From Candidatus Palauibacter australiensis (lineage in GTDB: Bacteria; Gemmatimonadota; Gemmatimonadetes; Palauibacterales; Palauibacteraceae), in the NCBI GenBank assembly GCA_026705295.1, contig JAPPBA010000111.1, forward strand, positions 1-45,839: a DNA stretch of 45,839 nucleotides. Reading direction: 5' to 3'. Positions 1 through 45,839 of the stretch are shown in pieces; position 1 is the stretch's first letter, and every line of letters starts with the position of its first letter. The position numbers and the translations under genes were made by a program. The notes beneath the pieces were generated by a model that saw only the letters and a list, made by a program, of their open reading frames with translations, did no database searches and had not been told where the DNA came from.

Positions 1-579
1 CAGGTATCCGACGCCGTCCTGCCGGTTCTTGAAGCGGTCCTCCATGATGGGAGGATCGGCCCATTCCGCCCCGGCGGGCGGCGTGGGCGGCGGGGCGAGG
101 CTCGGCGGCGGGTAGGGGACGAGCTTGTTGAACGCGAGGTAGCGCCCGTCGGGCGACCAGCGGAGCCCGCGCGGCGATTCGATGAGCTGCGTGAGCGTGG
201 CTGCCTCGCCCGTATCCATCCAGCGCACGTGGATCTGGCCGTCGTCGGTGTAGGCGATCCGGGTCCCGTCCGGCGACCACCGCGGGGACCCGCCCACGCC
301 CACGCGCCGGTGATCCGACCCGTCGGCATTCATGATCCACAGCTCGGACTTCTTCGCGTCCCGCATGATGTCCATGGACGTGCGGACGTAGATGACCTGG
401 CTGCCATCGGGCGAGATCTGCGGGTCGGCGGCGTATTCGATCTCGAACACGTCCATCGGCTCGAACCGGCCCTGCGCCGCCACCGGATCGGCGGCCACCG
501 CGCCCGAAATGGCGACGAGGACCAGGGCGAACTTCATCATTCGGATCTCGTGAAGGCTCTTTTCGCGCTTCTCGTGCAT
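1..579 (-). CDS. S9-family (prolyl oligopeptidase-like) peptidase, N-terminal part, cut by window edge
   Basis: The reading frame runs from the start codon off the left edge of the window, so only about the first 190 residues are visible. It has a hydrophobic signal segment ending near AADPVAAQ. After that come PD40/TolB-type beta-propeller blades with repeated SPDG motifs (ISPDGSQVIY, WSPDGTRIAY, WSPDGRYLAF), as in the propeller half of exported S9 peptidases. The catalytic half would lie outside the window, so a TolB-like protein without a peptidase domain is possible. ATG at 579 has the better Shine-Dalgarno (GGGAG, 6 nt away). ATG at 540 or 537 gives a more standard signal peptide. A sigma70-like promoter candidate lies at 619-647. 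Confidence 0.8.
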   Translation of the reverse strand, partial: MHEKREKSLHEIRMMKFALVLVAISGAVAADPVAAQGRFEPMDVFEIEYAADPQISPDGSQVIYVRTSMDIMRDAKKSELWIMNADGSDHRRVGVGGSPRWSPDGTRIAYTDDGQIHVRWMDTGEAATLTQLIESPRGLRWSPDGRYLAFNKLVPYPPPSLAPPPTPPAGAEWADPPIMEDRFKNRQDGVGYL

Positions 580-618
580 CGTCGGCTCCCGGGATCGGAC
601 AGGGGACAGGGCCGGAAA

Positions 619-647
619 CATATCTACCCGATTCGACCCGCGGGCAA
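619..647 (-). promoter_or_regulatory. Candidate promoter of the leftmost S9 gene
   Basis: On the minus strand, TTGCCC (647-642) and GATATG (624-619) are 17 bp apart, about 40 nt upstream of the ATG at 579. Both hexamers match the sigma70 consensus only partly. The 580-716 gap is divergent and should hold promoters for both flanking genes; I could not place one for the plus-strand gene. Confidence 0.35.
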
Positions 648-716
648 CCGTCGCGTTATCGTCCGACTCGTCAGGGTCGTCCGACAATGTTGCCCGACCG
701 CCCCGGGGTGATTGAC

Positions 717-2471
717 ATGATTCGGCTTACAGCACGACGCGCCGTCTTCCTGGCCACGAGCGCCGCCCTCGCGGCGGGCGCCCTCCCTCTCCGGCTCTCC
801 GGGCAGGAGTACGACATCCTCATCCGGAACGGGCGCGTCATCGACGGCACGGGAAACCCGTGGTTCGCGGCGGACGTCGCCATCGCCGGCGACCGGATCG
901 TGCGGATCGGGAGCCTCGGAGACGCGACGGCGCGGCGCGTGGTGGACGCGACGGGGATGTACGTCTCGCCGGGCTTCATCGACCTGCACTCGCATGCCGA
1001 CCGCGCCATGACCTCCGAGCACTTGGAGGCACGGCGCGCGAAGAGCCTGAACAGCCAGGGGCTCACGACGGTCATCGGCGGGCCGGACGGCCGCAATCAG
1101 ACGTGGCCGCTCAGCGCGGAGATCGCGGCTCTCCGGGAGCTGGGACACGCGATGAACTTCGTCCCCATGGTCGGCCACAGCACGGTGCGCGCCGAAGTGA
1201 TGGGCAACGACTACTGGCGTGCGGCGACGGAGGACGAGATCGCCCGCATGCAGGCGCTCGTGCGCGAGGGAATGGAGTCGGGGGCGTGGGGGCTGGGAGC
1301 CGGCGTCGAGTACCGCCCCGCCCGCTACAGCACGCCGGAGGAGGTGATTGCCCTGGCCGAGGCCGTGGCCCCCTACGACGGTTTCTACGTCGCGCACCAG
1401 CGCAGCGAGGCGGCCATGCCGCTGTGGGAGTTGCCGAGCACCGTGACGGACTTGCCCGTGGACGGTAACGAGGGGCTGGCGGAGACTGTGAACGTCGCGC
1501 GCGAAACGGGGATCCGCGTCGTGGCGAGCCACCACAAGGCGCGGGGCCGCTCCAGCTTCGGCCGCTCCGAACAGGACACGCTGGTCGTGAACCGGGCGCG
1601 CGCGGAGGGGCTGCAAGTCTACCTGGACGTCTACCCGTACGAGACGTTCGGCGGGGGCGCGCGGCCCATGATCCCACGCTGGAGCCTGGTGCACGACACC
1701 GTGGACACGAGCGGCGGGAGGGATAGCCCGGTCTACAACCGCCCGGGGGTGTTCGACGATGCCCGGGGGCACCTGGAGCGCCGCTGGGCGGACCCGGAAC
1801 TCCAGGCTCTCATCGCCCGCGACATCGAGTGGATCGTCGACCACAACGGGGGTCCGGACCGCGTAGTCGTGGTGGGCTACCCCGACCCGACCTGGGTGGG
1901 CCGCACGCTGGAGGAACTGGGGCGCCGGCTGGACGTCACGTACCAGGAGGTCGTCGTCCACATGGCGCTCAACGGATACGCGGACGTCCTCGGCGGGGCC
2001 TGGACGCGCGGCTACGGGATCCACGACGCGGACGTCATCAACTACTACCGGCAGGACTACACGGCCACGGCCTCGGACGCGGCCGTGAGCGGGGTCGAAG
2101 GCGTGCCCGAGTTCGCCTCGCGGCCCGGCGCGCACCCTCGCCATTTCGGCGCATTCACGCGCAAGATCGCCCGCTACGTGAAGGACCTGAAGGCGATCAC
2201 GCTTCCGTTCGCGGTCCGCTCGATGACGGGGCTGCCGGCGCGGATCATCGGGCTGGAGGACCGCGGCTTTCTGCGCGAAGGCTACCGGGCGGACCTCGTC
2301 GTGTTCGACCTCGAACGCCTCCGCGATCGGGCCACCGTGCTCGAGCCGGACCTGTTCAGCGAAGGCGTCGACTACGTCATGGTGAACGGCGTGTTCACGG
2401 TCGACGGCGGCGAGTTCACCGACGAACTCCCCGGGGAGGTCATCCTGCGGCCCGGGAACTCCGCAAACTAG
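717..2471 (+). CDS. Exported N-acyl-D-amino-acid deacylase-like amidohydrolase
   Basis: This 584-residue amidohydrolase-superfamily protein has a signal peptide (MIRLTARRAVFLATS to SGQ). It is likely to cleave N-acylated (D-)amino acids or related amides in the periplasm. Family landmarks are the N-terminal beta segment ILIRNGRVIDGTGNP, the metal-site strand FIDLHSHAD, the histidines in FYVAHQRSE and VVASHHKARG, and the C-terminal GYRADLVVFDLE. The position that in characterised D-aminoacylases holds the bridging Cys of GNCG reads GGPDG here, so the cysteine is absent. Start choice: ATG at 717 opens directly on the signal peptide. ATG at 687 would add ten residues. The family is well supported; the substrate is inferred. 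Confidence 0.85.
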   Translation: MIRLTARRAVFLATSAALAAGALPLRLSGQEYDILIRNGRVIDGTGNPWFAADVAIAGDRIVRIGSLGDATARRVVDATGMYVSPGFIDLHSHADRAMTSEHLEARRAKSLNSQGLTTVIGGPDGRNQTWPLSAEIAALRELGHAMNFVPMVGHSTVRAEVMGNDYWRAATEDEIARMQALVREGMESGAWGLGAGVEYRPARYSTPEEVIALAEAVAPYDGFYVAHQRSEAAMPLWELPSTVTDLPVDGNEGLAETVNVARETGIRVVASHHKARGRSSFGRSEQDTLVVNRARAEGLQVYLDVYPYETFGGGARPMIPRWSLVHDTVDTSGGRDSPVYNRPGVFDDARGHLERRWADPELQALIARDIEWIVDHNGGPDRVVVVGYPDPTWVGRTLEELGRRLDVTYQEVVVHMALNGYADVLGGAWTRGYGIHDADVINYYRQDYTATASDAAVSGVEGVPEFASRPGAHPRHFGAFTRKIARYVKDLKAITLPFAVRSMTGLPARIIGLEDRGFLREGYRADLVVFDLERLRDRATVLEPDLFSEGVDYVMVNGVFTVDGGEFTDELPGEVILRPGNSAN

Positions 2472-2506
2472 CTCGCGCCGTCGTCGTGCCGACGAGCCTT
2501 TGAGGC

Positions 2507-2541
2507 TTGACAGGCGATATCGATATGGCCAGAATGGCCAG
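2507..2541 (+). promoter_or_regulatory. Promoter and operator of the toxin-antitoxin pair, probably leaderless
   Basis: A perfect TTGACA (2507-2512) is followed after 17 bp by CAGAAT (2530-2535), and the antitoxin ATG is at 2542. Transcription would therefore start at or next to the start codon. Between the hexamers is the palindrome ATATCGATAT (2517-2526). Two TGGCCA palindromes (2526-2531 and 2535-2540) flank and overlap the -10 element. This fits autorepression by the antitoxin. Confidence 0.6.
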
Positions 2542-2841
2542 ATGAGACGAGCCAGCGTCAGCGAAGCGAAGAACGCCCTCAGTGGACTGCTGGGCGACGT
2601 CCGTCGCGGGGAAGCTGTGCTGATCACGCATCGCGGCGAGCCCGTGGCGCGGATCGAACCTTGCCGCCCGGACGACCTGGGCGGCGACCATGAAGTCGCG
2701 GACCTCGTACGGCGGGGCGTGGCAACCCCTCCCCGCGCTCCGTTCGATGTCGAACGCTTCCTGAGTGTCCCCGCCCCGCGGCTCACCGAAGGGGTGAGCG
2801 CCAGCGAGATCATCGTGGCCGAGCGCGCCGAGGGCCATTGA
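2542..2841 (+). CDS. Type II antitoxin, Phd/YefM-like
   Basis: This 99-residue protein opens with RRASVSEAKNALSGLL and continues with VLITHRGEPVARIEP. That is the characteristic Phd/YefM N-terminal DNA-binding fold: an 'SxxEAKxxLSxLL' helix, then a strand with 'ITxRGxPVAxI'. The C-terminal half is less conserved and would wrap the toxin. It is read just upstream of a PIN-domain toxin, and its TGA overlaps the toxin's TTG start, so the two are translationally coupled. ATG at 2542 lies 6 bp after the -10 hexamer, without a Shine-Dalgarno. A longer frame from 2500 exists but would start upstream of the promoter. It is expected to neutralise the toxin and repress its own promoter. Confidence 0.87.
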   Translation: MRRASVSEAKNALSGLLGDVRRGEAVLITHRGEPVARIEPCRPDDLGGDHEVADLVRRGVATPPRAPFDVERFLSVPAPRLTEGVSASEIIVAERAEGH

Positions 2842-3257
2842 AATACTGGGACTCGTCGGCACTCGTGACACTTCTCGTGGACGAGGCGGGCAGCGCCCGG
2901 CGCCGTGCCACGATCCGGGACGATCCGGCGATCGTTACGTGGTGGGGAAGCCGCGTCGAATGCGCGTCGGCCCTGAACCGCCTCCACCGGGAGCGGCATT
3001 TCGAAGCCGGCGGGCTCGACCGGTCCCTGGAGCAGCTTCAGCGGCTGGCGGCCAGTTGGATAGAGATCGAGCCCCTCGAACAGGTTCGTAACCGTGCGAT
3101 CAGGCTACTTCGGCTTCACCCGCTGCGGGGGGCGGACGCGCTGCAGTTGGCGGCGGCCCTTGCCGCGGCAGCCGAAGATCCGCAGCGGCTCGAGCTGGTC
3201 AGCGGCGACCACCGCCTCTCCAACGCCGCAAGGCGCGAGGGGTTCAAGGTTCTTTGA
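2838..3257 (+). CDS. vapC: VapC-like PIN-domain ribonuclease toxin
   Basis: This 139-residue protein has the full set of PIN-domain acidic residues: Asp in KYWDSSALV, Glu in RVECASAL, Asp in RGADALQLAAAL, and Asp in VSGDHRLSNAA. PIN toxins of this type cleave RNA and inhibit translation unless bound by the cognate antitoxin. The start is TTG at 2838, giving a 4-base overlap with the antitoxin stop (TTGA). The length is normal for VapC and all acidic residues are present, so the gene looks intact. The TA assignment rests on the pairing with the Phd-like antitoxin. Confidence 0.88.
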   Translation: MKYWDSSALVTLLVDEAGSARRRATIRDDPAIVTWWGSRVECASALNRLHRERHFEAGGLDRSLEQLQRLAASWIEIEPLEQVRNRAIRLLRLHPLRGADALQLAAALAAAAEDPQRLELVSGDHRLSNAARREGFKVL

Positions 3258-3281
3258 ACTGGTCGTGACTGAGGACATCGG

Positions 3282-3303
3282 ACAGTGTTAGATCGTACAC
3301 TGT
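3282..3303. promoter_or_regulatory. Perfect 7-bp inverted repeat upstream of the quinohemoprotein gene
   Basis: ACAGTGT (3282-3288) and ACACTGT (3297-3303) are separated by 8 bp, giving 22 bp of dyad symmetry. It lies 25 bp after the vapC stop and about 40 bp before the ATG at 3345. The spacing suits a dimeric regulator's operator; a weak terminator is less likely because there is no T tract. Confidence 0.4.
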
Positions 3304-3344
3304 TCGCTTGAGGCCGTACCCCATCCCCGTGACCGGGAGAGATT

Positions 3345-5468
3345 ATGCGCACGCGACTCCATGCCCTGCTGCTCCTCGCTCCCGTCGCCGCCTGCACCGC
3401 GGACGCGCCGCCGCCCGAGCCGTCGGCCGTGCGGAGCGCCAGCGATGTGACCGACGCTGTGCTCGAGGCGGCGCGGCCCGACGGCAACTGGCTCACCTAC
3501 GGCGGCAACTACGCCGAGGACCGCTTCAGCACGCTGGATGAAGTCACGCGGGACAACGTCGACGGACTCGGCCTCGCCTGGACGTACGACATCGAACTAC
3601 GAGGCGGCGTCGAGGCTACGCCGCTCGTCGTGGGCGGCGTCATGTACATCAGTTCCCCGTGGAGCGTGGTGCACGCGATCGACACGCGGACGGGAGAGCG
3701 GCTGTGGCGTCACGACCCCGGCGTTCCGCGCATCCGCGGGCGCCTCGCCTGCTGCGACGTCGTGAACCGTGGCGTCGCGCTCTACGAGGGCAAGGTGATC
3801 GTCGGCACGATCGACGGCCGCCTCGTCGCCCTCGACGCGGAGACCGGCGACGTCGTGTGGGAGACGCTCACCATCGACCCCGACGAGGCCTACACGATCA
3901 CGGGCGCGGTGCGCGTGGTGCAGGGGCTCGCGATCATCGGCAACGGGGGAGCCGAGTACGGCGTCCGGGGCTACGTGTCCGCCTACGACGCGGACGATGG
4001 CGAACTCGTGTGGCGCACCTACACGGTGCCCGGCAACCCGGCGGACGGCTTCGAGTCCGAAACCATGGAGATGGCGGCGGAGACGTGGAGCGGCGAGTGG
4101 TGGGTCGCGGGCGGTGGCGGGACGGCCTGGGACTCGATCATCTACGACCCGGACCTCGACCTCCTCTACATCGGGACCGGGAACGGGTCCCCGTGGTCGC
4201 GGAGCCACCGGAGCCCGGGGGGCGGTGACAACCTCTTCCTCGCCTCGATCCTCGCGTTGCGCCCGCAGACGGGCGAGTACGTGTGGCACTTCCAGACGAC
4301 GCCCGGCGACCACTGGGACTACACGGCGGTCCAGCCGATGACGCTCGCGGACCTCGAGTTCGACGGCCGCATGCGCCGCGTGATCATGCAGGCGCCGAAG
4401 AACGGGTTCTTCTACGTCCTCGACGCCGAGACGGGCGAGTTCCTGTCGGGTCAGGAATACATCGTGCAGAACTGGGCGGAGGGACTCGACCTCGAGACGG
4501 GCCGCCCCACGGACCGACCGGAAGCCGTGCACGCGGAGGTCTGGACGCTCATCACGCCGGCCGCCCTCGGGGGCCACAACTGGCAGCCACAGTCGTTCAA
4601 CCCGGAGACGGGGCTCATGTACCTGCCGATCCAGGAGGGGTGGGTCGAGCGCAGCGAGCCGCCCGACTGGGTGTTCACGGACCTCGCGATCGAGGACCAC
4701 AGCTACGGACCCGCCGTCAGCAACCTCGGGCTCCAGAGCCGCTATGGCGCCCGCGATGACGCCGGGTTCCTCGTGGCCTGGGACCCAAAGGCTCAGGAGG
4801 CGCGCTGGACCGTCGCCCAGCTCGGCTACTGGAACGGCGGGACGATGACGACGTCGTCGGGGCTCGTGTTCCAGGGCGGCGGGGACGGCCGCTTCGTCGC
4901 GTACGACGCGGAGACCGGAGACCAGTTGTGGGAGGTCTCCACCGGCCTCGGGATCCTCGGCGGCCCGGTAACCTACCTCGTCGACGGTCGGCAGCATGTG
5001 TCCGTGGCGGCCGGCTGGGGCGGCGCGCGCGGACGCAGCGGGTCTCCGTACGGCGACGCGGCGAACTACGAGCAGCGGGGACGGGTCTTCACCTTCGTGC
5101 TGGGCGGGACGGAGCCCATGCCGACGCCGCAGCGGAAACGGCCGGCGAACGTGCCCGACCTCGATCTGCCCACGGACGCCGAGTCGCTGGAGCGCGGGGC
5201 GGACGTGTACGGGCAGTATTGCGGCATCTGTCACGGCGGCGGAGGCGGCTCGGAGGGCGCGATGCCGAACCTGCAGCGGTCGACCGACATCGTGCACCGC
5301 AACTTCGAGGACATCGTGCTCGGAGGGAGTCGCGAGGCGCAGGGGATGCCGTCTTACGAGGGCCTGCTCGATCCCGAGCAGGTTCGGGCGATCCAGGCCT
5401 ACATCGTGTCGGAGGCGAGGGAGACGCTCGCCGCGGAGGCCGAGACGCCGGCGGATGGCGACCACTGA
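3345..5468 (+). CDS. PQQ-dependent quinohemoprotein dehydrogenase with C-terminal cytochrome c domain (lipoprotein)
   Basis: This 707-residue protein would oxidise an alcohol, aldose or similar substrate in the periplasm and pass electrons from PQQ to its own heme. Residues 1-17 form a lipoprotein signal ending in the lipobox LAPVAAC. The eight-bladed PQQ propeller follows, with blade motifs such as ALDAETGDVVWE. Adjacent cysteines at 136-137 match the vicinal disulfide of PQQ alcohol dehydrogenases. The segment GDHWDYT (D322, D325) is where the catalytic Asp lies. CGICH (626-630) binds one heme c. Shine-Dalgarno GGGAGAG precedes the ATG. Unlike the second PQQ enzyme in this window (28186-29811), the cytochrome is fused. 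The substrate cannot be read from the sequence. Confidence 0.9.
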   Translation: MRTRLHALLLLAPVAACTADAPPPEPSAVRSASDVTDAVLEAARPDGNWLTYGGNYAEDRFSTLDEVTRDNVDGLGLAWTYDIELRGGVEATPLVVGGVMYISSPWSVVHAIDTRTGERLWRHDPGVPRIRGRLACCDVVNRGVALYEGKVIVGTIDGRLVALDAETGDVVWETLTIDPDEAYTITGAVRVVQGLAIIGNGGAEYGVRGYVSAYDADDGELVWRTYTVPGNPADGFESETMEMAAETWSGEWWVAGGGGTAWDSIIYDPDLDLLYIGTGNGSPWSRSHRSPGGGDNLFLASILALRPQTGEYVWHFQTTPGDHWDYTAVQPMTLADLEFDGRMRRVIMQAPKNGFFYVLDAETGEFLSGQEYIVQNWAEGLDLETGRPTDRPEAVHAEVWTLITPAALGGHNWQPQSFNPETGLMYLPIQEGWVERSEPPDWVFTDLAIEDHSYGPAVSNLGLQSRYGARDDAGFLVAWDPKAQEARWTVAQLGYWNGGTMTTSSGLVFQGGGDGRFVAYDAETGDQLWEVSTGLGILGGPVTYLVDGRQHVSVAAGWGGARGRSGSPYGDAANYEQRGRVFTFVLGGTEPMPTPQRKRPANVPDLDLPTDAESLERGADVYGQYCGICHGGGGGSEGAMPNLQRSTDIVHRNFEDIVLGGSREAQGMPSYEGLLDPEQVRAIQAYIVSEARETLAAEAETPADGDH

Positions 5469-5520
5469 ACCGAGAGCCCCGAACCGACGACCACTGAACC
5501 ACAACAAGAGGAACCGACTC

Positions 5521-5964
5521 ATGAAGCGCTTCATCCTGGTCTCACTTCTTGCCACCGGAGGTTTCGCGGCCATGGCTTCCGATCTTTCGGCCCAGCGCGA
5601 GTACATCAACCCGCAACACGCCAGCGACGAGGGCCTGCCGTTCAGCGGCGCCGTCTGGGTGGGCGACCTGCTCTTCGTGTCCGGGTCGCTGGGACTCGTG
5701 GACGGGCGTCCGCCGAACGACGCGGAGGAGGAGGCTCGGCTCGTCATGGAGGCGATCAAGAACACGGTGGAGGAGGCCGGGATCACGATGGACGACCTCG
5801 TCTCCGTGCAGGTGTTCTGCTCGGATGTCGCTCTCTACGATGTCTTCAACGAGGTCTACCGGACCTATTTCACGGAGAACTTCCCGGCGCGCGCCTTCCT
5901 CGGCTCCGGGCCCCTCCTGTTCGGGGCGCGGTTCGAGGTGATGGCGATCGGCTCCCGCAACTGA
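5521..5964 (+). CDS. RidA/YjgF-family protein with a signal peptide
   Basis: This 147-residue member of the YjgF/YER057c/UK114 family starts MKRFILVSLL and has a signal peptide ending near SDLSAQ, so it should be exported. The core matches RidA: FSGAVWVGDLLFVSG, ITMDDLVSVQVFCSD, VYRTYFTENFPARAFLG, with the Arg of PAR at the position of the RidA catalytic arginine. Classical RidA deaminates reactive enamines and imines in the cytoplasm. An exported version near PQQ oxidation genes may act on a periplasmic imine or be a non-deaminating relative. It lies 52 bp after the dehydrogenase, with Shine-Dalgarno AGAGGAA, probably in the same transcript. Confidence 0.87.
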   Translation: MKRFILVSLLATGGFAAMASDLSAQREYINPQHASDEGLPFSGAVWVGDLLFVSGSLGLVDGRPPNDAEEEARLVMEAIKNTVEEAGITMDDLVSVQVFCSDVALYDVFNEVYRTYFTENFPARAFLGSGPLLFGARFEVMAIGSRN

Positions 5965-6100
5965 CGAGCTCACCGCTGCGCGGGGGCCGCTGAACTCGGG
6001 GCGAGGCCTGGTCACCAACGCCGGGCCCGGGCGGGGGCCCCGGCCCGATCTCGCCGACGCGCTGGAGCGGGGGGAGATCGTCTTCTTCCCCGATTGTCCG

Positions 6101-6916
6101 GTGGCACTTCCGCCGGACGCGGATCTCGAGCGGCTGCGCGCCGAACTTCCGCGCCAGTTGCGCGCGAAGAACGTCAGCTACCACCCGGAGAGCGGGCGTC
6201 TACGCGGCGTGGCGGCGCGCGGGGGGCTGCGGGACGCCGTTCTCGACACCCTCGCCGCGCACGGCGCCAGGGTTCGCGCCTTCCTCCGGGAGTACCTGCC
6301 CGCGCTTACCGAGGGATGGACGGTGGGGACGACGAGCTTCCGCCCGATCCAGGAGCGGGGCCGCGGCCTCTCCCCGCACGCGAGCAACGAACTGATCCAC
6401 TTCGACGCTGGCGCCTACGGGGCGACCGACGGGGACCGGATCCTCCGCTTCTTCGTCAACGTGAACCCCGAGGAGGACCGCGTGTGGTGCACCAAGGGGA
6501 CGTTCCCCGACGTCTTCGCGCGCTACGGCACCGAGGCGGGCGTGGCGGACGGCGGCTCGCTCGAGAGGAGCCCCGTGGACCGTCTCCGGGGGCGTCTGCT
6601 GCGAGGGATCGCGAAGGCGGGGCTCGGGGAGGCGGTGCTCGCGGACTCCAGCCCGTACGACCGTCTCATGCGGCGCTTCCACAACTATATGAAGGACACC
6701 CCATCCTTCCAGGAGCGGGACGAGACGTGGCGGGAGATCCGCTTCCCGCCCTTCTCCGCCTGGATGGTCCTCACCGACATGGTGAGCCACGCGAGCCTGT
6801 CCGGCCAGCACGCCCTCGTCGACACCTTCATCCTCCGCCTGACCGCCTGCCGCCGCCCGGAACTCGCCCCCCTCAACATCCTCCGCGGCCGCGACGGGTC
6901 GCGCCCGATGGCGTGA
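6101..6916 (+). CDS. Kdo hydroxylase-like Fe(II)/2-oxoglutarate dioxygenase; true N-terminus uncertain
   Basis: It resembles the Kdo 3-hydroxylase (KdoO) family, which hydroxylates Kdo in the lipopolysaccharide inner core. Seen directly: the metal motif H-x-D in ELIHFDAG (H100, D102 from the GTG), followed by GDRILRFFVNVNPEEDRVW, typical of that family. The first canonical start is GTG at 6101 (271 residues). However, coding-like sequence extends upstream in frame (LADALERGEIVFFPD) from at least 6050 back to a stop at 5939, with no ATG, GTG or TTG. A CTG at 6008 has a good purine tract (GGGGCGAGG) just before it. Either a rare start or a sequence error must be involved. The gene follows the RidA-like gene and meets the gamma-glutamyltransferase gene tail to tail. 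Confidence 0.72.
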   Translation: MALPPDADLERLRAELPRQLRAKNVSYHPESGRLRGVAARGGLRDAVLDTLAAHGARVRAFLREYLPALTEGWTVGTTSFRPIQERGRGLSPHASNELIHFDAGAYGATDGDRILRFFVNVNPEEDRVWCTKGTFPDVFARYGTEAGVADGGSLERSPVDRLRGRLLRGIAKAGLGEAVLADSSPYDRLMRRFHNYMKDTPSFQERDETWREIRFPPFSAWMVLTDMVSHASLSGQHALVDTFILRLTACRRPELAPLNILRGRDGSRPMA

Positions 6917-6917
6917 G

Positions 6918-6933
6918 GCCGGGGAGAGCCGGC
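6918..6933. terminator. Short hairpin between convergent genes
   Basis: GCCGG (6918-6922) pairs with CCGGC (6929-6933) across a 6-nt loop in the 21-bp gap between the Kdo-hydroxylase-like gene and the gamma-glutamyltransferase gene. There is no T tract, so it is only a possible bidirectional terminator. Confidence 0.25.
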
Positions 6934-6937
6934 AACC

Positions 6938-8797
6938 TCACCAGCCCACGGCGTAGGCCACGCGGCGGGGGTCGGCGCCCGCCATGAGGGCCCCAGTCGC
7001 GGCATCGAAGGTGATGCCCTGGATGCTGCCGAAGGCGTAACCGGGCGCGAGTTCCACGGTGTATCCCAACGCCTCCAGCGTCCCGGCCACGGCGTCGGGC
7101 AGGCGGTCCTCCAGGCGGAAGCGGATCTCGGCGCCGGGCCGGTAGAAGCTCGGCTCGCCGCTCAGGGTGAAGCGGGGCGCCGCGATGGCCTCCTGGACCG
7201 GCATCCCGAAGTCGAGGAGGTTCACGAGCACCTGGAACTGGGTCTGGCCGATCGTCTCGCCGCCCGGCGTCCCCAGCGCCGCATGGAACCGGCCGTCCCT
7301 GAGCACGATGATCGGGGAGTTGTTGAGGATCGGGATCTGCCCACCCCGGACGTAGTTCACATGGTCGGGGTACGGCGCTGTCGAGCCGATGCGGGATCCG
7401 TTGTTGAAGGTGAGGCCGGTGTTGCCGACCACCACGCCCGTGCCGAAGGCGCCGCCGTGGGTGGGCGTGGCCGCGACGACGTTGCCGAAGCGGTCCGCGA
7501 TGGAGAAGCTGGTGGTGCTCCCCGCGTGCGCCTGTTCGGCCAGGTGTCCTCGCCGTGGCTGGATCGCTGCCTCTCCCGCCGCCTGCCCGGCGGCGCGCGC
7601 GCCCGGCTGGAATTCGTCGACCCGCACCGGGTTTCCGGCGCCCGGGTATGCCATCAGGCGGGACGGGTCGATGAGGGATCGGCGAGCCGCCGCGTAGTCC
7701 TTCGACAGCAACGCGCCGACGGGCACGTCGACCAGGGCGGGATCGGCCGCGTAGGCATAGACATCGGCCTTCGCGACCTTGATCGCCTCCGACAGGAGGT
7801 GGATGGTCTCCGCGCTCCCGGCGCCCAGCGCGCGGAGGTCGAATCCCTCGACGAGGTTCAACTGCATCGTCACCTCCAGCCCTCCGCGCGACGTCGGCGG
7901 GCTGGTGTACACATCGAACCCCCGGTAGGTGGTGTGGATCGGCTCCGCCCAGATGGGCTCGTAGCGGGCGAAGTCCTCCATGGTGAAGTCGCCGCCGTTC
8001 TCCGCGTAGAAGCGGGCCATCTCCTCGGCGATGTCGCCCCGGTAGAACCGGTCGAAGGCGGCCCGGAGCGCCTCCGAGCGCGTCCTGCCGGCCGCCAGGG
8101 CCGCCTGCTCGGCCTCGACCACCTTGCGCAGCGTGTTCGCCAGATCGGGCATGCGGAACGTCTCGCCGGGCTCGGGCACCCTGCCGCGCGGGAGGAACAT
8201 CCGCCGGCTCGAGGGGAAGCTCTCGAAGAGGTCCTTGTGCGACTCGATCGCCGCCACCACGGACGCCTCGATGGGATGGCCGTTCTCGGCGTAATCGATG
8301 GCCGGGGCGAGCACCTGGGCCAAGCTCATGGTGCCGAAGCGGTCCAGGAGGGCGATCCATCCCCCGAACAGGCCGGGGACGACGCCCGCGTGAATGCCCT
8401 TGTTCAACTCGTCGGCCGTGCGGGTCGCGGGATCGAGCCCCCGGGGAGCGGCGCCGGTGGCCCCGAGCGAGTACACGCGGTCCGAGACGCGGTCGTAGAG
8501 CGTGACGAACCCGTTCCCCGCCATCCCGGACATCTGCGGCCGTACGATGTTCAGCGTGGCCAGCGTCGCGACGGCGGCATCGGCGGCGTTCCCCCCCGCC
8601 ATGAGCGTGCGTAGACCCGCCATGGACGCCAGGGGGTGACCCGCCGTCACCAGCCCGTTCGGGCCCGGCACCGCGGGACGGTGGGCCGTCCGCTCGGCCG
8701 GCAGGCCGATGTTCACCTGCCGAGCCGCGGCCCCCAATGGAAGGAGGAGGAGAGACGCGGCGAACAGCGCAGTCATCCGGATCGGGAAGCGTTCCAT
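6938..8797 (-). CDS. ggt: Gamma-glutamyltransferase (Ntn hydrolase)
   Basis: This 619-residue exported precursor would hydrolyse or transfer the gamma-glutamyl group of glutathione and related peptides. Signal peptide: MERFPIRMTALFAASLLLLPLGAAARQ. Family landmarks are GGNAADAAVATLATLNIVRPQMSGMAGNGF in the large subunit, the processing site SGSTT-type segment HAGSTTSF with the predicted nucleophile Thr428, then GTGVVVGNTGLTFNN and GQIPILNNSPIIV in the small subunit. The usual TTH at the nucleophile is TTS here. Start at 8797 is chosen because it opens on the signal peptide and has AAAGGA upstream; an in-frame ATG at 8875 would overlap the neighbour. It is the last gene of a three-gene operon. 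Confidence 0.92.
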   Translation of the reverse strand: MERFPIRMTALFAASLLLLPLGAAARQVNIGLPAERTAHRPAVPGPNGLVTAGHPLASMAGLRTLMAGGNAADAAVATLATLNIVRPQMSGMAGNGFVTLYDRVSDRVYSLGATGAAPRGLDPATRTADELNKGIHAGVVPGLFGGWIALLDRFGTMSLAQVLAPAIDYAENGHPIEASVVAAIESHKDLFESFPSSRRMFLPRGRVPEPGETFRMPDLANTLRKVVEAEQAALAAGRTRSEALRAAFDRFYRGDIAEEMARFYAENGGDFTMEDFARYEPIWAEPIHTTYRGFDVYTSPPTSRGGLEVTMQLNLVEGFDLRALGAGSAETIHLLSEAIKVAKADVYAYAADPALVDVPVGALLSKDYAAARRSLIDPSRLMAYPGAGNPVRVDEFQPGARAAGQAAGEAAIQPRRGHLAEQAHAGSTTSFSIADRFGNVVAATPTHGGAFGTGVVVGNTGLTFNNGSRIGSTAPYPDHVNYVRGGQIPILNNSPIIVLRDGRFHAALGTPGGETIGQTQFQVLVNLLDFGMPVQEAIAAPRFTLSGEPSFYRPGAEIRFRLEDRLPDAVAGTLEALGYTVELAPGYAFGSIQGITFDAATGALMAGADPRRVAYAVGW

Positions 8798-8846
8798 CGG
8801 GTCCGTCCTTTGTGTGAAATCGAGACACCTGCAACGTCGGTCAGGA

Positions 8847-9518
8847 TCAGAATCCCAGCACGCGGTAGTGGCCATCCAGGATCAGGCGAACGGAGACGTA
8901 CAGCCCGAACGCCGGGCACAGCACCCAGAAGGCGTTCGGGGCGCCGACGTAGACGAGGAACTCGCCCTTCGTGATGAGCGCCTGCCTCCCGGCCACGAAG
9001 AAACTGACCCAGTAGAGCGACGACACGTACGTCCACTGCCAGAACAGCATGGCGGCCAGGATGCCGGCCACGACCGCCGGCAGGAAACCGAAGGTAAAGG
9101 CCGCGTACAGGACCAGCGTCGGAACCGGGGTGAAGAAGCCGTTGGCGATATCGACGGTGAACCCGAACGTACGGCGATCCGCATACGACTCGTCCACCAT
9201 CGAGTAGGTCGCCCAGGCGTCCGCCCAGACCGTCGGGGACAAGATCCGCCTCGGCGGCACCCTCGTGGTCAGAAACTCGACGGCCGGCGTCCGGCCCGTC
9301 TCGCGCCGCCGTTCGCGCCAGTACACGGCACGCTCCTCGATGTAGTCGCGCCGCAGGTACAGGCACGCCTCCCAATAGCAGATCAGCAGGTTCGTCGAGA
9401 AGAACAGGCTGAACAGACCGTGGATGGCGTTGAGATCCCCGTGTACCTGGTAACGCGCGCCGATCCCGAGCAGCGCCAGGAGCGCGATGATCAGCGCCGA
9501 TAACAGTCCGGCCGGCAT
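8847..9518 (-). CDS. Unrecognised multipass membrane protein
   Basis: This 223-residue protein has four to five hydrophobic segments: LLSALIIALLALLGIG at the N-terminus, GLFSLFFSTNLLICYWEACLYL, then a long polar stretch (about residues 60-110), followed by FFTPVPTLVLYAAFTFGFLPAVVAGILAAMLFW and a C-terminal pair. The polar loop is rich in Arg and Glu. I do not recognise the family. The way aromatic and acidic residues are set in the helices is reminiscent of EXPERA/emopamil-binding proteins, but that is only an impression. ATG at 9518 follows the decarboxylase stop by 5 bp, so translation is coupled, and 49 bp separate it from the gamma-glutamyltransferase gene. It therefore probably serves the same pathway. 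Confidence 0.75.
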   Translation of the reverse strand: MPAGLLSALIIALLALLGIGARYQVHGDLNAIHGLFSLFFSTNLLICYWEACLYLRRDYIEERAVYWRERRRETGRTPAVEFLTTRVPPRRILSPTVWADAWATYSMVDESYADRRTFGFTVDIANGFFTPVPTLVLYAAFTFGFLPAVVAGILAAMLFWQWTYVSSLYWVSFFVAGRQALITKGEFLVYVGAPNAFWVLCPAFGLYVSVRLILDGHYRVLGF

Positions 9519-9523
9519 CCCGG

Positions 9524-10867
9524 TTAGTAGGTGCCGTCGAGGAAGGTGTCGTGGAGGCGGTCGCGGCGGGCGATGGCGACGCATGCCTCGAGGTCCGAGA
9601 GGTACTCGCCGAGCACGGGCGTGTGGACGGCTGTGATCGGCTGGTGGATGGCGGGCGGCTTGCGGTGCTGTCCCATCATCCAACCCCGCTCGTTCATAAG
9701 CCTCGCGACGGCGAAGATGTTGAACGGTTCTCCGGGCTCGACATCGTAGCGGAAGAGGTTCGTGTCCCCTTCAGGTTCGAACACGTAGAGGCCGTCGATC
9801 GCCCTCACGCCCTCGATGGCTGCATCGGTCGTCTCCATGATCCCGCGCACGATCCCACGGTATCCCTCCCGGCCGATGTGCTGGAGCATCGTCCACGCGC
9901 ACGCCACCGCACCGCCCGGCCGCGAGCCCTGCGCCGTCGCCGAGGCGTAGGAGCCGCCGGCGAGGTCGCGGATGACATAGCGGGCGTACCGCAGGTCGTC
10001 CCCGTTGGCGAAGAGGACGAGCGAGGCGCTCTTCTGCGCGAAACCGAACTTGTGGAGGTCGGCGGACAGGCTGGACACGCCCGGCACGGAGAGGTCGAAG
10101 TCGGGGACCGGATAACCGAGTTCCCGCGCAAAGGGCGAGATGAAGCCGCCGTAGCAGGCATCCGAGTGCAGGCGGACGCCCGTCTCAAGGGCGAGTTCAC
10201 CGAGTTCCCGCATCGGGTCGATGAGCCCGTAGTAGATGGTGGGGGCTCCGGCGTAGATGACGATGGAGGCTTCATCGATGGCCTCGCGGATGGCGTCCAC
10301 GTCCGCCCGGTAGTCCGCCCGGCAGTCCACGTACTTCATGTCGAGGTCGAGGATCTGGGCGGCCTTGTCCACGGAGGGGTGACGGCTGTAGGCGGCGACG
10401 ATGTTGAGCCGGCCCAGGTCCGGGCGCGCCTCCCGCTTCATGTCGCGCGCGACCTTCACGGCCTGGAAGATGCTCTCCGTGCCCCCCGACGTGAACTGGC
10501 CCGCCGCGCCCTCGGGGGCGTTGAACACGTCGAGGCCCATCTGGATGACCTCTTCCTCCATCGCCCCGACGCTGGGAAAGGAACCCTGCCCGGAGAGGGC
10601 GTTCTCCACCGAATAGATCGCGTGGGACGCGTCCTGCACCCGCTTCATCTCCTCGTCCACGTAGTAGACGAGGTACGGAACGCGACCGTTCCTCCAGTCG
10701 TAATCGATCGCCTTCCGGCTGAGCAGTTCGCTCTTGAGCGTCTCCCACTCGATTCCCCGCTCCGGGAGCCGCTTTCGGGTCCGAACTTCAGGACTCAGGG
10801 TGCTGGTTGCCTGTGCCACTTCGCTGACCTCCGTCGCACGGTAGCGTGACCTGGGATCCGTCCGCAT
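9524..10867 (-). CDS. Group II pyridoxal-phosphate decarboxylase/lyase (glutamate decarboxylase or sphingosine-phosphate lyase type)
   Basis: This 447-residue fold-type I PLP enzyme has GQFTSGGTESIFQAVKVARD, HSDACYGGFISPF (the Asp that contacts the PLP ring nitrogen) and SLSADLHKFGFAQKSAS, where Lys273 forms the Schiff base. The S-A-D-x-H-K-[FY]-G-F-A-x-K context is closest to the sphingosine-1-phosphate lyase/MfnA-like branch of the family rather than GadB. The substrate is therefore open: an amino acid or a phosphorylated amino alcohol. ATG at 10867 was chosen; an upstream in-frame start at 10987 would read into the divergent promoter region. It is the first gene of an operon with a membrane protein and gamma-glutamyltransferase, and is divergent from the symporter. 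Confidence 0.87.
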   Translation of the reverse strand: MRTDPRSRYRATEVSEVAQATSTLSPEVRTRKRLPERGIEWETLKSELLSRKAIDYDWRNGRVPYLVYYVDEEMKRVQDASHAIYSVENALSGQGSFPSVGAMEEEVIQMGLDVFNAPEGAAGQFTSGGTESIFQAVKVARDMKREARPDLGRLNIVAAYSRHPSVDKAAQILDLDMKYVDCRADYRADVDAIREAIDEASIVIYAGAPTIYYGLIDPMRELGELALETGVRLHSDACYGGFISPFARELGYPVPDFDLSVPGVSSLSADLHKFGFAQKSASLVLFANGDDLRYARYVIRDLAGGSYASATAQGSRPGGAVACAWTMLQHIGREGYRGIVRGIMETTDAAIEGVRAIDGLYVFEPEGDTNLFRYDVEPGEPFNIFAVARLMNERGWMMGQHRKPPAIHQPITAVHTPVLGEYLSDLEACVAIARRDRLHDTFLDGTY

Positions 10868-11060
10868 CACCGACCGTTGCCGGTCGTCGAAATCCAACCT
10901 TGTGTGCGGAGATGGGCGGGGCAACGCACGGGACGCGGACCGACCCTGCGCTTGGAGCCGGGGCTTGTCTGCGGAGGCGAGGTCCAATCAGATACCGGGG
11001 TCGTCGAACCGCCGACTCCAGACCCGAGACCGCCCCCCGAACCCGGGACCCGACAAGCGA

Positions 11061-12512
11061 ATGGCCTGGCTGCAGACACACTGGATCGCGGTGGCGCTCC
11101 TCGCCGTGTACGGCGCCCTGCTCGTGCGACACGCGATCGAGGGCCGCCGCGGGACGAAGGGACGGACGGACTACTACGTCGGAGGACGATCGATGGGCGG
11201 GGTCGTGCTCGGCCTCTCCTTCTTCGCCACCTACTCGAGCACGAACAGCTTCGTCGGCTTCTCGGGACAGGCGTACACGTACGGGGCGCCGTGGCTCCTG
11301 CTCGCGCCCGCCGTCGTCGTCTTCTCGCTCTCGGCCTGGATCTGGGTCGCGCCGCGGCTGCGCGCCTTCACGGGGGCGGTGGATTCGGTCACCCTCGCGG
11401 ACTACGTGGGGTTCCGCTTCGAGAGCCGGGCGGCGCGCGTCCTGGCGGCGGTCATCGTGATCTTCGCCAGCTTCCTGTACATGATCGCGGTCTTCAAGGG
11501 CATCGGGAACCTGCTCGAGATCTTCCTCGACATCCCCTACAAGGGCGCGATCGGGTTCGTGTTTGTCGTCGTCGTCCTTTACACGGCGGTGGGCGGGTTC
11601 ATCTCGGTCGTGAAGACCGATGCGGTCCAGGGGATCGTGATGTCCATCGCCGCCATCCTCCTCTTCTGGGGGACGCTGAACAGCGCCGGGGGACTGGGCG
11701 CGATCGACGCGATCCGCGCGGCGCCGGCCACCTCGGGACTCTTCCGCTGGGACGCGGCCATGCCCTTCCCCGTCCTCGTCGGGATCATCGTGGCGGGGAC
11801 GCTCAAGTTCATCGTCGATCCGAGACAGCTCTCGCGCTTCTACGCCCTCGCCGATCCGCAGGCGGTGCGCCGCGGGCTCGTCGTGTCAACGATCGCGTTC
11901 CTCGGCGTGTACACGCTCCTGCTCCCGATCGGGCTCTATGCCCACGCCGTGATCGGCAGCGGCCTCGCGGAATCAGATCTCGTCGTGCCGACGCTGCTAG
12001 GCGACGCGGGGATCCTGCCGGCGCTGCCGGCGGCGTTCATCCTCGTGGCGATGCTCGCGGCGGCGATGTCGTCGCTGGATAGCGTGCTGCTCGTGATGGC
12101 CTCGACCTGGGAGCGGGACGTGATCTCGCTCTTCCGGCCGCAGGCGGATGAGGGGCGCGCCGTGGCGCATACGCGGTTCTGGGTCGCGCTGTTCGCGATC
12201 ATCACGGCCTGGCTCGCGCTCAATCCGCCGGGGAGCATCGTCACGCTCACGGCCTTCTCGGGCGGGCTCTACGCGGCCTGCTTCTTCCCGGCCGTGGTGC
12301 TCGGCCTGCTCTGGCGGCGAGGCACGGGCGCGGGAGCCGTGGCTTCGCTCCTGACCGGCTTCACGGTGTTGCTGTGCTGGGATCTGGTTCCGTTCTCGGA
12401 CGCCGTGCACGAGGTCTTCCCCGCGATGGCGCTCTCGCTCGCCGCCTACGTGGCCTGCGGCCTCGCGGCCCCGCCACTGGCCGCGGCGCGCCGCCTCGAC
12501 ATCAGGCTCTGA
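11061..12512 (+). CDS. Sodium:solute symporter (SSS family)
   Basis: This 483-residue inner-membrane transporter has about 13 predicted helices. Family landmarks: TDYYVGGRSMGG after helix 1, LSFFATYSSTNSFVGFSGQAYTYG in the sodium/substrate-binding helix, the central VLYTAVGGFISVVKTDAVQGIVM signature, and AAMSSLDSVLLVMASTWERD in the helix that carries sodium-binding serines. It would couple sodium entry to uptake of an organic solute such as an amino acid, sugar or carboxylate; the sequence does not say which. ATG at 11061 starts just before helix 1; an upstream in-frame start adds low-complexity sequence. It is divergent from the decarboxylase operon and its 3' end overlaps the Nudix gene by 11 bp tail to tail. 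Confidence 0.93.
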   Translation: MAWLQTHWIAVALLAVYGALLVRHAIEGRRGTKGRTDYYVGGRSMGGVVLGLSFFATYSSTNSFVGFSGQAYTYGAPWLLLAPAVVVFSLSAWIWVAPRLRAFTGAVDSVTLADYVGFRFESRAARVLAAVIVIFASFLYMIAVFKGIGNLLEIFLDIPYKGAIGFVFVVVVLYTAVGGFISVVKTDAVQGIVMSIAAILLFWGTLNSAGGLGAIDAIRAAPATSGLFRWDAAMPFPVLVGIIVAGTLKFIVDPRQLSRFYALADPQAVRRGLVVSTIAFLGVYTLLLPIGLYAHAVIGSGLAESDLVVPTLLGDAGILPALPAAFILVAMLAAAMSSLDSVLLVMASTWERDVISLFRPQADEGRAVAHTRFWVALFAIITAWLALNPPGSIVTLTAFSGGLYAACFFPAVVLGLLWRRGTGAGAVASLLTGFTVLLCWDLVPFSDAVHEVFPAMALSLAAYVACGLAAPPLAAARRLDIRL

Positions 12513-12990
12513 CGCGGTCCCGGCCGCCCGCCGCGATGTCTGGCAGTCCCAGGGCGAGCCGGCAGCACAGCGATCCGCGGTCCGCCCCGCTCCGGAGTTC
12601 GGCCGGCGGCTTCCAGTCACACTCGGAATACTGGGTGACGCCGGGGACGGCCTGGGGCACGCGGGGTTCGCCCGCCACGATCCGGGCCGCGTGCAGGCGC
12701 ATCTCGAGCCGATAGCCCGGCCGGTCGAGGTGGCCCTCGCTCAGGCGGCCCAGATCCTCGGTCTCCACGCCGAGTTTCTCGCGGCCGATGCGCCGGACGA
12801 GAGCGTCGTCCGTCTCTCCGTCGGCAGGCGAACCCGCGGGGAGGCCCCACACGCCGGGCAGATCGGGATCGTCATCGGGGCGGCGCACGAGCAGCCAGCG
12901 GCGGGCCCCACCGGCCGACCCCGGATCCTCGATCACGAGGGCCATGGCCGGACGCGAAGGACGAGCGGCGGTGCCGCGGTCGCCCGTCAT
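12502..12990 (-). CDS. Nudix-domain protein with a degenerate Nudix box
   Basis: This 162-residue protein has the Nudix fold signature: WLLVRRPDDDPDLPGVWGLPAGSPADGETDDALVRRIGREKLGVE, seen in three consecutive pieces. Compared with the canonical GX5EX7REUXEEXGU box, the spacing and first Gly and Glu are kept, but REUXEE reads RIGREK, so one or two metal-binding glutamates are missing. Catalysis may be altered or lost. Its ATG overlaps the TGA of the upstream propeller hydrolase gene (ATGA at 12987-12990), so the two are translationally coupled. Known family members hydrolyse nucleoside diphosphates linked to X; no substrate can be assigned here. Confidence 0.8.
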   Translation of the reverse strand: MTGDRGTAARPSRPAMALVIEDPGSAGGARRWLLVRRPDDDPDLPGVWGLPAGSPADGETDDALVRRIGREKLGVETEDLGRLSEGHLDRPGYRLEMRLHAARIVAGEPRVPQAVPGVTQYSECDWKPPAELRSGADRGSLCCRLALGLPDIAAGGRDRVRA

Positions 12991-15494
12991 CGTGCGGCCA
13001 TCGCCTCCAGCCGCTCGCGCGCGGCGTCGAAGCGGCCCAGGAGATCGGGGATGTCCGTACCTCCGTAGCCCGCGCTCAACCTGAGGCGCGCCACGCCCAG
13101 AATGGCGAGGAGTTCGGCAACGGCCGCTCGGCGGGCGGCGGGGTCGGAACTGCCGACGCTTCCGATCCAGACGGGCGCGGTGTGCGCGAACGGGTAATTC
13201 GCCATCATCGGCCAGCGGGCGGCGCCGCCGACGGCGCGCGCGGCGACCCATCCCCCTTCCGGGAGCGTCAGGTCGCCCTCGAAGCGGCGCGAACCGGGGC
13301 CGTCGAGCCCCTCTTCGCTCCACGCCACCTCGCCGTTCACCAGCACCTCGACCCGATCCACTCCGGTGGCGGTCGCGACATCGAGCGACCACGAAACGTC
13401 TCCACCGGACACGACGAGGCCGGGACCCGCCCCGCCTACGCTGAACTCGAGGAACGGCCCGTTGGTCACGAAGGTTCGACCACTCCGGAGCGCATCCATG
13501 TAGGTCGACCAGTTCTCAACGGCTCCGGTCTGCGCGTACACGCGCGAGGTGCCGATGGCCATCGTGCGGTAGAAGTTGTTCATCACGTCCGTCCCGGCCG
13601 AGGGCACGATCGGGATGCCGGCGTTCAGCAGCAGGTGCCAGATCTGGGAAGTGAGGACCTCGTCGCTCCACAGGCAGACGATTTCGAGCGCGTCCAGATC
13701 TCCGAGCACGGCATCGGGGACGAGTTCGATCGGCACGACCCCGTAGAGGTCGGCGATCGATGCTTCGGCCCACGGCGTCGCGCGCGCCATGCCCCGGGTG
13801 CTCACGGGGTGCACATAGTACTGGAAACCTCCCTGAGCCCGCGCATGGCGCAGCGGCTCGGCGTTCGCGCGGTCGTCGGATCCGTAGACCTGGTAGCCCG
13901 GCCCCCACACCCAGGGCCAGAACAGGTCGTCGATCTCGATCAAGCCCAGGTGCCCCAGGAAGTGTGACCGCACCTCCTGCCCGAAGCGGATGAAGGGCGG
14001 GCCGCCCGCGTGTCGCCATCTCCACAGATCCTGATCCTCGAACCGGTTGTGGAGGTTTGCGAGGAGCGGGGTGGCGAAGTCCAGCGCCTCCCCCAGCATC
14101 ATCGGCGTCAGGTCGTCGGGAGAGAGGTCATACGGGCCGCCGTAGTTCAGGTGGAAATGATGTTCGCCCGAACTCCAGCCGCCGGCCCGGGCGTCCCAAA
14201 CGGGAGACAGCACGACTTCAACCTCGGCGACGCCGGACGCCTCTCCGAGTTGCAGCGTCGTCGCCGCCTCGGGCGTCGCGAGTCCCTGCACGGCCGCGAC
14301 CGTGACCTCGCCGACGGGCACGGTGACCTCGATGACGCCCGGCGAGTAGAAGAAGACGCGGCCGCCCTGCCCGTCGAAACGCGTCTGCGACGCCTCCGGG
14401 ACGGCCGGATGCCCGGCCCCGTCGACGACGGCGAGCCGTGCCGGAACCGGCGCCCCGCCTTCCTCGCGGACGGTCCGAATGCGGAGAGTCGCGGTCGACT
14501 CGCCCCAATCCCACGCCGTCACGGGCACTTCGCGGACCGGCCCGCCCGCGGCGCGCACCCGCCTGAGCTCCAACCGTTCCTGGTCGTCGGCCTCCGAGAA
14601 GTAGATCCATTCGCCCGAAGGATCCCATGCCGGCGTCAGCGGCAGCCCTCCCGACGCCAGCAGGATCGACGGTCCGGGGTCGGCCACGTTCAGGAGCCGG
14701 AGGTCCCACCCCTCCTGGGTCGGCCAGTTGACGGCCACGGTGGACCCATCGGGACTCAGCGCCGGCCGCGCCATGGACGCGATGTTCCCCTCGATGAGCG
14801 TGCGCGGCTCCGGCGAATCGTCGGCGCGCACGACGACGCGGTCGCGGCCGCCGCTCTTCCACAGGTAGACGAGCGCGCGTGCGCCGGGTTGGGGCTTCAG
14901 TTCGAGCCCGGGCGCGTCGGTCACCGGCCGCCGGACGCCGGTCTCGATGTCGACCGCCCACAGATCCAGGGCTCGCACCTCCGATTCGGCCGATGAGTAG
15001 AAGAGTTTCGTACCGTCGGCCGAGAAAGCGGGATCGAGTTCCAGTCCGGGACTGTCAACGCGGCCGAGTTCGGCTCCGCTGCTCGCGGCGACCCAGACGA
15101 TCTCCGTGTCTTCAGTATCGTCGCGTACGAACGCGACCAGTTGCCCGTCGGGGGACCAGGCGGGTCGCGCGTCGATCCCCCCGCCACGGGTCAGCCGCCG
15201 CGCCACGCCGCTCGCGAGGTCCATGACCCAGATCCACCCGCCCGAGGCGAACGCCACCCGCTCCCCGTCCGGCGACGGCGCCGGATCGATGGGTCCCGCC
15301 GTGAGCAGCGGAAGCTCGTAGCCTTCGAGGTACACGTGGTGGCCGTACCCCGCGACCTTCGGGTAGCGATTCGTCCACTGCGCGTTCACGCCCAGGGGCA
15401 ACAGCGCGAGTCCGAACACGACCGCGCCGACAGACAGGAACGACGGAACTCGGCGGGGCGAAACCGAGGATGGAGAAGTCGATTTCGATCGCAT
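12987..15494 (-). CDS. Exported beta-propeller plus CehA/McbA-type metallohydrolase
   Basis: This 835-residue protein starts with a long signal peptide (MRSKSTSPSS to LGVNAQ). Residues of roughly 60-340 form PD40/TolB-like blades (PSPDGERVAF, WSPDGQLVAF, LSPDGSTVAV). The middle has a beta-rich insert. The C-terminal half carries a PHP-like CehA/McbA hydrolase domain with WSSGEHHFHLNYGGPYDLSP, then YVHPV and IVPSAGTDVMNNFY, which supply likely metal-binding His and Asp residues. Proteins of this two-part type are common in environmental bacteria and are annotated as amidohydrolase-like, without a known substrate. It lies 124 bp downstream of the first LRR-protease and is coupled to the Nudix gene. 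Confidence 0.83.
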   Translation of the reverse strand: MRSKSTSPSSVSPRRVPSFLSVGAVVFGLALLPLGVNAQWTNRYPKVAGYGHHVYLEGYELPLLTAGPIDPAPSPDGERVAFASGGWIWVMDLASGVARRLTRGGGIDARPAWSPDGQLVAFVRDDTEDTEIVWVAASSGAELGRVDSPGLELDPAFSADGTKLFYSSAESEVRALDLWAVDIETGVRRPVTDAPGLELKPQPGARALVYLWKSGGRDRVVVRADDSPEPRTLIEGNIASMARPALSPDGSTVAVNWPTQEGWDLRLLNVADPGPSILLASGGLPLTPAWDPSGEWIYFSEADDQERLELRRVRAAGGPVREVPVTAWDWGESTATLRIRTVREEGGAPVPARLAVVDGAGHPAVPEASQTRFDGQGGRVFFYSPGVIEVTVPVGEVTVAAVQGLATPEAATTLQLGEASGVAEVEVVLSPVWDARAGGWSSGEHHFHLNYGGPYDLSPDDLTPMMLGEALDFATPLLANLHNRFEDQDLWRWRHAGGPPFIRFGQEVRSHFLGHLGLIEIDDLFWPWVWGPGYQVYGSDDRANAEPLRHARAQGGFQYYVHPVSTRGMARATPWAEASIADLYGVVPIELVPDAVLGDLDALEIVCLWSDEVLTSQIWHLLLNAGIPIVPSAGTDVMNNFYRTMAIGTSRVYAQTGAVENWSTYMDALRSGRTFVTNGPFLEFSVGGAGPGLVVSGGDVSWSLDVATATGVDRVEVLVNGEVAWSEEGLDGPGSRRFEGDLTLPEGGWVAARAVGGAARWPMMANYPFAHTAPVWIGSVGSSDPAARRAAVAELLAILGVARLRLSAGYGGTDIPDLLGRFDAARERLEAMAAR

Positions 15495-15544
15495 GCGCCC
15501 TCCCGTTCGTAATTCCCGCAGTTCCGCCCGCCCGGAGAGTGAGC

Positions 15545-15573
15545 GGTCCCCGACTCCGCGAGACGGGGGAACC
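15545..15573 (-). terminator. GC-rich hairpin downstream of LRR-metzincin copy 1
   Basis: GGTCCCCG (15545-15552) pairs with CGGGGG..ACC (15564-15573), with a small bulge and an 11-nt loop. It sits 46 bp after the stop at 15619 and before the start of the next gene at 15494. No T tract follows, so it is a candidate only. The remaining 15495-15618 sequence shows nothing else I can name. Confidence 0.3.
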
Positions 15574-15618
15574 CGCGGCCGAGCTGCCGATCGCCCGACC
15601 GCGCGGTTCAGCCCCGAA

Positions 15619-18600
15619 TCAGCGGCGCCAGGCCGACGCGCCGGGGAGCCCGCTGCTCACGAGTACTTGGAGCCCTGGCTCGGGAGCGAGATCCTCCGCC
15701 GCGCTCTGTGCCAGCGGACCGGAGGGCAGATCGCGGAAGATGGCGCGGACCTGGCCCGTACCCGGATCCCGCAAGATCGCCATCGGCGGTTCGCTCCCCT
15801 CGGCGATCTCGACGGTACCCCCCGGCCCGGCGAGGGAGAGACTCGTCAACGCCGTCTCCCACACCGGCTCCACGGGCAGCGCGAAGGTGAATCCGGACTC
15901 CCCGTCTCCGTCCCAGATCACTCCCATGTCAAAGCTGATGGAGAACAGTTCGCTGCCGTCGGCGCGCTCTCCGGTCAGCGTGTACGGCCCGGGCGCGTGC
16001 GGCAACACCGGACGCGCGTCGACGACGAAGGCGGGGTCGAGGTGGAGCGCACCGTCCGCGCCAGCCCCCCCGGATACGAGCAGCGTCCGGCTCGCGGCCG
16101 GCGCCTCCCACACCTCGAGCGTATCCTGCAGCCGGTAGCGCAGCGCGTTCGTGAAGTAGTAGTCGCTGACCCACGTCGGGTCGCAATACGACATGAAGTC
16201 CCGCACCGGGGAGCCTGGGTCGACCAGCGACCCGCCATCCCGCGAATCCCAGCCCCAGATGCCGATTCGCCCCCCGTCGTGGGGATAGCTCAGGTCCGGG
16301 CCGCCTTCGTTCCCCGAGCACAGCACGTGGAACAGGCTAAGGTTATGACCGAGTTCGTGGGCGAACGTCTCCGCGCTCAAAACCGAGATCGCGACTTTGC
16401 CGGAGTAGGGGATCTCGTTCGAGAAGAACGGGAAGGTCGCGCGACCCGCAATGTTACCCCCGATATCCGGGATCATACCCACCCAGTGTCCCACCCCATC
16501 CTCCATCACCCGAATCCTTCCGACATCGGCAATGAGGTCGCCGGAGTCGTTCGAATCGACCGTAACGCTCGGATGGCGTGTAAGCTCGATGTCCGCCACC
16601 GGGAGATACGTCCTCGTCTGCCAGAAGAAGTCGTCCTCAGGGTCGGCCGTACTCACGAACGTCGCGGCCTCGCGGTCGTTGTCCCCCGTCCAGACCATGG
16701 GGAGCAGGGTCAGAAGCAGCGGCGGCACGGCCTTCACATCCACCGCCATCCGTTCGCTCTCCGGGATGCGCCTCGACACGCCGAGGCTCGGATCGAGCGT
16801 CCCATCGGGGTCGATCTCCACAACCATTTCCAGTCCGGGCTGGATCACATCGGCGGAGATAACGGCGTGGGGCGAAAGATCCAGTTCTCCTTCCTGTACT
16901 TCCGTCGGGATCGCGGCTGAACCCGCCGGGATGTCCTCGACGTGCACCTCCGCACCGTCCACGAAGAAGGTGGCCCGGACGGGCGGGAGCATGGCCCCGG
17001 TCTCCTGTTCGGACATTACGAACACGCGCAGGAGCGCCTCTCTGCCGGCTACGAGCGGGACGGGGTAGTCGCGCGACTGCGCTGCCTGAATCAGGTAGGC
17101 ATCGGCATGGGCCTCCCCGCCGCATGTCCGGATCCTGTACTTCGGGAGCGCCGACTCCAGCCACGTGCGGAATGCGGGTGTCTGCGGCATGCACAACCCG
17201 GTGCCGGACGCAACCAGTTCAAAGAGTTCCTCGAGCTGCGTCATGCTCTCGGGCAAAGGACCCGACAGGTCAGGGTTGTCCTGGAACCAGAGAACCTCGA
17301 GCGCGCCGGCGTCGCCGAGTTCCGGCGGCAGTGCGCCCGACAGCATGTTGCCGTCCACTGCGATCACCTGGAGGCTATCGAGCTGGCCAAGTTCCCCGGG
17401 CAGCGGCCCTTCGATTTCATTGTCGGACAACTCCAGCAGCCACAGGCTGTCGATCTGGGCAATCGCCGGGGGAATGGGGCCCGACACGAGGCTCTGGTAG
17501 ACCTGGAGCATCTGAAGCTTCTCGAGCGCCCCAAGGCTTGCCGGAAGCGGACCATCGATCCTGGTGTCGGCGATCCTCAGCCGCCTCAGTTCGCTCAGGT
17601 TCCCGAACTCCTCGGGGATCGAGCCCTCGAACCGGGCCTCGTAGAGGTGGAGTATCCGGAGGCTCTCGAGGTTCCCGAACTCGGGCGGGATGGGGCCGCT
17701 CATCTGGTTGCCGCCCATCCAGAGCACTTCGAGGTTGACGAGCTTCCCGAACTCGGGCGGGATGCTGCCGTTGAAGTTGTTGCCGTCGATGTCCATCCGC
17801 CGCAGTTCGGTGAGCAGGCCGATTTCCGGCGGGATCTCGCCCTCGAGCCGGTTATAGTCCAGACGGAGCACCCGCAGGTACGGGAAGTACTGGATCTCGG
17901 GAGGAATCTCGCCCGAGAGGCCGTTGCGGTTCAGGTTGATCGTAGTGACCCGGCCGGCCGAATCGACTGCGATGCCGGACCAGTTCCCGAGCGGAGCGTC
18001 GGTCCCCCAGTTGCCTGACTCCGTCCAGTTCTCTCCTCCCATGGCCTCGTACAACTTCATCAGGTCCGACCGTTCCTCGTTGCAAGCGAGGAACTCGCCC
18101 TCGCGCGTGGGAACGGCGTTCAGCCACGCCTGGAAGCCCTCATCGCGAACGGTGCAGAGCATCGTGCCGCCGTAGTTGAGCGTCTGGATGCCCAGCGCCG
18201 ACAGGGAGAACGGGATGGGACCGGAGAGGTTGCCGTTCCCGCCCACCTCCACTTCGGTGAGGAAGGCCATGCTGCCGAGGTCGTCGGGAAGCTGACCGTT
18301 CAGGCCGTTCTCGCTCAGCTCGATCGCCGTCACACGGGATTGCTCGTTCGCCGTCACGCCGTACCAGCTCCCGACCGGCGCGTCGGTCCCCCAGCCGCCG
18401 TTGTTCGTCCACTCGCCCCCGCGCGTGCCGAGGTAGAGGTCCATGAGCGTCGCGCGATCCAGGCTGTGCACCGCGACCGGAGCGGAGTTCGAGACGGGGC
18501 CCGACGTGGCGGTCAGGCTCGCGTTGCCCTCCTTCAGGCCGGTCACGAGTCCGGTGGCGTCGACCGCCGCGACGGTCGGATCGCTGCTTGTCCACGTCAC

Positions 18601-18885
18601 CACCGCATCCGAGATGGGCTGCGCCCGGTCGTTCAGGACGCGCGCCCGCACCCGAACCGTGTCGCCCGCCACGACCGCGACCTCTTCCGGGTCCAGCGTG
18701 ATTCTCGCCGGCACGGTCGCGGTCGGAGGAGGCGGCGGCGGCCCGGGCGGCGGCCCCGAAGTCTCCCCTCCGCCACAGGAGAGAATGGCCAGACCGAGAA
18801 AGCCGAGCGCCGCGGAACGCCAGACACGGACGCGAGAGAAAGCTGAACCTTCGGAATCGGAGATCGTGCGGGTGCGCTTCGCCAT
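15619..18885 (-). CDS. Lipoprotein with Ig-like, leucine-rich-repeat and metzincin-like protease regions (copy 1)
   Basis: This 1,088-residue protein has, in order: a lipoprotein signal with lipobox LAILSC (Cys37); a proline-rich linker; a bacterial Ig-like domain (about 58-140, ARITLDPEEVAVVAGDTVRV); two LRR caps of the 'LYxxxGGxxWT..GWGTDAPxGxWxG' type; about ten plant-type LRRs (LxGxIPPEFGxLxxL) to about residue 560; a beta domain (YPVPLVAGREALLRVFV); and a protease region with HELGHNLSLFH (843-853) and the Met-turn segment DFMSYCD (Met898). HExxHxxxxxH plus a Met-turn is the metzincin zinc site; the usual Gly before the third His is absent. It should sit on the cell surface or in the periplasm. 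ATG at 18885 opens on the signal peptide. It is a tandem paralogue of 19048-22314. Confidence 0.86.
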   Translation of the reverse strand: MAKRTRTISDSEGSAFSRVRVWRSAALGFLGLAILSCGGGETSGPPPGPPPPPPTATVPARITLDPEEVAVVAGDTVRVRARVLNDRAQPISDAVVTWTSSDPTVAAVDATGLVTGLKEGNASLTATSGPVSNSAPVAVHSLDRATLMDLYLGTRGGEWTNNGGWGTDAPVGSWYGVTANEQSRVTAIELSENGLNGQLPDDLGSMAFLTEVEVGGNGNLSGPIPFSLSALGIQTLNYGGTMLCTVRDEGFQAWLNAVPTREGEFLACNEERSDLMKLYEAMGGENWTESGNWGTDAPLGNWSGIAVDSAGRVTTINLNRNGLSGEIPPEIQYFPYLRVLRLDYNRLEGEIPPEIGLLTELRRMDIDGNNFNGSIPPEFGKLVNLEVLWMGGNQMSGPIPPEFGNLESLRILHLYEARFEGSIPEEFGNLSELRRLRIADTRIDGPLPASLGALEKLQMLQVYQSLVSGPIPPAIAQIDSLWLLELSDNEIEGPLPGELGQLDSLQVIAVDGNMLSGALPPELGDAGALEVLWFQDNPDLSGPLPESMTQLEELFELVASGTGLCMPQTPAFRTWLESALPKYRIRTCGGEAHADAYLIQAAQSRDYPVPLVAGREALLRVFVMSEQETGAMLPPVRATFFVDGAEVHVEDIPAGSAAIPTEVQEGELDLSPHAVISADVIQPGLEMVVEIDPDGTLDPSLGVSRRIPESERMAVDVKAVPPLLLTLLPMVWTGDNDREAATFVSTADPEDDFFWQTRTYLPVADIELTRHPSVTVDSNDSGDLIADVGRIRVMEDGVGHWVGMIPDIGGNIAGRATFPFFSNEIPYSGKVAISVLSAETFAHELGHNLSLFHVLCSGNEGGPDLSYPHDGGRIGIWGWDSRDGGSLVDPGSPVRDFMSYCDPTWVSDYYFTNALRYRLQDTLEVWEAPAASRTLLVSGGAGADGALHLDPAFVVDARPVLPHAPGPYTLTGERADGSELFSISFDMGVIWDGDGESGFTFALPVEPVWETALTSLSLAGPGGTVEIAEGSEPPMAILRDPGTGQVRAIFRDLPSGPLAQSAAEDLAPEPGLQVLVSSGLPGASAWRR
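17603..18862. repeat. 1,260-bp direct repeat, copy 1
   Basis: Apparently identical base for base to 21032-22291 (offset 3,429 bp). It covers residues of about 8 to 428: lipoprotein signal, Ig-like domain, caps and the first half of the LRRs. Identity stops abruptly at both ends: mismatch at 17602 versus 21031 and at 18863 versus 22292. Comparison was by eye, line by line. Confidence 0.93.
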
Positions 18886-18990
18886 GGGTCTGCCTTGCGT
18901 CTTGGGGAGAAGCGGCGACGAACGGCGAAGGACTGCCGAATCGTTACCGCGCAACACCCCCGGTATCACTGAAAAGAGACCACCTCCCTA

Positions 18991-19042
18991 ACCTAGATAC
19001 GCGCCGCCGGGTTGGCATCCTCCAACGTGCCTGGAGGCTGTA
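18991..19042 (-). pseudogene. Short remnant of an S9 peptidase gene 3' end (relic 2)
   Basis: On the minus strand this reads H-V-G-G-C-Q-P-G-G-A-Y-L, matching the C-terminus KHLGGCQPRGASPD of the intact S9 gene at 22506. A shorter match to the preceding DMYGRLQ codons sits beside it after a deletion. It lies between the stop of LRR copy 2 and the start of copy 1, together with an otherwise featureless 105-bp leader. Confidence 0.65.
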
Positions 19043-19047
19043 CCCCG

Positions 19048-22000
19048 TCAGCGTCGCCAGGCCGACGCGTCCGGGAGTCCGCTGCTCACCATCACTTCGA
19101 GTCCCGGCTCCGGCGCGCGGGCACCCGCCGCGCTCTGGGCCAGCGGACCCGCCGGCAGGTCGGTGAAGATGGCCCGCACCTCGCCGGTCCGCGGATCGCG
19201 CAGGATCGCGACCGGAGGCTCGCTTCCCTCCGTCATCTCCACGCTGCCGCCCGGCCCGGAGAGCACGAGGCTCGCCATCTCCGTCGCCCAAGTCGGCTGC
19301 ACGGGCAGCGCGAACGAGAATCCGGACCGACCGTCGCCATCCCACACGCCGGCCATCGTGAAGCTGAGCGAGAAGAGTTCGCCGCCGTCCGCCCGGCGCC
19401 CGGTCAACCGCCACGGCCCGCCGGAGGTGGGCACGGCCGGCCGTGTGTCGACGACGAAGGCGGGATCGAGCCAGGGATCGCCGTCCGCCGTGACGCCGCC
19501 GGACACCACGAGCATCCGCGAGGCGGCCGGCGCATCCCGCCGAACGTCGGTCGTGTCCTGGAGACGGAAGCGCAGCGCGTTCGAGAAGTAGTAGTCGCTG
19601 ACCCACGACGGGTCGCAGTAGGTCATGAAGTCCCGGACCGTGGATGCGGGGTCCACGAGCGACCCGCCGTCGCGCGGATCCCAGCCCCAGACGCCGATCC
19701 CACCGTTCTCGTGCGGGAAGGTGAGGTCCGGACCTCCTTCGTCTCCCCTGCACGCCGCGTGCGACAGGCTGATGTTGTGCCCGAGTTCGTGCGCGATCGT
19801 CTCCGCGCTCAGTATCGAGACCGCAGTCTTCCCCAGGTGGGTAAGGCTGTCGGGCCCGAATGGCAGCCACGCGACGCCCGCGGCACCATCTGCGTCCGGG
19901 ATGAGCCCCATCCAGTGTCCGACTCCATCCTCCACCGTCCGGATGGTCACGACCCGGTCCAGGATCTCGAAGATGTCGTTCGTGTCGATCCTGACGCTCG
20001 CGTGCCGGATGATCTGTAGTTCCTCGACGGGGAGGTAATTGTTCGTCTGCCAGAAGATCTCGTCGTCCGGGTCGGCGTTGCTGACGAGCGTCACGGCACC
20101 CTGGTCGTTGTCGACGGTCGAGACGAACGGGATCAGGGTCAGGTACATCGGAGGCACGGCCTTCACATCAACGGCCGATTGCCCGGTCTCGGGGATGCGC
20201 TTCGACACGCCCAGGTTCGGGTCGAGCGTGCCATCGGGGTCCACCTCCACGACCATCTCCAACCCCGGCTGGATCACGTCGGCGGGGATGATGGCATGAG
20301 GCGAGAGGTCGAGTTCGCCCTCCTGCACCTCCGTCGGAATCGCCGCTGAACCGGCGGGGATGTCCTCCACGTGCACCTCCGCGCCGTCGAGGAAGAACGT
20401 GGCCCGGACGGGCGGGAGCAGCGCCCCGGTCTCCTGTTCGGATGTCACGAAGACGCGCAGGAGCACCTCCTCCCCGGCCACCAGCGGCACGGGATAGTCG
20501 CGCGACTGCACCGCCTGCGTCAGGTAGGCCTCGGCGTGGGCCTCGGCCCCGCAGGTCCGGATCCGGTACTTCGAGAGCGCGGACTCCAGCCACGTACGGA
20601 AGGCGGGAGTCTGCGGCATGCACAACCCGGTGTCCGCCGCCTGCAGCTCGAAGATCTCATCGAGCGCGGTCATGCTCTCCGGCACCGGGCCCGACAGGTC
20701 CGGGTTGCCATTGAGCCGTACGCTGTAGAGCCCGCTTGCGTCGCCAAGGTCGGCGGGCAGCGGTCCGGACAACCGGTTGTTCTGCGCCCAGAGAAAGCGG
20801 AGGCTGTCGGCCTGACCGAGTCCGGCAGGAAGCGGCCCCTCGATGTCGTTGTCGGAGACCCAGAGCGAGAACAGGCTGTCGAGTTGCCCAATCCACGAGG
20901 GGAGGGGTTCCGACAACTCGTTTTCGAAGAGGCGGATCGCACGGAGCCTCCCGAGCGCCGCCATGCTTTCGGGCAGTCCCCCGTCGATGTTCGTCTCCGT
21001 GATGCGGAGGATCTCCAGTTCGGTCAGCCTTCCGAACTCCTCGGGGATCGAGCCCTCGAACCGGGCCTCGTAGAGGTGGAGTATCCGGAGGCTCTCGAGG
21101 TTCCCGAACTCGGGCGGGATGGGGCCGCTCATCTGGTTGCCGCCCATCCAGAGCACTTCGAGGTTGACGAGCTTCCCGAACTCGGGCGGGATGCTGCCGT
21201 TGAAGTTGTTGCCGTCGATGTCCATCCGCCGCAGTTCGGTGAGCAGGCCGATTTCCGGCGGGATCTCGCCCTCGAGCCGGTTATAGTCCAGACGGAGCAC
21301 CCGCAGGTACGGGAAGTACTGGATCTCGGGAGGAATCTCGCCCGAGAGGCCGTTGCGGTTCAGGTTGATCGTAGTGACCCGGCCGGCCGAATCGACTGCG
21401 ATGCCGGACCAGTTCCCGAGCGGAGCGTCGGTCCCCCAGTTGCCTGACTCCGTCCAGTTCTCTCCTCCCATGGCCTCGTACAACTTCATCAGGTCCGACC
21501 GTTCCTCGTTGCAAGCGAGGAACTCGCCCTCGCGCGTGGGAACGGCGTTCAGCCACGCCTGGAAGCCCTCATCGCGAACGGTGCAGAGCATCGTGCCGCC
21601 GTAGTTGAGCGTCTGGATGCCCAGCGCCGACAGGGAGAACGGGATGGGACCGGAGAGGTTGCCGTTCCCGCCCACCTCCACTTCGGTGAGGAAGGCCATG
21701 CTGCCGAGGTCGTCGGGAAGCTGACCGTTCAGGCCGTTCTCGCTCAGCTCGATCGCCGTCACACGGGATTGCTCGTTCGCCGTCACGCCGTACCAGCTCC
21801 CGACCGGCGCGTCGGTCCCCCAGCCGCCGTTGTTCGTCCACTCGCCCCCGCGCGTGCCGAGGTAGAGGTCCATGAGCGTCGCGCGATCCAGGCTGTGCAC
21901 CGCGACCGGAGCGGAGTTCGAGACGGGGCCCGACGTGGCGGTCAGGCTCGCGTTGCCCTCCTTCAGGCCGGTCACGAGTCCGGTGGCGTCGACCGCCGCG

Positions 22001-22314
22001 ACGGTCGGATCGCTGCTTGTCCACGTCACCACCGCATCCGAGATGGGCTGCGCCCGGTCGTTCAGGACGCGCGCCCGCACCCGAACCGTGTCGCCCGCCA
22101 CGACCGCGACCTCTTCCGGGTCCAGCGTGATTCTCGCCGGCACGGTCGCGGTCGGAGGAGGCGGCGGCGGCCCGGGCGGCGGCCCCGAAGTCTCCCCTCC
22201 GCCACAGGAGAGAATGGCCAGACCGAGAAAGCCGAGCGCCGCGGAACGCCAGACACGGACGCGAGAGAAAGCTGAACCTTCGGAATCGGAGCTCGTGCGG
22301 TTGCGCGTCGCCAT
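19048..22314 (-). CDS. Lipoprotein with Ig-like, leucine-rich-repeat and metzincin-like protease regions (copy 2)
   Basis: Same length (1,088 residues) and domain order as copy 1 at 15619-18885: lipobox LAILSC, proline linker, Ig-like domain, LRR caps, plant-type LRRs, beta domain, protease region. The zinc motif is HELGHNISLSH (842-852), with Met-turn segment DFMTYCD. Residues after about 428 differ from copy 1. The last LRRs (for example LTELEILRITETNIDGGLPESM and SEPLPSWIGQLDSLFSLWVSDN) are largely replaced. The C-terminal protease half is a diverged but clearly homologous copy. The likely function is cell-surface proteolysis with target choice set by the LRRs (inference). ATG at 22314 lies about 150 bp after a promoter-like remnant at 22464-22491, which could drive it. 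Confidence 0.86.
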   Translation of the reverse strand: MATRNRTSSDSEGSAFSRVRVWRSAALGFLGLAILSCGGGETSGPPPGPPPPPPTATVPARITLDPEEVAVVAGDTVRVRARVLNDRAQPISDAVVTWTSSDPTVAAVDATGLVTGLKEGNASLTATSGPVSNSAPVAVHSLDRATLMDLYLGTRGGEWTNNGGWGTDAPVGSWYGVTANEQSRVTAIELSENGLNGQLPDDLGSMAFLTEVEVGGNGNLSGPIPFSLSALGIQTLNYGGTMLCTVRDEGFQAWLNAVPTREGEFLACNEERSDLMKLYEAMGGENWTESGNWGTDAPLGNWSGIAVDSAGRVTTINLNRNGLSGEIPPEIQYFPYLRVLRLDYNRLEGEIPPEIGLLTELRRMDIDGNNFNGSIPPEFGKLVNLEVLWMGGNQMSGPIPPEFGNLESLRILHLYEARFEGSIPEEFGRLTELEILRITETNIDGGLPESMAALGRLRAIRLFENELSEPLPSWIGQLDSLFSLWVSDNDIEGPLPAGLGQADSLRFLWAQNNRLSGPLPADLGDASGLYSVRLNGNPDLSGPVPESMTALDEIFELQAADTGLCMPQTPAFRTWLESALSKYRIRTCGAEAHAEAYLTQAVQSRDYPVPLVAGEEVLLRVFVTSEQETGALLPPVRATFFLDGAEVHVEDIPAGSAAIPTEVQEGELDLSPHAIIPADVIQPGLEMVVEVDPDGTLDPNLGVSKRIPETGQSAVDVKAVPPMYLTLIPFVSTVDNDQGAVTLVSNADPDDEIFWQTNNYLPVEELQIIRHASVRIDTNDIFEILDRVVTIRTVEDGVGHWMGLIPDADGAAGVAWLPFGPDSLTHLGKTAVSILSAETIAHELGHNISLSHAACRGDEGGPDLTFPHENGGIGVWGWDPRDGGSLVDPASTVRDFMTYCDPSWVSDYYFSNALRFRLQDTTDVRRDAPAASRMLVVSGGVTADGDPWLDPAFVVDTRPAVPTSGGPWRLTGRRADGGELFSLSFTMAGVWDGDGRSGFSFALPVQPTWATEMASLVLSGPGGSVEMTEGSEPPVAILRDPRTGEVRAIFTDLPAGPLAQSAAGARAPEPGLEVMVSSGLPDASAWRR
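21032..22291. repeat. 1,260-bp direct repeat, copy 2
   Basis: Partner of 17603-18862. Synonymous positions show no difference across the tract, whereas flanking coding sequence of the same two genes is clearly diverged. This indicates recent recombination or gene conversion rather than protein-level selection. Confidence 0.93.
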
Positions 22315-22354
22315 GGGTCTGCCTTGAGTCTTGGGGGGAAGGGCAACTGTTACA

Positions 22355-22463
22355 CTAATCTAGAGACGCGCCGTCGGCTTGGCATCCTCGAAAATGCTTG
22401 TCGAAAGATCCATGGAGCCGGCTGTACATATCAATCGAACCGGAGGGGTTTCGGAAGCCGTGG
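22355..22463 (-). pseudogene. Remnant of an S9 peptidase gene 3' end (relic 1)
   Basis: These 109 bp align without gaps to 22506-22614, the last 36 codons of the intact S9 gene, at about 80% identity by eye. They read HGFRNPSGSIDMYSRL followed by GCQADGASLD and the same TAG stop. Upstream, the match ends exactly where a promoter-like sequence begins, so most of an S9 gene copy has been deleted between its promoter and its tail. Confidence 0.8.
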
Positions 22464-22491
22464 AGTATTGCCCGGGGCGGTGGTCGGACAA
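22464..22491 (-). promoter_or_regulatory. Retained copy of the S9 peptidase promoter
   Basis: Minus-strand TTGTCC (22491-22486), 16 bp, then AATACT (22469-22464). The surrounding 30 bp (22465-22494) closely match 24533-24562, in front of the intact S9 gene. Outer ends GTATTG and CAATAC form an inverted repeat. It now points through relic 1 into LRR-metzincin copy 2. Confidence 0.55.
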
Positions 22492-22505
22492 TACCGGAGG
22501 TCACG

Positions 22506-24500
22506 CTAATCCGGAGACGCGCCGCGGGGTTGGCATCCTCCGAGGTGCTTGTCGAAAAAGGCCTGGAGCCGGCCGTACATGTCGATCGAATTGGCGGGGT
22601 CCCGGAAGCCGTGGCCCTCGGGGTACGTCTTCGATTCAAACTCCTTGCCGAGCGCCTCGAGCCGCTCGACCGCGAGTTCGAAATTCTCGAACGGCGCCCT
22701 TACGTCGAACTCTCCGTGCATGATGAGGACGGGCGCCGTGATGCGGTCCATCCGGTCGAGCGTCTCGCTCTTCGCGTAGATGTCGGGCCGCTCCTCCGGC
22801 GTCCCGCCGTGCCCCGTGATCGCGAAGATCTTCCCCACGCGGTCCGCGTGCGGCAGCGTCAGGGATTCGGAGTAGATGCCGCGCATGGGGACGGCCGCGT
22901 CGAACTTGTCGGGCGTGCGCGTGATCGCGGACATGGACTGCATGCCTCCGTAGCTCCCGCCGTAGATGCCGATGCGCCCGTTCACGTACGGCTGGCGGCG
23001 CAGCCAGTCCGCCGCGGCGCCCGGGTCCTTCGACTGGTCGTTCAGCCAGTCCTCCACCGACAGATCCTGAAACTCACGCCCGAAGCCGGACCCTCCGCGA
23101 TAGTTGATGGCGAGCACGACGAATCCCTCGTTCGCCAGGTACTGCTCCACGAGGTTCGTCCCCTGCGTGTAGGAGTTCGTTCCGCCGCCGTGTACCTGGA
23201 CGAGAGCCGGGCAGGCGGGCGGGTCGGAGCCGGCGGAGCGCGCGGCCCGGATCGCCGGCGGCAGGTAGAGGAATCCCTGGATGTACAAGCCGTCAAAGGA
23301 GCGGAAGGAGATCTCCGCAGGCCGCTGGACGCCCTCGAAGTGCGGCGAGAAGTCCGTCAGGCGAACCGGGGTGCCGCCCCCGAGGTCGAGGAACCAGGCT
23401 TCCCTGCCCTCCGTCGCCGCATCGCGCGTGAACGCGGCGCGGCGGCCGTCCGGCGTCGCGTGCAGGGATGACCAGGATCCGCCGACGTTCGTGACGCGCG
23501 TGGCGACGCCGCCCGACGCGGGGACGGACCACAAGTCGAAGGCCCCGCGCTGCTGGTACGGGAAGTAGATGCGCTCGCCGTCGCCGGACCAGAAGGGGTC
23601 GAAGCGCATGATCGCGTCGGTCGCGTAGACCTGCATGTCGAGCGGCGCTTCCCGGAGGGCGCGCGGAGCGGCGCCGGTGAAGTCGAGGTCGATCCGGTAC
23701 AGGTAGGCGAGGTCCTGATACCAGTACTCGTCCTTGGCCGTCCCCATCAGCACGAGGGTCGATCCGTCCGGCGACCAGACGGGGCTGGATGAGGCCATGA
23801 GCAAAGTGGAGACCCGGTGGGTCTCGCCGGACGCCACGGCGACGAGCCACACGTCGTCGTGCCACCAGTCGGCCCGGTTCGAGATGTAGGCGATCCACCG
23901 GCCGTCCGGCGACCACATGGGGCTGAAGCGGCTGTCCTCGGCCTCCGCCGCGCCGGCCGTCAGCTGCCGGGGCGGCGCCGCCCCGGCGGCGTCCACGAGC
24001 CAGATGTCCTGGGAACCGGACCCCGTGGAGTAGTACGCCAAGGTCTCCCCATCCGGCGACCACGACGGGGCCCGCAGGCCGCTCGCGCCCTCCACCACCA
24101 CCCGGCCCGGCTCTCCGGTGGCGGCGACAAGGAGGTCTCCTCCGGCGATGAAGGCCAGCCGCTCTCCGTCCGGCGACCACGTCTGCGCCCGGCCGGCGAC
24201 CCGGAAGGTCGAGGCGTCTCCCCCGGCGGCCACCACCTCCGCCGGCGCCGGAATCGGGACAAGGTGAACACCGGATCCGCTGCCGCCCCCGGCGGGTCCG
24301 GCCACGGCGAGCATGGACCCGTCGGGCGAGAGCACCGCCCGCCCCGCGCCCCCTCCGGCGGTGAAGACGTTCTCCAGCGTGAGCGGGATCCGGCCCGCTT
24401 CGTCGACGCCGCGGCTGGAGGACGAGCAACCGGCAGCGAGGAGCCCCATGACCGCGGGCAGGAGGTAGCGCGTTCGGACGGTTCGCGGGGATCGAGGCAC
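22506..24500 (-). CDS. S9-family peptidase lipoprotein (prolyl oligopeptidase-like) A
   Basis: This 664-residue exopeptidase candidate has a lipoprotein signal (VPRSPRTVRTRYLLPAVMGLLAAGC). The beta-propeller (about 60-400) has WSPDG repeats. The alpha/beta-hydrolase domain has Ser516 in IYGGSYGGM, Asp599 in HGEFDVRAP and His630 in EGHGFRDP as the catalytic triad. Such enzymes cleave short peptides after they enter the propeller funnel, here in the periplasm. GTG at 24500 is chosen because GGAGGAGGAG lies just upstream and it opens on the signal. A diverged paralogue is at 32003-33958, and two 3'-end relics lie at 22355 and 18991. Confidence 0.93.
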   Translation of the reverse strand: MPRSPRTVRTRYLLPAVMGLLAAGCSSSSRGVDEAGRIPLTLENVFTAGGGAGRAVLSPDGSMLAVAGPAGGGSGSGVHLVPIPAPAEVVAAGGDASTFRVAGRAQTWSPDGERLAFIAGGDLLVAATGEPGRVVVEGASGLRAPSWSPDGETLAYYSTGSGSQDIWLVDAAGAAPPRQLTAGAAEAEDSRFSPMWSPDGRWIAYISNRADWWHDDVWLVAVASGETHRVSTLLMASSSPVWSPDGSTLVLMGTAKDEYWYQDLAYLYRIDLDFTGAAPRALREAPLDMQVYATDAIMRFDPFWSGDGERIYFPYQQRGAFDLWSVPASGGVATRVTNVGGSWSSLHATPDGRRAAFTRDAATEGREAWFLDLGGGTPVRLTDFSPHFEGVQRPAEISFRSFDGLYIQGFLYLPPAIRAARSAGSDPPACPALVQVHGGGTNSYTQGTNLVEQYLANEGFVVLAINYRGGSGFGREFQDLSVEDWLNDQSKDPGAAADWLRRQPYVNGRIGIYGGSYGGMQSMSAITRTPDKFDAAVPMRGIYSESLTLPHADRVGKIFAITGHGGTPEERPDIYAKSETLDRMDRITAPVLIMHGEFDVRAPFENFELAVERLEALGKEFESKTYPEGHGFRDPANSIDMYGRLQAFFDKHLGGCQPRGASPD

Positions 24501-24531
24501 GGCTCCTCCTCCTTTGGGCTGGTGTGGTGTG

Positions 24532-24559
24532 AGTATTGCCCCGGGCGATGGTCCGACAA
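24532..24559 (-). promoter_or_regulatory. Promoter of S9 peptidase A
   Basis: Minus-strand TTGTCG (24559-24554), 16 bp, then AATACT (24537-24532), about 30 nt upstream of the GTG at 24500. Support comes from conservation of this 30-bp block at 22465-22494 while other relic sequence has decayed. The outer GTATTG/CAATAC inverted repeat could also be an operator. Confidence 0.55.
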
Positions 24560-24609
24560 TACCGATCAGAGAAGGAAAAACCCATTCCGCGACCGGAGGG
24601 CGAAGCGCC

Positions 24610-25227
24610 TTGACCGAACCTGCCGTCACGCTGACCGACTACGGGCTCACCCTGCTCTGCGCCTTTCTGGTCTGGCGCGCTCGCTCGCACGTGCGGGCCG
24701 ACCTGCGCCCGTGGGCGATGGGGCTCTTCGCCGGCTCCGGCGCCGCGGCCCTCTTCGGCGGCACGGTGCATGGCTTCTTCGGGGACGCCGCGACCCTCGG
24801 ATACCGCGTCCTGTGGCCGGCCACGATCCTCACGGTCGGCGCGACCGGGCTCGCGGCCTGGGGACTGGGCGCCCGCGTCGGTGGCCAGGCGACAGGTGCA
24901 CGGTGGGTCACGCGAATCGCGGGGCTCGCGTACGTCGCCTACGTCGCCGTCGTGCTGGCCGGGTGGCAGGCGTTCGCCGTCGCGGTCGCCTTCTATCTGC
25001 CCGCCGTCATCTATCTCACGGTGCGCTTCGCGCTCGCCTATCGCCGCCGGCCCACCGCGAGCCGGCGGCGGGCGCTGATCGGCTTCGGGCTCACCTTCGC
25101 GGCGGCCGCCATCCAGCAACTGCAGATCCCGATCCACCCGGTGTGGTTCGACCACAACGCGCTGTACCACGTCGTGCAGGCGGCGGCGTTCGTCCTGCTC
25201 TTTCTGGGCGTGAGCGGCGAAGAGTAA
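24610..25227 (+). CDS. Seven-helix-type membrane protein of unknown function
   Basis: This 205-residue protein is almost entirely hydrophobic, with about seven segments. Histidines sit near membrane borders: LFGGTVHGFFG in the second or third helix, and PVWFDHNALYHVVQAAAF before the last helix. That arrangement recalls the CREST superfamily (alkaline ceramidases, PAQR receptors), membrane hydrolases with His/Asp metal sites; this is a resemblance, not an identification. TTG at 24610 is preceded by GGAGGG (24595-24600). An in-frame ATG at 24514 would run through the S9 promoter on the other strand, so I rejected it. The gene is followed 29 bp later by an S9 peptidase gene. Confidence 0.78.
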   Translation: MTEPAVTLTDYGLTLLCAFLVWRARSHVRADLRPWAMGLFAGSGAAALFGGTVHGFFGDAATLGYRVLWPATILTVGATGLAAWGLGARVGGQATGARWVTRIAGLAYVAYVAVVLAGWQAFAVAVAFYLPAVIYLTVRFALAYRRRPTASRRRALIGFGLTFAAAAIQQLQIPIHPVWFDHNALYHVVQAAAFVLLFLGVSGEE

Positions 25228-25256
25228 CGATGCTTCTCCAACGTCAGGGGTGTGCC

Positions 25257-27308
25257 ATGCGTGCCGCGATCTTCCCCACCTCCCGGGTCCTCGCCGCGGG
25301 GTCCGTCCTCTCCGTCATCCTCTCCGTTGCCCTCTCCACCGGATTGGACGCCCAGGAGGGCCGGCCGATGACGGTCGAGGATGTCCTCGCCCTCAGGAGC
25401 CTCTCGCAGATCTCCGTGAGTCCGGACGGACGGTGGGTGGCCTACGTCGTCACGGAACGGGACATGGAGGAGGACCGCCAGGAGACCGACGTGTGGGTCG
25501 TGCCCACGGCGGGAGGCCCGGCCGCTGCCCGCCAGCTCACGTTCCGTCCCGGTTCCGACGATGCGCCGGTCTGGCACCCGTCGGGGGAATGGCTCGCCTT
25601 CTCCTCGGACCGGGAGGGCGTCAGGCAGGTCTACGGTATCCGGCCCGACGGTGGCGAGGCGTGGCAGGTGACGTCCCACGAGACCTCGGTCGGCGGCTTC
25701 CGCTTCGCGCCCAATGGCCGGCGGCTCGGTTTCGTGGCGAGCCCGCCCGCGACGGAGGCGGACCGCGAACTCGAGGAGGTGCGCGGGCGCCCGATGGTGT
25801 GGGATTCGGTCTACACGGACCAGTGGTCGCGCCTCCACGTCGCCGAACTCGAGGACGACGTGGCCGCCGAGGGCGTGAGATGGTCGCCGGACGGTCTCCA
25901 CGTGGTGTCTTTCGTATGGTCCCCGGATTCGCGAGCCGTGGCCTTCGGCGCGCGGTCGTCGCCGGTGCTGAGGACGACGTACTACGGTGCGACGTACGTG
26001 CAGGAGGGGGCGTCAGCGGAGGCCCGGAGCGTCACGTCGATGCCGGGCGGGGAGAATCCGGTGGCGTGGGACGATGCGTCGGGCCTCGTCGTGTCCGGAA
26101 CGGGGCAACTGCTCGGGACCTTCAATCGACAACTCTGGCGGGTGCCGTTCGACGAGGCCGGCGCCGCGCTGGAGCCCGTGTCGCTCACGGCCGGTCTGGA
26201 CGCGAACGCGAACCTCGTCCACATCGATGGTGCGCAGCTCATCGTCTCGGCGGCCCGACGCACGGGAGCCGCCGTGTACCGGATTCCGCTCGCCAACGGC
26301 GACGCCACAGGTCCTCCGGGCGATCTGGCTGACGGCCCGCATTACTACTCCGGCGCCTCCGCGTCGGCGGACGGGCGCTGGCTCGCGTTCACCGCCGAGG
26401 ACGGCATGGCGCCGCCGGACCTCTTCATCACTCCGATGGATTCCTTTCGCCCCGAGCGCCTGACCGACCTGAATCCGCAGGTGGCCGACCTCGCGCTCGG
26501 CGAACAGCGGGTCGAGTCGTGGCCTTCGCGCGCCGGAGGCGAGGACATCGAAGGCGTTCTCACCCTTCCCGTCGGGTACGAGGAGGGGGACCGCGTCCCG
26601 ATGGTCCTCGTGATCCACGGGGGGCCGTCCGGCATCTCATCCGACCGCTTCAACGCGACGCGTGGCGCTTACCCGGTACAGGTCTACGCGGGCATGGGCT
26701 TCGCCGTCCTGCAGCCGAACTACCGGGGGTCGAGCGGCTACGGGGAGCGCTTTCGCGGTCTCAACCGCGGCGACATCTCCGGCCGGGATTGGGTCGACAT
26801 CGACTCCGGCGTGGACGCCATGGTCGAGCGCGGGATCGCGGATCCCGACCGGCTCGCCGTGAGCGGATGGAGCTTCGGAGGGCACCACACCTATTGGGGC
26901 ATCACGCAGACCGACCGCTTCAGGGCTGCGAGCGCGGGCGCCGGCGCGAACGACCTCATCTCCATGTATTCCCAGACGGACATCCCCGAGTTCTACCACA
27001 CCTACCTGGGCCCGAAGCCGTGGGAGGACTGGGACTTGTACGAGGAGCGCTCCGCCTACCGTCATGTTGAAAACGTGACGACACCGCTCCTGATCCAGGT
27101 GGGTGAGAGGGACGAGAGGGTACCGGCGGAACAGAGCATCCAGTTCTTCGAGGCCGTCCGCGCCATCGGTAAAGCGCCGACGACGCTCGTCCTTTATCCG
27201 GATCAACCACATGGGGTTAGATCTCCGCGTCTCCAGCGCGATCTCATGTCGAGAAACGTGGAATGGCTCAGGCGGTGGGTCCTGGAGCCGGAGGCGCTGG
27301 TTCCGTAG
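25257..27308 (+). CDS. S9-family peptidase (prolyl oligopeptidase-like) B, exported
   Basis: This 683-residue protein has a cleavable signal peptide (MRAAIFPTSR to STGLDAQ) rather than a lipobox. The propeller half shows SPDGRWVAYVV, WHPSGEWLAFSSD and WSPDSRAVAF blades. The hydrolase half has the oxyanion HGGPSG and the triad Ser539 (SGWSFGGH), Asp619 (GERDERVP) and His652 (DQPHGV). It is closer to acylaminoacyl/dipeptidyl-peptidase-like S9 enzymes than to the two lipoprotein S9s in this window. ATG at 25257 starts the signal; ATG at 25230 adds nine residues. The same frame stays open for 1.4 kb upstream, antisense to S9 gene A, which is a high-GC artefact. Confidence 0.92.
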   Translation: MRAAIFPTSRVLAAGSVLSVILSVALSTGLDAQEGRPMTVEDVLALRSLSQISVSPDGRWVAYVVTERDMEEDRQETDVWVVPTAGGPAAARQLTFRPGSDDAPVWHPSGEWLAFSSDREGVRQVYGIRPDGGEAWQVTSHETSVGGFRFAPNGRRLGFVASPPATEADRELEEVRGRPMVWDSVYTDQWSRLHVAELEDDVAAEGVRWSPDGLHVVSFVWSPDSRAVAFGARSSPVLRTTYYGATYVQEGASAEARSVTSMPGGENPVAWDDASGLVVSGTGQLLGTFNRQLWRVPFDEAGAALEPVSLTAGLDANANLVHIDGAQLIVSAARRTGAAVYRIPLANGDATGPPGDLADGPHYYSGASASADGRWLAFTAEDGMAPPDLFITPMDSFRPERLTDLNPQVADLALGEQRVESWPSRAGGEDIEGVLTLPVGYEEGDRVPMVLVIHGGPSGISSDRFNATRGAYPVQVYAGMGFAVLQPNYRGSSGYGERFRGLNRGDISGRDWVDIDSGVDAMVERGIADPDRLAVSGWSFGGHHTYWGITQTDRFRAASAGAGANDLISMYSQTDIPEFYHTYLGPKPWEDWDLYEERSAYRHVENVTTPLLIQVGERDERVPAEQSIQFFEAVRAIGKAPTTLVLYPDQPHGVRSPRLQRDLMSRNVEWLRRWVLEPEALVP

Positions 27309-27370
27309 GGGCCCGCCGGGCGGCTACGTTGATTAGCGGCATGAACGAACGCCTGTGGAGGAGGAGGGTC

Positions 27371-28189
27371 ATGCGACGGCCCCGTCCGGGTCTGTGCGGT
27401 CTCGCGCTGGCAGCGAGCGTGCTTGCGGTGCCCGGCCACGCCGCGGCTCAGGATGAACCCGAGGTCACCGAAGCCGGTCTCGCGCGCGGCGAGCTGTTCT
27501 ACCAGGCCCACTGCGGCCGGTGCCACGGAATGCTCGGCCACGGGGGCGAGGGGCCCAATCTGGCCCGCCCCACCCTGCCCCGCGCGCCCGACCACGAGTC
27601 GCTCGTGCAGGTGATCCGGAGCGGGATCCCCGGTACCGGCATGCCCGGGACGAGGTCCAACCTGGTGTCGGATCTGGAGGTCGACCTCGTGGCCGCCTAC
27701 GTCCGCACGCTGGGGCAGGACGCCGTCATGGAGGTCTCGGGTGACGCCACGCGCGGGCGGGAAGTGTTCGCCACCGCCGGCGACTGCTACTCATGCCACG
27801 TCGTCGACGGCCGCGGGACAGGGATCGGCCCCGAACTCACGGGCATCGGGCTGCGGCGCGGGGTCGACTACCTCTACGCGTCTCTGCGGACGCCCGACTC
27901 GGAGCTGCCGGTCTCGCGGCGAGGCATCCTGCGGGGGTTCAGGGGATACCTGCCGATCCGCGCGGTCACGCGCGAGGGCCGCGTCATCACGGGCATGCGC
28001 GTGAACGAGGATGCCTTCACGATCCAGTTGCGGTCGATCTCCGGCCGCACGGTCTCGCTTCGCAAGGAAGATCTCGTGGAACTCGAGAAGCAGTTCGATC
28101 ACTCCCTGATGCCCGCCGTGGAGGAGATGACGGAAGCGGACATCGACGATCTCGTCGCCTTCCTCGCCGACCTCGGGGAGGGATCGTGA
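27371..28189 (+). CDS. Exported diheme cytochrome c
   Basis: This 272-residue periplasmic electron carrier has a signal peptide ending near GHAAAQ and two cytochrome c domains. The first heme site is CGRCH (48-52) with a GMPG segment supplying the distal Met region. The second is CYSCH (139-143) with GIGPELTGIG. The C-terminal part (RGFRGYLPIRAVTREGRVITGMRVNEDAFTIQL) is the beta segment often found in cytochromes next to PQQ dehydrogenases. GTGA at 28186-28189 overlaps the start of the PQQ dehydrogenase, so the two are coupled and probably redox partners. ATG at 27371 has GGAGGAGG upstream; ATG at 27341 is the alternative. Confidence 0.9.
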   Translation: MRRPRPGLCGLALAASVLAVPGHAAAQDEPEVTEAGLARGELFYQAHCGRCHGMLGHGGEGPNLARPTLPRAPDHESLVQVIRSGIPGTGMPGTRSNLVSDLEVDLVAAYVRTLGQDAVMEVSGDATRGREVFATAGDCYSCHVVDGRGTGIGPELTGIGLRRGVDYLYASLRTPDSELPVSRRGILRGFRGYLPIRAVTREGRVITGMRVNEDAFTIQLRSISGRTVSLRKEDLVELEKQFDHSLMPAVEEMTEADIDDLVAFLADLGEGS

Positions 28190-29811
28190 ATCCTGGACCA
28201 CGGCTTCCTTCGGCTGTCGCGGCCGGCGCGCTCGCGGCGGCGGCTCTCCTGTGCGGCGGCGCCGTCGCGGGCGTGGGCGCGCAGGTACCGTTCGAGCGCC
28301 TCGTGAACGCGGACGACGAGCCGCACAACTGGTTCACGTACTCGGGCAACTACGCCTCGCACCGCTTCTCCGCGCTCGACGAGATCCATCGCGGCAACGT
28401 CGGCGACCTCAAGGTGATCTGGGCCTACCAGATGAGCGGCGGGCTCATCGAGACGACGCCGGTCGTGGTGGACGGCGTGATGTACGTGACGGAGCCGCCG
28501 AGCAACGTGAGCGCGCTCGACGCGCGCAGCGGGCGCCGCCTCTGGCACTGGTCGGCGGAAGTTCCCGCCTCGACGAAGAACATCGGCTTCCCGCGCGTGA
28601 ACCGTGGCGTCGCCATCCTCGACGAGACGGTGTTCGTGGGCACGCTCGACGCCCGCCTCGTGGCGCTCGACGCAGGCTCCGGCGCGCTCCGCTGGGAGGT
28701 GGACGTCGCGGACAACTTCCTCGGCTTCTCGATCACGACAGCGCCGCTCGCACTCGACGGCAAAGTCATCGTCGGCGTGTCGGGCGCGGAGGCCGGCGCG
28801 AACGGCTTCGTCGACGCCTACGACCCCGAGACCGGAACTCTCCTCTGGCGCACGTTCACGATCCCGCGGCCGGGCGAGCCGGGGAGCGAGACGTGGGGTG
28901 GCGACAGCTGGGAGCACGGTGGCGGCTCCACCTGGCTCACCGGCTCCTACGACCCGGAACTCGATCTCCTGTACTGGCCGACGGGCAACCCCGCACCCGA
29001 CTGGAACGGGGACCTGAGGCCCGGGGACAACCTGTATACGAATTCCATCCTCGCCCTCGATCCCGACACGGGCGAGATGCAGTGGTACTTCCAGTACACG
29101 CCGCACGACACGCACGACTGGGACGCGAATCAGATCCAGGTGCTGGTGGACGCCGAATGGGAGGGCGAGCCCCGAAAGCTGCTCGTGACCGCGAACCGGA
29201 ACGCCTTCTATTACGTGCTCGACCGCGAGACGGGCGAGTTCCTGCACGGCCTGGAGTACTCGAAGCAGACGTGGGCCGAGGGCCTCGACGAGCACGGCCG
29301 CCCGATCGTAATTCCCGGCACCGAGCCCACGGAGGAAGGGAACCTGGTCTGGCCCAGCCTCCAGGGGGCGGCGAACTGGTTCAGCCCTTCGTACAGCCCG
29401 GACACGGGGCTCTTCTACCAGGCGACCCGGATCATGGGGGCCGTCTACTACAAGGCCGAGGTCGAATACGAGCCCGGCCAGCCGTTTCTCGGCGGCGGCG
29501 AGCAGGCGCTGTCCGGCGACGAGGCGAGCGGCGCCGTGAAGGCGCTCGACGCGCTCACGGGGGAGCTGCGGTGGGAGTTCCCGCTCCTGTCCCCCCCGTG
29601 GGCCGGCGTGATGGCTACGCGAGGCGGCCTCGTCTTCGGCGGAAGCAACGAGGGCAACATCTTCGCCCTCGACGCGGAAACGGGAGAGGCGTTGTGGGAC
29701 TTCCAGGCGGGCGCCGGCGTCCGCACCAACCCCATGTCGTTCGAGGTGGACGGGGAGCAGCGAATCGTGACCGCCGCGGGCGGAGTCCTCTGGGTATTCG
29801 GACTCCCCTAG
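28186..29811 (+). CDS. PQQ-dependent dehydrogenase without fused cytochrome
   Basis: This 541-residue quinoprotein has a signal peptide (PSAVAAGALAAAALLCGGAVAGVGAQ). Its eight-bladed propeller has tryptophan-docking motifs such as ALDAETGEALWDF. The catalytic-Asp region is HDTHDWDANQ (307-316; D311, D313). The vicinal Cys-Cys of the enzyme at 3345 is missing here, and there is no heme motif. Electrons should pass to the diheme cytochrome encoded immediately upstream. GTG at 28186 overlaps that gene's stop. The substrate is unknown: alcohol, aldehyde or sugar. Confidence 0.9.
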   Translation: MNPGPRLPSAVAAGALAAAALLCGGAVAGVGAQVPFERLVNADDEPHNWFTYSGNYASHRFSALDEIHRGNVGDLKVIWAYQMSGGLIETTPVVVDGVMYVTEPPSNVSALDARSGRRLWHWSAEVPASTKNIGFPRVNRGVAILDETVFVGTLDARLVALDAGSGALRWEVDVADNFLGFSITTAPLALDGKVIVGVSGAEAGANGFVDAYDPETGTLLWRTFTIPRPGEPGSETWGGDSWEHGGGSTWLTGSYDPELDLLYWPTGNPAPDWNGDLRPGDNLYTNSILALDPDTGEMQWYFQYTPHDTHDWDANQIQVLVDAEWEGEPRKLLVTANRNAFYYVLDRETGEFLHGLEYSKQTWAEGLDEHGRPIVIPGTEPTEEGNLVWPSLQGAANWFSPSYSPDTGLFYQATRIMGAVYYKAEVEYEPGQPFLGGGEQALSGDEASGAVKALDALTGELRWEFPLLSPPWAGVMATRGGLVFGGSNEGNIFALDAETGEALWDFQAGAGVRTNPMSFEVDGEQRIVTAAGGVLWVFGLP

Positions 29812-29866
29812 TGTGTTTGGGAACAGCGCCGGGCGAACAGGCCGGCGACTTGAGCAGGAGGCCGTG

Positions 29867-31600
29867 ATGACATTCAGGAACCGTCTTTACATGCAGCCGC
29901 CGCGACGTCGCGGCATACCGGCCACGGTGTTCCTCGGAGCAGCGTTGCTGCCAGCGGCGGTATCCGCCCAGGCGCAGTCGTCGCTCCCGCCTCCACCCAG
30001 CGTCGAAGAGATCGACGCGTGGGTCGAGGACGCCATGGCGCGGTGGGAAGTGCCCGGGCTGGGGCTGGCCATCGTGTACGAGGGCGAGCGCTACCTGTCC
30101 GCCGGCTACGGTGTGCGCGAGCTGGGTCGGGACACGCCGGTGGACGGAGGGACGCTGTTCAGCATTGGCTCCTGCTCGAAGGCGTTCGGGGCCGCGACCA
30201 TCGCCTCGCTGGTCGAAGAGGGGAAACTGCGCTGGGACGACCGCATCACGGACCACATCCCGTGGTTCCGTCTCCACGACCCGTGGACGACGCGCGAGAT
30301 CCGCGTGCGGGACATCGTGACGCACCGTGTCGGGACCGGGAGCAATCAGCCGCTGCGCCCCCTGGTCACCGACAGGCGCGACTATCTCATGCGAATTCCC
30401 CACACCGATCCGGACCACGCGTTCCGCGACCGTTACGGGTACACAAACGACATGTTCGTCCTCACGGGCCACCTGGTGGAGACCGTCTCCGGGACGGACT
30501 GGGACTCCTACGCGCGGGAGAAGCTCTGGAGTCCGCTGGGGATGTCGACGACGACGGCGCGCATGGCACCCGCGAACGCGAGTCCGAACCACGCCGAGCC
30601 GCATGCGATCATCCAGCGGCGGTTCATCGGAAACGCGGCAACCACGGGAATGCCGCTGGAGCCCGTGCCGTGGCAGTACGCGGAGGACGTCACCGTGCCC
30701 TCGGGCGGCGTGATCACGTCGGCGGACGAGATCACCGAGTGGATGCGGTTCCACGTCGGCACGCACCCGAACCCGCCGCTCTCCCGGTCATCCGTCGAAC
30801 TCATGCATACGCCGCACACCGTGATACGGAACCCGAGCAGCTGGATGCCGTTCGAGGGGCCGGGCGCGTACGCGATGGGCTGGTCGACGGGGAGGTTCGG
30901 GGACGTCACCGGCGTGGGCCACGGGGGGAACGCGCTGGGGTTCAACTGCTCGATCGCGCTGGCGCCGGAACAGGGCTTCGGCGTGTGGGCGACGACGAAC
31001 CGGAACTCGGAGCTGCCGTGGGTGCTCACGAAGTGGGCGATGGCGCGTTTCGTGGGCACGGACGAGCTGCGGAACCGCAACTGGCACGCGGAATTCGAGC
31101 GGAGCGTCGCCGAGGGGAACCGGCGGACCTTCGAGGCCGAGGAGGCGCGGCAGGCGGCCCGGCTCGACCAGGGTCCCTCGGTACCGCTCGCCGCCTACGT
31201 CGGGACCTACCGCAACGGCTACGCCGGCGAGTTGCGCATCCGGCTGACGGACGAAGCGATCCCGGCGCTCATGCCCGCCGAGGGACGGTTGGGCCGGTGG
31301 GATGGGACCCCCGGAGTGCACGAACGTCCGGCCGCGACCGCCTCGGCGGGCGCCGAACGCAACGGGTCCGGCAACGGGGCGGCGAACGGAGTTGGCGAGT
31401 CGGTCGGCGAATTGCGGCTCGTGGCCGAGTTCGATGGCCGGGAACGGCCCGTGCGGATGCCGCTTGAGCACTGGCACGTAGACCGCTTCGACGTGTGGTT
31501 CGGCGACGTCCGGATCGGTGTCTCGTTCCTGCTGGACGACACCGCCCGCGTGACGGGCGTCGAGATGGACTACTACGGCCGTTTCGAACGCGTGCCCTAA
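29867..31600 (+). CDS. Serine beta-lactamase-like hydrolase (class C / penicillin-binding-protein fold), exported
   Basis: This 577-residue protein has a signal peptide to VSAQAQ and a beta-lactamase-family domain: S-x-x-K in IGSCSKAFG (Ser102, Lys105), Y-x-N in YGYTND and the third motif as HGG in GVGHGGNALG. HGG in place of KTG is usual for esterases and D-aminopeptidases of this family, so it need not act on beta-lactams. The C-terminal 180 residues form a beta-rich accessory domain, interrupted by a Gly/Asn-rich linker (ERNGSGNGAANGVGESVGE). ATG at 29867 is preceded by AGGAGG. It may help process D-amino-acid peptides, in keeping with the other hydrolases nearby (inference). Confidence 0.9.
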   Translation: MTFRNRLYMQPPRRRGIPATVFLGAALLPAAVSAQAQSSLPPPPSVEEIDAWVEDAMARWEVPGLGLAIVYEGERYLSAGYGVRELGRDTPVDGGTLFSIGSCSKAFGAATIASLVEEGKLRWDDRITDHIPWFRLHDPWTTREIRVRDIVTHRVGTGSNQPLRPLVTDRRDYLMRIPHTDPDHAFRDRYGYTNDMFVLTGHLVETVSGTDWDSYAREKLWSPLGMSTTTARMAPANASPNHAEPHAIIQRRFIGNAATTGMPLEPVPWQYAEDVTVPSGGVITSADEITEWMRFHVGTHPNPPLSRSSVELMHTPHTVIRNPSSWMPFEGPGAYAMGWSTGRFGDVTGVGHGGNALGFNCSIALAPEQGFGVWATTNRNSELPWVLTKWAMARFVGTDELRNRNWHAEFERSVAEGNRRTFEAEEARQAARLDQGPSVPLAAYVGTYRNGYAGELRIRLTDEAIPALMPAEGRLGRWDGTPGVHERPAATASAGAERNGSGNGAANGVGESVGELRLVAEFDGRERPVRMPLEHWHVDRFDVWFGDVRIGVSFLLDDTARVTGVEMDYYGRFERVP

Positions 31601-31669
31601 CAGGCCGTGGCAGAAGCCTCGCTGCGCTTCCCCGCTCTCGACGCCGATGCGGGGTCTTGCCACGGCCTG
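31601..31669. terminator. Nested inverted repeat right after the hydrolase stop codon
   Basis: Outer arms of 12 bp, 31601-31612 (CAGGCCGTGGCA) and 31658-31669 (TGCCACGGCCTG), are perfectly complementary. They enclose a second perfect pair, CCCCGC (31630-31635) and GCGGGG (31649-31654). It lies between convergent genes (stops at 31600 and 31677) and works equally on both strands, so a bidirectional terminator or a stable RNA structure is likely. Confidence 0.55.
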
Positions 31670-31676
31670 CCAGGGG

Positions 31677-31883
31677 TCAGCGGACGTACAGCCGGTTCGC
31701 GTAGCTGTACGCCGTGACCGCGGACACGATGTGGCAGATCCAGCCCAGCGTGCCGCCGGTTCCGAGCCACAGGCCCGGGGTCACCAGCAACCAGAAGAGG
31801 CCGCGCAGGAACTTGCCGTTGTACCACTGGCCCACGCCCGGTACGAGAAAGCTCAACACGGCGGCGGTTAGCGGGTTCTTCAC
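31677..31883 (-). CDS. Small two-helix membrane protein, TM2-like
   Basis: This 68-residue protein has two hydrophobic segments: PLTAAVLSFLVPGVGQWYNGKFLRGLFWLLVTPG and GTLGWICHIVSAVTAYSYANRLYV, seen as consecutive pieces. The turn VPGVGQWYNGKFLRG resembles the loop between the helices of TM2-type and related small membrane proteins. GTG at 31883 has GGGAGG 7 nt upstream, which decides the start over an upstream in-frame ATG at 31952. The function is unknown. The 119-bp gap to the next gene (31884-32002) shows no clear element. Confidence 0.7.
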   Translation of the reverse strand: MKNPLTAAVLSFLVPGVGQWYNGKFLRGLFWLLVTPGLWLGTGGTLGWICHIVSAVTAYSYANRLYVR

Positions 31884-32002
31884 GTATGTCCTCCCAGGCA
31901 GTCCATCGAGACCATCGTCCGGATTCCTCGACCGGCGGGGCGACGCCCGCACCGTGACTTCCTACGTGGGGCCGGCGATGCGGGTTTCCGGACCGGCGCT
32001 CT

Positions 32003-33958
32003 TCAGCCCGAGACGCAGCCGCCGAGGTGCCGGTTGAAGAACGCCTCCAGGCGCGACCAGGTGTCGACGCGATTGTCCGGGTTCCGGAAGCCGTGCGCTT
32101 CGTCCGGGTACGTCTTCACCTCAAGGCTCTTGCGGAGCCGCTCGAACTCGGCCACGGCGTTCTCGAAGTTCTGGATCGGCACGCGGCGGTCGAGTTCCCC
32201 GTGCATGAGAAGGACCGGTGCCGTGATGTCGGCGATGCGCGACACGACGTTGCTCTTGGCGTAGGTATCGGGACGCTCCTCCGGCGTGCCGCCGTGTCCC
32301 GTGACCGAGAAGATCTTCCCCAGCCGATCCGTGTACTCGAGCGTGTTCAGCTTCGAGTAGGCGCCCCGCATGGGGACGGCCGCGTCGAACTTCTCCGGGG
32401 TGAGACTGATCGCCGACAGCGACATGCTCCCGCCATAGCTGCCGCCGTAGATCCCCACCTTCCCGTTCACATGGGGAAGCTTGCGCAGAAAATCGGCCGC
32501 CGCGCCCGCATCGCGCGCCTGGTCCCACAGCCAGTCCTCGACGGACAGATCCTGGAACTCGCGCCCAAAGCCCGAACCGCCACGGTAGTTGATCGCAAGG
32601 ACCACGAACCCCTTCGAGGCGAGGTACTGTTCGGTGAGGTTCAAGCCCCTCTGGTAGGAGTTCGTCCCGCCCCCGTGGACCTGGACGAGCGCCGGGCAGG
32701 CGGCCCCTGCCGCCCGTTGCGGCGGGTCGTAGAGGAAGCCCTGGATGCGGAGTCCGTCGAAGCTCGGGAAGGCGATTTCGCGGGGCGCGGCGACGGACCG
32801 CCAGGACGGTGAGAACGAGGTGAGCCGCTCCGGGACGCCACCGAGGAGGTCGAGAGCGTACGCTTCTCCTCCGCGCGTCGGCGACGAGCGGACGAAGGCG
32901 AGGATCCCGGCGCCCGGCGTGTGGCTGACGCTCGAGATCGTCCCCTCCATGTGGGTGACGCGCGTGGCCACGCCGCCGGCGGCCGGCACCGCCCACACGT
33001 TGACCGTGCCGCGTTCGAGGTAGGGGAAGTGGATGAACGCGCCATCCGCCGACCACGACGGGGCGTGCCGCATCGCCGCATCCGTCGCGTAGACCTGCAT
33101 GTCCACGATGCGCTCCGACGCCCCGTCGCCCACCTCCAGGTCTTCGATCACGTAGATGTAGGAGAGATCCTCGTACCAGTATTCGTCCTTCGCCGTGCCG
33201 AACACGGCGATCCGGTCCCCCTCCGGCGACCACACGGGGGTGGACATCGCCATCAGCGTGCGGGTGAGCTGCCGGCGATCTCCGGTCTCGACGTCGACGA
33301 GCCAGAGGTCGTCGTGCCAGTAGTCGGAGGCGTTCGACACGTACAGGATCTCGCGGCCGCCCGGTCGCCAGGCGGGCGCGAAACGCGGATCGTCGAGGGC
33401 CATGACGGCCTCGGTCAACTGGCGCGGGGGAGTCGAGCCGTCGGCCGGCACGAGCCAGATATCCTGGTGGCCGCTCGCGGTCGAGTAGAACGCGATCGTC
33501 CGCCCGTCCGGAGAGAAGGCCGGCGCCCGGACACCCTCCATGCGGTCCATCAGCGGGCGCGCTTCGACATCGCCGACGTCGGCGACGTGGACCTGGCCGC
33601 CGGTCGCAAACGCGATCCGGTCGCCGCCCGGGGCCCAAGCCGGATTCGAGCCCGGAAGCCAGAAGCGCGGCGTCCCGAAGCCACCTCCCTCGCCGCGCGC
33701 CGCGACATACAGCCCCGAACCGTCCGGCCCCGAGCCGGAGATCGCGAGGTGACGGCCGTCCGGCGAGATCGAGACGCCCCGCACGCCCGTGTTGTGGCGG
33801 TGGATGTTGTCGAGCGTGAGGTCGAGTGCCGCCGCCGAGCCCCCGCCGGGAGCCGAATCTCCGGGCGCCCCGCACGCGACCGAGAGCAGGAGCGAGAAGG
33901 CTGCCGTCGCGTGGAAGCGGCGACGCGGGGCGCGGGACCGGCTGTGTGGGCGGCGCAT
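32003..33958 (-). CDS. S9-family peptidase lipoprotein C
   Basis: This 651-residue paralogue of the S9 gene at 22506 has a lipobox (FSLLLSVAC). WSPEGDRIAVFGTAKDEYWYEDL is near-identical in pattern to the other copy, as are the block LTEQYLASKGFVVLAINYRG and the triad residues Ser507 (IYGGSYGGS), Asp in HGELDRRVP and His in DEAHGFRNP. It would act on peptides in the periplasm. ATG at 33958 has CGGAGG upstream. It begins 49 bp after the beta-barrel gene on the same strand and probably closes the M14-metzincin-barrel-S9 operon. Confidence 0.92.
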   Translation of the reverse strand: MRRPHSRSRAPRRRFHATAAFSLLLSVACGAPGDSAPGGGSAAALDLTLDNIHRHNTGVRGVSISPDGRHLAISGSGPDGSGLYVAARGEGGGFGTPRFWLPGSNPAWAPGGDRIAFATGGQVHVADVGDVEARPLMDRMEGVRAPAFSPDGRTIAFYSTASGHQDIWLVPADGSTPPRQLTEAVMALDDPRFAPAWRPGGREILYVSNASDYWHDDLWLVDVETGDRRQLTRTLMAMSTPVWSPEGDRIAVFGTAKDEYWYEDLSYIYVIEDLEVGDGASERIVDMQVYATDAAMRHAPSWSADGAFIHFPYLERGTVNVWAVPAAGGVATRVTHMEGTISSVSHTPGAGILAFVRSSPTRGGEAYALDLLGGVPERLTSFSPSWRSVAAPREIAFPSFDGLRIQGFLYDPPQRAAGAACPALVQVHGGGTNSYQRGLNLTEQYLASKGFVVLAINYRGGSGFGREFQDLSVEDWLWDQARDAGAAADFLRKLPHVNGKVGIYGGSYGGSMSLSAISLTPEKFDAAVPMRGAYSKLNTLEYTDRLGKIFSVTGHGGTPEERPDTYAKSNVVSRIADITAPVLLMHGELDRRVPIQNFENAVAEFERLRKSLEVKTYPDEAHGFRNPDNRVDTWSRLEAFFNRHLGGCVSG

Positions 33959-34007
33959 CCGAGCCTCCGGGACCTGTGGGGCAAGCGAAGCTAGCGTGGT
34001 GTTGACA

Positions 34008-34568
34008 CTAGTCGAATTCGAATACGACGCCCAGATCGAAGCCGAGCGCCATGGCATGGTCGGTACTCGACGGGGTGTCGGCCGACATGCGCCGCCAGGA
34101 CAGGCCCGGCCCGATGCGTGCCCGGCCGAGGCGAAGGCGGAGTCCTGCGCCCGCCTCCAGACCGGGGCCCGCCCGCGGGCTCTCGCCTTCGGTCCCGACG
34201 CGCGTCGTGCCGTAGAGGACGCCGACCCGGCCCCACAGCCAGCCTCGCGACAGCTCCACGCCGAGGGCGGCGTGGTTGCCGGTGACCGTCGGCTCTCTCC
34301 CGCGGCAGAACCCCTCCCTGCAGCCGAAGGCGGTACGGACATACCCCGCGGAGACGGCGACCCGTGGGCGCAGCCGTCGCGCAATCCGGATTTCGTACGA
34401 GAGGGCAGGAGCCCATTCGAGAGCCGCCGCAGTGGACGTGTGATTCCCCACGGCGAGGCCGCTCCGCACCTCCACGGAGGTCTGCGCGGCGGCGCGCCCG
34501 ACGATCGGCGTGCCTGCGGCCATCATCAGCGCCAGGACGAAGGCGGCGCGGCGCCGCGGGCCGTTCAT
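34008..34568 (-). CDS. Small outer-membrane beta-barrel candidate
   Basis: This 186-residue protein has a signal peptide ending near GRAAAQ. Alternating polar/hydrophobic strands follow, typical of an eight-stranded barrel: YEIRIARRLRPRVAVSAGYVR, GVELSRGWLWGRVGVLYG, GAGLRLRLGRARIGPGLSWR, and a C-terminal strand ALGFDLGVVFEFD. One cysteine pair (FGCREGFCRG) could form a disulfide in an extracellular loop. I cannot name the family. Its ATG overlaps the TGA of the upstream metzincin gene (34565-34568), so the two are coupled. It may be a membrane partner or anchor for the protease, but that is inference. Confidence 0.72.
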   Translation of the reverse strand: MNGPRRRAAFVLALMMAAGTPIVGRAAAQTSVEVRSGLAVGNHTSTAAALEWAPALSYEIRIARRLRPRVAVSAGYVRTAFGCREGFCRGREPTVTGNHAALGVELSRGWLWGRVGVLYGTTRVGTEGESPRAGPGLEAGAGLRLRLGRARIGPGLSWRRMSADTPSSTDHAMALGFDLGVVFEFD

Positions 34569-36400
34569 TGCCGCGGCCGCGGGGTCCCCTCGCGCGGGAC
34601 TCCGTCGCTGACCATGAGGTCCAACCCCTCCGCCCACGGAGGCACCTTCCCGGGGTCGCGCAGGATGCCGCGCAGACGGCGCGTGCCCGGGTCCAGAGCC
34701 AGGGCTGTCGCGCGCCCCCCGGAGCGTCGGATCGCGACGGCGCCATCCGGACCGGAGAGTTCGACCCGATTCAGTCCACCGGGACCGCCCCAGCGGCTCT
34801 CCCAGGGAATCGCGAAGGCGAACTGTCCACCGCCGTACTCCAGTTCGTCCGGCGTGAAGGAGAAGGAAAACAGGGACCGGCCCGCCGCGTCGAGCCCTTC
34901 CAGGCGATATGGACCCTCGCCGGTCGGTGTCGTCGCGGGCGCGTCGATGACGAAGGCGGGCTCGAGCAGGAGGTCCCCGGCGCCGGCATTCCCCCAGAGG
35001 AGCAGCGTCGGTTCGGGCTCGACGCTCCGCAGGATCAGCGATTCGTGCTCCCGCCGGAACTCCATGGCCTTGACGAAGTGATAGTCGCTGATCCAACTCG
35101 GGTCGCAGTACGTCATCAGGTCCCAATACTCGGCCGGATCGACCATTCGCGTGTCCCCGCGCCGCGTCTCGTACCCGAAGACGCCGATGGAGCCGTCCTC
35201 GTACGGGAAGTCCGGATCGGGGTTCAGGGCCAGGCCGCACGGTGCATGCCGCAGCCCCATGTTGTGCCCGAGTTCGTGGGCGAAGGTGTCGAGATCGAGT
35301 ATGCCCACGCCGATCGGCCGCCCGATATAGCCCAGTCCCTTGAACGGGGCATCCGGAGGCGCTGCGAGGGCGGCATAGTAATAGTCCCGCCGTCGTTCCG
35401 TGAGCCGGAGCACGCTGATCTCGCGCAAGAGCTCCAGCCAGCCTTCCGCCGTCTTCAGGTCCGCTGTCGTGTGGTACGGCTCGTGTAGCGTGAGTTCCAG
35501 TTCGCCGATCGGGAGTATGGAACGGACGAACGCGATCCCGGCGCTCGTCTCCGTCATCCCGTTGACCCAGGCCAGGGCGGTCTCCGCATCCGCGGAGTGC
35601 AACACCGGTACCACCGTCAGATGCATTGGCGGAACGGTCAGCACATCCAGCCTCATGCGTCCTTCGGCCGGCACGCGCCGGTCGCTTCCCTGGGCCGCCG
35701 GCACGAGGCCGTCCGGATCCAGCTCCACGACCAGTTCGACCCCGGGCCTCAGGACCTCACCCGGAACGACCCCGTTGAAGGATCGGTCGAGTTTCCCCTC
35801 GTCGGGCTCCACAGGGATCCGGTCGGCCGCGGGATCCAGGCGCATCGCGTGGATCGCGGCACCGTCTTCATAGAAGGTCGCGAGCGGACGGGGACGATAG
35901 AAGCTCGTCTTGTCACCTGTGACGAACACTCGCAGGAGCGCTGAACGGCCCGCAATCAGAGGGATGTCCCCTCCCAGCGTCTGCACCGCCTGCGTCAGAT
36001 GCACGGCGGCCGCTTCGATCGTGACGCTCCGGGGGTTCACCCTCACCCAGGCGCCGGCCTGCAGGCTCGCCACCTCCGCGGCAACCCGCGTTTCGTACCC
36101 CCCCTCGAGGCCGATGACCTCCCCGTCCGCGCTGACTGAGGCGATGGACGGATCGGACACGGACCAGCGCGGCGGCGCCCAGGCGGGAATGCTGCTGAAG
36201 GCCGCACCACTCTCGTCCAGTACCCGAAACCGATACCGGACAGTTTCGCCCTCGAGGACGATGGCATCGGCCGGGAGAAGCTCGAGCGCTCCCGGAACCC
36301 GCTCGGGTTGCGATGCAAGGTCGCTGCAGCCGGCCGCCGCGAGGGTTGCGAATAGAAGTCGCCTGTTCACGCTGCCCACCTTGTTCGCCCGCCGCACCAT
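34565..36400 (-). CDS. Metzincin-like protease lipoprotein without LRRs
   Basis: This 611-residue protein has lipobox LAAAGC (Cys25), then an Ig-like domain (about 35-125, APPRWSVSDPSIASVSADGEV) and the same beta domain as the two LRR proteins (VHLTQAVQTLGGDIPLIAGRSALLRVFV). The protease region has HELGHNMGLRH (375-385), a complete HExxHxxGxxH zinc site, and Met-turn segment DLMTYCDPSWISDY. The C-terminal beta domain also matches the LRR copies. It is the simpler member of a three-gene family in this window, lacking the LRR block. ATG at 36400 was chosen; GTG at 36370 has a better purine tract (AGGTGG) and is a real alternative. It overlaps the barrel gene by 4 bp. Confidence 0.85.
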   Translation of the reverse strand: MVRRANKVGSVNRRLLFATLAAAGCSDLASQPERVPGALELLPADAIVLEGETVRYRFRVLDESGAAFSSIPAWAPPRWSVSDPSIASVSADGEVIGLEGGYETRVAAEVASLQAGAWVRVNPRSVTIEAAAVHLTQAVQTLGGDIPLIAGRSALLRVFVTGDKTSFYRPRPLATFYEDGAAIHAMRLDPAADRIPVEPDEGKLDRSFNGVVPGEVLRPGVELVVELDPDGLVPAAQGSDRRVPAEGRMRLDVLTVPPMHLTVVPVLHSADAETALAWVNGMTETSAGIAFVRSILPIGELELTLHEPYHTTADLKTAEGWLELLREISVLRLTERRRDYYYAALAAPPDAPFKGLGYIGRPIGVGILDLDTFAHELGHNMGLRHAPCGLALNPDPDFPYEDGSIGVFGYETRRGDTRMVDPAEYWDLMTYCDPSWISDYHFVKAMEFRREHESLILRSVEPEPTLLLWGNAGAGDLLLEPAFVIDAPATTPTGEGPYRLEGLDAAGRSLFSFSFTPDELEYGGGQFAFAIPWESRWGGPGGLNRVELSGPDGAVAIRRSGGRATALALDPGTRRLRGILRDPGKVPPWAEGLDLMVSDGVPREGTPRPRQ

Positions 36401-36432
36401 GGGCAAGCCGGCCGCCGGGTCGTCCGTGGCGG

Positions 36433-37485
36433 TCACGACGCCGAAGCGCGCGTTTGACGCAATCCTGCGGCGATGAACGTCCATTGCAGCATCATCTGGT
36501 CGCGCACCGGCATCGGGACCAGTCCGCTCTTCCTCGCGTCGGCGGAGATCGCGTCTGGCGCGGCCCCCGCGGACAGCTCGTGTCTCCAACCGTCGAGCCG
36601 TCTCTTCCAGCGTTCGGCGACCGGGTCCGGCGGGCCCGGCCTGTCTCCCACGCCGGGGAGGATGAAGAGCGGCATCTCCGACACGAGCGTGAGCGTGTCG
36701 TGGCCGAAGGAGCGCACCGCTTCCATCGAACTCGGCCAGAAGCGCGACGCCGTCGCGGAGTCGCCCAGGGCTTCAAAGTGGGCGGCCATGCGTTTCGAGT
36801 CGGGCCGCGAGGCGAACCCCCGTTCGAAGCGGAAGAAACCCTTCTCCCCGTGACGCTCGACATCGTGCAGCGCGTAACCGAGCGCCCGTGCGCGTCGACG
36901 ACAGGAGGCCTTGAGCGCTTCGCACCGGTTTTCCCAGGCGCGATCGATGAGGAAAAAGGGACCCGCGGCGAACCCCATGCCGTGCAGGGAGGCGTGCAGC
37001 GCGAACGGTCGATCGCAGGTGCGCCACCAGTCGTAGGCCGCGCGGTTCTCTGGCCGCGCGCCTGGATCGGCGTCGTCGCGGGGGAAGCCGAATTCGATGT
37101 CGTCGCCGGGCAGTTCCCGCACCTTGCCCGCCAGGTATCGCCCGAGATCGTAGGCGTCCGCGTCGGGATCCTGCCACGGGGCGTTGCGGCGCTCGCCGTC
37201 CGGATTGATGTGCGGGATGATCCACCACTGATGGCGGGTGAGCATCGGATCCTCCGCGTCGAGTCCCGCCAGGTAGCCGGCGAGACGACGCAGAAGGCGC
37301 GGCCCCACCGGTTCGTCGGCGTGGCAACCGCCGAGCAGGCTCACGGCCTCGGGCCCGCGCCCGAAGCGGAAACCCCGGACGGGCCGTCCCTCGCGAGACG
37401 TCCCGAGCACGCACCCGGAAGCCGTGGCAACGTCCCGGGCGGACATGATCCGGTTGAACCGTCCCGTCAGCGGGATCTCGATCAC
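36433..37485 (-). CDS. M14-family zinc carboxypeptidase-like protein
   Basis: This 350-residue protein has the M14 zinc site: H-x-x-E in LGGCHADEPVG (His55, Glu58) and a later His in LHASLHGMGF. The general-base Glu is likely in TLTLVSEMPLF. The segment WWIIPHINPDGERRN is the N-P-D-G element of M14 enzymes. It has no signal peptide, so it probably acts in the cytoplasm on imported peptides or glutamyl/amino-acid conjugates. The start is uncertain: GTG 37485 is used here, with GTG 37545 and ATG 37446 as alternatives. It leads the operon that continues with the metzincin lipoprotein 32 bp downstream. Confidence 0.84.
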   Translation of the reverse strand: MIEIPLTGRFNRIMSARDVATASGCVLGTSREGRPVRGFRFGRGPEAVSLLGGCHADEPVGPRLLRRLAGYLAGLDAEDPMLTRHQWWIIPHINPDGERRNAPWQDPDADAYDLGRYLAGKVRELPGDDIEFGFPRDDADPGARPENRAAYDWWRTCDRPFALHASLHGMGFAAGPFFLIDRAWENRCEALKASCRRRARALGYALHDVERHGEKGFFRFERGFASRPDSKRMAAHFEALGDSATASRFWPSSMEAVRSFGHDTLTLVSEMPLFILPGVGDRPGPPDPVAERWKRRLDGWRHELSAGAAPDAISADARKSGLVPMPVRDQMMLQWTFIAAGLRQTRASAS

Positions 37486-37624
37486 ACTCTCCTTCGGTCG
37501 GCTGACTCCGTTCCTATTCCCGGTTGCGCCGGGGTTGGGCGGCACCCTCCGTCACCCTACATTGGGTTCCCCTTCCGCGTCACCTCGCGGCGGGAGTACG
37601 CCGGAACCCGGAGTCCGATCGAAG

Positions 37625-38212
37625 ATGATGGATATCCTGACCCCGATCGTCGTTCTGGGGCTGATGCTGGCCGCACTGGCGGGTTTTCTCGTCGGCTGGT
37701 GGATCCGTGGCCGACAGATCGCCGGAAGAGAGCTGACGCTCAAGCGTCGGTTCGACAACCGTCTGTCCGCCATCGAAGAGGACGCACGGCGGGTGCTGGA
37801 GCGTGCGCGGCTCGAATCCGAGGCCGCACGACGGAAGATCGAGGCCGAGCGGGACAGCCTCTACACCCGCCTCTCGAAACTCGATCCCGAGGGGGGCGGG
37901 ATGGTGGCCCCGGCCCGGCGCGCCGGCTTCCCGCGGACGCGAACGGGTCGCAGGCGCAACGCACGTCCCCTGCCGGCGGAAAGTGTGGGCGCGCGGGCAT
38001 CTCGCGAGGGCGACGATCTGACGCGCATCAAGGGGATCGGCCCCACCTTCGAGGCGCGACTGAACGAGATGGGCTACCGAACGTACCTCGATCTCGCCCG
38101 GTGGACCTCCGACGACCTCGACACTCTCGGAAGGGGGCTCGGCGCGCGGATCCGGCTCAAGGAGTGGTCCGACCGGGCCGCCGAACTCCATCGCCGGAAG
38201 TACGGCGCCTAA
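37625..38212 (+). CDS. Membrane-anchored helix-hairpin-helix protein
   Basis: This 195-residue protein has one N-terminal transmembrane helix (ILTPIVVLGLMLAALAGFLVGWWI), then a highly charged coiled-coil stretch (about 28-85, RLSAIEEDARRVLERARLESEAARRKIEAER), a basic linker, and a C-terminal helix-hairpin-helix domain (DDLTRIKGIGPTFEARLNEMGYRTYLDLARW). The 'IKGIGP' hairpin is of the type seen in DUF4332 and ribosomal-S13-like domains that bind nucleic acid or mediate contacts. The function is unknown. ATG at 37625 is immediately followed by another ATG. It lies divergently from the M14 gene across 139 bp and tail to tail with addA. The 37486-37624 gap holds both promoters, but I could not place hexamers with confidence. 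Confidence 0.8.
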   Translation: MMDILTPIVVLGLMLAALAGFLVGWWIRGRQIAGRELTLKRRFDNRLSAIEEDARRVLERARLESEAARRKIEAERDSLYTRLSKLDPEGGGMVAPARRAGFPRTRTGRRRNARPLPAESVGARASREGDDLTRIKGIGPTFEARLNEMGYRTYLDLARWTSDDLDTLGRGLGARIRLKEWSDRAAELHRRKYGA

Positions 38213-38232
38213 CTGCGACACTACCTCCGTCA

Positions 38233-41200
38233 CTACAACGCCAGCACGATCCCTCGGGTCGGTTCCCCGCTGGCCCGCTCGATGGCTTCGACGTAGCAGG
38301 CGACCTGCGCCTCGTATTCGGTGCGCGCAGCGGCGGGACGCCGGTCCGTCTTGTAGTCGACCACCGTCCACCGGGGGCCGGATCCGGTAAGCTCGCGGAA
38401 GGCGAGGTCCGCGACCCCCTCCACGATGCCCGCGCCCCCCTCCCGGTTCTGCTCTCCGTCCGGCCCGACGGTTTCACCCGCGTAGAAGACGGGGACCTCG
38501 CGACGGACCGCGCCGGGTCCCGAGGCCAGGGCGGCCCGCGCCCGGTCGAGCACTTCGTGCTCCAGCACGCGCGCCGCCAGAGCCGCCGCCGCGACGATTT
38601 CGGGCTCGGGACTTCCCAGCGCGCGACCGAGCGTTCCGGCCAGCCCTTCGACCGCGCCGGTATCCGTGTCGAGGGGCACCGTGGCGAGTATGCGGTGGAC
38701 GAGGTCGCCGAACCGCTCGCCACCCGGACGCCCCGCCCCGTCCGACCGCTCGGCTTCCGGCCGCGGCACCTCGATCCACGCGACTCGCGGGTCGGAGCGG
38801 GGCGGGTCGCCGGCTTCGGACGCTTCGGCGGCGCGGCGCGCGATCGCCCGGGCCGTTGTCACAGACATCGTCCGACGTCCCCCGGCCTTCAACCTCGCGG
38901 CGCGGGACGCCTGCCACTCCCGGTGCGCGCCGCGCCCCGCCTCGACATCCAGACTGGGTTGCTCTTCCCTCTCGACCTCAAGCAATCGGCGCTGGCGATC
39001 GCCGGCGCGTGGATCCGCGTCGAGATCGAGCGCGGCGGGATCCCACCACACGACGTCCGTGCCCGCTGCGGCGATATGCAGCCCCGGCGCGACCGAGTCG
39101 CCGGGAGCGGGGCGCTGGCCGCCCTTCCTGTCCGGACGATCCAGGACGGACTCATCGCGGAAAGCCGGAGCGCCCAGACCCTCGGCGGAGGACGGTCGAC
39201 GCCGAGCGCCGCGTGGCGGATATATCGCGGGATTCAGCGACTCGAGCCACCATTCGCCGTCTTCCCCGGAGAAGCCCCCGAGGCCGTCTCGACCGTCGCC
39301 CAGGGCGGGCACCACGAGCAGATCGCGCGCCCGCGTGGCCGCGACGTACGCGAGTCGGTCCGCCTCGGCCATCTCCCGGCGCCGCTCGACCTCGGCGTTG
39401 TCCAGGATGTCGCGCGGCGTGGCGCCGCAGAGGCGCTGGGCCCAGAGGCGTCGCGGGGCGTCCATGTGGTGCGACGGCGGCTCGTGCGCCGCGGGGCAGG
39501 TCATGTCCGCCAGGATGACGACCGGGAATTCGAGGCCCTTGGCCTTGTGTACCGTCATCATCCGCACGCCCTCCGTCCCCTCCTCCACGATGGGCGCCTC
39601 CTCGGACTGCCCGCGTTCGGCCTCGTCGTCGAGGCGGTCGAGAAACGCCCGGAAGGAGGGGCTACCGCGGCGCTCGAACGCGCGCGCCCGGTCGACGAGC
39701 CGGAGGACGTTGGCCAGCGCCTGTTCGCCCGTCGGCCAGATCGCGATGCCCGCGTGGGCGCGCGCGGCCGAGAGCAGGCGCCGGACCGTCTCCGGGATGG
39801 GACGCCGGTTCCGATGCCGGTGGAGGTCGCCGAGGAGCCCGAGCACCGTCGCCACGTCCCGCAGTTCGGGCTTCAGCGCCGTCCCGTCCTCCTTTCGTTC
39901 GTTCCCGCCGATTTCGCCATCCGGCCCCCACCCGGCGAGCGGATGCAGCGGACCCACGTCGACGCGGAACTCGAACAGGGAGCGGTCGCCGAGCGAGAAG
40001 AGCGGACCGCGGAGGGCGGCGTAGACTGCCAGCCGGTCGTCAGGCCACTCGATGGCCGTCAGCGCATTCCGGACGGCAAGCACCTCCTCGCGATCGTGGT
40101 ACGAGCGGCCACCGACCAGCACATGAGGAACGGCGCGGGCCTCGAGTGCACGTACATAGGGGCGCGTCACATCCTCTCCCCACTTCTGAAAGCGACGGAA
40201 GAGGAGGCAGATGTGGCGGGCTTCGACCGGGACCGGAGCCTCCGGACGCTCCCGCTCCGTCACGACCCATCCCGACTCGCGGACCAGCCAGCGCACCATC
40301 TCTCCGACCGCCACGGGGAGGGATTCCTCGATCTCGATTCCCCGGATCTTTCCGAAGCGTCCGTACGGCTTCGGGACCGGCAGGGCGATGACGGCGGGCT
40401 GGCTCCCGGTATCGGCGCGGAAGGGCGCGAGCGGCACGTACGCCGCCTGGCTGCCGTCCTCGCTCGCCTTCATGCGTGCCTCGAACGCCCCGTTCACGGC
40501 GGCCTGCAGCCGCGGCTGCGACCGGAAGCTCGTGGACAGGTGCAGCACCCGGGCACCCGCGTCCTCCAGGCGGCGCTTGGTCTTCTCGTACAGCATCACG
40601 TCCGCCCGGCGGAAGCGGTAGATCGACTGCTTCGGGTCGCCGACGACGAAGAGCTTGCCGCTCGCAGGCACGATGCGCTCCGGCCGCGTCTCCTCCGGGT
40701 CCTCGCCGCACAGGAGGAGCAGGATCTCGACCTGCAGCGGATCGGTGTCCTGGAATTCGTCGACGAAAAAACGCGTGAAGCGTTGGCGGTAGTGCGCCCG
40801 GATCTCCGCCCTGTCGCGCAGAAGATCGCGCGCCCGGAGCAGGAGGTCCACGAAATCGAGGCAACCATCGCGCCGTTTGGCCCTCTCGTACCGCTCCGTC
40901 ACGGGCCAGAGTTCGTCCCGGAGATGGGCCGCCAGATCCGCGTCCGCCGTCTGCAGGATCCCCTCGACCTCCGCCCGGACCTCGTCCCGGCGTGCGACGA
41001 CATCGGCCTTCGCGAGTCCGCCGCCGAAATCCCGCGAGCGGAAGCCTCGCCAGAACCAGCCGCGCCAGCGCGCGCCCACGAAGGACCGCAACCAGGCTTC
41101 CAGGTAGTCATGATCGCGCCCGCGCGTCTCCTCCCGCCGTTCGATCTCCCGCACGCCGCGTTCGATGTTGCGCAGGTTCTGCGTCAGATAGTCCTCCGGG

Positions 41201-41877
41201 CGGGAGGCCAGCGGGGCGAAGTCGGCGAGTTCCCGCAGCAGGTCGAGCGCACGGTCGAGTTCGGCCTCCCGGTCCCACTCGGGTCTGGACCACGGCGCAT
41301 CGAAGTCGCGCTGGTCCACGAGACTGCCGGCCGCCGCCCGCAGCGCCGCGCGCGGACCGCCCGAATTCCGCCGATCGCGGCGGCGCAACGCCCTCCTCAC
41401 GCCGGGACCGGGGTCCGCCAGCGCGCCCTCGAACCAGCCCTCGAAGGCGCCATCGAGGAGACGTCCGGCTTCGTCATCCGGCGCGACCCGGAACGCCGGA
41501 TCGACGCCGGCCTCGATCGGCCGCTCGCGCAGCAGATCGGCGCAGAAGCCGTGGATCGTGCCGATGTGGGCGAGTTCCAGGTGGCCGAGCGCACGCGAGA
41601 GACGCGCACGGGCGCCCCCGTCTTCCTCTGCCATCCGGGCCTCCTCGATGGCCGCCCGCAGCCGGAGCTTCATTTCGCCGGCTGCCTTTTCGGTGAAGGT
41701 GACGGCGACGATGTCCTCCAGCGTGCCGAGACCGCGTCTCAGCACCTCGACGATCCGGTCCGTGAGCGCCGTCGTCTTCCCCGTCCCCGCCGCCGCCTCG
41801 ACGAATAGCGTGTCGTCGAGATCCTGCCGGATCGCGTCGCGGGCCTCCTGGTCGGCGAGTCTGCCGGGCCGGGTCAC
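38233..41877 (-). CDS. addA: AddA-like helicase-nuclease (UvrD/RecB superfamily)
   Basis: This 1,214-residue protein combines an SF1 helicase and a C-terminal nuclease. It unwinds and resects double-strand DNA ends so that RecA can load. Motifs: Walker A AAAGTGKT (28-35), VAVTFTEKAAGEMKLRLR (motif Ia), FFVDEFQDTDPLQ (Walker B), VVGDPKQSIYRFRRAD (motif III), MTVHKAKGLEFPVV (motif V), YVAATRARDLL (motif VI), and a RecB-type nuclease core with GDLVHRIL, EGVADLAF and VVDYKTDRRP. GTG at 41877 overlaps the TGA of the upstream AddB-like gene, so the two subunits are translationally coupled. All helicase motifs are present. Confidence 0.92.
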   Translation of the reverse strand: MTRPGRLADQEARDAIRQDLDDTLFVEAAAGTGKTTALTDRIVEVLRRGLGTLEDIVAVTFTEKAAGEMKLRLRAAIEEARMAEEDGGARARLSRALGHLELAHIGTIHGFCADLLRERPIEAGVDPAFRVAPDDEAGRLLDGAFEGWFEGALADPGPGVRRALRRRDRRNSGGPRAALRAAAGSLVDQRDFDAPWSRPEWDREAELDRALDLLRELADFAPLASRPEDYLTQNLRNIERGVREIERREETRGRDHDYLEAWLRSFVGARWRGWFWRGFRSRDFGGGLAKADVVARRDEVRAEVEGILQTADADLAAHLRDELWPVTERYERAKRRDGCLDFVDLLLRARDLLRDRAEIRAHYRQRFTRFFVDEFQDTDPLQVEILLLLCGEDPEETRPERIVPASGKLFVVGDPKQSIYRFRRADVMLYEKTKRRLEDAGARVLHLSTSFRSQPRLQAAVNGAFEARMKASEDGSQAAYVPLAPFRADTGSQPAVIALPVPKPYGRFGKIRGIEIEESLPVAVGEMVRWLVRESGWVVTERERPEAPVPVEARHICLLFRRFQKWGEDVTRPYVRALEARAVPHVLVGGRSYHDREEVLAVRNALTAIEWPDDRLAVYAALRGPLFSLGDRSLFEFRVDVGPLHPLAGWGPDGEIGGNERKEDGTALKPELRDVATVLGLLGDLHRHRNRRPIPETVRRLLSAARAHAGIAIWPTGEQALANVLRLVDRARAFERRGSPSFRAFLDRLDDEAERGQSEEAPIVEEGTEGVRMMTVHKAKGLEFPVVILADMTCPAAHEPPSHHMDAPRRLWAQRLCGATPRDILDNAEVERRREMAEADRLAYVAATRARDLLVVPALGDGRDGLGGFSGEDGEWWLESLNPAIYPPRGARRRPSSAEGLGAPAFRDESVLDRPDRKGGQRPAPGDSVAPGLHIAAAGTDVVWWDPAALDLDADPRAGDRQRRLLEVEREEQPSLDVEAGRGAHREWQASRAARLKAGGRRTMSVTTARAIARRAAEASEAGDPPRSDPRVAWIEVPRPEAERSDGAGRPGGERFGDLVHRILATVPLDTDTGAVEGLAGTLGRALGSPEPEIVAAAALAARVLEHEVLDRARAALASGPGAVRREVPVFYAGETVGPDGEQNREGGAGIVEGVADLAFRELTGSGPRWTVVDYKTDRRPAAARTEYEAQVACYVEAIERASGEPTRGIVLAL

Positions 41878-44800
41878 GGGTACTCCCTCAGGCGCCGCAG
41901 ATCGACCGGCGGAGGCTTGCGCCGGGTACGGCGTTCCTCGTCGGGCCCGCAGACCTGCCGGTAGTCGCACCAGCGGCAGGCGTCCTCCCGCGGAAGCGCC
42001 GGGAAACTCCCGGCCTCGAAGGCCCCGCTCACGATCTCGCTCAGGAGCCCGGCCGCCTGGAGCGCCCGGTCGTCGAGCGGCACGACGTGGTCCCGGAACT
42101 CGCCATCCGCCGTGCAGTAGTAGAGCCGGCCCGATTCCACCTGCTGTGCCGGGAACAGCGTCTGCGCGGCGAGCGCATAGAGGACCGGCTGCAAGAGTTC
42201 ACCTCCCTGAATCGTCGCTCCCGCCTTTGCCCGATGCCGGCCCGTCTTGTGGTCTGTGACCCGCATGACGCCGGCCGGCGTCCGTTCGATGAGGTCGATG
42301 GCGCCACGGAGCTTCAGTCCGACGGCCAGGTCGACGGGCTCCGCCACGGAGTGCGCGTCGCGGTTGGGATCCCGGGGGAGCCCGAAGGAAAGTTCGAAGC
42401 GCCACGGCTCGAAGGGTGACCGGCTGTCGCTCTCGCGCTGCAGCCACTCCCGCAGGTCCTGTCGGATCGTTTCGATGCCGTCGTCCCAGACCCGGTCGAT
42501 CGCCGGCACGAGGCGGTCGCGGAAGTCCCCCGCCACCTTGTCGAGCACCTCCTCGAGGAGTTCGGATACCCGCGCGTCGTTCTCCGGCCCGACGGGGAGG
42601 AGGGGCCGCTCCTGCGTGCTTTCGGCCTGGAGGCGGGTCAGGAGTTCGAACTGGACCTGGTGCACGAGGGAACCGCGCTGCAGCGGGTCGAGCGCCTCGA
42701 TCCCGACCGGGGTCTCGCGCGGCCGCAGGCCCTGAATCGCCTGGAGATAGAAACGGTACGGGCATGCCGCGAAGTGCTGCAGCGCCGTCGCCGAGTAGGG
42801 ACGCGCGCCGGGCGACTGCTCCGCCAGCGCTTCCGCGGCCCGCTCCGAGAGCTGAACGAGTCCGTCCGCCCACGTCCAGCGCGGTACCTCCCAGCGATAG
42901 GCGCGGAAGCGGAGGGCACGTGCGAGATGGGGGTTCGAGTGGAGGAGATGACCGGCGGCCTTCACCGCGCGTTCTCCACGGAGATCGTGCCTGTCGAGTT
43001 CGTCGAGCACCGCGAGGTCGTACTCGGCTTCGTCGATCGCGTGGGCGCGGGACTTCGGCGCCGGCCACCCGATCCGCGCATCGGAGACTTCCTCCGCCCG
43101 CCGCTTGAGTTCCTCAAACCCGGGCAGCCGGCCCTCCGCGGCGCGAATCGCCTCGAGCGCGTAGAAGGAGGGGACCCGGGGCCGGGTCTTCATGGCGTCG
43201 ATGCGCGGGTAGGAGAGGACGACCTGCTTCCGCGCCGCTCCGACCGCGAGTCTGAAGGCGAGCCGCTCCTGCCGCACGCGGTCGCGGTTCGTCCGGAGAC
43301 GGTCTGGGGCCAGCCGCTGGCGCATCTCGTCGAGCAGGATCGGGTCTTCCCCGATCTTGGGAGGAAACAGGCGCTCGGCCATGCCGGGGACGAACACGAC
43401 ATCGAAGGCGAGCCCCCGTGACGCATCGATGGGCCCGACGAACACGCGGCCGTAGCGGCTCGCGGGCGGACTTTCGGGGACCTCCAGGAGCCGGGGCGCG
43501 AGCACGCGCAGAACCTCGTCCAGCTCGACCGGACCCAGAGGCCCCATCGGCGTGAGGTCGGACAGGGCGGCGAGCACGTTGCCGGGCCGCCGAAGCGAAC
43601 GGACGGCGAGAGCGTTCAGCGCCGCCAGCCAGCGCTCCCAGCGAGCCTCGGCGGGCAGCTCGGACAGCTCCGACAGCAAGGGCAGCGCATATGCCCGGAG
43701 GGAGGCAAGGTTGGCGCGCCTCCCATCGATCCGCGCGAGACGCGGGTCTTCGCCGTTCTCCGCCTCCAGCGCGGCGCGCTTGAACTCGAGTTCGGCGGCG
43801 AGACCATCGAGTCGCCGCTCCCAGCGCTCCAGGCCGCCGACGACGGCCGCTTCGACGAGCAGTTGCTCCCAGCGTCGCGGCACCCGTTGCGGGTCCTCTC
43901 CCTCGTCCGGCACCTCGCCGATCGAGACGTACTCCGAGAAGCGAAGCGCCGAGTAGTCTTCGGTCCGGCAACGGAGGAGGGCCAGAAAGGCGCGGCCCGC
44001 CGGATCCGGGCGCCGGACACCGCGCGCGAACCAGGGGCGGATTCCGGCACGATTGAGAGCTTCCTCCAGGTATGGCCGATAGTCTTCGGGCTGCCGGAGG
44101 AGGATCGCACAGCGGTCGAAGGGCGTTCCGGCCTCGGCGAGGGAGGTGAGCCGCCGGGCAATCTCCACCGCTTCACGCCCCTCTCCGGGAGCGGAGAACA
44201 CGGTCACGGCATCGTCCGCGGCGGATACGGACGGCGCCGGGCCGAAGAGGTGCGCGTGAAGCCGTTCGATCGCCCCCGCGGCGGCCCCATCGATCCGGGA
44301 CGGATCGGAGGGGCGCGCACCCGCTTCTTCCAGCGCCCGCAGTGTGCGGTCATCCCCCTCGGGCACGGTCGCGAGCAAGTCGCAGCCTCGCTCGATGAGC
44401 GCCGCGACGAACCGCCCCTCCAGTTCCGTCCGGATCCGGGCGTCCAGCATCAGGAGCCGGTCGTCCACGATGCCCTGCCGGGCGCCCGGGTCGCGGAGTG
44501 CAGACCGCGCGGCCTTGAATACGCCGGCTCGATCCACCAGCCCCGCCGTCCTCCATTGCGCCTCGACCGCTTCGTAGAAGGCGGCGAGATCCGCATCGAC
44601 GGTAGCGACCACGGACGGAGTGACGCCCGCCATGCGAAGGGCGTCCACGGCTCCTCCCACGGCGCGAAGGAAGCCGGGCGTGTCCGACACCGCCGCCAAG
44701 CGGCCGAGTTTCCGCCGATCGAGCCCCGCCAGCGCTCGCGCCGCGATGGCATCGCGCGCCACCGCATCTCCGATTGCCCTTCCGTCGGCAGCGAGCCGCG

Positions 44801-45026
44801 AGAGCGCGACGTCGCGGGCCAGGAGGGGTATCGTGGTGCGGCGCCAGCCCATCGCGGCCCCCGCCGTGAGCGTCCCGCGCAGGAGCAGTTCGTGCGGCCC
44901 GGACAGCGTCTCGCCGACGACCGTCACGCCTTCCGCGGAGGGTTGCGCTCCGAGCCATTTCCGGGCGGCGTCAACGCGCACGGCGGCGGTTGGGGAGACG
45001 ATGAAGCGGGCGGAAGGAGCGGGCAT
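41874..45026 (-). CDS. addB: AddB-like PD-(D/E)XK nuclease with iron-sulfur cysteine set
   Basis: This 1,050-residue partner subunit of AddA is made of a degenerate helicase-like body and a C-terminal RecB-type nuclease. Nuclease residues are visible in GSLVHQVQFE, GAIDLIERT and RVTDHKTGRH, followed by QPVLYALAAQ. Four cysteines placed as C at AACPYRFYL and C-x2-C-x5-C at CRWCDYRQVC fit the 4Fe-4S cluster of AddB and Cas4-type nucleases. I see no GxxGxGKT Walker A near the N-terminus (FIVSPTAAVRVDAARKW), so this subunit probably does not hydrolyse ATP. ATG at 45026 was chosen; GTG at 45032 is in frame two codons upstream. Confidence 0.88.
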   Translation of the reverse strand: MPAPSARFIVSPTAAVRVDAARKWLGAQPSAEGVTVVGETLSGPHELLLRGTLTAGAAMGWRRTTIPLLARDVALSRLAADGRAIGDAVARDAIAARALAGLDRRKLGRLAAVSDTPGFLRAVGGAVDALRMAGVTPSVVATVDADLAAFYEAVEAQWRTAGLVDRAGVFKAARSALRDPGARQGIVDDRLLMLDARIRTELEGRFVAALIERGCDLLATVPEGDDRTLRALEEAGARPSDPSRIDGAAAGAIERLHAHLFGPAPSVSAADDAVTVFSAPGEGREAVEIARRLTSLAEAGTPFDRCAILLRQPEDYRPYLEEALNRAGIRPWFARGVRRPDPAGRAFLALLRCRTEDYSALRFSEYVSIGEVPDEGEDPQRVPRRWEQLLVEAAVVGGLERWERRLDGLAAELEFKRAALEAENGEDPRLARIDGRRANLASLRAYALPLLSELSELPAEARWERWLAALNALAVRSLRRPGNVLAALSDLTPMGPLGPVELDEVLRVLAPRLLEVPESPPASRYGRVFVGPIDASRGLAFDVVFVPGMAERLFPPKIGEDPILLDEMRQRLAPDRLRTNRDRVRQERLAFRLAVGAARKQVVLSYPRIDAMKTRPRVPSFYALEAIRAAEGRLPGFEELKRRAEEVSDARIGWPAPKSRAHAIDEAEYDLAVLDELDRHDLRGERAVKAAGHLLHSNPHLARALRFRAYRWEVPRWTWADGLVQLSERAAEALAEQSPGARPYSATALQHFAACPYRFYLQAIQGLRPRETPVGIEALDPLQRGSLVHQVQFELLTRLQAESTQERPLLPVGPENDARVSELLEEVLDKVAGDFRDRLVPAIDRVWDDGIETIRQDLREWLQRESDSRSPFEPWRFELSFGLPRDPNRDAHSVAEPVDLAVGLKLRGAIDLIERTPAGVMRVTDHKTGRHRAKAGATIQGGELLQPVLYALAAQTLFPAQQVESGRLYYCTADGEFRDHVVPLDDRALQAAGLLSEIVSGAFEAGSFPALPREDACRWCDYRQVCGPDEERRTRRKPPPVDLRRLREYP

Positions 45027-45160
45027 GGCCACAACCTAGCGCCGCGAACGCAACGCGCTATCAACGCCCCGTGAACGGCGCAGTGCTTGACGCCGCCGAG
45101 GGCCGCGGACGATCCTCAGAAATGACGCTCGTGTACCGCTGCATCTCCGCGTAGCCGCCC

Positions 45161-45839
45161 GTGGCCGCCATCGACCGCCGTGACTTCATGCGCGGCGCCG
45201 CGCTGACCGGCGCCGGGCTCGCTCTCGGCTGCGGCAGGCAGGACCGGGCGTCGGGGATCGGTGACGCGGCCGACCAGGTATCGGATCGCGCGTTGCTCAT
45301 CGACGGGGCCAGCGTCTTCGATGTCCGGGCCGCCGCCATGCGCCCGGAGACGAGCGTCCTCGTCCGGGCCGGCCGCATCGAAGCCGTCGCCCCGGCGACC
45401 GAACTGAACGCCGATTCCGACGCGGCCGCGGGCGCGGCGCGCATCGACGGCGCGGGCCTCTTCGTCCTCCCCGGTCTCATCGACGCGCACGTTCACATCA
45501 CCCACATCCTCTACCAGTCGCACATGACCGGCGACGAAGTCCTGCCCTTCTACCTTGGGCACGGGGTGACCTCGATCCGGAGCACGGGAGACAACGTCCC
45601 GGCCCAGCGCCTCATCGAGCGCTACGCGGACGACCACCCGGAGATCTCTCCCAACGTCTTCCGGTGCAGCTTTCTCATCGACGGCAACCCACCCTGGCAT
45701 CCGGACGTCGGCTGGTACCTGGCGACGCCCGCCGACGTGGACCCCTTCGTGGCGGACATGGTGGCGTGGGGTGTGAAGACGCTCAAGCTCTATGTCGGCG
45801 TAGGGCGCGAGGTGGGGCGCCGCGTGATCGAGGTCGGCC
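45161..45839 (+). CDS. Tat-exported amidohydrolase-family protein, N-terminal part, cut by window edge
   Basis: About 226 residues are visible before the window ends. The start reads AAIDRRDFMRGAALTGAGLALGC: a twin-arginine motif and a lipobox, so the protein is folded before export and then lipidated. The amidohydrolase fold begins with ALLIDGASVFD and VLVRAGRIEAVAP. The metal-binding strand is LPGLIDAHVHITH, and GVTSIRSTGDN follows. GTG at 45161 is the only good start: a stop (TAG, 45152) lies three codons upstream. It is separated by a 134-bp divergent gap from addB. TTGACG at 45088 is the only promoter-like hexamer I noticed there, with no convincing -10. Confidence 0.82.
   Translation, partial: MAAIDRRDFMRGAALTGAGLALGCGRQDRASGIGDAADQVSDRALLIDGASVFDVRAAAMRPETSVLVRAGRIEAVAPATELNADSDAAAGAARIDGAGLFVLPGLIDAHVHITHILYQSHMTGDEVLPFYLGHGVTSIRSTGDNVPAQRLIERYADDHPEISPNVFRCSFLIDGNPPWHPDVGWYLATPADVDPFVADMVAWGVKTLKLYVGVGREVGRRVIEVG

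Follow-up and report, generated by a model that had tools for sequence, protein, structure and literature searches.

Evidence for gene conversion and exchange of allele ends in a tandem pair of predicted surface LRR-protease genes of Candidatus Palauibacter

Organisation of the locus

Candidatus Palauibacter is placed in an order of sponge-associated Gemmatimonadota (described in PMC10469786). The genome under study, a MAG of this genus (G000), is 3.58 Mb in size, is distributed over 188 contigs and is 95.5% complete. The window, the stretch of 45,839 nucleotides of it that was analysed, carries two tandem paralogous genes, A and B (Table 1), whose neighbours code for S9 peptidases, a sodium:solute symporter and PQQ-type propeller proteins. 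An alternative start of gene A at 18969 was replaced, 18885 (MAKR...) being the most likely start. The upstream S9-peptidase gene has its tail in two copies, a scar left by an earlier duplication or recombination. Elsewhere in the window (38233-45032), a gene for a UvrD-type helicase adjoins PD-(D/E)XK nuclease/helicase genes in an AddAB-like arrangement.

Table 1. Positions of the features of the tandem locus within the window.
Feature	Position	Strand	Remarks
Gene A: predicted lipoprotein with Big_2 Ig-like domain, LRRs, M66-like zinc protease and C-terminal region	15619..18885	-	1088 aa; class-A C-terminal half
Gene B: tandem paralogue with the architecture of gene A	19048..22314	-	1088 aa; class-B C-terminal half
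Identical tract, gene A copy	17603..18862	-	Gene nt 24-1283; signal, proline-rich linker, Ig-like domain, cap, first LRRs
Identical tract, gene B copy	21032..22291	-	
Variable LRR block, gene A	17186..17602	-	Gene nt 1284-1700; source outside the sampled alleles
Variable LRR block, gene B	20615..21031	-	Ordinary B type, 90% to G002
Class-A C-terminal half	15619..17185	-	M66-like protease and C-terminal region
Class-B C-terminal half	19048..20614	-	
Tandem junction	18886..19047		Intergenic; includes ~40 bp left over from the upstream S9-peptidase gene (its 3′ end)
Tail of upstream S9-peptidase gene, second copy	22349..22449	-	79% identical to the other copy, 22500-22600

Predicted proteins

Pfam analysis of both gene products identified a Big_2 Ig-like domain, LRRs and a partial match to M66 (PF10462), the latter with scores of 30.5 (A) and 19.7 (B) at a cut-off of 20.6 and covering approximately 50 of the 306 positions around an HExxH motif. 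The original prediction had labelled the proteins metzincins. This is favoured by their zinc motif (HELGHNLSLFH/HELGHNISLSH), in which the ligands and the spacing of the third ligand are kept, and by a Met-turn-like DFM[ST]Y (DFM[ST]YC) in the protease part, but the usual Gly of HExxHxxGxxH is replaced by Ser and the M66 match of B falls just below the cut-off, so that the label is fair but imperfect. When the sequence of the protease part was compared with solved structures, no match was significant, and structure prediction of the whole protein (mean pLDDT of 47) was confident solely in the LRR part (about 310-560), which by sequence is of the plant-receptor type. LRR variability is concentrated only moderately at exposed positions. 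A lipobox-like LSC-GG following a hydrophobic stretch is kept, as judged by eye, in 11 of 11 sequences. The products are predicted surface LRR-proteases, which would be displayed on the outer membrane, bind their targets by the LRRs and act by proteolysis, and host- or microbe-derived targets may exert selection on them. Another M66-like paralogue lies in the window at 34565-36589 (36% to A and B), with no LRR found there by Pfam, and G000 has about a dozen further LRR-protease paralogues (contigs C26, C38, C127, C135, C160, C174, and C177), many of these at contig ends.

The identical tract

The maximal exact repeat in the window is 1,260 bp in length (offset 3,429, no N) and the second-longest is one of 26 bp. 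Its sequence is present exactly twice in the whole genome, both times on this contig. It was originally proposed from inspection of the sequence that genes A and B match base for base over this stretch, synonymous sites included, and are diverged on either side of it; the exact repeat has the same coordinates as those proposed. Codon comparison of the two genes gave a dN of 0 and a dS of 0.003 for the tract (codons 9-428), the latter due to one boundary codon, and a dS of 0.68-0.77 with a dN of 0.07-0.35 for all later segments, which bears out the proposal on both counts. Since the remaining sequence of A and B is only ~65-80% identical, identity by chance over 1,260 bp is impossible. The domain layout agrees with the tract spanning the signal, Ig-like domain, cap and first LRRs, as also predicted.

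Sharp borders had been claimed for both ends of the tract. The 3′ border (gene nt 1283/1284) is indeed abrupt, with mismatches at 0/60 positions before it and 23/60 after it. The 5′ border is found 23 nt into the coding sequence. Beyond it, diverged, alignable homology continues for only ~70-100 bp more before the intergenic sequences part; this border is therefore nearly the end of the shared unit.

Two C-terminal classes in related genomes

The locus is syntenic in congeners, and the identity of its flanks to the window is about 82-94%. A single gene is its usual state in related genomes, this gene being of one type (class A) in G001, G007, G009, and G010 and of another (class B) in G002, G011, G015, and G016, while two genes are present in G000, G003, and G014. 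The classes are defined by gene nt 1700-3267, where identity is about 82-97% within a class for the main group, lower within class for the distant G015, and 66-83% between classes. The N-terminal part is not ordered by these classes. Just downstream of the first gene, an orphan copy of the 3′ tail (about 95 aa) was seen in G014 (L068:6697-6976) and G005 (L071:11416-11695).

In the C-terminal tree, classes A and B each receive 100% bootstrap support. AU tests rejected the grouping of the two G000 genes (7e-53) and of the two G003 genes (5e-59) in the C-terminal tree, and for the N-terminal tree they rejected a single class-A group (5e-8). Recombination was supported by a PHI-type test (0/200 permutations reaching the observed value). 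These p-values are qualitative only, as columns altered by a single recombination event lack independence and the grouping was decided on once the identity table had been seen. On the flank tree of the eight single-gene genomes the class label changes four times, which is the maximum possible. Classes A and B are thus trans-species and are distributed regardless of the flank tree. Related genomes had been suggested as the place to look for recombinant alleles, and the comparison between genomes supports an exchange of the LRR/protease end.

Relatives of the family were also seen in four MAGs titled Gammaproteobacteria (L108, L110, L111, and L113), two from a series (RHO) and two from another (SB06xx) that also yield Palauibacter bins, reflecting either transfer or mis-binning.

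A second tandem pair and gene conversion

The tandem pair of G003 has its own exact tract, which is 951 bp in length, lies at about gene nt 151-1101 and has borders unlike those of G000. This tract recurs in the named record L089 (a NODE-type contig, 410x by its title). G000 and G003 have orthologous tandem junctions, each with a short S9-peptidase tail remnant. Between A and B of G003 there is also a MITE-like insertion of ~160 bp with inverted ends (TGTCGTGTCCCGGAAAT...) at L059:10370-10532, which is absent from G000.

As this junction and both C-terminal classes are common to the two genomes, the A/B pair is older than the G000-G003 split. N-terminal dS is 0.003 (G000) and 0.072 (G003) between paralogues within a genome and 0.28-0.32 between orthologues of G000 and G003. 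With the pair predating the split and its N-terminal parts matching within each genome, each pair must have been homogenised separately. Paralogues are closer than orthologues over bounded tracts (1,260 and 951 bp), while the flanking gene parts keep the older paralogue phylogeny, their C-terminal tree being ordered by class. The gene conversion put forward in the original prediction is strongly supported by these data, the N-terminal parts undergoing concerted evolution through recurrent gene conversion. As to its direction in G000, allele profiles give a hint of A as donor at nt 1140-1200 only. A contrasting case is a family tandem pair in a different Gemmatimonadota MAG (L095), which is ~87% identical throughout and has no tract.

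Identity of this kind might also be produced by assembly, either if the N-terminal sequence of one gene had been collapsed or duplicated or if two strain alleles had been joined as a false tandem, and it should be mentioned that G000 is a MAG of many contigs with several paralogues at contig ends and that the locus is interrupted by contig ends in G005 and G008. However, the junction between A and B has its own sequence, in which the tail of the upstream gene is duplicated, its orthologue occurs in the separate assembly of G003 and the exact tract in G003 is a different one. Two strain alleles with common flanks would, moreover, give a bubble in the assembly graph and no new junction. Misassembly at the locus is unlikely, and an artefactual origin of the pattern is accordingly regarded as very improbable. 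A few true differences within the near-identical tract could have been lost to short-read assembler collapse.

A recent tandem duplication with subsequent horizontal replacement of one C-terminal half, leaving the identity as a remnant of the duplication, would likewise leave the copies identical in their 5′ part and diverged in their 3′ part, and near-identical genomes of the genus do differ in their alleles. It is difficult to reconcile with a pair that predates the G000-G003 split, given the shared junction and the A and B C-termini in both genomes, and yet has genome-specific N-terminal parts, or with the divergence between copies of the 5′ and intergenic sequence beside the tract. We consider it highly improbable, and conversion between A and B to be the preferred explanation of the tract.

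Allele differences between near-identical genomes and mosaic alleles

Genomes G001 (class A) and G016 (class B) have locus flanks that are 99.8 and 98.9% identical, and identity was 98-100% at the two other loci that were the only further places compared, one of them split over G016 contig ends. At the locus itself, 100-bp windows over most of the LRR and protease parts show differences of about 15-40% between the two genes, and in the N-terminal segments the average difference is 5-11%. Divergence sets in about 40-60 nt ahead of the stop codon and dies away within the upstream gene's tail. This contrast would result from allelic replacement or, if the ancestor had a tandem pair, from differential loss of its members, and single-gene genomes of either class could have arisen by deletion in such a pair instead of by replacement. 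The G001 gene (class A) has an in-frame stop in its LRR part (L066:9063-9065), the mark of a pseudogene or a sequence error. Loop-skipping was considered as a source of single-gene genomes and is not favoured for either type: B-type genomes are incompatible with it, B adjoining the outer 3′ flank, and for A, no left-over B-class contig was seen.

The variable LRR block of gene A is 65.6-68% identical to all other alleles of the locus with the exception of that of G014A (77% over the alignable part). No better source was identified in the genus genomes searched and no donor was found inside G000, where the best match (73%) was gene A's own paralogue; the block is of a third, unsampled origin. 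Mosaicism was also seen in L098, with an N-terminal part close to G000 and a C-terminal part nearest G015, and at the second G003 locus (G003:C47), where parts of nt 1650-2400 reach up to 90-95% identity to class B and the N-terminal part has ~80%. It had been suggested that a target-recognition end is swapped over a constant anchor. An exchange of the LRR/protease end finds support in the two trans-species C-terminal classes, with A in G001 and B in the near-identical G016, but not in the tract itself, which homogenises the anchor.

Dedicated machinery or general recombination

It had been suggested that the locus could be a surface diversification system. A dedicated system (a diversity-generating retroelement, a shufflon or antigenic variation from silent cassettes) would be in keeping with a constant anchor and variable LRR/protease ends, with several paralogues as potential donors and with the orphan 3′ tail copy adjoining the G014 gene. 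Nevertheless, the scanned proteins of the window include no identifiable recombinase or reverse transcriptase, no RVT_1 reverse transcriptase, the mark of a retroelement of this type, was found in the 95.5% complete G000 genome, no inverted repeats expected of an invertible shufflon were found at the tract borders, and no silent-cassette array was seen. In the window as a whole, the only exact inverted repeat of at least 20 bp is a palindrome at 23966. In addition, the alleles belong to ancient classes under purifying selection on average (dN/dS 0.06-0.46) and the LRR block of gene A lacks a donor in G000. The suggestion of a dedicated system is not supported and there is scarcely any probability left to it; such machinery is also unneeded, as general homologous recombination suffices for both processes.

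The pattern is very probably explained by a recent A/B gene conversion of the anchor together with separate homologous exchange of the ends between strains and loci. The starting point would be an old tandem pair with C-terminal halves from the long-separated classes A and B. One copy would then have had its gene nt 24-1283 overwritten by the other in a recent homologous recombination event, presumably of the RecA type. The high identity of the anchor would keep it convertible and the ~20-40% diverged LRR/protease part would resist conversion, so that tract borders would fall where the variable LRRs start. In a separate process, homologous exchange among strains, and of this locus with others, would replace whole or partial alleles and thereby shuffle A/B C-termini and LRR blocks among species and near-identical strains.

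More speculatively, the anchors may be kept identical as a recombination substrate, with repeated conversion and the exchange of A/B ends and LRR blocks among co-resident sponge symbionts forming a genus-wide allele pool under balancing selection; this we regard as doubtful. Were it true, strains within one sponge would differ in the target range of their surface proteases. The locus, from an uncultured sponge symbiont, has been caught at several stages, namely tandems with fresh tracts, single genes of either class and near-identical genomes differing in class. It offers a testable case of symbiont variation in host- or microbe-facing proteins through plain homologous recombination, and a warning that the N- and C-terminal trees of such proteins give different histories.

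Comparison with known systems

In the internalin clusters of Listeria, tandem LRR surface proteins likewise recombine within their LRR or constant parts, as in the formation of the hybrid inlH from inlC2 and inlD. The internalins differ in being cell-wall proteins with no protease and in yielding a fused hybrid gene, whereas A and B remain two copies with a homogenised 5′ half.

With polymorphic toxins (PMC3482391), the locus has in common a conserved N-terminal part, an exchanged C-terminal end and, beside the G014 gene, an orphan C-terminal fragment. Unlike in those toxins, the ends here are homologous full-length alleles with mostly 66-84% identity between classes, and no toxin domain was found in the Pfam scan. 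The resemblance to peptidase M66 (PF10462) lies in the partial match around HExxH and the Met-turn-like motif, A and B differing as predicted lipoproteins with LRRs and in the Gly to Ser change.

The closest published parallel is LigA/LigB of pathogenic Leptospira, tandem surface Big_2 lipoproteins with nearly identical 5′ parts (-266 to +1890) and unique C-terminal parts, for which gene conversion aided by tandem order has been proposed and recombination between strains reported (PMC7821625). The A/B pattern, in which tandem predicted lipoproteins with a Big_2 domain likewise have a shared 5′ and a distinct C-terminal part, works as already described there and has in it a close precedent. However, LigA and LigB consist of homologous arrays of 12-13 Big_2 domains with no LRRs or protease, while A and B have one Big_2 domain, LRRs and an M66-like domain and are not members of that family. 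A and B differ further from LigA/LigB in having two classes common to several species and in the difference in class between near-identical genomes.

Follow-up and report, generated by a model that had tools for sequence, protein, structure and literature searches.

In the genome of Candidatus Palauibacter australiensis, two tandem LRR-metzincin genes (LRR1 and LRR2) are located downstream of an intact S9 peptidase gene, and a short piece of the S9 3' end precedes each of them. How did these two pieces, here called relic 1 and relic 2, come to be placed there? The original prediction was that a unit consisting of an S9 gene and an LRR-metzincin gene had been duplicated, and that the extra S9 copies had then been largely deleted. 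Our analysis points to a different history, in which the relics are probably the scars of two separate rearrangements in the S9-LRR-metzincin gene row.

The stretch of DNA analysed (45,839 nt, hereafter the window) is contig C111 of a 3.58-Mb genome consisting of 188 contigs. On the minus strand, the features are arranged in the order S9, relic 1, LRR1, relic 2, LRR2, followed by a PD40-containing gene, and a DUF6962 gene is located upstream of S9 in the opposite direction (Table 1). The likely S9 start is the GTG at 24500 behind AAAGGAGGAGG, and the mechanical open reading frame reaches 24629. Among named records, the S9 protein matched those of Candidatus Palauibacter rhopaloidicola (95% identity) and Ca. 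P. denitrificans (91% identity), both of which are MAGs. The parent gene is a clear member of the S9 prolyl oligopeptidase family (PF00326), and relic 1 corresponds to its C-terminal end; unlike members of this family, the relics contain no other part of the protein and cannot yield an enzyme. Against Pfam PF10462 (Peptidase_M66, cut-off 20.6), LRR2 scored 30.5 bits, while LRR1 scored 19.7 bits, just below the cut-off. The window also contains another S9 gene about 9 kb away (32009-33991), which shares 56% identity with the first and is found at a similar distance from it in several relatives.

Table 1. Features of the S9-LRR-metzincin locus, in minus-strand order
Feature	Position	Strand	Remarks
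S9 promoter-like near-palindrome TATTGTCGGACCATCGCCCGGGGCAATACT	24532..24561	-	Upstream of S9; one of two matches in the genome
Intact S9 (prolyl oligopeptidase family)	22506..24500	-	Pfam PF00326, E 1.8e-38; likely start judged from the starts in relatives
Second copy of S9 promoter-like element	22464..22493	-	Directly in front of relic 1
Relic 1, 3'-terminal 109 nt of an additional S9 copy	22355..22463	-	Frame and stop kept
LRR1, LRR-metzincin gene, type A 3' half	19048..22314	-	
Relic 2, S9 3' end	18988..19042 (core 18988-19033)	-	Common to window and G003
Duplicate of the long S9-LRR spacer, following relic 2	18886..18987	-	Alignment to the G009 spacer
LRR2, LRR-metzincin gene, type B 3' half	15619..18885	-	
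PD40-containing gene	12987..15494	-	

When the S9 end (161 nt) was searched against the whole 3.58-Mb genome, it matched, in addition to the gene itself, relic 1 (E 2.8e-23), the 3' end of the paralogous S9 (32015-32145, E 1.9e-9), and relic 2 (E 1.8e-6). Beyond these, the next match had an E value of only 0.077, so neither relic is a chance similarity. Both similarities in the original prediction, a gap-free match of 80% between 22355-22463 and the last 109 nt of S9 and a shorter remnant of the same end at 18991-19042, were therefore borne out, with relic coordinates that were correct to a few bases. The repeat finder aligned 22349-22463 with 22500-22614 over 115 nt (80% identical, no gaps), and relic 1 was also recovered when the whole genome was searched with the S9 protein by tblastn (E 9.6e-8, 66% identity). 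In the S9 frame, relic 1 is translated as HGFRNPSGSIDMYSRLHGSFDKHFRGCQADGASLD, followed by the retained S9 stop.

Counted from codon CAC through the stop (108 nt), relic 1 differs from the window S9 at 21 positions, from the S9 of nine of the 11 relatives at 20-22 positions, and from that of G001 and G016 at 30-31 positions. No site is common to relic 1 and the window S9 alone. Since relic 1 is not specially close to the window S9, these counts do not show that the present S9 was duplicated recently. The tree of the 108-nt tails was without resolution, and a sister relationship of relic 1 and the window S9 was neither supported nor rejected (AU p 0.196). Thirteen of the 108 states of relic 1 are absent from 12 intact tails, each of which has 0-4 such states, and these private changes are distributed over the codon positions as 4/3/6. 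In addition, relic 1 alters six of the 22 residues that are invariant in intact tails (0-2 in the intact tails). Judged by these substitutions, constraint on relic 1 is relaxed relative to the intact S9 copies.

The same changes bear on the proposal that the tail is a functional element, either an RNA leader or a coding tail, which is kept in front of the LRR genes. The intact frame and stop of relic 1 agree with this proposal; however, the private changes fall on all three codon positions, the invariant residues are broken, no Rfam match was found in 15400-25300, a 159-bp insert splits relic 2 in G003 (Candidatus Palauibacter rhopaloidicola), and most relatives have the S9 end itself only, which makes a kept function very improbable. 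The insert of G003 (L041:7374-7532) has inverted ends TGTCGTGTCCCGGAAATA with CTAG on both sides, and looks like a non-coding mobile element; three further full-length copies are present in G003 and two in the window's genome, in addition to fragments.

Directly in front of relic 1, we identified a feature that was absent from the original prediction, namely a second copy of the near-palindrome upstream of S9. With up to three mismatches allowed, TATTGTCNGACCANCGCCCNGGGCAATACT occurs twice in the 3.58-Mb genome, once before S9 and once before relic 1, and the element before S9 is nearly invariant in the 11 relatives' sequences compared. A consensus scanner found no sigma-70-type promoter or terminator in 22300-22520 and 24480-24640, so the term promoter-like refers to position and conservation. 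The element before S9 (about 24531-24564) separates S9 from the divergent DUF6962 gene and could function as an operator or as a promoter in both directions. Homology of the fused copy begins at CGGT, and in several relatives these four letters also follow shortly after the S9 stop. When the fused piece was searched in the 17 congeneric genomes, element and tail were joined in the window only, and matched separately elsewhere. Novel states did not differ significantly in frequency between the fused element copy (1/34) and relic 1 (13/108; Fisher p 0.19), five variants standing for the 12 intact elements in this comparison, which thus does not show that the element copy has stayed under constraint.

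Since the S9 promoter-like element is duplicated at the head of relic 1, this relic is best read as an extra S9 copy minus everything between the promoter and the last 109 nt, and a complete additional S9 gene was very probably its ancestor. The claim that extra S9 copies were deleted is thus supported for relic 1 by the fused element, but not for relic 2, which would need only a breakpoint inside the S9 3' end. The fused promoter-like element may now serve both LRR1 and LRR2.

According to the search for both relics in the 17 congeneric genomes, relic 1 is found in one genome (the window only) and relic 2 in two (the window and G003). G003 possesses both LRR genes and relic 2 without relic 1, in the order S9, 40-nt spacer, LRR1, relic 2, LRR2, and G014 possesses two LRR genes and neither relic. 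Relic 1 is also absent at the S9-LRR junction of nine loci (G001, G002, G003, G007, G009, G010, G011, G014, and G016), and in the DNA following S9 in G005 and G008, which lies at contig ends and, as judged by eye, reads into an LRR gene start. Since the relics differ in distribution, with G003 having relic 2 and not relic 1, they are independent and require at least two events. A single duplication of an S9 and LRR unit behind both relics is not supported by G003 and G014; in the former, both LRR genes are present and relic 1 is absent, a case that the original prediction itself counted as a refutation. Furthermore, relic 1 is placed between the intact S9 and LRR1, where duplication of an S9-LRR unit alone would leave no extra tail.

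Over its 46-nt core (18988-19033), relic 2 matches the S9 end and relic 1 alike at 83% identity; by eye, it can be followed as far as 19042 if two short deletions inside it are allowed for. Relic 2 begins about 5 nt behind the stop codon of LRR1, and this junction is nearly identical in the window and G003. The spacer between relic 2 and LRR2 was aligned with the S9-LRR spacer of G009, in which 84 of 96 aligned positions are identical; the alignment score was 58.6, compared with a maximum of 20.3 in 500 shuffles. Beside relic 2 there is no promoter element and no other S9 sequence, and no trace of a full second S9 between the LRR genes was found in any relative compared. An origin from a breakpoint would fit relic 2 equally well or better than a complete gene copy. 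Loss of a full-length second S9 at this place is possible, and would need one extra event.

These results allow the original model to be weighed as a whole, in which a complete S9 and LRR-metzincin unit was duplicated and the extra S9 copies were then mostly deleted. It is favoured by relic 1, which indicates that a complete extra S9 with its promoter probably existed, by the S9-LRR spacer, which was duplicated along with the tail, and by G015, which has also lost its S9 body. In G015 (L045, about 10310-10600), S9 is deleted from just after the start to the last few bases, and the S9 promoter-like element and the last few S9 bases are kept directly before the LRR gene, showing that such deletions do occur here. 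This deletion is similar to relic 1, as the promoter-like element is kept, the body is gone, and an LRR gene stands behind; however, no intact S9 is left in G015, and the deletion endpoints differ. On the other hand, the distributions of the two relics differ, relic 2 is without the promoter element and follows the LRR1 stop closely, and relic 1 requires a further duplication of S9 only in any case. The two intact S9 copies that were to be looked for in relatives were encountered at one locus in none of the 17 genomes; one close S9 copy (>=74%) was found in 13 of them, one cut by a contig end, and none in the rest. Duplication of the whole unit is therefore unlikely.

Attachment sites at gene ends consist of direct repeats of the gene 3' end beside cargo. 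The direct repeats of the S9 3' end beside the LRR genes resemble such sites, so the tails might also be attachment or recombination sites of a cassette inserting LRR genes at the S9 3' end. However, the S9 promoter element forms part of the piece before LRR1, the tails have decayed and differ in length, relatives with a single LRR gene have no second tail, and no S9 tail was found behind LRR2. We consider a cassette hardly credible.

The LRR genes themselves were also compared. LRR1 and LRR2 share an identical run of 1260 nt on the 5' side, and the G003 pair shares one of 951 nt; the window and G003 differ by about 10% in that region. In the tree of LRR 5' regions, each pair groups by genome (support 100/100 and 100/99). 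The 14 genes in the tree of 3' regions fall into two clades, A and B, which do not follow species boundaries (support 100/100), and the pairs of the window and G003 are both A then B. In the LRR search, the best candidates of each genome, at most 12, were scored. Overall, the 5' halves of the LRR-metzincin genes are homogenised within each genome, and the 3' halves are of two trans-species types (window, L041, L043, and L049). At the same position, type A is found in G016 and type B in G001, two nearly collinear genomes that are 95.7% identical over 15.9 kb including the LRR gene. One in-frame stop (TAG) is present in the only LRR gene that G001 has at this locus (L049). Two histories would fit: an old A-B tandem that has been reduced to one gene in most lineages, or the joining of two allelic types in the ancestor of the window and G003.

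Six other tandem LRR stretches and L047 were also scanned for tails of upstream genes, with two metzincin-motif ORFs required on the chosen strand. The two clean spacers of L071 are similar to each other over 157 nt at 79%, and contain no upstream-gene tail, and the one spacer of L047 gave no matches. No usable spacer was available in L072, in which the ORFs overlap, and no ORF pair was present in L073-L076.

The A and B types suggest another route to the same two scars, which is compatible with two separate rearrangements. Relic 1 would represent a G015-like S9-deletion allele that gained an intact S9 as its neighbour through recombination with another strain, and relic 2 would be the joint of an LRR-A and an LRR-B haplotype. 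Such a merger of haplotypes is conceivable, though we hold it to be rather doubtful. It agrees with the trans-species clades and the shared A-then-B order of the window and G003, with the occurrence of A and B at the same place in G016 and G001, with the existence of a G015-type deletion allele, and with the fact that relic 1 is not specially close to the window S9. However, an ancestral A-B tandem followed by loss of one gene per lineage gives the same pattern, and the flanks that distinguish the two amount to a few bases. The detail that the LRR end of an A haplotype was joined to the S9 end of a B haplotype, resulting in the A-B tandem, is likewise only tentatively proposed. In such a merger, the joining of the S9-deleted allele to an intact S9 would have left the S9 promoter standing a second time directly before the LRR pair.

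According to the explanation we prefer, that of two separate rearrangements, the first event would have made tandem a segment reaching from the last ~50 nt of S9, via the S9-LRR spacer, to just behind the LRR end, giving S9-LRR1-(S9 tail-spacer)-LRR2. The tail in relic 2 would then be the duplication breakpoint, and a full second S9 would never have been required there, although a full S9 between the LRR genes that was later deleted could give the same relic 2. In the second event, S9 and its promoter would have been tandemly duplicated, with the junction at CGGT, letters that closely follow S9 in relatives and also closely precede the promoter element; the S9 copy adjoining LRR1 would then have lost all between the promoter and the last 109 nt. 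The sequence matches, the fused element, and the distribution among the relatives are observed; the order of these steps and the breakpoint mechanism are what we infer, as is any use of the promoter. Several points count against this explanation: the junction microhomology is short and read by eye, relic 1 is no closer to the window S9 than to most others, the tail tree has no resolution, the consensus scanner saw no promoter, and the named genomes are metagenome assemblies.

Bacterial genomes contain tandem-duplication remnants and truncated pseudogenes. As in such remnants, a partial copy in direct orientation is found beside its parent gene, with relaxed constraint and sharp junctions. Both relics are ordinary duplication scars and show no difference in kind, but the promoter-plus-tail structure of relic 1 is unusually legible.

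A literature search on Palauibacter, gene remnants, and LRR proteins of sponge Gemmatimonadota found no paper on this locus, which does not prove that none exists. PMC10469786, as far as its text was accessible, contains one passage with a species list and no mention of leucine-rich, metalloprotease, peptidase, duplication, or eukaryotic-like.

For this sponge-associated genus, the scars let the growth of a surface-protease locus be read from sequence alone: the LRR pair would have formed through a breakpoint within the gene upstream, which would separately have been copied and gutted, its promoter staying where it was. The wider locus is more interesting than the relics, as the A and B protease halves differ between near-identical genomes, whereas the 5' halves are homogenised.
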